In this document: piece by piece, positions 1 through 32,732 of the stretch
How positions within the stretch are numbered: position 1 is the first letter of the stretch
How the letters are laid out: every line of letters begins with the position of its first letter
NCBI GenBank assembly: GCA_027061995.1
Contig: JAMOUT010000074.1
Coordinates: 1 to 32,732 of the forward strand
Source of the DNA: Candidatus Aminicenantota bacterium
GTDB lineage: Bacteria > Acidobacteriota > Aminicenantia > JAMOAD01
Direction of reading: 5' to 3'
Length of the DNA stretch: 32,732 nucleotides
Notes under the pieces: generated by a model
Told to the model about the DNA's origin: nothing
Seen by the model: only the letters and a program-made list of their open reading frames with translations
Database searches by the model: none
Translations under genes and position numbers: made by a program

Positions 1-172
1 TTCATCAGTGCAAGGAGGAGATAATGATAGTACAGTTGGTGTTTTTAATACAGGAAAAATATCTCCATTAGATAAAACATGGGGGGAATTTAATTACAAC
101 AAAAGAGAACCAGGTTCTAGAATAGTTATAGATGGACAATATGGTCATTTGTATGAATTAAGAGTTAAGTAA
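1..172 (+). CDS. C-terminal end of an unidentified protein (partial)
   Basis: An open frame runs in from the left edge (first full codon at position 2) and stops at TAA 170-172, giving 56 residues. The tail is polar and glycine-rich (SSVQGGDNDSTVG near the start; it ends YELRVK). It has no cysteines and no motif that I recognise. Codon use is AT-rich like the rest of the window. The start and most of the protein lie outside, so no function is offered. That it is a real gene rests on an uninterrupted frame ending just before an obviously non-coding, GC-richer stretch. Confidence 0.5.
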   Translation, partial: SSVQGGDNDSTVGVFNTGKISPLDKTWGEFNYNKREPGSRIVIDGQYGHLYELRVK

Positions 173-474
173 AGCCAAAAGCCTCGAAGCCTCCGTGGCA
201 GCCCCGCACCAAATTCTGAAGCTTAAAGCCATAAGCTTCGAAGGCAGCTTCTTGGGCTTAAAGCATTTAAAGCCATCAGCTCTTGCTGTTTTGAGCTAAA
301 TATCTACAGTGCGGGATCTCCGCTACGCTCCGACTTCTTGGGATTAGAGCTAATAAAATCATTAAGCTTTTGTAGTTGGCTTTGAAAATAGCTCCGAGGC
401 CGGTGAGGACAAAGTCCGAACCTTAACTCTTGACAAAACAGTGTTTCAAAGCTATTTAAAACGGATTTTATTCA
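173..474. other. GC-richer non-coding stretch rich in inverted repeats
   Basis: No gene is supportable here and base composition is clearly higher in G+C than in the flanking genes. Visible structure: GAAGCTT at 218-224 pairs with AAGCTTC at 233-239. CCCGCAC at 203-209 can pair with GTGCGGG about 110 nt downstream. AAATAGCT 386-393 pairs with AGCTATTT 450-457. Inside the last pair, 402-422 folds as GGT-GA-GGAC-AAA-GTCC-GA-ACC, a hairpin with a tandem G-A internal loop. The phrase CTTCTTGGG occurs twice (near 250 and 333) and AAAGCC several times. It may be a small non-autonomous mobile repeat or a structured RNA. The sequence does not decide between them. Confidence 0.4.
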
Positions 475-1281
475 TTATATATTTAAAAATATTAAATCAC
501 TAAAAGGGATTATGAAAACTTTTGTTCCGTTTATCTTATATTCTTCTTTTTCTCCCGATATTCCGACAATATATGCTTTTTTAGGATCATATTTCTTAAT
601 AAAACTTTTTAATGATCGTTCAATTCTTATTTTTGACAACTCTTTATATTTTACTTTAATCGGCACAACTTTAAACCCCTTATCAATAACAAAATCAACC
701 TCCGAAAATAATATATTCTTTAAAAAAATCAATAATTTTTTCTTTTTCTATTTTAATAAAATCATTCAATTTTTTCTCATATTTATATTCTGTTTTATAA
801 TTAATAAATTCTTTAAATGAAATAGTTGGCAACTCAAATATTCTCTTTCTACCGATAAGAGATTCTTTAATCTTTTCCTTCAATTCCAAGCTACCCGAAC
901 CTGAAACAATGAATTTATACTTTTTATTCATATCGTATAAACCTTTTAAAAACAATCCTGCATCAGACAACCTTTGAATTTCATCAATAAAAACAAACCC
1001 CTTATTATCTCCTATCTCTAAATTTATTTTTTTTATAAAGTATGTTGATCCTTAAAATATGAATTATCTTGATAAATGTCCAAGTTTAAAAAAACGGTTT
1101 TATAATCTTGTTTAATAAGATAATCTCTTAAAAGATTCATTAATGTGGTTTTACCTGATTGACGAGGACCAACAATTAAAGATATCTCTTTTTTAAATAA
1201 ATGCGCTTTTAAATCTTTAAATAAAGCTCTTTCTATCATGAATAAATTATATACCCGAGAATTATCAAAGTTAACTTTCAT
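475..1281 (-). pseudogene. Broken AAA ATPase / DUF4143 family gene
   Basis: Three minus-strand fragments read in order as one family. The first (1281 down to 1033) has Walker A GPRQSGKTT. The second contains the Walker B text FVFIDEIQRL and then FIVSGSGSLELK, GRKRIFELP and YIIFGG. The third gives EVDFVIDKGFKVVPIKVK, the C-terminal nuclease-like strand of DUF4143. Fragments 1 and 2 are separated by a one-base shift in a 7-base A/T run at 1028-1034. Fragments 2 and 3 join in the wrong frame at about 695-732, and most of the DUF4143 domain that normally lies between FGG and EVDFV is missing. About 270 codons remain against roughly 400 in intact members. The likely original start is the ATG at 1239 (MIERAL), typical for the family. 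The deletion makes loss of function secure; the A-run shift alone could be a sequencing error. Confidence 0.85.
1246..1274 (-). promoter_or_regulatory. Candidate sigma-70 promoter of the AAA/DUF4143 pseudogene
   Basis: On the minus strand TTAACT (1274-1269), a 17-nt spacer and TATAAT (1251-1246) precede the ATG at 1239 by 6 nt. There is no Shine-Dalgarno sequence, so the transcript would begin at or next to the start codon. The -35 is only a 4/6 match. Confidence 0.4.
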
Positions 1282-1383
1282 TTTTCTCGGGTTAATTGCA
1301 AACTTGATTTACTAATAAAAAAGAATTGATGAAAACTGGTCGGCTTTATAATTTTATCCGATTTCTATGGAAGAACTCCTTTC

Positions 1384-1412
1384 TTGATTAATGTTTTTAT
1401 TGCCTTTATAAT
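1384..1412 (+). promoter_or_regulatory. Sigma-70 promoter of the waaA operon, leaderless
   Basis: TTGATT (1384-1389), exactly 17 nt, then a perfect TATAAT (1407-1412). The waaA ATG begins at 1418, five nt after the -10 box, so transcription should start at the ATG itself. No ribosome binding site is present upstream. Confidence 0.65.
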
Positions 1413-1417
1413 AAATT

Positions 1418-2659
1418 ATGTTTTATCTCTTTTATAATCTCATTTTCTTTCTGTTTTTCATCCCCGCCGCTTTAATATACATGTTTTTATCCCTGTTAAA
1501 CGGAAAATCGGTTAGCTCTGTTTTAAAAAGATTTAAATATGAACAAACGGAAAAAGAGAGGGAAAATATCCATTTTCACGGAGTTTCGGTCGGGGAAATT
1601 ATAAGCATGGGTAAGCTTATCAAAACAACCGCGGAACATTGTGATATTACGATATCCGTGGGAACGGAGACAGGTTATAAAACAGCCCTGAAAAAATACC
1701 CTTTTTCCGAAAAGATATTGTTTTCCCCCTATGATTTCCCTTTTTCGGTTAAATCATTTATCGATTCTGTAAATCCGAAAATATTTATAATTGCGGAGGC
1801 AGAGTTTTGGTATAATCTCTACTTCCATCTTAAAAAAAGGGGTCTTCCGATTTGGATAATAAATTTCAGGGTCGGAAATAAAAACTCTTATCTCAGATTA
1901 AAATTTTACTATAAAAGAATTTTTAAACTCGTTGATAAATTCTTTGTTCCCTCAATGGATTATATCGAATTTTTAAAAAAATTCGGTGTTGATGAAAATA
2001 AAATTATTCTATCGGGTAATCTTAAAGCTGATATTTCCTACAATGAAATAGGGGAAAAAGAGAGGGAAAAAATAAAAGAGAGGTTGAAACTTGCTCAGGG
2101 GAAAAAGATATTTGTTGCGGGAAGCACTTCCGCCGGTGAAGAGGAAAAATTGTTCAAAACAATAAAAAGATATAAATCCGATTGGAAATTTATAATAGTT
2201 CCAAGGCATATAGAAAGAGCTGAAGAGATAAGAAAAACAGGGGAAAAAGAGGGGTTTAAGATTAATATGATAACCGATTTAAAAAACGATGATTATGATT
2301 TGCTTATAGTAAATACAATAGGGGAACTTTTTAAAATATATTCTATCGCGGATCTTGCTTTTGTCGGAGGAAGTCTTGTGCCCACGGGGGGGCATAATGT
2401 CCTTGAACCGATTTTTCATTCGGTTCCCACCATAACAGGCAAATTTTATAAGAATTTTCAAGAACTCGTTGATACTATTCATAAGGAAAAAGGCCTTATG
2501 GTTATCAATGAAGCTGAGGAATTCTCCCGCTATTTTGAGATGGATACCGAAGAATTAAAAAAAATCGGAGAAAACGGAAAAAAAACACTGAATCATATGA
2601 AAGGAGCGGTTGAAATAATCTTGAAAGAGTTGGAAAAAGCAGGTGTAAAATGCCGTTAA
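1418..2659 (+). CDS. waaA: 3-deoxy-D-manno-octulosonic acid (Kdo) transferase
   Basis: A 413-residue inner-membrane glycosyltransferase that adds Kdo from CMP-Kdo to lipid IVA, the first step of the LPS inner core. An N-terminal membrane anchor (about residues 3-27) is followed by HGVSVGE at 54-60; its Glu60 matches the catalytic base of the family. EAEFWYN, GNLKAD, GSTSAGEEE, VPRHIERAEEI and the donor-binding GGSLVPTGGHNVLEP all match WaaA/KdtA. Length is normal. The ATG at 1418 has no Shine-Dalgarno but sits 5 nt after a TATAAT box, fitting a leaderless mRNA; no better downstream start exists. The stop overlaps the lpxK start by 10 nt, so the two are translationally coupled. Whether it adds one or two Kdo residues cannot be read from the sequence. 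Confidence 0.95.
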   Translation: MFYLFYNLIFFLFFIPAALIYMFLSLLNGKSVSSVLKRFKYEQTEKERENIHFHGVSVGEIISMGKLIKTTAEHCDITISVGTETGYKTALKKYPFSEKILFSPYDFPFSVKSFIDSVNPKIFIIAEAEFWYNLYFHLKKRGLPIWIINFRVGNKNSYLRLKFYYKRIFKLVDKFFVPSMDYIEFLKKFGVDENKIILSGNLKADISYNEIGEKEREKIKERLKLAQGKKIFVAGSTSAGEEEKLFKTIKRYKSDWKFIIVPRHIERAEEIRKTGEKEGFKINMITDLKNDDYDLLIVNTIGELFKIYSIADLAFVGGSLVPTGGHNVLEPIFHSVPTITGKFYKNFQELVDTIHKEKGLMVINEAEEFSRYFEMDTEELKKIGENGKKTLNHMKGAVEIILKELEKAGVKCR

Positions 2660-3561
2660 AACCGATTTTAATGATTCTATTATTCCCTTTAAAATTAATC
2701 AATTATATGAGAAGAAGATTTGAAAAAAAAGCGGAATTCAGGGGTAAATTTATAATTTCAGTAGGAAACATAAGTTTCGGAGGAAGCGGGAAAACCCCCT
2801 TAGTAATAGAAATATCCCGATTTTTTGAAAATGAAGGGATTAAAACCGCTGTTTTTTTAAGAGGCTACAAAGGGAAGATGGAAAAAATCGGAGGGAAGGT
2901 TGTTCTCTCGGAAGGTGCACAGGTATGGGGAGATGAAGCTATTCTCATCAAAAGAAATATTGTTTCTCCGGTTTTTGTCGGAAAAGACAGGGTTAAACAG
3001 ATTGAAACAATTGCTGATTCTGATACAAGAGTATTAATCCTTGATGACGGGTTCCAGTATTTTAAAGTAAAAAAGGATTTGGAGATAATTATTTATGATT
3101 TTGAAAACCCCTCCCCTCTTGCAAGAGATTTCAAATCAGAGCTTAATAAGGCTGATATCATTTTTAACAGAGCACCCCTTAAAATAAAAAATCATGAACA
3201 ATATGAAATTATAATGGATGGAATATATGATTCCAATGATAATAAAACCGATGATTATTTTAATAAAGAGTTTATAGCTTTTTCCGGAATAGGAAATCCC
3301 GAATCTTTTAAAAACACTTTATCAAAAAATAATATATCATATAAAAAATTTTTCACATACCCCGACCATTATTTTTACAAACAAGATGATATTGATACTA
3401 TTACATCTTATAATTTGCCATTAATAACCACGGAAAAAGATTTTGTGAAATTGAGAGAATTTAATATAAAGGATTTGTATTATTTGAAAATTAGGGTAAA
3501 ATTAAAAGATAAGTTTAAAAAGGAGCTTATAAAAAAGTTTGAAGAAAAAATCGCATTATAA
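2650..3561 (+). CDS. lpxK: Tetraacyldisaccharide 4'-kinase
   Basis: Phosphorylates the 4' position of the lipid A disaccharide precursor to give lipid IVA, at the inner face of the inner membrane. The protein (303 residues) has a short hydrophobic N-terminal segment (about residues 4-20). A P-loop, GNISFGGSGKTP, lies at about 39-50, and the family motif LDDGFQY at 131-137. Both are hallmarks of LpxK. It is a little shorter than many homologues (about 320-350), with no obvious missing motif. It overlaps waaA upstream by 10 nt and the acyltransferase gene downstream by 23 nt. It therefore sits in a tight lipid A operon with the enzymes acting just after it in the pathway. Confidence 0.95.
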   Translation: MPLKPILMILLFPLKLINYMRRRFEKKAEFRGKFIISVGNISFGGSGKTPLVIEISRFFENEGIKTAVFLRGYKGKMEKIGGKVVLSEGAQVWGDEAILIKRNIVSPVFVGKDRVKQIETIADSDTRVLILDDGFQYFKVKKDLEIIIYDFENPSPLARDFKSELNKADIIFNRAPLKIKNHEQYEIIMDGIYDSNDNKTDDYFNKEFIAFSGIGNPESFKNTLSKNNISYKKFFTYPDHYFYKQDDIDTITSYNLPLITTEKDFVKLREFNIKDLYYLKIRVKLKDKFKKELIKKFEEKIAL

Positions 3562-4441
3562 AACAGAATATTTTCTTTTTTATTTTCTGAAAATAATCAT
3601 AGGATTTTCTCCGGATTTTCTACTCCCTTTTTACTATAAAACACTCTCCAAAGCATTATATCTTGCAGGTAAAAGATACCAAAGTATAATATTAAAAAAT
3701 CTTGATATAGCTTTTCCCGATAAAACGGGAGAAGAGAAGGAAAGACTTGTCCGAGAATCTTTCTCTTATCTTGCAAGGCTTATGATTGATCTGATTAAAT
3801 TTCCGACAATAGAAAAAATTGAAAAAAGGATTGAAAAAGGGGATATAAGTTCTTTGGAAAACAGTATTAAAGAGGGAAAAGGGGTTATCTTAATATCGGG
3901 GCACTTCGGTAATTGGGAATCGGGGCTTTTATGGTTGGGAAAATTCGTATCTCCCATTAATATCATAACAAGGAGAATGGATAACCCTTATATAGAAGAG
4001 CTTTTAAAAAAAATCAGAGAGCAAACGGGAAACAAAATCATTCATAAAGATAATAGAGCCGCTCTTAAAATATTAAAACTGTTGAGACACAATGAAAGTG
4101 TGGGGCTCATGGTTGACTTGAATCAGCAAAAAAAAGAGGGGATATTCATAGATTTTTTCTCAAAAAAAGCTTCAACAAGTCCGGCTGCAGCCATTTTTCA
4201 TCTTAAAACAGGAGCACCGATAATTTTCGCTTTTTGCATCCCAAAGGGGAAAGGATATAAATTTTATACCCTTCCACCTATAACACACACCCCTACCGGA
4301 GATAAAGAAAAAGATATAAAAGTCATAACCCGAAAAATAAATAAAACCCTTGAAGAGGAGATAAAAAGACATCCTGAATCATACTTTTGGTTTCACAAAA
4401 GATGGAAAGAAAGACCCGAAGGGGAAGAGAGTATTTATTGA
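3539..4441 (+). CDS. lpxL: Lipid A late acyltransferase, LpxL/HtrB type
   Basis: A membrane-associated acyltransferase of the LpxL/LpxM family that transfers a secondary acyl chain from acyl-ACP to the Kdo-lipid A precursor. The catalytic HX4E motif is GHFGNWE at 121-127 (His122, Glu127). IITRRMDNPYIEELL, VGLMVDLNQ and a PAAAIFHLKTGAPI stretch are typical of the family. At 300 residues the length is normal. The frame opens with TTG at 3539 inside lpxK; AGGAG at 3521-3525 is a rather distant ribosome binding site and there is no early in-frame ATG, so the exact start is uncertain. It is the last gene of the waaA-lpxK-lpxL operon. Which acyl position it serves is not decidable here, as only one family member is in the window. 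Confidence 0.9.
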   Translation: MKKKSHYKTEYFLFYFLKIIIGFSPDFLLPFYYKTLSKALYLAGKRYQSIILKNLDIAFPDKTGEEKERLVRESFSYLARLMIDLIKFPTIEKIEKRIEKGDISSLENSIKEGKGVILISGHFGNWESGLLWLGKFVSPINIITRRMDNPYIEELLKKIREQTGNKIIHKDNRAALKILKLLRHNESVGLMVDLNQQKKEGIFIDFFSKKASTSPAAAIFHLKTGAPIIFAFCIPKGKGYKFYTLPPITHTPTGDKEKDIKVITRKINKTLEEEIKRHPESYFWFHKRWKERPEGEESIY

Positions 4442-4466
4442 TTATTTTTTTATTTTGGTTTTTTAT

Positions 4467-4496
4467 TTGACAAAATAGTCCTGATTGTTTTATCAT
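4467..4496 (+). promoter_or_regulatory. Sigma-70 promoter of the EBP gene
   Basis: A perfect TTGACA (4467-4472), 18 nt, then TATCAT (4491-4496). The EBP start codon at 4527 has a GGGGGA ribosome binding site (4514-4520 region). The regulator therefore appears to be made from an ordinary housekeeping promoter, independent of sigma-54. Confidence 0.6.
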
Positions 4497-4526
4497 ATTA
4501 AATATTTAATTATCGGGGGATAAACA

Positions 4527-6023
4527 ATGCTTGAGAAATTAAGAGAGAGTATTGAAAAAAGATTGATGGAAAAAGGGGTATCTCTTATAATGCTGTTTGA
4601 TGGAAACGGTCATATAAAATGGCATAGCGGAAGAAAGATACGGGGAAATGGTGTCAGAAAGGGCAATGGGTTTTCAAAAACAGCTTGCGTGAAAGCATTG
4701 GATAATAAAGCTATGGTTGAATTTAAGGATGATGTTATAAAACTCTCGGGAGACGGTTTGTCCGAGACCGCAATAAGCATAAAAATAAAAAGTATTATCA
4801 TCCTCCCTATTGATAAAGGGAATTATTTTTATGTTGATTCCGCAAAAAAAGAGTTTTCCCGTGAGGATATGATTTCGATAAGGGAGAGTTGCTATTATTT
4901 AAAAGAGTGTATAAGAGAGAGTGAAAAATATTATGAAGAGATATTATCGGAGATTAAAATTATTGATGATATCTCGAAGAAAAAAATATTAAGATACGGA
5001 GCCGAAGCGAAAACACCGATACTTTTGACGGGAGAAACCGGAGTTGGTAAGGGATATATATCAAAGATAATCCATGAGGTATCACAGAGAGGGGGAAAAT
5101 ATGTAAATATAAATGCCGCCGCAATGCCCGAGACACTATTGGAGAGTGAACTGTTCGGATACAAGAAGGGAGCATTTACGGGGGCAAAAGTTGATAAGGC
5201 CGGTTTGATAGAGGAAGCTGAAGGGGGAACACTGTTTTTGGATGAGATAGGGGATATGGGGTTTGATAGTCAGACAAAGATATTGAAAGTTATAGAAGAG
5301 GGCAAATATATGAGATTGGGGGATAGCAAGGAGAGGAGTTGTGATGTGCGGTTTGTGTTTTCGACAAACAGGGATTTGATAAAACTTGTCGAGGAAAAAA
5401 GGTTCAGGAAGGATCTGTATTACAGAATATCCGAGTTTTGGATAGACATTCCTCCCCTGAGAAAAAGGAGAGATATGATAGATAAATTGATAGAGGGGTA
5501 TGAAGAGTTGTTGAATGGAAAAAGATTTACAAAGAAAGCAATGGAGTTTATAAAAATTTATGATTGGAGGGGAAATATAAGAGAGTTAAAGAGCATGATG
5601 AAGAGAGTGGGGGTTATGACCGAAGGAGATAAGATAGGCATAAAGGAGGTTATTGAGAGTGTTGAAAATCATTTGAACAAGGAGGAGATAAGAGAGTTAA
5701 TAGAAAGAATGGGACTTAAAGATAATTGTTGTGATGTTTATGAAAGAGTTAAATTTACCGTAACCGGTGAAAATAAAACCAACAAGAATCCGAAGGTAAA
5801 AGCAATTATAGATGAGATAGAAAAAGGGAAGAGCTTTTGGGAAGCGGTAAAAAAACCATTCATGAGAAGGGAACTTAACCGCGAAGAGGTAAAAGAGGTT
5901 ATAGATTTCGCTCTCTTGAAAACAGATACAAAGAGATATAAAGAGTGTTTGCAATATTTGAATATAAGCAATGATGAACATAAAAAATTTTTGGATTTTC
6001 TAAAAGATTATAGGATAAAATAA
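4527..6023 (+). CDS. Sigma-54-dependent transcriptional activator (bacterial enhancer-binding protein)
   Basis: An AAA+ ATPase that remodels sigma-54 RNA polymerase at -24/-12 promoters (498 residues). Residues 1-130 form a GAF-like sensory region without a phosphorylatable receiver. The AAA+ core has Walker A GETGVGKG at 169-176, the sigma-54 contact loop GAFTGA at 215-220, Walker B LFLDEIG at 236-242 and the arginine-finger region FRKDLYYR at 293-300. The C-terminus (about 405-498) is not a classic Fis helix-turn-helix. It reads [13 protein letters not shown]...[17 protein letters not shown]...HKKFLDFL, a tail I recall from other EBPs of environmental bacteria and presume binds DNA. Its gene ends one base before three 20-bp palindromes and a sigma-54 promoter that faces the cassette at 6268, making it the obvious candidate activator. 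The signal it senses is unknown. Confidence 0.93.
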
Positions 6024-6043
6024 ATTCGGAATTATTTCCGAAT
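6024..6043. promoter_or_regulatory. Palindromic upstream activating site, copy 1
   Basis: ATTCGGAATTATTTCCGAAT: an 8-bp inverted repeat (ATTCGGAA/TTCCGAAT) around 4 nt, starting immediately after the EBP stop codon. It shares the pattern ATTCGGARTAT...CCGAAY with two further copies. Its centre lies about 195 bp upstream of the predicted sigma-54 start site, a usual enhancer distance. It could also act as a weak transcription-stop hairpin for the EBP gene. Confidence 0.6.
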
Positions 6044-6063
6044 TATTCGGAGTATTTACCGAA
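6044..6063. promoter_or_regulatory. Palindromic upstream activating site, copy 2
   Basis: ATTCGGAGTATTTACCGAAC, directly abutting copy 1, so the two centres are 20 bp apart, about two helical turns. The arms TTCGG/CCGAA are intact; the inner positions are weaker than in copies 1 and 3. Confidence 0.55.
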
Positions 6064-6110
6064 CAACCAACCCTTTAAATAAAACGATAAACTCTCTCGC
6101 AGATAATATC

Positions 6111-6130
6111 ATTCGGAATATACTCCGAAT
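6111..6130. promoter_or_regulatory. Palindromic upstream activating site, copy 3
   Basis: ATTCGGAATATACTCCGAAT, arms ATTCGGA/TCCGAAT. Its centre is about 108 bp upstream of the predicted start site at 6229. Together with copies 1 and 2 this is the expected layout for a multimeric enhancer-binding protein. Confidence 0.6.
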
Positions 6131-6202
6131 AGAAACAAGTTCCCCCGCAGCCTAAAAAACAAGAATCTTTTAATTTCAACGGTTTTTATCCGCTCTCCTC
6201 TG

Positions 6203-6218
6203 CGGCATGGTTTTTGCT
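6203..6218 (+). promoter_or_regulatory. Sigma-54 (-24/-12) promoter of the peptide cassette
   Basis: CGGCATGGTTTTTGCT. The invariant GG (6204-6205) and GC (6216-6217) are exactly 10 nt apart, as in TGGCACG-N4-TTGC. CA after GG and TT before GC also match. Transcription should start near 6229. It is the only promoter seen before the 6268-14674 gene run. Confidence 0.75.
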
Positions 6219-6256
6219 TAAATGTTTTATGAACCTGCAGGTTTAAAAAACATTTA
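6219..6256. promoter_or_regulatory. Long palindrome over the cassette start site
   Basis: TAAATGTTTT (6219-6228) is a perfect inverted repeat of AAAACATTTA (6247-6256). Between them AACCTGCAGGTT (6232-6243) is itself a perfect palindrome; only a short mismatch (ATG versus TAA) separates the two. The left arm lies just upstream of the predicted +1 and the right arm abuts the AGGAGGTG ribosome binding site. It could be an operator, or an RNA hairpin if transcription starts earlier than predicted. Confidence 0.5.
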
Positions 6257-6267
6257 GGAGGTGTTTT

Positions 6268-6444
6268 ATGTGGGTCGAAATGATTCCTGTTGCAAGTTCC
6301 GTATTAACACCTGAATCACTTAACAAACTTAGTGTTTCAGCAGTAACCGGCATCGGGCTGATTATTGCAGCTACTGCCACGGGTACTGTTGTAGCAAAGG
6401 GTCTTGACATTGCCCTGACAAAGGTAAAGAAGCCTAAAGGCTAA
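6268..6444 (+). CDS. 58-residue hydrophobic peptide, candidate RiPP precursor
   Basis: A short frame preceded by an excellent AGGAGGTG (6256-6263). The N-terminal third is polar (MWVEMIPVASSVLTPESLNK, residues 1-20). Residues 25-43 form an uninterrupted Ala/Val/Ile/Thr/Gly segment (AVTGIGLIIAATATGTVVA). The tail (44-58) carries five lysines and ends KVKKPKG. It has no cysteine and no typical signal peptide. It is the first gene after the sigma-54 promoter and lies 19 nt before a B12-type radical SAM gene, the usual place for a modified-peptide precursor. The segment beginning TGIG resembles, from memory, the start of the polytheonamide core (TGIGVVVAVV), whose residues are C-methylated by B12 radical SAM enzymes. 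This resemblance may be convergent. A small membrane peptide unrelated to RiPPs remains possible. Confidence 0.75.
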   Translation: MWVEMIPVASSVLTPESLNKLSVSAVTGIGLIIAATATGTVVAKGLDIALTKVKKPKG

Positions 6445-6463
6445 AAAAAAGAAGGAGGAAATT

Positions 6464-7900
6464 ATGGCGTGGATTGTATTGATTCAGTTAAACTCTACAA
6501 CAATGGTTTCTGAAGCATCTACAACCCGTTATAAATTTCCTCCTTTGGGCCTTCTTTATATATCCTCGGTGTTAAGACTGCATGATTATGATGTAGAAAT
6601 AATTGATCTTTTATCCTTTGGGAAAAATTATTCTTTTTTCAAAAAAAAGCTTAAACAATTAGAAAAAAAATATAAAACTCCTCCTCAAATTGTAGGGTTT
6701 AGTGTTTTTACTGAAAATGCAACGGATGCTTTCTATTTTACCGATTATGTGAGAAATGTTTTCCCAAAAACCTTAATAGTTTTTGGTGGTGCTCATGCAA
6801 AGGCTGAATATGAAAGTATTTTACTTACTAAAAAGGTGGATATTGTTGACATGGCGGAAGGAGAAGGGAATATTATTGAGATATGTAAATATAAAGAGGG
6901 TTTGCTTCCGGTGGAAAAAATAAGAGGAATAGCATATTTAAATAATAATAAAGTTATTGTTAATGAAAATTATTACATAGAAGATATTAATATATTACCG
7001 TTTCCAGATTTTTTTAATATCCGGTATTCTTCTTATAGGGATGTTGGGATTATAGTAACATCAAGAGGATGCCCGGGGGAGTGTATCTTTTGTGCGTCAA
7101 GAGCTTTTTCGGGAAGTAAATACAGGGCATACAGTGCCGAAAGAATCTTTTCGGAAATGATTTTTTTAAATGAAAATTTCGGAGTGATTGATTTTGGCTT
7201 TATGGACGATACTTTTACCGCTTTAAAAAAGAGAACACTGAAATTCACGGAATTACTATTGAATGACAAGGATAAACATTTTACTTATTCTATTAAAAGC
7301 AGAGTGGATTTACTAAATATTCAAACTCTTAATTGTTTAAAAGACACCAACTGCGATTCCATTCATATCGGAGTTGAGAGTGCTGATGACGAAGTGCTGA
7401 AAAAGATGAAAAAAAGGACTTCTTTAGAGAAAAATTTGTGGGCTATTGAAAAAATATCCGAGTATGGAATGACTCCGGAATGCTCGTTTATTATCGGAAA
7501 CCCTGACGATACAAAAGAGACAATTTATAAAACAATAATCTTTGTTTACTTACTTAATAAACATTATAAACCTTATAAACCGGCAACTTTCGGGGTTTCC
7601 ACCCCTTATCCTGGAACCGAGCTTGCTAAAAAATCTTCCGCTTTGGGGATGAAAATAAAAATATGTGATTGGAGGAGATATGATTGCACACAACCTATTT
7701 TTGAAACGAATAATTTTACAATAGATTTTTTAAGAGAAATCATGTGGAAATATGAGACAGAGAAAGATGACTTTATTAATAATTTATTAAAGGATGATGA
7801 AATTAGATTGTTTTATTCTTATTTGGATAAAAGAATTAAAATGTCCGCAAGGAAATATTATGATAACAGAGGAGAAAGTAATGCAACCATTGAAGCTTAA
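6464..7900 (+). CDS. B12-binding-type radical SAM enzyme, putative peptide-modifying
   Basis: 478 residues. The N-terminal third has the layout of a cobalamin-binding domain of BchE/methyltransferase-like radical SAM proteins: PPLGLLYISSVLRLHDYDVE, GFSVFTENATDA, then IVFGGAHAKAEYE and DMAEGEG. The DxHxxG lower-ligand motif is not seen, as in many members of this class. The radical SAM core follows with CPGECIFC (Cys203, Cys207, Cys210; CX3CX2C), MDDTFT, IGVESADDEVLKKM and IIGNPDDTKETI. GAAGGAGG precedes the ATG at the normal distance. The downstream SPASM gene overlaps its last 20 nt. Family members methylate or rearrange unactivated carbons. Given the hydrophobic peptide gene 19 nt upstream, C-methylation of that peptide is the best guess, but the chemistry is inferred. 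Confidence 0.88.
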   Translation: MAWIVLIQLNSTTMVSEASTTRYKFPPLGLLYISSVLRLHDYDVEIIDLLSFGKNYSFFKKKLKQLEKKYKTPPQIVGFSVFTENATDAFYFTDYVRNVFPKTLIVFGGAHAKAEYESILLTKKVDIVDMAEGEGNIIEICKYKEGLLPVEKIRGIAYLNNNKVIVNENYYIEDINILPFPDFFNIRYSSYRDVGIIVTSRGCPGECIFCASRAFSGSKYRAYSAERIFSEMIFLNENFGVIDFGFMDDTFTALKKRTLKFTELLLNDKDKHFTYSIKSRVDLLNIQTLNCLKDTNCDSIHIGVESADDEVLKKMKKRTSLEKNLWAIEKISEYGMTPECSFIIGNPDDTKETIYKTIIFVYLLNKHYKPYKPATFGVSTPYPGTELAKKSSALGMKIKICDWRRYDCTQPIFETNNFTIDFLREIMWKYETEKDDFINNLLKDDEIRLFYSYLDKRIKMSARKYYDNRGESNATIEA

Positions 7901-9188
7901 AAAGTCCGTAAAAATAAAAAAACTTAAAAACGGAGAATTACTCTTTTTTGATAAAGAGACGGGCTTGTGGGTAAAAACATCTATCAGTTTTAGTAATTTA
8001 GGTAAAAAATTACAAAAAGGGATGAACAGCAAAGATTTAGAACTCCTTATGAAAACCGAGTATAGAAAAGATCAAGCAGAAGAGGTATCTTTAGTCATAC
8101 AAATGCTGAAAGATAACGAACTGTTTGAGAATGAAAACAGGAATAGTCGGCTACTTGAAATTAATAAACTTGGAATTGTTACTCTATTAATTTCAACAGA
8201 AACAGATGCGAAGAAATTAGTTTCATTTATTTATAAATATTTCAAAGAGAGAACAATTTCAATGATATTCCACAACAAGAAAAAAAATAAAACAAAAACA
8301 AGAATTATTAACACACTTAAATATCTTAAAACAAATTTATCTATAAATACGGACAATATAACATATAGAGATTATTGGGAAATCATTGATTATCAAACCA
8401 TAAAAAAACTTGTTGATTCGGGAATTAATAATATACAAATTAACTTTTCTCATTTCAGCGGAAGCAAAGAAGAACTTGATTATAAGATTAATTTCTTTAA
8501 AAGCTTGATTAGTAAAGGGGTTAATATTCAACTCAGATATGATATAGTTAAATACGATATGATTAAAAGCAAGCAGGAATCATTACTTGTCCCCGTGATG
8601 GGGATTCCTAATACTTCTTATTATTTTGTCTTAGAAAGTATCTTAGACAATGAAATAAAAAGGAAAGACTTATATTTTAAAAAATATTTTTCTTTAGTTT
8701 CAGAGTTTTATCGTAATGCTAATGCGGACGGATTAAAAACTCTTGACCTTTTTCCCGAAAATTCATTAGGAGTTAATTTTTTTCTTCCTATTAAAAGAAA
8801 TAAATGCGGAGCAGGGGTTACCTTTTTTTATATAGACGAATACAATGATGTATATTCTTGTATAGCTGATAAGAACAAAATCGGCAACCTTCAAAAAGGG
8901 ATAAATATTGATTCACCTTATCACGATAGAAAAGAATGTTCTTCTTGTATGTTCTTACTTCTATGCGGGGGTATTTGTCAAGGTTTAATTAAGGATAAAC
9001 ATTTTGATAGAATATGTCGATTTAATAAAAAATATATTCAACAATTCATATCTAATATTAATTTGGATGTGTTGAAAGAAATAATGGAAAATGACAATAA
9101 GGAAAATTATGAAATGAATAATGAAAAGAAAAAAGACTTGGAAAAAAGATTACAGGAGAGAATTTTATGTCCTATAGGGATATTTTAA
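7881..9188 (+). CDS. PqqD-like/SPASM protein lacking the radical SAM cysteine motif
   Basis: 435 residues from the ATG at 7881, chosen because AGAGGAG lies 6 nt upstream; the open frame before it overlaps the previous gene. Residues about 8-85 look like a PqqD/RRE peptide-binding domain (SVKIKKLKNGELLFFDKETG, then a predicted winged-helix region). The C-terminus has a complete seven-cysteine SPASM signature: Cys309, Cys327, Cys353, Cys356, Cys362, Cys366 and Cys379, with CX2CX5CX3C in the middle. Residues 1-308 contain no cysteine at all, so the CX3CX2C motif that would bind the SAM-cleaving cluster is absent; the usual spot reads LGIVTLLISTETDAKK. It is therefore probably a non-catalytic partner carrying two auxiliary Fe-S clusters, perhaps delivering peptide or electrons to the B12 enzyme. 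The frame is intact, so this is not a recent disruption. Confidence 0.85.
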   Translation: MQPLKLKKSVKIKKLKNGELLFFDKETGLWVKTSISFSNLGKKLQKGMNSKDLELLMKTEYRKDQAEEVSLVIQMLKDNELFENENRNSRLLEINKLGIVTLLISTETDAKKLVSFIYKYFKERTISMIFHNKKKNKTKTRIINTLKYLKTNLSINTDNITYRDYWEIIDYQTIKKLVDSGINNIQINFSHFSGSKEELDYKINFFKSLISKGVNIQLRYDIVKYDMIKSKQESLLVPVMGIPNTSYYFVLESILDNEIKRKDLYFKKYFSLVSEFYRNANADGLKTLDLFPENSLGVNFFLPIKRNKCGAGVTFFYIDEYNDVYSCIADKNKIGNLQKGINIDSPYHDRKECSSCMFLLLCGGICQGLIKDKHFDRICRFNKKYIQQFISNINLDVLKEIMENDNKENYEMNNEKKKDLEKRLQERILCPIGIF

Positions 9189-9436
9189 CTATTACTCCTC
9201 TATCTTTACTTTGGTATAGGGATAATGAAGGAGATATTATTGTTCAACATTTCTATACAAAAAGAAAAATAGTGTTAGAAGAAGAACGGAACCGATTGTT
9301 TTGGAGCCTGATATCAGAGTATTCCGACATGGATATAATTAGCGAAGAATTTCTCAAATCTTTCACGGAAGAAGATTTGGAAAATACAATTAAATTATTT
9401 TATAAACTTGGTATTATTAAAATCTATAAAAAATGA
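9167..9436 (+). CDS. Small PqqD-like (RRE-like) protein
   Basis: 89 residues starting inside the end of the SPASM gene (22-nt overlap) with GGAGAG upstream of the ATG. The pattern resembles PqqD-type recognition elements: short strands (SLLWYRDNEGDIIVQHF, KRKIVLEE), a helix, an SEEFLKSFTEEDLENTI helix pair, and a closing LGIIKIYKK. It is similar in outline to the N-terminus of the preceding protein. If so, the cassette encodes two peptide-binding modules. The assignment is by fold-like pattern only, with no invariant residues to confirm it; a generic winged-helix protein is an alternative. Confidence 0.6.
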   Translation: MSYRDILTITPLSLLWYRDNEGDIIVQHFYTKRKIVLEEERNRLFWSLISEYSDMDIISEEFLKSFTEEDLENTIKLFYKLGIIKIYKK

Positions 9437-9443
9437 GGTGTAA

Positions 9444-9683
9444 ATGAAAAAGAAGAAGGAAAAAATTAAAATTAAAGAAGATGTCAAATTCGGAGATTAT
9501 ATACTAATAACAACAAAATCAAATATTGCATTCTCAGGTAAAGTTGTTCACAAGGGCAAATGCGAATGTTTAAACGACAAAGATAATAATAAAATCATTA
9601 TAAAACCAAGTGAAAAATCGGATGTTTGGTTGGTTTTTGATGAAAAAGCCATTAAAGATCTGCAAGTCATAGTTCCTTGTTAA
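9444..9683 (+). CDS. 79-residue protein of unknown function
   Basis: It starts 7 nt after the previous stop with GAGGTG upstream. The N-terminus is very basic (MKKKKEKIKIKED). The rest is predicted mostly beta (FGDYILITTKSNIAFSGKVV, KIIIKP, DVWLVFDE) and could be a small beta-barrel. It contains a KCEC pair near residues 40-43 and ends in VPC. There is no signal peptide. I do not recognise the family. Position between the modification genes and the export block suggests an accessory cytoplasmic role; a second substrate peptide is conceivable but has no supporting motif. Confidence 0.7.
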   Translation: MKKKKEKIKIKEDVKFGDYILITTKSNIAFSGKVVHKGKCECLNDKDNNKIIIKPSEKSDVWLVFDEKAIKDLQVIVPC

Positions 9684-9714
9684 ATTTAAGTTTATTATAG
9701 AGACGGAGTTTATT

Positions 9715-10368
9715 ATGATTAGAAAACGAGTTTTTGTATTTTTTTTATCTTGTTTGTTTTTATCATGTATCTTATTCGGAAACAATCACGAGCTTATTAA
9801 ACAATTGTGTGAAAAAGGGAAAGAGATGGATCAAAAGCTGCGAAATTATGTTAAAATTATCAATAGTAGTATTTATACATACGATAGAAAAGGGGAACTT
9901 TTAAAAACCGAAAAAAAACATTATGAAATTATTTGGAATGGAAAAAAATGGGTTGATAAAAACAATGAAAAAGATAAAACAAAAAGCAAAGATCTTGAAC
10001 CTTTTGAATCCGGATACCAAATCTTTTTTAATTACTCAATACAAGAAAAAAATGATGAATATGTAATAGTTGTAACTTTAAAAGAGAAATTTAAAAAAGC
10101 TCATGCGGAGATAGGAACATATATTGTTTCAAAAAAAACTGGTTATTTTAAGGAGGAGGACACATTCTTTAACAGAGTTCCTTATTCCATGTTTATTAAA
10201 AAATTCGAAATGAAAACAATTTACGGCGAAGTGGAAGACGGGATAATAGCTCCGGTAAGAATGGAGAATCTCGTTGAATCAAAGGTGTTTTTCGGCGTGG
10301 GAAGAAAAGTTACCATAATAACCGAATATTCGTATAAAAAAAGAAAGGATAAATATGAAAAACTTTGA
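9715..10368 (+). CDS. Secreted protein, paralogue A
   Basis: 217 residues with a signal peptide (MIRKR, then a hydrophobic run to about residue 21, likely cut near FG/NN; an alternative lipobox cysteine at 18 is possible). The mature part is mixed alpha/beta: HELIKQLCEKGKEMDQKL, then NYVKIINSSIYTYDRKGELL, HYEIIWNGKKW, EIGTYIVSKKTGYFKEE and VFFGVGRKVTIITEYSYKK. These alternating strands recall LolA-like periplasmic lipid/lipoprotein carriers, but the match is only in outline. It is clearly homologous over its whole length to the protein at 13474-14112. ACGGAG precedes the ATG. It lies between the modification genes and the ABC block; a role in binding or shielding the peptide outside the cytoplasm is a guess. 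Confidence 0.8.
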   Translation: MIRKRVFVFFLSCLFLSCILFGNNHELIKQLCEKGKEMDQKLRNYVKIINSSIYTYDRKGELLKTEKKHYEIIWNGKKWVDKNNEKDKTKSKDLEPFESGYQIFFNYSIQEKNDEYVIVVTLKEKFKKAHAEIGTYIVSKKTGYFKEEDTFFNRVPYSMFIKKFEMKTIYGEVEDGIIAPVRMENLVESKVFFGVGRKVTIITEYSYKKRKDKYEKL

Positions 10369-10432
10369 TGATAAAACTGATATATTGGCTTATACTTGTT
10401 TATTAGTCTTATTATTTTATACGGAGGTATAA
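10355..10432 (+). CDS. Possible 25-residue peptide (weak)
   Basis: An ATG at 10355, preceded by AAAGGAT at a suitable distance, opens a frame (MKNFDDKTDILAYTCLLVLL, ending FYTEV) that stops at 10430-10432, one nt before the next gene's ATG. It overlaps the end of paralogue A by 14 nt. The middle is hydrophobic. It might be a coupling leader for the beta-propeller gene or simply chance. No homology is claimed. Confidence 0.25.
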   Translation: MKNFDDKTDILAYTCLLVLLFYTEV

Positions 10433-10433
10433 T

Positions 10434-11414
10434 ATGAGAAAAAAAACGCTTTTTATTCTACTTGGTTTATTAATGGTTATAAGTTTAAGTTTTACGAAGG
10501 GAATAAATAAGATTGAACTTAATGACCTTTATATAAGTTCCGGAAGATTTATTGTCTCGGGAAACAGTATTATTACTATTGATAATAAGGATTTTAATAT
10601 CAAAGTCTTCGGACAGGATGGAAAACTTATCAAAAAAAAGGATATAAAGGGTAATGGCCCCGGAGAGGTATCAACACTCGGAACATTTATATTTCCCGAC
10701 GGAAAAGGCTTTATTCTTCTTGAAAGTCAAAAAAGAAAGTGGATAAAATACAACAAAGATCTTATCTTTTTGAAAGAGGGAAAATTGGATTCACCCGTTA
10801 CTTTTTTAAAAAAGTGTAAATACGGATACATTGCGGGTATGGCGAGTTTTATGACAAAATATTACAGGAAGATTTTCCTTTATTCAGAAAAATTAATAAA
10901 TAAAAAACTATTGTTTACAGATTATGGAGAAAATTTTGAAAAAAAACTAAATACTAACGAACTGTATATTCTCCTTGATTCTACCGATGAGAAAATTGCA
11001 TTTTTCGGAGGAAATAAGCCTATTGTTAATATAATAGATTATTCGGGAAAAGTTTTGAAAAAATTAAATCTGAAGAAATATATAAAACCGTCCGAATATA
11101 GCAAAGAGGAGTTATCAGGAATTTCAAAAAATCTCCCGAGTGAAGTCAGAAAGATGATGGAATTTAAGAAATATCCTCCTATAACTCAATTATTATTTAT
11201 ATCAAAGGATAAAATTTTAATAGTTAGCGGAGAAAAGAAAAAACTGAAAGGGTGGAAAAGTTTTACATATGATACCGGAAACAATAAATTGAAAGAGATT
11301 AAACCTTTGCCTTTAGGGGATATTTTCATTTACAAAAACAGTAATTTATATATAATGGGAGAAGGGGAGAATGCCCCTTATCTTATGAAAATTAATATAA
11401 AAGAGGTATTATGA
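10434..11414 (+). CDS. Exported 6-bladed beta-propeller protein
   Basis: 326 residues with a signal peptide (MRKKTLFILLGLLMVISLSF). The repeats read like NHL/6-bladed propellers: IITIDNKDFNIKVFGQDGKL, then the diagnostic KGNGPGEV (the GxGPGE turn of this family), IFPDGKGFILLE, and later IVNIIDYSGKVLKKL and LYIMGEGENAPYL. Such propellers are exported, often as lipoproteins, and bind ligands or partners; no lipobox cysteine is visible here. GGAGG lies just upstream. The stop overlaps the ABC ATPase start in an ATGA arrangement, so it is probably made in step with the transporter. Its ligand is unknown; the cassette peptide is a reasonable candidate. Confidence 0.8.
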   Translation: MRKKTLFILLGLLMVISLSFTKGINKIELNDLYISSGRFIVSGNSIITIDNKDFNIKVFGQDGKLIKKKDIKGNGPGEVSTLGTFIFPDGKGFILLESQKRKWIKYNKDLIFLKEGKLDSPVTFLKKCKYGYIAGMASFMTKYYRKIFLYSEKLINKKLLFTDYGENFEKKLNTNELYILLDSTDEKIAFFGGNKPIVNIIDYSGKVLKKLNLKKYIKPSEYSKEELSGISKNLPSEVRKMMEFKKYPPITQLLFISKDKILIVSGEKKKLKGWKSFTYDTGNNKLKEIKPLPLGDIFIYKNSNLYIMGEGENAPYLMKINIKEVL

Positions 11415-12274
11415 AAGATATAATAAGATTTGAAAATGTGGTGAAAAACTATGGTAAAGTCAAAGCTCTAACCGGTATAAGTTTTTCGGTTACTGAAGGT
11501 AGAATTTTCGGAATTTTCGGTCCTAATGGAGCCGGCAAGACAACCGCAATAAAAATAATTCTCGGTATCCTAAAACATGATTCCGGAAATGTGGTAATAG
11601 GGACAGATAATTTATCATATCTTCCGGAAGAGCTAAGTCTTGATCAGAGTGAAAGAGTAAAGACAATGATAAACTATATAGCAAAATTAAAAGGGATAAA
11701 GAGTAAAATAAGAGATAAAGAACTTGATAAATGGGAAAAAATTCTTAAAATAAAAGAGTTTTACAAAAGGAAAATATATGAACTTTCAAAAGGGCAAAAA
11801 AAGAGAGTAATGTTTTTATTAGCTCTTCTCGGGAATCCGGATATTATAGCGCTCGACGAACCTTTTACCGGACTTGATGCCGAAGCTGCCGAAAGTTTGA
11901 AGAACCTTGTAACAGGGTTAAAGAGTGAAGGAAAAACAATAATATTTTCAACACACATACTTGAAATAGCGGAAAACATTTGCGAGGATGTTCTTATCCT
12001 TAAAAACGGAGAGGTCAAGGAATACGGAGAAGTTGAGAGTCTGAAAGAAAAATACTCTCAAAAAGGATGGATAGTTAAACTGAAGGAGGGATCAATCAAA
12101 GAGAATAGTGTAAAAGATATGATTTTTACGAAAGATGGAAAAAGTGTGGAGTTCTCGGATAATACCCCCTTAGACGAGATTATTAAAAAAATCAGCCCCG
12201 CAAATATTGTGGAAATTAAAAGAAAGTATCCGAATTTCAAAGAGCTTTATTTTAAATCGGTAGGTGAGGAATGA
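11411..12274 (+). CDS. ABC transporter ATP-binding protein
   Basis: 287 residues, single nucleotide-binding domain of the ABC-2/NatA-like type. Walker A is GPNGAGKTT at 37-45, the signature loop LSKGQ at 125-129 (Lys instead of the usual Gly at the third position), Walker B IIALDEP at 145-151 and the switch histidine in STHILE (His182). A C-terminal extension of about 80 residues follows. It overlaps the propeller gene by 4 nt and the permease gene by 4 nt (both ATGA), so the three are translated together. With the adjacent permease it would form a homodimeric exporter, or an immunity transporter that removes the peptide from the membrane; direction and substrate are inferred. Confidence 0.93.
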   Translation: MKDIIRFENVVKNYGKVKALTGISFSVTEGRIFGIFGPNGAGKTTAIKIILGILKHDSGNVVIGTDNLSYLPEELSLDQSERVKTMINYIAKLKGIKSKIRDKELDKWEKILKIKEFYKRKIYELSKGQKKRVMFLLALLGNPDIIALDEPFTGLDAEAAESLKNLVTGLKSEGKTIIFSTHILEIAENICEDVLILKNGEVKEYGEVESLKEKYSQKGWIVKLKEGSIKENSVKDMIFTKDGKSVEFSDNTPLDEIIKKISPANIVEIKRKYPNFKELYFKSVGEE

Positions 12275-13422
12275 TAACAGTATTTTTATATGAATTAAGA
12301 AGGACTTTGAGAAGTCCTTGGTTTTATATAACCTGTCTTTTACTTCCGGCGATTTTATTTCTGAGCGTGAAACTGCCGGAGTTTATAGTTGGTCAGATTA
12401 ACAGTGAATCACAAGGGGTGAAAATTATAATTGATAATAAGACTGAATTTGGAGAGTTGATAAAAAAGGAGATTGAAAATGATCCTTTCATAGATAATTG
12501 GGAAATAGCCTTTAAATCAGAGGATACCGGTGAGAGTGATAAAACGATTATTCATCTTATTGAGAATAATGATCAAATCATAGTAAGGATGAAGAAAAGG
12601 AATGAAGTTTATGAATCCGTTATAAAAAGAGCAATAGAAAACAGTTATTTTATTAAAACACTATCAAGCAAAGGGATGAGCAGAGATGAAATTATGCGGT
12701 TGAAACAAGGAGTTAATATAAGATTTTTAACGGAAAAAGAAAAGATAAGGAAAGGGGCGAGTAAATATATGGTTTTAATGTTTCTTGTTGTGTTTTATAT
12801 CTCTATAATGGGATACGGAGAACTTCTCGCTCATAGGGTTATGACAGACAAAGAAACCAATTTTATAAACATACTTTTATTATATAAAAAACCCGAACAA
12901 ATATTCACGGGGAAATTATTAGCCGTTGTCTCTGGATATCTGATCTATCTTATAATAAGTTTCGGATTCACCTTGTTGACTTTAAAATTTATTATGGGCA
13001 AAGAAGCCGGCACTTTTGTTAAGCTGTTTTTAAACACAGGGATAAAAACGGAATTATTATTATTTGTTTTTATTTTGTTCTTTTTCTCTTTTATAATGTA
13101 TTCCTCTTTTTATCTTCTTTCGGGGGCAATAGCCAATAATGAGGATGATTTAAAAGGACATAGCACGATTATTAATTTTGTCCTTATAGCTTCTCTAATC
13201 ATAGGTTCTATATTTGTGAATACTCCTGACATGGGGATTGAACGACTATTGTTTTACATACCTCCGGTAACCCCTTTTCTATTATTAAAGGATATTTTAT
13301 TTGAAACCATCTCGAATTTTAATATTGTTTTGGGCTTCTCTATAATTATGATTTTTACGCTAATCTTTATAAAACTTGCTTCATTAAAATATAATGTTAG
13401 TTCACTGTATAAAAGAGGATAA
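12271..13422 (+). CDS. ABC-2 type transporter permease
   Basis: 383 residues. One N-terminal membrane helix (about 17-38) is followed by an extracytoplasmic domain of about 125 residues (LVGQINSESQGVKIIIDNKT region and onward). A C-terminal bundle of five or so helices then follows (from about 168 on: YMVLMFLVVFYISIMGYGEL, LLAVVSGYLIYLIISFGF, ELLLFVFILFFFSFIMYSSF and more). This is the NatB/ABC2-3 layout. The HRVMTDKETNFINILLLYKK stretch matches the cytoplasmic coupling region of this family. It partners the ATPase immediately upstream. No peptidase domain is fused, so any leader removal must be done elsewhere. Confidence 0.9.
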   Translation: MITVFLYELRRTLRSPWFYITCLLLPAILFLSVKLPEFIVGQINSESQGVKIIIDNKTEFGELIKKEIENDPFIDNWEIAFKSEDTGESDKTIIHLIENNDQIIVRMKKRNEVYESVIKRAIENSYFIKTLSSKGMSRDEIMRLKQGVNIRFLTEKEKIRKGASKYMVLMFLVVFYISIMGYGELLAHRVMTDKETNFINILLLYKKPEQIFTGKLLAVVSGYLIYLIISFGFTLLTLKFIMGKEAGTFVKLFLNTGIKTELLLFVFILFFFSFIMYSSFYLLSGAIANNEDDLKGHSTIINFVLIASLIIGSIFVNTPDMGIERLLFYIPPVTPFLLLKDILFETISNFNIVLGFSIIMIFTLIFIKLASLKYNVSSLYKRG

Positions 13423-13473
13423 AGACAGAAACAAAAAACAGTTATTTTTTGTTTATACAAAAGGAGGTTTGAT

Positions 13474-14112
13474 TTGAAAAGAAAGAAAATTGTTTTTTTT
13501 ATTGTAATGATTGTTTTGGCAATATCTATGTTTTCAGGCAATCTTGATATTATTAATCAATTGTGTGAAAAAGCGAAGGAGACGGAAAAAAAACTACAAA
13601 ATTATGTTAAAATAATAAACAGCGACATTTATACCTATGATACAAAGGGAAAACTTTTAACTCATGAAAAAAAACATTATGAGATTGTTTGGGATGGCGA
13701 AAAATGGGTTGAGAAAGGGATAATAAAAGATGATAAAAATCAAGAGAAGAGTTTCAATCCGTTCAATTATAAAGATATATCATATTTTAATTATTCGATA
13801 AAAGATAAAGGGGATGAATACATAATAGTTGTAACCTTAAAAGACAAATTTAAGGATATCAAAGCGGAGATAGGAACATATATTGTTTCAAAAAAAACAG
13901 GTTATTTTAAAGAAGAAAACACCACCTTAAGCAAAATGCCTTCTCAATTCATAGAAACATTTAAAATAAGAACATCATACGGAGAAATAGAGAAAGGGCT
14001 TATCGTTCCCGTTAATATGAAAAATATTATAAATTCGAAAGTTATGTTCGGTGTGGGAAGAAAAGTTGTGATTATAACGAGATACTCCTATAAAAAGAGA
14101 AAATATGAATAA
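13474..14112 (+). CDS. Secreted protein, paralogue B
   Basis: 212 residues starting with TTG at 13474, six nt after a strong AAGGAGG (13461-13467). A signal peptide (MKRKKIVFFIVMIVLAISMF) ends near SG/NL. The mature protein aligns end to end with paralogue A: QLCEKAKETEKKLQNYVKII, HYEIVWDGEKW, EIGTYIVSKKTGYFKEE and MFGVGRKVVIITRYSYKKRK, more than half identical by eye. The pair is separated by the propeller and ABC genes, so a duplication was followed by insertion, or the block was assembled around them. Function is unknown; the fold may be LolA-like. A 51-bp gap before it holds an AT-only inverted repeat (AAACAAAAAA/TTTTTTGTTT, 13430-13455). Confidence 0.8.
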   Translation: MKRKKIVFFIVMIVLAISMFSGNLDIINQLCEKAKETEKKLQNYVKIINSDIYTYDTKGKLLTHEKKHYEIVWDGEKWVEKGIIKDDKNQEKSFNPFNYKDISYFNYSIKDKGDEYIIVVTLKDKFKDIKAEIGTYIVSKKTGYFKEENTTLSKMPSQFIETFKIRTSYGEIEKGLIVPVNMKNIINSKVMFGVGRKVVIITRYSYKKRKYE

Positions 14113-14131
14113 ATTTAGAGTGGGGTGATAA

Positions 14132-14674
14132 ATGAAACGAAAATCAGTTGTCTTGATATTATTACCTTTTCTATTTATTTTATCATGTAAAAGCAAACCT
14201 ATTATGCCGGAAAGTATAAAGATATTGAAAGGGTTCAATTATTCGGAATTAATGGATTCAATTAAATTAGGAAAGTTTGAAAATGATAAAAAGATAGATA
14301 ATAAAGAATTTTCCGAGATTGTAAAAAACGAATTTAAGCGAGACGGGTTTATCTTTAAAACCGAAATGACCGATTTTATTTTAAATGGCAAATTATTAAG
14401 ATTTAAGGAAAGCGAAAACACGGATTATCTTTATACCGATGTAAACGGGGTCAGTATCCCGATAGAGGATACAAATACTTCCTATGAAATCTCTTTTATA
14501 TTATTTATAGTAAATAAAGCGACAAATAAGCAGATATGGTCATGTAAAGTTTCGGAAAAGAGAGAAACTGATTACCCTGAATCTCTGATTGCAAAGATGG
14601 TTAAAGCTTGTCTTAAAACCATGAAAACTGAAAACAATGATTATACGGAAAAAGGAAATACAAATCGAGATTAA
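14132..14674 (+). CDS. Small lipoprotein of unknown function
   Basis: 180 residues. A lipoprotein signal peptide ends in FILSC, with lipidated Cys19. The mature part begins KSKPIMPESIKILKGFNYSE and contains a predicted beta-sandwich or DUF-like region with YEISFILFIVNKATNKQIWS and VSEKRETDYPE, similar in style to envelope lipoproteins that resist or bind small ligands. GGGGTG lies upstream of the ATG, 19 nt after paralogue B. It is the last gene of the cassette, the place where immunity genes often sit; that role is a guess. Confidence 0.75.
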   Translation: MKRKSVVLILLPFLFILSCKSKPIMPESIKILKGFNYSELMDSIKLGKFENDKKIDNKEFSEIVKNEFKRDGFIFKTEMTDFILNGKLLRFKESENTDYLYTDVNGVSIPIEDTNTSYEISFILFIVNKATNKQIWSCKVSEKRETDYPESLIAKMVKACLKTMKTENNDYTEKGNTNRD

Positions 14675-14814
14675 GGAGTATCCATTCTTGCATTAATAAA
14701 AAAATATTAATCCAAATAAAGATATGTAAAAACAAACCAAAATTTTAGTTTATCAAATAAAGCGAATAACTCAAACTCTCCGCAGATAAATGTTTTTCTT
14801 CTTATTAATATCTA

Positions 14815-17013
14815 TCAGTTGCTAAGATTTTTCTTAAAAAATTCAAACATGCTCTCAAAAAGATGTATCCTTGTTTTTGTTCCTTTTAAACTATGACCTT
14901 TATTAGGATAAATAAGAAGATCGAATTTTATATTATTATCCTCTAATTTTTTAATAAAATTAATGGAATGCACAGGGTGAACATTATCATCTCTAAGTCC
15001 GAAGATAAGAAATAACCGATTTTTTAACCTGTTTGCATAATTAAGAGGAGAACTTTTTTTATACCCCTCTCCGTTTTCGGAAGGGATATCAAGGTATCTT
15101 TCCGTATAATGGGTATCATAAAAATGCCAATCTGTTACAGGGGCAAGAGCGACACCGGCTTTAAAAACAGAATGAGCATTGATAAGGGAATAGATTGTCA
15201 TAAAACCGCCATAACTTCCACCCCATATACCAATTCTGTTTTTATCCACAAACCCTTGTTTAATAAGATATCTAACTCCGGCGAGTTGATCCTGAAGCTC
15301 AGTCTTGCCAAGCTCTTTATAAATATATTCCTCGAATCTTTTTCCTCTGTTAAAAGTTCCTCTATTATCAAGAGTATAAACAAGAAAACCGTTTTGTGCC
15401 AAGAATTGATGGAAAAGGTAAAAATCTCCTCCCCACTTGTTTGCTAAATGTTGGCTATGAGGGCCACCGTAAACATACACGATTAAAGGATATTTTTTCG
15501 AAGGGTTAAAATCGGGAGGTTTTATAAGGGAAGAAAATAAAGTTTCCCCACCGTTTTTAATTTTAATTATCTCGGGTTCTACAAGATTATATTTTTTATA
15601 AAGATTTTCATCCGAACTTAATATCAATTTTGAAATTTTACCATTTATTTTCTTATAATAAATTTTGTAAGGGAATTTATACGATGTTATTTTTTCAATA
15701 TAAAATCTATTTGAACGGGAAAAGATAACTTCCTGTTGCCCCGAATCTTTGGTAATTCTGCTCATGATTTTTTTACGATAATCCATCCCGTAAAGATAAT
15801 TATCAAGAGGATTATCTTTGTTAGAATAAAAATATAGAACGAATCTTTTTTCATAATGCTTAGAAATAGCAGTAACCTGCCAATCCCCTTTGGTAAGTTG
15901 TTTTATGAGTTTTCCGTTAAAATCATAAAGATAGATATGTCTGTAACCATCCCTTTCTGACAACCAAAAAAATCTTTCTCTGTGTTTAAAGAACACCGGA
16001 TTTCCCGTGATATTCACCCAAGTATCTGATTTTTCCTCAAGTATAAGTTTTATCCCTTTTGTATCAATGTTATAAGAAAAAAGTTTAAGCGTTTTTTGCC
16101 TTCTGTCCTGAACCTGATAAAACAGAAGATTATCCCTTGCCCAAGATACTCTCGGAATATAAACCTCTTTATATTGATCGGGAAATATATTTATTGTTTT
16201 TCCTGTTTTTATATCAACAATCTTTAATATCACTTTTGCATTGTGTGTCCCCGCCGAAGGATAATTCTCTTGATAAAGTTCGGGAAATCCCTTATCGGAA
16301 TGGTATGTCGGAAGAGGATATTTATTAACTTCGGATTCATCCGAGCTTATGTAGGCTATATATCTGCTGTCAGGCGACCACCAATAGGAAACAGTCCTTC
16401 CCATCTCTTCCATGGCAACAAATTCTCCCGTCCCGTTTTTGATATCTTTCCCCCCTTTTTTAGTGAGCCTTTTATCACTCTGAGAAGCTAAATCATAAAT
16501 ATATAGATCATCCTTTTTAATGTATGAGATAAATTTATTGTCAGGGGAAAATTCAGGATTAATAACGGGTGTATCTTTAACATATATTTTATCAAGAGTT
16601 TTATTAATCAAATCAAAGATAAATATTTTTCCGTAAAAAGGGAGTAAGAGTCTTTTTTTATCATTAGAAAGTTGATAGGAGATTACCCCTTTTGTTTTTT
16701 CCCTTTTTCTTTCTCTAATCATTCTTTGTTGCGGTGTTAATTTTACGGGATAATCTTTTAAAAGAGTTTCTCCTGAAATAAGAAGGGTTTCTTCAAATTT
16801 TCTTAAATCATAAGTATATACGCTTGATATTTTTGATGATTCATCGGTTTTAATATAGATTATTTTTTTTGAATTTAACCATGCTATGGAAGAAGGGGCG
16901 GAATATTTTAATATTTTCCCCGAAAAAATTTTTTTTATGGTTAATTTTTCACCATTCATATAAAAACCCGAACTCATAAATAATCCTAAGAACAGTATAA
17001 AGCCTTTTTTCAT
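14815..17013 (-). CDS. Dipeptidyl peptidase IV-like serine peptidase (family S9)
   Basis: 732 residues, exported (signal peptide MKKGFILFLGLFMSSGFYM). An N-terminal beta-propeller (to about 480) contains EFVAMEEMGRTVSYWWSPDS with the Glu-Glu pair that DPP-IV enzymes use to hold the substrate amino terminus. The C-terminal alpha/beta-hydrolase has GGSYGG with nucleophile Ser600, acid DDNVH (Asp675/676) and base NKGHS (His707), so the triad is complete. It removes N-terminal dipeptides, usually with Pro or Ala second. A GAGGAGA ribosome binding site precedes the ATG and the gene follows the epimerase by 12 nt. It converges on the peptide cassette with only a 140-bp gap and no shared promoter, so a link to peptide maturation is not implied. 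Confidence 0.93.
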   Translation of the reverse strand: MKKGFILFLGLFMSSGFYMNGEKLTIKKIFSGKILKYSAPSSIAWLNSKKIIYIKTDESSKISSVYTYDLRKFEETLLISGETLLKDYPVKLTPQQRMIRERKREKTKGVISYQLSNDKKRLLLPFYGKIFIFDLINKTLDKIYVKDTPVINPEFSPDNKFISYIKKDDLYIYDLASQSDKRLTKKGGKDIKNGTGEFVAMEEMGRTVSYWWSPDSRYIAYISSDESEVNKYPLPTYHSDKGFPELYQENYPSAGTHNAKVILKIVDIKTGKTINIFPDQYKEVYIPRVSWARDNLLFYQVQDRRQKTLKLFSYNIDTKGIKLILEEKSDTWVNITGNPVFFKHRERFFWLSERDGYRHIYLYDFNGKLIKQLTKGDWQVTAISKHYEKRFVLYFYSNKDNPLDNYLYGMDYRKKIMSRITKDSGQQEVIFSRSNRFYIEKITSYKFPYKIYYKKINGKISKLILSSDENLYKKYNLVEPEIIKIKNGGETLFSSLIKPPDFNPSKKYPLIVYVYGGPHSQHLANKWGGDFYLFHQFLAQNGFLVYTLDNRGTFNRGKRFEEYIYKELGKTELQDQLAGVRYLIKQGFVDKNRIGIWGGSYGGFMTIYSLINAHSVFKAGVALAPVTDWHFYDTHYTERYLDIPSENGEGYKKSSPLNYANRLKNRLFLIFGLRDDNVHPVHSINFIKKLEDNNIKFDLLIYPNKGHSLKGTKTRIHLFESMFEFFKKNLSN

Positions 17014-17025
17014 AATTTCTCCTCA

Positions 17026-18018
17026 TTAAATATGATAATAATCCGACATATATTCATTTATATTATTACGAATATAAGTAATTGTCTGCTCCAACCCTTC
17101 CCGAATATTATATTTCGGTTTCCAACCGAAAATTTCTTTCGCTTTTGCCGCGGATGCAAGGAGATTAAGAACCTCGCTTTTACCGGGTCTGAATCTTTTT
17201 TTGTCGGTTTCTATATCAACCTTTTTATCCAAGATTTCACCCACAATTTTAACAATCTCTTTGATAGATATGTTTTCTTCGGAACCAAGATTTATAACTT
17301 CCCCATAACCTCTTGAAGATATTCCCGCTTTAACAAAACCCTGAACAGTATCCTTTACATATGTAAAATCCCTTTTTGTATCAACTCTTCCGAGTTTTAT
17401 TTTATTGTTTATGAGTAACTGAGAAATTATCGTAGGGATAACCGCTCTTAATGATTGTCTCGGGCCATAAGTATTAAAAGGACGGATGATTGTAAGGGGA
17501 AGATTATAAGCATAATAAAAACTTAATGCAACCGAATCCGATGCAACTTTACTCGCTGCATACGGAGATTGAGGATTAAGAGGATGTTTCTCATCTATCG
17601 GAATATACTGAGCCGTTCCGTAAACCTCACTTGTGGAAGTTATTATTATTCTCGGAATTTCTAATTTTTTTGATGCGGTTAGTATATTCAAAGTTGCTTG
17701 AGTATTATTAATAAACACATCCTGAGGATGAACAAAAGAGTAGGGAACACCTATTAAAGCTCCGAGATGATAGACGATATCAACTTTATCCAATGAATTT
17801 TTAACTGATTCATAATCTTTCAAATCTCCGAAATAAAAATCGATTTTACTTAATAATTTGTTATCCAATTTTGATAAAAGATTGATTCTCTTATTTGATG
17901 TATATCTTAAAAAAACTCTAACTTTCGCCCCGCTTTTGATGAGTTGTTCGGTTAAATGACTTCCGATGAATCCACCGGCACCTGTAATTAGAACTTGTTT
18001 ATTCTTTAAATCACTCAT
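17026..18018 (-). CDS. NAD-dependent sugar-nucleotide epimerase/dehydratase (LegB-like SDR)
   Basis: About 330 residues, an extended SDR. NAD-binding GAGGFIGSH follows LKNKQVLIT near the N-terminus. TSTSEVYGTA supplies the Ser/Thr, and YAASK the catalytic Tyr and Lys. RPFNTYGPRQSLRAVIPTII, TKRDFTYVKDT and a GWKPKY region match the family of NAD-dependent 4,6-dehydratases used for nonulosonic-acid and O-antigen sugars. I chose the ATG at 18018 (MSDLKNK), which fits the family start and a possible leaderless promoter at 18024-18052; an in-frame ATG at 18033 is an alternative, and neither has a Shine-Dalgarno sequence. It lies about 30 bp after the triple-REC GGDEF gene. The exact sugar substrate cannot be read. 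Confidence 0.88.
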   Translation of the reverse strand: MSDLKNKQVLITGAGGFIGSHLTEQLIKSGAKVRVFLRYTSNKRINLLSKLDNKLLSKIDFYFGDLKDYESVKNSLDKVDIVYHLGALIGVPYSFVHPQDVFINNTQATLNILTASKKLEIPRIIITSTSEVYGTAQYIPIDEKHPLNPQSPYAASKVASDSVALSFYYAYNLPLTIIRPFNTYGPRQSLRAVIPTIISQLLINNKIKLGRVDTKRDFTYVKDTVQGFVKAGISSRGYGEVINLGSEENISIKEIVKIVGEILDKKVDIETDKKRFRPGKSEVLNLLASAAKAKEIFGWKPKYNIREGLEQTITYIRNNINEYMSDYYHI

Positions 18019-18023
18019 AGAAA

Positions 18024-18052
18024 AATTTATCATATTAGGAGAATCTATTCAA
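18024..18052 (-). promoter_or_regulatory. Weak candidate promoter of the epimerase gene
   Basis: Minus strand TTGAAT (18052-18047), 17 nt, TAAATT (18029-18024, 4/6), 5 nt, then ATG at 18018. The geometry equals the stronger leaderless promoters in this window, which is the main reason to list it; the -10 box is poor and the -35 overlaps the preceding stop codon. Confidence 0.3.
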
Positions 18053-19707
18053 GAAAAGACAATTTTATCTCTCCCGCTTTTTTTCGCTTTATAGAGTCTT
18101 TCATCAGCTTTTTTTATGAAATCGGATATTTTTTCTGTTTCTTTTAACTCTTTTATCGTTGAAATGCCTCCGCTTATTGTGATTTTTATTCCGGAAATAT
18201 CTCCGTTTTTAATAACCTTTCTTACTCTTTCAGCTATAGTCCAAGCTGTCTTTTTGTCCGTATGGGGAAGCAGTAAAAGAAATTCCTCTCCCCCTATTCT
18301 TGCTGCAATATCATATGATCTAATGTTCCCCTTTAAAGTCGCTGCAATATATTTTAACACCTCATCCCCTTTCGGATGTCCGTAAGTATCATTAACCTGT
18401 TTAAAATAATCTATATCAAACATCACAATACTTAATTCGGAATCATTTCTTATCGTTCTTTCAAACTCCGCTTCAAGAAGATCAAAAACAGCCCGTCTAT
18501 TATAAAGCGAAGTTAAGGGATCCTTGAAAGATTGCTCTTTCAATATTTTATTTAATCCGTTTAACTCTTTTATCTTTTGATAAAGTTTGATTTGAAGGTT
18601 TACCCTTAAATTCAATTCCTCTTCATAAAAAGGGATATACAAAAAATCATCCATTCCGGAAGATAAGGCATTTAAAACACTTTCTTTACTTCTTGTTGCT
18701 GAAATACCTATTATGGGAATATCTTCCCTTATTTTTTTAGCCTTTTTCGAGAACTCCAAACCATCCATTTCAGGCATATATATATCCGTAATAATCAGAG
18801 AGATATCTTCGTTATCTTCAATATAGTCAAGAGCTTTTTTAGGATTCTCAAAAGATAATACCTCCTTTCCATCTCTCTTTAATATATGATTTAAAACCGA
18901 TCTTTGTGCCTGTGAATCATCAATGATGATTATTTTTTTTTGTTGCTCCTTTTTAATATTAGCGGGAATGATGACCTCTTTGACAAATTTGAGCAAAGCC
19001 CCGTGTTTAAAAGGTTTTATAAAATACTCAACTATTCCGGACTTAAAAGCCTTTTTAATTATCAGAGGATCATCAAGGCTGCTCAGCATTATTATCGGAA
19101 TTGTATAAAAAGAGATATCTCCTTTTGTTAATTTTGCAAATTCAAATCCATCCATCCCCTCCATCTCAATATCAAGAATAATCAAATCTATCTTCTCTTT
19201 TTTCAATACTTCAATCCCCTCTTTTCCGCTTCCTGCTTCAATAATGCTAAACCCCCCTCTTTCAAGTTCAAATTTCACGATTTTTCTTAAAACACTACTA
19301 TCATCAACAAGAAGTATCTTCTCATCTCTCTTATCTTTTATAAGCAGATTCCTTATCTCTTTTATAATCTCTTTCTGAGAAAAAGGTTTATGGATAAAGA
19401 TATTAGAACCCGAGTCAAATGCTTTTTTTATATCTATTTTCTCGTTCAAACTTGACATCATAATTACAGGGATATCCGACAGTGTTTCATCATTTCTAAT
19501 GGTCTTACATATGGAATGCCCGTCAATATCCTCCTCTCCGAGATATATATCAAGAAGAATTAAAGCTGGCTTAATTTTCTTTAAAACAGAAAGATAATTT
19601 TTTATATCTTCAATACAAAAAGCCTCAAAACCACCGGCATTTATATATTTTTTTGCTATATTTCTTATTGTTAAACTATCATCAATAACCGCAATTCTAT
19701 TATTCAT
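18049..19707 (-). CDS. Triple-receiver diguanylate cyclase (REC-REC-REC-GGDEF)
   Basis: 552 residues, cytoplasmic, making c-di-GMP from GTP. Three receiver domains start with VIDDS (about 5), LVDDS (about 134) and IIDDS (about 260); phospho-acceptor aspartates sit in LLDIYL, LILDIEM and ITDIYM. Domains 1 and 2 keep the conserved Lys (HKPF, IKPF), but domain 3 reads YIPF, so its Lys is lost and it may not signal normally. The GGDEF domain begins DPLTSLYNRR, has FDIDYFKQVND and the active-site GGEEF; RSYD five residues before it is an intact product-inhibition (I) site. The start ATG is 5 nt after a -10 box with no Shine-Dalgarno. No partner histidine kinase is in the window. Confidence 0.95.
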   Translation of the reverse strand: MNNRIAVIDDSLTIRNIAKKYINAGGFEAFCIEDIKNYLSVLKKIKPALILLDIYLGEEDIDGHSICKTIRNDETLSDIPVIMMSSLNEKIDIKKAFDSGSNIFIHKPFSQKEIIKEIRNLLIKDKRDEKILLVDDSSVLRKIVKFELERGGFSIIEAGSGKEGIEVLKKEKIDLIILDIEMEGMDGFEFAKLTKGDISFYTIPIIMLSSLDDPLIIKKAFKSGIVEYFIKPFKHGALLKFVKEVIIPANIKKEQQKKIIIIDDSQAQRSVLNHILKRDGKEVLSFENPKKALDYIEDNEDISLIITDIYMPEMDGLEFSKKAKKIREDIPIIGISATRSKESVLNALSSGMDDFLYIPFYEEELNLRVNLQIKLYQKIKELNGLNKILKEQSFKDPLTSLYNRRAVFDLLEAEFERTIRNDSELSIVMFDIDYFKQVNDTYGHPKGDEVLKYIAATLKGNIRSYDIAARIGGEEFLLLLPHTDKKTAWTIAERVRKVIKNGDISGIKITISGGISTIKELKETEKISDFIKKADERLYKAKKSGRDKIVFS

Positions 19708-19712
19708 CTTTT

Positions 19713-19741
19713 ATATTACCCCTTTTTCTGTTACCTTTCAA
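19713..19741 (-). promoter_or_regulatory. Sigma-70 promoter of the triple-REC GGDEF gene, leaderless
   Basis: Minus strand TTGAAA (19741-19736), exactly 17 nt, TAATAT (19718-19713), then 5 nt to the ATG at 19707. Same layout as the waaA promoter; no ribosome binding site. Confidence 0.6.
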
Positions 19742-19913
19742 GGAAATTTATGATTTTGAAATTACTAATATTTTTCGGATAAAAATATAGGTGCTTTAAA
19801 GCCAAAATTTCATATATATGATAAAATGTAATAATACCCTATCCACTACAATTGAAATTGTAACATTTTCACCCTTTTTTCGTAATATTTAAATTAATAA
19901 AACGGAGGCTCTG

Positions 19914-21527
19914 ATGAAAAAATTCTTTTCGCTTTTAACCATTTTTTTAATAGGAAATATTTTTGCATTCTCGTGCACTTCCATTCTTGTAACAAAAGGC
20001 GCTTCAAAAGATGGATCAACAATGATAACTTATTCTTGCGACGGTGAATTCCTTCCCCGTTTAAGATTAACTCCCGCGGCGGATCATAAACCCGGAGAGA
20101 CCGTGCTTATTAGAAACTGGTTTGGTAAAAAAGTAAAAATCCCCCAGGTTTCCCATACATATAAAGTTATAGGACTTATGAACGAGCATCAACTTGCAAT
20201 AGGAGAAACCACTTTCGACGGAAGAAAGGAGTTATTGAACAAAGATGGCGCTTTCAACTATTTTACCCTTATGCTAACAGCTTTGCAACGAGCCCGAACA
20301 GCAAGAGAAGCTATAAAAGTTATGACTACACTTGTTGATAAATATGGCTATGGAAGCACAGGGGAGAGTTTTTCAATTGCAGATAAAAAAGAGGTATGGA
20401 TCATGGAGATGATAGGCACGGGAGAAGGTGGAAAAGGTGCCATATGGGTTGCCGTAAAAATTCCCGACGGCTATATGACGGCACATGCAAACATGGCAAG
20501 GATAGGAATTTTCAACAGATATAAAACGGAAGTTTTACATTCGGACAATATCATATCTTTCGCGATAAAAAAAGGGTATTATAATCCGAAAAAAGACGGA
20601 GCTTTTAATTTCTCCAAAGTGTATAATCCCCCTACGGAGGAGCAAGTGAGGTATTCATTAAGAAGAGTTTGGAATATATTCAGGCGGTCAGCTTCCTCTC
20701 TCCACCTGTCTTCAGATTACAGCTCTTTAAAAAAAGAGGCGAAACCATATCCTTTATATATAAAACCGGATAACAAATTAGGTGTAAGAGACCTTATCTC
20801 TTTACATAGAGATCATTACGAAGGAACAGAATTTGATATGACAAAAGATTTAACAGCAGGACCTTTCGGAGCACCTGACAGATGGAGACCAATAAAATGG
20901 AAAGTTAATAACAAAATCTATTCATGGGAAAGACCTGTCTCCACCCAACAAACAGCTTTTGTATTTGTTTCCCAATCAAGGGATTATATCCCCGATGAAA
21001 TCGGGGGTGTTTATTGGTATGGTCCCGACAACCCTTATACAAACTTTTTCTCCCCTTTTTATACTTCAATTAACAAATTGCCTAAAAGTTTTACTGTCGG
21101 GAGATTAAATGCTTTTTCAACTGATTCGGCTTGGTGGGTTATAAATTTTGTTGCAAATTATGCTAATCTGAGATGGAGTTATATGATTAAAGATATTCAA
21201 AAACTTCAAAGAGAGATAGAGGATACTGAATTTTCCCTTCAAAAATATATCGAAGGAGCAGCTTTGAATATGATTAGAGATAAAAAGACCAAGCTTGCTA
21301 TAACCTTCTTAACAAAATATTGCATCGAAAACGGAGAGATGAATATTGAAAAATGGAGAGAATTGGGAAAAAAACTCATAACGAAATATAATGACGGATA
21401 CATTCAAGACGAAAAAGGCAGACCTCGTGCCATTGGTTATCCTGACAAATGGTTAAGATATGAGATACAAAAACACCCGAAAAAATTCAGGCTAAAAAAA
21501 CAAAGAGACGGTAAAAAAGAATTATAA
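19914..21527 (+). CDS. Exported C69-family dipeptidase
   Basis: 537 residues. A signal peptide (MKKFFSLLTIFLIGNIFAFS) ends directly before Cys21, the N-terminal nucleophile of this Ntn-hydrolase family (CTSILVTKGASKDGSTM). GETTFDGR, DKYGYGSTGESFSIADKKEV and the MIGTGEGGKGAIWVAVKIPD stretch fit PepD-like C69 enzymes, which release amino acids from dipeptides. Length is typical. ACGGAGG gives a clear ribosome binding site, so unlike its divergent neighbour this gene has a leader; a TAATAT at 19883-19888 is a possible -10. With the DPP-IV-like enzyme it suggests growth on peptides. Its stop is 61 bp from the convergent DUF58 stop. Confidence 0.92.
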   Translation: MKKFFSLLTIFLIGNIFAFSCTSILVTKGASKDGSTMITYSCDGEFLPRLRLTPAADHKPGETVLIRNWFGKKVKIPQVSHTYKVIGLMNEHQLAIGETTFDGRKELLNKDGAFNYFTLMLTALQRARTAREAIKVMTTLVDKYGYGSTGESFSIADKKEVWIMEMIGTGEGGKGAIWVAVKIPDGYMTAHANMARIGIFNRYKTEVLHSDNIISFAIKKGYYNPKKDGAFNFSKVYNPPTEEQVRYSLRRVWNIFRRSASSLHLSSDYSSLKKEAKPYPLYIKPDNKLGVRDLISLHRDHYEGTEFDMTKDLTAGPFGAPDRWRPIKWKVNNKIYSWERPVSTQQTAFVFVSQSRDYIPDEIGGVYWYGPDNPYTNFFSPFYTSINKLPKSFTVGRLNAFSTDSAWWVINFVANYANLRWSYMIKDIQKLQREIEDTEFSLQKYIEGAALNMIRDKKTKLAITFLTKYCIENGEMNIEKWRELGKKLITKYNDGYIQDEKGRPRAIGYPDKWLRYEIQKHPKKFRLKKQRDGKKEL

Positions 21528-21588
21528 CAAAGATATATCTTTTGTTTCTTACAAAAACCGTTATTTACTACTATTCTTAATTATAGTT

Positions 21589-22491
21589 TTACTTTTTTTT
21601 TGCTTTTGATTTGAAAAATTTTAATAATTCAATATAAGGATCAGCCGTTGTTAAAATCTCAACAAGATTTATCCCTCTTGATTTTACCGATTTGGTAAAT
21701 CGTCTTAATTTTACGATATAAGAATTTTTATATTGATAAAAAACCCTGTTGTTTTTAAAATCAACTTTGTTTTTTAAATTTGTTTCCGGTGATTTAAATT
21801 TAAAAATCCCTTTTTGCGGAGGATTTTCTTCCACAGGGTCCCTTATAAGAAGAAGAAAAACTTCGTTTTTTTTGTCAAGGTTAAAAACCCTGCCATCCAT
21901 TTCAAAAGGGAGAAAATCCGATATTATAAATATAAGGGACCTTTTTTTTATATTGTTTTCTAAAAATAATAACAGAGTCTCATAATTTGTTCTTCTATCT
22001 AATAATTCCCTTTCCCGTAAAGAGTTTTCTTCTCTTCTGGTTTGCAGATTTATAAGTTTATAATAGTTCTTCATTACAATATTCTTATTATTTTCAGGAG
22101 GGGAATAAAATTCTATCTCTTCCGAAAATAGTATCAATGAGATTAAATCATTATTTTCAGAACCGATAGCTGAGATTATTGCCGTAAGCTCCGCCGAAAT
22201 CTCTATTTTGGGTTTTCCTTGCAATTTTGTAAAGATAGAACCACTTATATCTACAGCTATAATTATAGGGATGTTTCTCTCTTCCACATATTCTTTAACG
22301 AAAAGTCTCCCGTATCGGGAACTCGAATTCCACTCTATGAATTTAAAATCATCCCATGGCTGATATTCTCTGATTCTATCGTATTCTATCCCTTCCCCTT
22401 TGTAAACCGATCTGTAAACACCCGATAATTCGGATTTAACAAGCCGCTGAAGTTTAATAATCAATCTTCTATCTTTTAATCTGTCTTTCAT
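21589..22491 (-). CDS. DUF58 / von Willebrand factor A-like protein
   Basis: 300 residues. The DUF58 signature is clear: GEGIEYDRIREYQPWDDFKF, IEWNSSSRYGRLFVKEY and then the MIDAS-type DISGS at about residues 95-99. FIISDFLPFEMDG follows. DUF58 proteins usually work with a MoxR-type AAA ATPase as a chaperone-like system, and the two genes are normally adjacent. No MoxR gene is in this window; here the gene follows a GGDEF protein by 12 nt. No membrane segment is seen. The biological role in this setting is unknown. Confidence 0.9.
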   Translation of the reverse strand: MKDRLKDRRLIIKLQRLVKSELSGVYRSVYKGEGIEYDRIREYQPWDDFKFIEWNSSSRYGRLFVKEYVEERNIPIIIAVDISGSIFTKLQGKPKIEISAELTAIISAIGSENNDLISLILFSEEIEFYSPPENNKNIVMKNYYKLINLQTRREENSLRERELLDRRTNYETLLLFLENNIKKRSLIFIISDFLPFEMDGRVFNLDKKNEVFLLLIRDPVEENPPQKGIFKFKSPETNLKNKVDFKNNRVFYQYKNSYIVKLRRFTKSVKSRGINLVEILTTADPYIELLKFFKSKAKKK

Positions 22492-22503
22492 TCTTATAAA
22501 TAA

Positions 22504-24543
22504 TTATGATACAATAACACGATTTTTGCCGGAAGTTTTCCCTTTATATAAAGCTTCGTCCGCTTTTTTAATGGTTTTATCTATTTCTCTTTCGGAAGAA
22601 TATTCCGATATTCCAAAAGTCATGGTTATATTAAACTCAATATTTTCAAACATAAAAGGATGCGTTTCTATCATTTTCCTAAGTTTTTCAGCAACCTTTA
22701 CAGCTCCTTTAATATCTGTCTCAGGGAGTAGTATCAAAAATTCTTCACCACCCCATCTACTTACGGTATCCTGTCCTCTTAACCCTTTTTTAAATATTGT
22801 TGTTATTTCTTTCAATGTCCAATCACCGCAAGCATGTCCGTGATTATCATTAATTCTTTTAAAATCATCTATATCACTCATAATAAAACTAAATATTTTC
22901 CCGCTTCTTTTAAATCTAATAATCTCAAAATCTATTTTATTATACATAGCTCTTCTATTAAAAAGCCCTGTCAATGGGTCTGTTTTTGCCGCTTTTGCGA
23001 GTTCTTTTTGTATCTCTTTAAGTTTTTTATTTTTTTTCTCAAGGTCAATCGTCCTTTCTTCAACTTTTTTTTCGAGGTTTTTACTGTATTCAAGAAGTTC
23101 CATTCTATATTTTTTCATTGATTTAGCCATATTTGTAAAAGCTGCGGATAATATGCCAAATTCATCTTTCACCCTTATAGGTATCTCTACATCAAAAGTT
23201 CCGTTATCTATTTTTTTCACCCCTTCCAGTAGATTTTTTAAGGGACTGAGAACATTTGCCTTGAAAAACATGGGAAAAAGAAAAACAACAAATAAAATAG
23301 AGATAAAAACCACCATCAAAATATTCTTTATAAGAAAATGGATACTTAAAGTATAATTCAAAGGGTTTAAACCAATCTCATATATTTTATCTTTTATCTT
23401 AAAAAAATATGAAAAATATTTTGCCTTCTGATAGTATAAATTCTTATAATTCCTGCTGATTTTAGTAAAGAAAAATATTTTATTCTTATAATCTTTTCTT
23501 AATTTTTCATTATCCGCATATATGAATTTTTCATCATGCCAATTTTTTGAAGAGTATAAAACAGAAAAATCGTTTGAAGGGAATTTTTCTCTTTTATTAA
23601 ATTTTAATATATAACTTACATTTTTCGGCATATTTGAAAAATCATTCAAAATTATATTATTTTTACATAATCTGACTTTTAAAAGATTATTTGTCTCATG
23701 AGTTCTTTTTGTTTCTCTAACCATAAAATATCCTATTAAATTTAGCAAGACTAAAAGAGATACAAGGCTTATCCCCACGACTTTTGATATAAGACTGATA
23801 GGTGTATCAGAATGATCTATGTAAAACAAAACAAAAAGAAAGAAAAAGAGTGCCGAGCCCTCTGTAAAAATAATATTATGTATCTCTCTCGGAATCACCC
23901 CTCTTACCGAAAAGAAAACCATGAAACTCAAAAATGATGAGAAAAACATAAGATAAGCAAACTTAATTAAAAATTTTGATTCTTTATTATTAGGTTTAAA
24001 AAAAGTAATGACAAAAATATCTATTAATTTTTTTATTCGGCTTTTATCGGAAAACTTTTTTTTCTTTCGGGATAGATATAGTATCCTTCTTACAAGAACG
24101 ATGAATGCCCATAAGAATTCCAATGTTGCTATAAAAGACAGCCATGATATATCCTTATCATCATAATACAAATTATTGAAAATACCGTATAAGATCTGAA
24201 TAGCGGCTAATATCGCTATGGTTGTTGAAAACAAAGAAACTATTAGAAATTCCAATGTCCGTTTGTTTTCCTGAAAAGAATAAACGAAAAAAAGGAGAAA
24301 AACAAGTGCAAATTGACCGAACATATGTTGCAAAATAATAAAATGGTCGGCAAATTTTATTTCCAAAGATATCCCGATAAAACCTGACAGAAATAAAAGG
24401 CTGATATTTATATAAAAACCTCTCAAATAGATAATTTTTTTATCCGGGTTTTTAAAAGAAAACAGATAAACACCTATTATAAAAGTAAATACAAATAGAA
24501 GAAAAGTTGAAAAAGAATATTCATTTAATAGTATATTATTCAT
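22504..24543 (-). CDS. Membrane diguanylate cyclase (multi-TM, HAMP, GGDEF)
   Basis: 679 residues. About seven to eight membrane helices occupy residues 8-277, starting FLLFVFTFIIGVYLFSF. An extracytoplasmic region of about 125 residues and another helix (ILMVVFISILFVVFLF, near 410-428) come next. A HAMP linker (LSPLKNLLEGVKKIDNG, VKDEFGIL), a short coiled coil (EKKVEERTIDLEKKNKKLKE) and a GGDEF domain complete it. The cyclase has DPLTGLFNRR, MSDIDDFKRIND and active-site GGEEF, with RGQD five residues upstream as an I-site, so it should be active and product-inhibited. The ligand sensed outside is unknown. It lies 8 nt after the papain-like hydrolase gene and 12 nt before DUF58, likely one transcript. 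Confidence 0.93.
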   Translation of the reverse strand: MNNILLNEYSFSTFLLFVFTFIIGVYLFSFKNPDKKIIYLRGFYINISLLFLSGFIGISLEIKFADHFIILQHMFGQFALVFLLFFVYSFQENKRTLEFLIVSLFSTTIAILAAIQILYGIFNNLYYDDKDISWLSFIATLEFLWAFIVLVRRILYLSRKKKKFSDKSRIKKLIDIFVITFFKPNNKESKFLIKFAYLMFFSSFLSFMVFFSVRGVIPREIHNIIFTEGSALFFFLFVLFYIDHSDTPISLISKVVGISLVSLLVLLNLIGYFMVRETKRTHETNNLLKVRLCKNNIILNDFSNMPKNVSYILKFNKREKFPSNDFSVLYSSKNWHDEKFIYADNEKLRKDYKNKIFFFTKISRNYKNLYYQKAKYFSYFFKIKDKIYEIGLNPLNYTLSIHFLIKNILMVVFISILFVVFLFPMFFKANVLSPLKNLLEGVKKIDNGTFDVEIPIRVKDEFGILSAAFTNMAKSMKKYRMELLEYSKNLEKKVEERTIDLEKKNKKLKEIQKELAKAAKTDPLTGLFNRRAMYNKIDFEIIRFKRSGKIFSFIMSDIDDFKRINDNHGHACGDWTLKEITTIFKKGLRGQDTVSRWGGEEFLILLPETDIKGAVKVAEKLRKMIETHPFMFENIEFNITMTFGISEYSSEREIDKTIKKADEALYKGKTSGKNRVIVS

Positions 24544-24551
24544 TTAAACCT

Positions 24552-25325
24552 TTAAGAAAAAACATATCTTCCGATTTTAACAAGTGTTTTTGATGTTTCA
24601 AGGTCATGAGGTGTTACGCATGCCGCAACCGCAGGGTCAAATGACCCTTTGTCATAAAAGAGAGATTGAACATCCGCTCTTGATTTTTTCCATGCTTCAT
24701 AAAACTTTCTTTTTGAATCAAACAAAGCATCTTTTCTTATCTTGCTGTTTTCCATTGCTTTTAAAGTATCAAATAAAACCCCTTCAATTTCAAGAGTATA
24801 TTTTCCCTTTGGAACAGCTTGATTAAATGACCTGTAAACAACTTCAGAGCATACCATAGGTTTTTTCCCGTCATCCATTATTTTAAATAATAATTCGGTT
24901 GCATGATCAAGGATAACTCTTAATATCTTTTTTTCAACTTCGGGAAGAGTTATATCTCTCGTAAGAACTAAGATTGCAAGCAAAAACAGATGATCGGTAG
25001 CATATTTCAGACCTTCTTTGCCTATCTTATCAGCCTCTTCAATAACAGGTAGAGAAGACCAGCCTTGATCTCCGAGAAAATGATTATCTTTTTTAAATCT
25101 GTAAATATCCACGAAAACTTCATCTTTCAAACTATCTATGCTCTCCCTGACAACTCCGTGCAAAGTAGCTTGAACAACCTGTTCACCGTCAAAAATAGCA
25201 GCATGGCTATATGTTCCTTCATCAAACAATTCTATAAGGTCGGACAATAAACCATCTCCTCTGCATAATAAAATGTCACCTTTTTTTAAATCTTTAAAAC
25301 GAATATATTCTTTTGTTTTCTCCAT
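24552..25325 (-). CDS. Permuted papain-like hydrolase (YiiX/NlpC-P60 superfamily)
   Basis: 257 residues from the ATG at 25325; an in-frame TTG at 25331 is less likely because the promoter -10 box abuts it. FKDLKKGDILLCRGDG is the usual opening. The catalytic His is His41 in YSHAAIFDG and the nucleophile is Cys159 in MVCSEVVYRSF, so His precedes Cys, the permuted order of YiiX/YaeF-like amidases. No signal peptide is present, so it acts inside the cell or on lipid-linked substrates at the inner membrane. Family members cut amide or acyl bonds in peptidoglycan or lipids; the substrate is unknown here. It heads a likely operon with the membrane GGDEF and DUF58 genes. Confidence 0.85.
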   Translation of the reverse strand: MEKTKEYIRFKDLKKGDILLCRGDGLLSDLIELFDEGTYSHAAIFDGEQVVQATLHGVVRESIDSLKDEVFVDIYRFKKDNHFLGDQGWSSLPVIEEADKIGKEGLKYATDHLFLLAILVLTRDITLPEVEKKILRVILDHATELLFKIMDDGKKPMVCSEVVYRSFNQAVPKGKYTLEIEGVLFDTLKAMENSKIRKDALFDSKRKFYEAWKKSRADVQSLFYDKGSFDPAVAACVTPHDLETSKTLVKIGRYVFS

Positions 25326-25330
25326 TTTCA

Positions 25331-25359
25331 ATTATATATAATCAAAGGATATTATTCAA
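25331..25359 (-). promoter_or_regulatory. Sigma-70 promoter of the papain-like hydrolase operon, leaderless
   Basis: Minus strand TTGAAT (25359-25354), 17 nt, perfect TATAAT (25336-25331), 5 nt, ATG at 25325. Identical geometry to the waaA and triple-REC promoters, without a Shine-Dalgarno sequence. Confidence 0.65.
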
Positions 25360-25392
25360 TATCTTCCAAACCATTAGAATTCATTCTTAAGC

Positions 25393-26289
25393 TTATTCCT
25401 CTTTTCTTAAGAATTTGGATACGGAAGTATAGGATGAAAATCCTCCGACAAATCCTGCGATGATAATTAAATAAAAATAGTATTTTGCGGAAAGATTACT
25501 CGTTCCGATTAGAGGTCTTATAAAATCATAAAACCCTTTTAAATAATAGGGGAGAATCATAAGTGTTATCTCAAAGAGTATAACCGATATCAAAGCACCT
25601 ACTACTCCCAAAATAATACCATTTAAAATTAACGGTAATTCTATGTAAAAATTGGAAGCACCAACCATTTTCAAAATTGAGACCTCCTCTTTTCTCGAAT
25701 AAGCCACAATCTTTATAATATTTACAATTGTAAAAAAGGAAGTGAAAAGTAAAATCGAGCCGAAAAACAAACCCGTAATAATAACGACCCTTTGAGCCCC
25801 TTTAAGTTTATCTATTAAAAGAAGATTTGTTTTTATCTCTTTAACGGCAGGATATTGTTTATATTTATCAATAAATTCATTAATTTTTTTCCTGTTTTTC
25901 CCTTTAAAATAAACTCTGATTGATGAAGGAAAAGGATTTTCCCCTATATCTTCAACAGTCTGTTTTAACTCCGGGAAATTTTTAAGGAATAGTTCTTTTG
26001 CTTGTTTTGAATCGGTAAAAACATATTTTTTAATTAGCGGTTCTTGTTTTAATAAATTTATCAATTTATCATGTTGATTATTATTATCTTTTTTTAAAAA
26101 TATTTCCGCCCTGTATTCGGAGGCAAATTTGTTCGTAAACTCCCCTATATTAACTTTCAAAAAGAAGAAAATATTTATAACAAAAAAAGTGAATATTATT
26201 GTAAGAAGAGAGAGAGCATTTACATATTTCTGATTTTTAAAATTTTCAAGAGTATCATTCATTATATATTTAAAAACAAACAATCTCAT
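25393..26289 (-). CDS. ftsX: Cell-division protein FtsX
   Basis: 298 residues. Membrane partner of FtsE that transmits the division signal to peptidoglycan hydrolases. Four membrane helices (about 22-44, 170-195, 218-240, 265-285) with a large extracytoplasmic loop between the first two (LFLKNFPELKQTVEDIGENP, PSSIRVYF) are the FtsX layout. SILKMVGASNFYIELPLILN is the typical cytoplasmic loop. Its start overlaps the ftsE stop by 4 nt. The peptidoglycan hydrolase it controls is not evident nearby; the neighbouring permuted papain-like protein has no signal peptide and is not an obvious candidate. Confidence 0.95.
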   Translation of the reverse strand: MRLFVFKYIMNDTLENFKNQKYVNALSLLTIIFTFFVINIFFFLKVNIGEFTNKFASEYRAEIFLKKDNNNQHDKLINLLKQEPLIKKYVFTDSKQAKELFLKNFPELKQTVEDIGENPFPSSIRVYFKGKNRKKINEFIDKYKQYPAVKEIKTNLLLIDKLKGAQRVVIITGLFFGSILLFTSFFTIVNIIKIVAYSRKEEVSILKMVGASNFYIELPLILNGIILGVVGALISVILFEITLMILPYYLKGFYDFIRPLIGTSNLSAKYYFYLIIIAGFVGGFSSYTSVSKFLRKEE

Positions 26290-26954
26290 TGGACAACTCT
26301 CAAATTTTCTATCTTTCCCTTTTTAAGAGATAAGATGTTTTTTGCATATCTGTTGATTAAGAATTTATCATGAGTTGCAATTATTACTGTTGCACCCCTT
26401 GTATTAAGTTTTTTGAACATCTCCATTATTTCAAAAGAGATTTCCTCATCAAGATTACCCGTAGGTTCATCGGCAAGTATTATTGATGGCTTTCCCACTA
26501 TCGCTCTTGCTATTGCAACTCTTTGCTGCTCTCCTCCCGAAAGTGTTCTTGTTCTTTTCCATATCTTATGATGGATACCAACCCATCTTAATACTTCAAG
26601 CACCTCTTTTTTTATTGTTTTTAACGGAAGCCCCCTTATTTTAAGTGAAAGTGCAACATTGTCAAAAACAGATCTGTCTTGTAATAATCGAAAATCCTGA
26701 AAAATAACACCCACTTCCCGACGAAAAACAAATATCTTATTTTCGGGGATAACCGATATGTTTTTTCCGTTAATAATAATAGCACCTTTTGTGGGTTTGA
26801 TCTCCCTCGTTATAAGTTTTAAAAAGGTTGTTTTGCCCGCTCCACTGTGCCCCGTTATAAAGAAAAAATCACCTTTATCGATTTTTAAAGAAACACCTTC
26901 GAGAGCATATTCTCCTCTCGTATAACTTTTATATACGGATGAAAATTGTATCAT
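26286..26954 (-). CDS. ftsE: Cell-division ATP-binding protein FtsE
   Basis: 222 residues, the ATPase of the FtsEX complex at the septum. Walker A is GHSGAGKTT (about 34-42), signature LSGGEQQRVAIARAI, Walker B ILADEPTGNLDE and switch histidine in IATHDKFL. All ATPase motifs are intact and length is standard. Its start overlaps the end of the transketolase gene by 4 nt and its end overlaps ftsX by 4 nt, so all are translated from one mRNA. Confidence 0.95.
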   Translation of the reverse strand: MIQFSSVYKSYTRGEYALEGVSLKIDKGDFFFITGHSGAGKTTFLKLITREIKPTKGAIIINGKNISVIPENKIFVFRREVGVIFQDFRLLQDRSVFDNVALSLKIRGLPLKTIKKEVLEVLRWVGIHHKIWKRTRTLSGGEQQRVAIARAIVGKPSIILADEPTGNLDEEISFEIMEMFKKLNTRGATVIIATHDKFLINRYAKNILSLKKGKIENLRVVQ

Positions 26955-27811
26955 CTGTTTTTTCCAAGCTCTTGGAGAGCTTGTTTCATCTGTTCCTCAT
27001 TGGGTGCTTTTCCATGAAAAGCAGGGTTGTTTTCCATAAAGGATACACCTTTGCCTTTTACTGTTCTTGCTATAATCATAATGGGTTTTCCTTCCCTTTT
27101 GTCCGATTCATCAAGAGCATAAAGGATATCATTAAAATCATGTCCGTTAATTTCAATGGTTTTCCATCTGAAAGCCTCGCATTTTTCTTTTAAAGGGGAG
27201 ATATCATCTATCCTTTCCACAAATCCGTCAAGTTGTATCCCATTGTAATCTATGATTCCGACAAGATTATCAACTCCCAGATTACCCGCTTTTAAAATGG
27301 TTTCCCAAATTTGTCCTTCCTGCATCTCCCCGTCTCCAATCATAACATAAACCTTTCTATCTTTTTCCTTGTCTATTTTTAATCCGAGAGCTATACCGAG
27401 AGCAATGGATAACCCTTGTCCGAGAGAACCTGTCGAGGCTTCAATTCCGGGGGTTTTCATTCTGTCGGGGTGTCCTTGAAGCATATGTCCGAGCTGTCTC
27501 AAATAATCCAGCTCCCCTTTTTTAATAACGCCGAGTTCGGCAAGCGCGGCATATTGCACGGGAGCGGCATGCCCTTTTGAAAGTATAAAATAATCCCTTT
27601 TATCCCAATGAATATTTTGCGGATCATATCTCATCTTGTGAAAATAAAGAGCGGTAACAATATCGGCAGCCGAAAGCGAGCCTCCTGGATGACCGGATTG
27701 AGCTTTGTATATAGCTTCAAGAAGCTCTATTCTGATTTTTCTCGCTTTATCTTTTAACTCATCAATTAGTTCCGAAGAATAATTTCCGGTTTTACCTTGT
27801 TCATTTTCCAT
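26951..27811 (-). CDS. Transketolase, N-terminal subunit
   Basis: 286 residues from the ATG at 27811, chosen over the in-frame TTG at 27814 because AAGGAGA is best spaced to it. It carries only the thiamine-diphosphate/Mg-binding half: GHPGGSLSAADIVTALYFHK, SKGHAAPVQYAALAE, STGSLGQGLSIALGIALG and the cofactor motif GDGEMQEGQIWE. In split transketolases a C-terminal subunit of about 310 residues is encoded next door; none is present here, so it must lie outside the window. The gene overlaps gatB upstream and ftsE downstream, an unusual spot for a pentose-phosphate enzyme. Confidence 0.92.
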   Translation of the reverse strand: MENEQGKTGNYSSELIDELKDKARKIRIELLEAIYKAQSGHPGGSLSAADIVTALYFHKMRYDPQNIHWDKRDYFILSKGHAAPVQYAALAELGVIKKGELDYLRQLGHMLQGHPDRMKTPGIEASTGSLGQGLSIALGIALGLKIDKEKDRKVYVMIGDGEMQEGQIWETILKAGNLGVDNLVGIIDYNGIQLDGFVERIDDISPLKEKCEAFRWKTIEINGHDFNDILYALDESDKREGKPIMIIARTVKGKGVSFMENNPAFHGKAPNEEQMKQALQELGKNR

Positions 27812-29228
27812 CAAGAATCTCCTTTAATAATAAATTGACCTTTTGAGGATTGGCTCTCCCTTTTGTTTTTTTCATAACCTGCCCCACAAAAAATCCGAAT
27901 AATTTTTTTTCTCCCGCTTTGTATCTGTCAATCTCTTTTTGATTCTCCGATAAAACACCTGAAATCAACTCTTTTATCTTATCGTCCGAATCAATTTTTT
28001 CAACCCCCTTTTGTTTTATCAAAACCTCTATCTCTTTTCCCGTCTTTATCATCTCAGGTAATAATTCCTTGGCAACAAGTCCCGTAATCTCCCCGTCATC
28101 AACCTTTTTTACAAACTCGGCAAATGGTTTGGCTTTTACGGGAGGATTTATAAATCCGGTATCAATATCTTTTACATATCTTAAAAGTTCGGACAAAATC
28201 CAATTTGCATTTTTAATCGGTATTTTATTATATGATGAAACCTCTTCGAAAAAATCGGCAAGATACTTAGAAACGGTTAATGAAACAGCATCTTTTTTAC
28301 TTAATTCATACTCTTCCATAAATCTTTTGATTTTATCCGAAGGTAATTCGGGAATTTCTTCTTTTACCTCATCCACGGTTTTTTTATCAATTTTAAGGGC
28401 AAGAAGGTCAGGTTCCGGAAAATATCTGTAATCAAGCATCTCCTCTTTTGTTCTCATAGTGAATGTTTTATTCTGTTTTGAATCATAAAGTTTTGTTTCA
28501 TACTCTATCTTTTTCCCGGAGCCTATAATCTCTTTTTGAGATTTTATCTCATAGTTTATCGCTTTTTGGACAAATTTAAAAGAGTTGACATTTTTAATCT
28601 CAACCCTTGTTCCGAGAGGGGTTTCCGGTTCATGAATCGAAACATTCGCATCACACCTTAAACTTCCCTCTTCAAGATTCCCGTCATTAACACCTATATA
28701 AATCAATATTTGTCTTAAATTTTTTAAAAATTCGGAAGCTTCCTCGGCGGATTCTATATCAGGTTTTGTTACAATCTCAATTAACGGGATTCCCGTTCTG
28801 TTAAAATCAATTTTCGTTTTTCCCGTTTTACTATCATGGATTGATTTACCCGCATCCTCTTCAATATGTATCCTCTCTATTCCGATTTTTCTTTTCTCTC
28901 CGTTTACCTCAATTATAAGATATCCGTTTGTTGCAAAAGGTTTATAGAATTGTGTTATTTGATATCCCTTGGGAAGGTCCGGATAAAAATAGTTTTTTCT
29001 ATCAAAAAATGAGGTCTCTGCGATTTCACAATTTAAAGCAAGAGCGGCTTTGACAGCCATTCTAACCGCTTTCCTGTTTAAAACGGGAAGAGCTCCCGGA
29101 TATCCGAGACACACCGGGCATACATTTGTATTCGGGGAATCTCCGTATTCCGTGGAGCAAGAACAAAATAATTTTGTCTTTGTCAACAATTGTGCATGAA
29201 TTTCAAGACCTATCACACTTTTATACAT
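27801..29228 (-). CDS. gatB: Aspartyl/glutamyl-tRNA amidotransferase subunit B
   Basis: 475 residues. Subunit of GatCAB, which converts misacylated Glu-tRNA(Gln) or Asp-tRNA(Asn) to the amide form. The start VIGLEIHAQL, zinc-site cysteines (CSCSTEYGDSPNTNVCPVC), FFDRKNYFYPDLPKGYQITQ, EEDAGKSIHD, FNRTGIPLIEIVT and DYRYFPEPDL are diagnostic. The C-terminal GatB/YqeY domain (QKEIDRYKAGEKKLFGFFVG, near 425-475) is complete. gatA and gatC are not in the window. The ATG has no Shine-Dalgarno and lies 8 nt after an extended -10 box. The presence of GatB implies that glutaminyl- or asparaginyl-tRNA is at least partly made by the indirect route. Confidence 0.97.
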   Translation of the reverse strand: MYKSVIGLEIHAQLLTKTKLFCSCSTEYGDSPNTNVCPVCLGYPGALPVLNRKAVRMAVKAALALNCEIAETSFFDRKNYFYPDLPKGYQITQFYKPFATNGYLIIEVNGEKRKIGIERIHIEEDAGKSIHDSKTGKTKIDFNRTGIPLIEIVTKPDIESAEEASEFLKNLRQILIYIGVNDGNLEEGSLRCDANVSIHEPETPLGTRVEIKNVNSFKFVQKAINYEIKSQKEIIGSGKKIEYETKLYDSKQNKTFTMRTKEEMLDYRYFPEPDLLALKIDKKTVDEVKEEIPELPSDKIKRFMEEYELSKKDAVSLTVSKYLADFFEEVSSYNKIPIKNANWILSELLRYVKDIDTGFINPPVKAKPFAEFVKKVDDGEITGLVAKELLPEMIKTGKEIEVLIKQKGVEKIDSDDKIKELISGVLSENQKEIDRYKAGEKKLFGFFVGQVMKKTKGRANPQKVNLLLKEILDGK

Positions 29229-29236
29229 TGTGAAAT

Positions 29237-29245
29237 ATTATATCA
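29237..29245 (-). promoter_or_regulatory. Extended -10 promoter of the gatB operon
   Basis: Minus strand TGATATAAT (29245-29237): TG-N plus a perfect TATAAT, no recognisable -35 at 17 nt. The ATG starts 8 nt later, so the transcript would have at most a one- or two-base leader, in keeping with the absence of a ribosome binding site. Confidence 0.5.
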
Positions 29246-29285
29246 TAGAAATCAGTCAAAAATAATACCGGAAATTTCTCTGCAA

Positions 29286-30440
29286 TTACCCGAAGAATCT
29301 TTTAAAAACTTCGTAAATGTAATCTATATCTTCGGTTTTCAGATGGGGATGCATCGGAAGCGTTAATATCTCTTTCGATACTTTTTCTGTTACGGGAAGA
29401 GAACCTTTTTTATATCCGAGATAGTCGAGTGCCGGTTGCAGATGAGAAGGGATAGGATAGTGTATTCCCACTTCCACACCATTCTCCTTTAAAAATTTAA
29501 AAAGTTCATCCCTTTTTTCGCTTCTTATTACGAACAGATGATAAACATGTTTTCCTTTGTTTGATTTTTTAGGCAATATCAATGGGAATTCTTTTAGTTT
29601 TTCATTATAATATTCCGCTGCTTTGATTCTATTATTATTCCAATCTTCCAATCTTTTCAATTTCAACCTCAATATCACAGCTTGAAGTTCATCAAGTCTT
29701 GAATTATAACCGACCATCTCATGGGTATATTTATCCGACTGCCCGTGAACTCTGAGTTTTCTTGCAATCTCCGCATACTTTTCATTATCAGTTAAAATAA
29801 TTCCCCCCTCTCCGAGAGCACTTAAATTTTTAGAAAAATAAAAACTAAAAGCACCCATATCACCCATGGAACCCGCTTTAGACCCTCCGAATTCAGCCCC
29901 GTGAGCCTGAGCACAATCTTCAAGTATTTTAAGATTATACTCTCCGGCTATCTCCTTTATCTGTTTCATGTCAACCGGATTTCCGTAAAGATGAACGGGA
30001 ATAATCCCTTTGATTTTTCTCCCGCTGTTTTTATCAACATAAAAACCATCCGATAATCTGCTGTTATTTTTAAAATATTCTCTTATTTTACTTACGGAAA
30101 CAGTAAAATCATTCTCATCTATATCAATCATAATAGGAAGAGCTCCTGTTTCTATTACAGCTTCAATTGTAGCAAAAAATGTAAAAGAGGGAACCAAAAC
30201 AGCATCACCTTCCCCTATACCCATGGATTTAAGAGCAAGAAAAAGAGCTGCTGTTCCCGAGTCAACCCCTATTCCGAATTTGGCACCCGAGTATTCGGCA
30301 AATTCCTGTTCAAAAGATTTCATATTAGGTCCCAACATCAGATACATGGAATCAAAAACCTTTTCCCACTCTTGCCATAACTCATCTTTAATCTCATTAT
30401 ATTGTGATTTTAAATCCACCATTTTTATGGTTTTTTTCAT
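29286..30440 (-). CDS. DegT/DnrJ/EryC1-family sugar aminotransferase
   Basis: 384 residues, PLP-dependent, transferring an amino group to a keto-sugar nucleotide in envelope polysaccharide or nonulosonic acid synthesis. LKSQYNEIKDEL opens the protein. GVDSGTAALFLALKSMGIGE binds PLP phosphate; EDCAQAHGAEFGG and the Schiff-base Lys in FYFSKNLSALGEGG follow. MVGYNSRLDELQAVILRLKL and GIHYPIPSHLQPAL are typical late motifs. A strong AGGAGGAG precedes the ATG. It is the most upstream of the minus-strand run and has its own promoter; 57 bp and a separate promoter divide it from gatB. It may act with the sugar epimerase/dehydratase genes at 17026 and 32575, but the substrate is not identifiable. Confidence 0.93.
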   Translation of the reverse strand: MKKTIKMVDLKSQYNEIKDELWQEWEKVFDSMYLMLGPNMKSFEQEFAEYSGAKFGIGVDSGTAALFLALKSMGIGEGDAVLVPSFTFFATIEAVIETGALPIMIDIDENDFTVSVSKIREYFKNNSRLSDGFYVDKNSGRKIKGIIPVHLYGNPVDMKQIKEIAGEYNLKILEDCAQAHGAEFGGSKAGSMGDMGAFSFYFSKNLSALGEGGIILTDNEKYAEIARKLRVHGQSDKYTHEMVGYNSRLDELQAVILRLKLKRLEDWNNNRIKAAEYYNEKLKEFPLILPKKSNKGKHVYHLFVIRSEKRDELFKFLKENGVEVGIHYPIPSHLQPALDYLGYKKGSLPVTEKVSKEILTLPMHPHLKTEDIDYIYEVFKRFFG

Positions 30441-30468
30441 TTTCTCCTCCTATGGAAAACCGTTTGTT

Positions 30469-30477
30469 ATTTTACCA
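30469..30477 (-). promoter_or_regulatory. Extended -10 promoter of the aminotransferase gene
   Basis: Minus strand TGGTAAAAT (30477-30469), a TG-N extended -10 with TAAAAT; no good -35 at 17 nt. The leader would be about 25 nt and contains the AGGAGGAG ribosome binding site. Confidence 0.4.
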
Positions 30478-30577
30478 TTTATTTAAGAATAAGAAAATAA
30501 AAAGGGACAAAAAACGGAAAACATTAGCAAAAAGATAAATATGATTCACTGCAAATATTAATTTTTTAACAAAATTA

Positions 30578-30586
30578 TGGTATCAT
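30578..30586 (+). promoter_or_regulatory. Extended -10 promoter of the TonB-receptor gene
   Basis: TGGTATCAT (30578-30586), 22 nt before the ATG at 30609. No clear -35 and no Shine-Dalgarno sequence in the short leader. No cobalamin riboswitch or Fur-like palindrome is visible in the 168-bp gap. Confidence 0.4.
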
Positions 30587-30608
30587 TTGTCTATTTCAAA
30601 AAATAACA

Positions 30609-32429
30609 ATGAAAAAGATAAATACATTATTATTTATATTCAGTCTGCTTTTAATAACTCCTCTCTTCCCGAATAATAAAAAGGAAAAGAGAGAAACGGA
30701 TGAAACAATTGTCGTAACAGCTTCGAGAATCCCGATTAACCTCGATGAAACAGGGAGAAACATGATAATTATCTCCCGTAAAGAGATTGAAAACAGTCCT
30801 GCCACAAATATTACAGAGCTTTTAAAATATATTGCGGGAGTTGACCTCAGGAGAAGAGGTATCTCGGATATGCAAGCGGACATAAGCTTAAGAGGTGCCG
30901 GATTTGAACAATCTTTGATAATGATAGACGGAATAAAATTTAATAATCCTCAAACAGGCCATCATAATCTTGATCTTCCCCTCCAAATGGATGATATTGA
31001 AAGAATCGAAATTTTAAAAGGGCATGGTTCAAGCTCATACGGAGCAAGTGCGGTAGGAGGAATTATCAATATAATCACGAAAAACAGTATTGACAGCAAG
31101 ATGCAAATTTCCTCCGAATACGGAAATTTTAACACTAAATCGGGTGGCGGAAATTTCAGTATCCCGATAAAAAAAATAAAAACCCTTTTTTCCATAAAAA
31201 AATCGGTATCGGACGGATACAGACAAGGAACCGAATATAATAAGATTAAACTTTTCGGTAAATTATCCTATAACATAAACAATCTGAGACTGTTTTTTTC
31301 AACGGGATATTCGGATAAAAAATTCGGAGCATACAGTTTTTATACTTCGAGATTTCCCAATCAATGGGAACACACAAAAGGGGGATTTTTTAACGGAAAT
31401 CTGAAATTTAATTATAATAGGTATAAATTCAGTATTAAAATTTATCATATAGAGCATAATGATGATTTTATTCTTGACAGGGAAAATCCCTCATGGTACA
31501 GGAACAAACATAAAACTAATGTTGACGGAATCGAATATCTGCTCTCTTTTTGGACAAACCTCGGAATAACCGTTGTCGGAGGAAATATTGAAAAAGACAG
31601 CATAGAAAGCAATTCTCTCGGTAATCATAACAGAAAAACCTTTTCTCTGTTTCTCGAACAAAAAAAAGATGTAACCGAGAAATTATATTTTAATTTTTTC
31701 TTATATATGTATCATTACTCAAAGTGGGGCTGGAAATTTCTCCCGTCCATAGTATTAAATTATAAAATCAATAAAAATTTTGATATCTATTTTAATACCG
31801 GCAACTCTTTTAGAATCCCTACATACACCGAACTTTATTATATCTCTCCGGCTAACAGAGGAAATCAAAACATTTTTCCGGAACAATCTTTTGAAATTGA
31901 AACCGGATTAAAAACGGATAATAAATTCTTTAAATTGGATTTTTCCCTTTTTAAAAGATTTTCAAAGGATATCATAGATTGGGTGAGAATTAATCCCGAG
32001 AGTATTTGGCAAGCGGAAAACATGTCGAAGATTCAAACCGCCGGATTGGAATTGTCTATTGTCCTGCCTTTTCATCACAATTTTCTTAAAAACATCCGTA
32101 TGGATTATACGCACTACAACTCTAACATAACAACAACCGAAATTAAAACAAAAAAATATATATTGGATAATCCGAAAGAGCAATTTCTTATTCGTTTTGA
32201 AAACAGATTACTATTTAAAATAAATCAGATAACCGAAGTTAGATACAATAAAAGGATATCCGGATATAGTTACACTATAATCGACACCTCTTTTTCTAAA
32301 AGGATATGTAAACATTCAAATCTTTTTTTAAAAATAAACAATATAACCGATAAATTTTATATTGAAACAGGGGGGATACCGATGCCCGGTATTTGGTTTT
32401 TAACGGGAATAAAAGTCGGGGTGGGATAA
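30609..32429 (+). CDS. TonB-dependent outer-membrane receptor (BtuB-like)
   Basis: 606 residues, imports a scarce ligand using TonB energy. Signal peptide KKINTLLFIFSLLLITPLF, then a TonB-box-like ETIVVTAS near 35-42. The plug domain follows: NSPATNITELLKYIAGVDLR, ISLRGAGFEQSLIMIDGIKF, IERIEILKGHGSSSYGASAV, GGIINIITKN. The remainder is a beta-barrel with alternating aromatic strands, with SFRIPTYTELYY as the classic barrel motif. The size and plug match BtuB-like receptors for cobalamin, but specificity cannot be proved, and no BtuCDF genes are in view. The last residues are IKVGVG, without the usual terminal aromatic residue. If the ligand is B12 it would suit the B12-type radical SAM enzyme, but that link is speculative. 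Confidence 0.9.
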   Translation: MKKINTLLFIFSLLLITPLFPNNKKEKRETDETIVVTASRIPINLDETGRNMIIISRKEIENSPATNITELLKYIAGVDLRRRGISDMQADISLRGAGFEQSLIMIDGIKFNNPQTGHHNLDLPLQMDDIERIEILKGHGSSSYGASAVGGIINIITKNSIDSKMQISSEYGNFNTKSGGGNFSIPIKKIKTLFSIKKSVSDGYRQGTEYNKIKLFGKLSYNINNLRLFFSTGYSDKKFGAYSFYTSRFPNQWEHTKGGFFNGNLKFNYNRYKFSIKIYHIEHNDDFILDRENPSWYRNKHKTNVDGIEYLLSFWTNLGITVVGGNIEKDSIESNSLGNHNRKTFSLFLEQKKDVTEKLYFNFFLYMYHYSKWGWKFLPSIVLNYKINKNFDIYFNTGNSFRIPTYTELYYISPANRGNQNIFPEQSFEIETGLKTDNKFFKLDFSLFKRFSKDIIDWVRINPESIWQAENMSKIQTAGLELSIVLPFHHNFLKNIRMDYTHYNSNITTTEIKTKKYILDNPKEQFLIRFENRLLFKINQITEVRYNKRISGYSYTIIDTSFSKRICKHSNLFLKINNITDKFYIETGGIPMPGIWFLTGIKVGVG

Positions 32430-32512
32430 ACATTTAAAAAAGGATGAATTATATTGTTTTATCCTATAATAGTTTGAAATTTAAGGGCTTATACTCAGAG
32501 AATGGAACCAAT

Positions 32513-32541
32513 TTGATAGAGTTTTAATCATCTGTTATAAT
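32513..32541 (+). promoter_or_regulatory. Strong sigma-70 promoter of the terminal SDR gene
   Basis: TTGATA (32513-32518), 17 nt, perfect TATAAT (32536-32541), with TG one base before the -10. The downstream gene has a normal leader with AAAGGAGG, so this is a conventional leadered promoter. Confidence 0.65.
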
Positions 32542-32574
32542 TGCTCTTTAATAATCAAGTTAAAGGAGGCGCTT

Positions 32575-32732
32575 ATGAAAATACTTGTAACCGGAGGAGC
32601 CGGTTTTTTAGGTTATCATACTGTTAATAATTTTTATAAAAAAGGGATTACCGAAATTGATATTCTTGATATCGCTGATTATATAAAGGAGGAGTATCCC
32701 GAAACAATAAGATATCATAATGTTGATGTTCG
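32575..32732 (+). CDS. NAD-dependent epimerase/SDR protein (N-terminal fragment)
   Basis: The first 52 codons are visible before the window ends. The protein begins MKILVTGGAGFLGYHTVNN, whose GGAGFLG is the nucleotide-binding loop of extended SDR sugar-nucleotide epimerases and related steroid/sugar dehydrogenases. A strand ending in Asp (ITEIDILDIAD) after the first helix suits NAD preference. AAAGGAGG lies 7 nt before the ATG. The catalytic Tyr-Lys and substrate region are outside, so the reaction is unknown. Confidence 0.85.
   Translation, partial: MKILVTGGAGFLGYHTVNNFYKKGITEIDILDIADYIKEEYPETIRYHNVDV

Follow-up and report, generated by a model that had tools for sequence, protein, structure and literature searches.

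Does the gene run studied here constitute a new RiPP-like system under sigma-54 control, as a preliminary description of this DNA had proposed? The window, i.e., the whole stretch of DNA analyzed, comprises 32,732 nucleotides of contig JAMOUT010000074.1 from Candidatus Aminicenantota bacterium. Eleven genes were found at positions 6268-14674, all of them uninterrupted and on the + strand. They form one co-directional run, in which neighboring genes, from the peptide gene onward, either overlap or are separated by gaps of 7-65 bp, so that the ORFs listed previously and their tight spacing were all recovered. A gene for an S9 peptidase adjoins the cluster on the opposite strand. We consider the RiPP reading of the locus to be well supported but unproven. 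It is probable that a RiPP-type cassette, whose peptide is made, modified and exported, is located here, with a cis-acting sigma-54 activator on one side and an older envelope/ABC module on the other.

Sigma-54 control of the gene run

Upstream of the run lies the gene of a sigma-54 activator (enhancer-binding protein; 4527-6023, + strand; Pfam Sigma54_activat, 1.1e-57), which consists of a distinctive N-terminal domain followed by an AAA+ ATPase; a C-terminal HTH was not found in it by Pfam. A pattern scan revealed three palindromic operators TTCGGA-N6-TCCGAA at 6025-6042, 6046-6063 (one mismatch) and 6112-6129, and these are followed by the -24/-12 promoter CGGCATGGTTTTTGCT (6203-6218, + strand), which agrees with the consensus at 15 of 16 positions. 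The AAA+ activator, the upstream operators and the -24/-12 site, which together make up a sigma-54-dependent operon, bear out the control that had been claimed for this locus. Perfect copies of the palindrome occur three times in the genome, two of them in this locus, and the same palindrome is present 3' of the orthologous activator gene in the sister genome G003. The palindromes are likely the sites of this activator. The activator would bind to them and fire the -24/-12 promoter, leading to the synthesis of a 58-residue precursor and its modifying proteins.

Orthologs of the activator were found in G003 and in another sister genome, G004 (55-68% identity), and its N-terminal domain is present in 22 of the 141 genomes of the class. 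Of 22 related activator genes that are followed by 500 bp or more of sequence, 20 have a -24/-12 site within 500 bp downstream. In G003, the genes that come after the orthologous activator and the palindromes encode a Cys-rich peptide, an RRE/radical-SAM/SPASM enzyme, a protease of the C39-like type and a propeller. The front end formed by activator, operators and peptide is reused across the class as a device driving other cassettes as well. An activator dedicated to RiPPs alone was considered and rejected, since many copies in the class precede genes of other kinds. Propellers come after peptides in several of the activator-led loci.

The envelope and ABC transporter genes

The second part of the run, likewise on the + strand, encodes the secreted protein A (9715-10368), a secreted 6-bladed beta-propeller-like protein (10434-11414; PF17170, 6.5e-5, 0.2 bits under the cutoff), an ABC transporter ATPase (11411-12274; Pfam, 1.8e-24), an ABC-2-like permease that adjoins the ATPase and has no Pfam match (12271-13422), the secreted protein B (13474-14112) and a DUF4136-like lipoprotein (14132-14674; lipobox ILSC; PF13590, 1.2e-5, under the cutoff). 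The secreted proteins A and B share 60% identity, in agreement with their earlier description as paralogs. The block is syntenic in G004 with identities of 53-69% (secreted protein A, 55%; propeller, 59%; ATPase, 69%; permease, 63%; secreted protein B, 56%; lipoprotein, 53%), and in this genome, whose contig ends just upstream of the block, no match was found for the SPASM protein, the 79-residue protein or the peptide. The proposal that the propeller, the secreted paralogs and the ABC pair belong to a new RiPP class could thus not be upheld. In the view proposed here, the block is a separate resident module, which would be older than the RiPP cassette.

The synteny of the block in G004 without the first part of the run, together with the different taxonomic affinity of the two parts, could also mean that two unrelated operons adjoin each other, one being the peptide cassette (6268-9683) and the other an envelope ABC/propeller module (9715-14674) that serves a purpose of its own. 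This explanation is possible but not the one we favor, given the single strand and the short spacing all through, the ABC-2-type pairs that also accompany Firmicutes B12 radical-SAM enzymes, and the order of peptides and propellers in the activator-led loci mentioned above. If, as we prefer, the RiPP cassette and the older module act together, the ABC pair would probably export the product or protect against it, ABC-mediated export of the peptide product being the role that we infer, and the propeller, the secreted proteins and the lipoprotein would act in the envelope.

The peptide and its predicted modifying proteins

The first gene of the run (6268-6444, + strand), an ORF with a strong Shine-Dalgarno sequence (AGGAGG), encodes the 58-residue putative precursor peptide and occupies the same position as the peptide gene in G003. 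The N-terminal part of the peptide is polar and contains PESLNKL, and the C-terminal part is hydrophobic and rich in Gly, Ala, Val and Ile; there is one hydrophobic stretch of transmembrane length and no Cys. Homology to eight Firmicutes peptides is at best marginal, as a 22-residue ungapped match to a peptide of the [Clostridium] polysaccharolyticum locus (L147) was reached by 7 of 2000 shuffles and most of the other matches did not exceed shuffles. The motif P[DE]S[VLI]..L, common to the 58-residue and the Petralouisia muris peptides, was given little weight, since it was defined post hoc. The matches from a search in the class (E 0.01-0.05) were either segments of larger frames or frames interrupted by stops, and they were attributed to chance. 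The peptide is presumably the substrate of the modifying enzymes.

The next gene (6464-7900, + strand) encodes a B12-binding radical-SAM enzyme, an assignment of the preliminary description that is confirmed by the Pfam domains (B12-binding, 1.5e-12; Radical_SAM, 8e-23) and the intact CPGECIFC motif. Its best matches are enzymes of Clostridiaceae bacterium M8S5 (36%), Caloranaerobacter, Petralouisia and others, with identities to its relatives of only 30-36%. In a tree of B12 enzymes, those adjacent to RREs cluster (2 changes compared with 12.3 in shuffles), and the window enzyme groups with its homologs from M8S5, Petralouisia and C. polysaccharolyticum (SH-aLRT 85-88), on a long branch and with support below the star level of the program. 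The related Firmicutes loci encode PqqD-type proteins (PF05402) and short hydrophobic peptides, and they also hold SPASM enzymes, YcaO, and S8 and C39 peptidases. The B12 enzyme would act on the Cys-free aliphatic C-terminal part of the peptide, most likely by C-methylation.

The third gene encodes a pseudo-radical-SAM/SPASM protein (7881-9188, + strand; alignment A6; hhalign against the SPASM portion of A4, E 3.6e-5), whose best start is 7881 (GAGGAG) and not the mechanically called 7794, and whose NCBIfam SPASM score of 25.8 is just under the cutoff of 27 bits. Seven of its eight cysteines are at SPASM ligand positions, all seven auxiliary-cluster cysteines being kept, and its N-terminal part is RRE-like by alignment. 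CxxxCxxC and GGEP are lost. The absence of the radical-SAM cysteines had been noted before and was corroborated here, as CxxxCxxC is found in none of the six frames of 7881-9188; a frameshift behind the lost motif was rejected on the same ground. By its sequence, the protein apparently cannot cleave SAM. An AF2 model built from five sequences (pLDDT 38.6) was set aside. Searches in viral contigs, plasmids, the class and 396 genomes of the phylum revealed no relatives outside the window's own genome, and the gene set as a unit is therefore a single case. Two matches of 38-45 residues in the phylum cover the SPASM motif only. Since the closest SPASM counterparts have intact radical-SAM motifs, the form without these cysteines seems to be derived locally, as a pseudo-radical-SAM partner.

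The loss of both motifs and the poor alignment of the barrel region with intact relatives might be explained by decay, the protein being what remains of a second radical-SAM maturase that has been lost; in this case, the B12 enzyme and a stand-alone RRE would suffice. We regard such decay as unlikely, because the ORF is intact with overlapping neighbors on both sides, and because the retention of the seven SPASM cysteines and of the RRE-like N-terminus would not be expected in a relic. As a functional partner, the SPASM protein would most likely serve the B12 enzyme as a leader-binding scaffold and iron-sulfur electron relay.

The 89-residue protein encoded at 9167-9436 (+ strand) is a candidate stand-alone RRE (PqqD-type winged helix). 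Its AF2 model (pLDDT 92.3, pTM 0.83), for which the input was an alignment of suspected RREs that may have favored this fold, matched RREs of RiPP enzymes in Foldseek, with the TbiB1-leader complex as best PDB match (TM 0.74, prob 1.00); the hhalign comparison with the PqqD set is weak when taken alone (E 0.02, probability 2.4%). The protein is thus predicted by modeling to have the fold of a leader-binding RRE. The two PqqD-like proteins claimed previously, this one and the SPASM protein, both lie below Pfam detection, and their assignment is based on alignment and a structure model. The stand-alone RRE and/or the RRE-like N-terminal part of the SPASM protein would bind the leader portion of the peptide, around PESLNKL. 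The following gene (9444-9683, + strand) encodes a 79-residue protein with a KPSxxS motif, which represents a tiny new family found elsewhere only beside two Firmicutes B12 radical-SAM genes, in P. muris (L115) and in L147.

The RiPP-like reading is supported because the B12 enzyme groups with Firmicutes enzymes located beside RREs, precursor-like peptides and further RiPP-type enzymes, because the 89-residue protein models as an RRE, and because in G003 a different peptide with an RRE/radical-SAM/SPASM cassette lies downstream of the orthologous activator and its operators. No leader peptidase is encoded within 4527-14674 according to Pfam and NCBIfam profile searches, as had been stated before; a leader protease within the cluster is not obligatory for RiPPs. 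Least probable, slightly below decay of the SPASM protein, is a reading in which the 58-residue product is not a substrate, or is simply a small membrane protein, and in which the B12 enzyme and its partners modify a lipid, an envelope protein or another target, to which the single transmembrane-length stretch without Cys, the B12 radical-SAM relatives BchE, HpnJ and lipid enzymes (NCBIfam scores of similar order) and the envelope-directed downstream block might point, whereas RRE proteins bind peptides and one is encoded in the run, the relatives of the B12 enzyme adjoin short peptides and further RiPP enzymes, and in G003 a Cys-rich peptide, accompanied by an active SPASM enzyme, is encoded in this same slot after the activator. 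Within the RiPP reading, we tentatively propose a two-component B12 radical-SAM peptide modifier, in which the former maturase would be the leader-binding, electron-delivering subunit (RRE and two auxiliary iron-sulfur clusters), aided by the 79-residue family, with an aliphatic Cys-free product.

Significance and comparison with known systems

The locus bears on the electron supply of radical-SAM enzymes and on the task of SPASM auxiliary clusters; a study of PapB speaks for intermolecular electron transfer via auxiliary clusters (PMC10470005). A natural protein that has kept the SPASM ligands and lost the SAM site separates these roles and makes them testable. Furthermore, the locus points to a group of B12 radical-SAM enzymes in Firmicutes, encoded next to RREs and hydrophobic peptides, of which we found no description, and reveals the new 79-residue family and a class-wide sigma-54 device with interchangeable peptide cassettes.

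The SPASM-type sactipeptide and ranthipeptide maturases AlbA, CteB and PapB share the RRE-like N-terminus and the seven-Cys SPASM domain with the window protein, which differs in having no radical-SAM motif; since the window precursor also has no Cys, thioether chemistry by the SPASM protein is excluded. The haloarchaeal pseudo-SAM/SPASM family TIGR04347, judged by its name, likewise has a SPASM domain and a lost catalytic motif, but its model does not match the window protein at E 0.1 and its setting differs. The TbiB1-type RRE of lasso peptide systems has the fold of the 89-residue protein (TM 0.74), yet with 13% identity, and the window locus has no lasso cyclase or B2 protease. RiPP B12 C-methyltransferases of TIGR03975 (rSAM_ocin_1) and ApyD (NF050148) have the B12-binding and radical-SAM domains and the RiPP context in common with the B12 enzyme, which scores 94.9 bits against a curated cutoff of 281.85 for the former and 111.8 against 750 for the latter. 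The loci of Clostridiaceae bacterium M8S5 (L099), P. muris and [C.] polysaccharolyticum, of which no description was found in the literature searched, differ from the window in that they showed neither a sigma-54 activator nor a propeller block, that CxxxCxxC is intact in the SPASM enzymes of L099 and L115, and that the P. muris peptides carry Cys. All three share with the window a B12 enzyme of the same group, short hydrophobic peptides and ABC genes, to which L099 and L115 add a PqqD-type RRE and an adjoining SPASM protein, and L115 and L147 a protein of the 79-residue type.

Enzymes and peptide of the cassette

We consider it reasonably probable that the locus is a RiPP-type cassette. The ORF listing bore out the preliminary description in gene content, order and single strand throughout the run at 6268-14674. 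For the 89-aa protein no Pfam match was obtained. Its AF2 model, built from nine sequences (pLDDT 92.3, pTM 0.83), shows beta strands, then three helices and one final strand; that the input alignment consisted of suspected RREs calls for some caution. The top five Foldseek matches in the PDB were TbiB1 with leader peptide (TM 0.66-0.74, probability 0.99-1.00), at E values of 0.007-0.12, none of them below 0.001. Lower matches include ThcOx, TbtB, a heterocyclase, TruD and a sactipeptide enzyme, the matched parts of which we take to be RREs.

The B12 enzyme has B12-binding and radical-SAM domains with an intact CPGECIFC motif. RiPP B12 radical-SAM enzymes usually C-methylate their substrates, and by analogy C-methylation would be the putative chemistry of this cassette. 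The SPASM partner (7881-9188, 7881 being the best start position) was compared by hhalign with an alignment of intact SPASM enzymes of relatives, which found its SPASM part (E 3.6e-5). All seven SPASM cysteines are invariant across the multiple alignment with intact enzymes, and the single further cysteine lies close to the C-terminus. The partner reads TETDAKKLV at the CxxxCxxC position and NKKK at GGEP, the alignment being uncertain in the barrel, and CxxxCxxC is encoded in no frame of the gene. The N-terminal stretch ELLFFDKETGLWVKTS aligns with KYLFVDFESTSWFRTN in the RRE region of the Petralouisia muris enzyme. With the seven cysteines kept and both CxxxCxxC and GGEP lost, the protein should bind two auxiliary clusters and should not be expected to cleave SAM; its RRE-like N-terminus suggests that it perhaps binds the leader. 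For PapB, intermolecular electron transfer is supported, likely through an auxiliary cluster (PMC10470005). We infer that the partner may act as scaffold and electron relay, which is the weakest link of our reading.

The 58-aa peptide contains zero Cys, a single hydrophobic stretch and PESLNKL within its polar part. For the most part it resembles the Firmicutes peptides no more than shuffled controls do. The best match, 22 residues without gaps, was to one [Clostridium] polysaccharolyticum peptide among eight peptides tried and was reached by 7 of 2000 shuffles; the score of a global alignment with one P. muris peptide was equalled in 10 of 2000. On the minus strand, an S9/DPP-IV-type peptidase gene (14815-17013) runs towards the cluster and might possibly encode a leader-processing enzyme.

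Related loci in Firmicutes

All 60 genomes in a sample of relatives carry distant members of the B12 enzyme superfamily, and mere presence is therefore uninformative. A three-sequence alignment served as query for a single scan over the genomes of 84,980 species. Among the matches listed, the best included Clostridiaceae bacterium M8S5 (36%), Caloranaerobacter azorensis, P. muris and other Firmicutes; closer relatives than these may exist. In a 75-row tree, enzymes adjoining PqqD-type genes cluster (2 changes versus 12.3 in shuffles), and the window enzyme groups with those of M8S5, P. muris and C. polysaccharolyticum (SH-aLRT 85-88), its row being long and its exact place unsure.

The neighbourhoods of these relatives are RiPP-like. 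The M8S5 locus combines the B12 enzyme and a second enzyme of the B12 type with two peptides of 55-68 residues that end in Gly/Ala/Val-rich tails, a PqqD-like protein, a SPASM enzyme that bears an RRE, an S8 peptidase and ABC genes. In C. polysaccharolyticum, the B12 enzyme is accompanied by two 42-residue peptides, an ABC-2 pair and a protein related to the 79-aa one. Loci of further relatives contain YcaO, ThiF or C39 genes. The P. muris locus (3029-7907) encodes two tandem peptides of 68-69 residues, precursor-like and Cys-rich, ahead of PqqD (PF05402, 5.7e-8), the B12 enzyme, a 79-aa-protein relative and a SPASM enzyme, with ABC genes; this set in itself looks like an undescribed RiPP locus. 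According to the preliminary description, homologous loci that regularly lacked the peptide gene would refute the proposal; because the loci of M8S5, P. muris and C. polysaccharolyticum carry peptides, this check does not refute it.

BLAST and profile searches found relatives of the 79-aa protein in two loci alone, those of P. muris and C. polysaccharolyticum, each directly 3' of the B12 gene; none turned up in the rest of the 397 genomes sampled from the P. muris family. Since this rare gene is common to them, it links the window cassette to both loci on grounds separate from the B12 tree.

Two other groupings were observed: ThiF protein, ABC pair, PqqD, B12 radical-SAM and YcaO genes in Lachnoclostridium sp. 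UBA1434 (6007-13388), and, in G045 (contig C22, 9952-14357), a PqqD-like protein and B12 radical-SAM enzyme adjoining a substrate-binding/permease/ATPase trio likened to an ABC importer.

Regulator, putative export block and flanks

The sigma-54 activator (4527-6023, plus strand; Pfam Sigma54_activat, 1.1e-57) is separated from the peptide by three TTCGGA-N6-TCCGAA palindromes (6025, 6046, 6112) and a -24/-12 promoter (6203-6218, 15/16 match to consensus). The operators are specific: two of the genome's three perfect palindromes fall in this gap. The third lies at 38554 of contig C52 and may mark another target; with at most one mismatch, 25 occurrences were counted genome-wide versus 1 for the reversed control. 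Activator orthologues (55-68% identity) are present in the sister genomes G003 and G004, and G003 holds a second copy, the closest of all, at a contig end. Of 141 genomes of the class, 22 encode the activator's N-terminal domain. A -24/-12 site lies in the first 500 bp downstream of 20 of the 22 related activator genes for which 500 bp or more of downstream sequence exists.

On G003 contig C135 (1884-6874), the window's palindrome lies 3' of the orthologous activator gene and is followed by a 41-residue Cys-rich peptide (GGGCSACGACGACG), an intact, AlbA-like RRE/rSAM/SPASM enzyme, a protease resembling C39 and a propeller. Further propellers and secreted peptides rich in Cys come after a perfect sigma-54 site at 7224. 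The G004 activator locus has different palindromes (CAACA..TGTTG), followed by a secreted peptide that contains Cys and, at a greater distance, by a propeller-like gene. Related activators in G012, G029 and G031 precede peptides, SPASM enzymes or propellers, and many others in the class stand before genes of other kinds. Because related activators with -24/-12 sites lead such varied genes, the activator-operator front end is a general device within the class. The G012 locus on contig C5 (activator, 61-aa peptide with an RGG leader end, SPASM enzyme, propeller) is, as judged from its genes, a further sigma-54-led RiPP-like locus.

The export block had been proposed as part of the new RiPP class, a view which G004, of the same family, does not support. 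There, the genes from propeller through ATPase, permease and secreted protein to lipoprotein keep the same order (53-69% identity), and searches of the genome found no counterpart of the SPASM protein, the peptide or the 79-aa protein, the contig stopping 276 bp upstream of the block. For this reason the block was most probably resident already, and the cassette (6268-9683) was joined to it. The low G+C of 8001-10000 (0.27) would fit a different origin, though not strongly.

The window is one contig (C74) of a draft genome of 2.36 Mb. Genes identified by eye upstream of the activator are presumably waaA, lpxK and an lpxL-like acyltransferase. Fragments resembling an AAA ATPase gene, spread over several short frames at 475-1281 (minus strand), read like a pseudogene or an assembly error.

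Comparison with described systems

Among open-licence papers, none describing such a class was found. What is new here is the pseudo-enzyme partner, the small 79-aa family and the regulator context.
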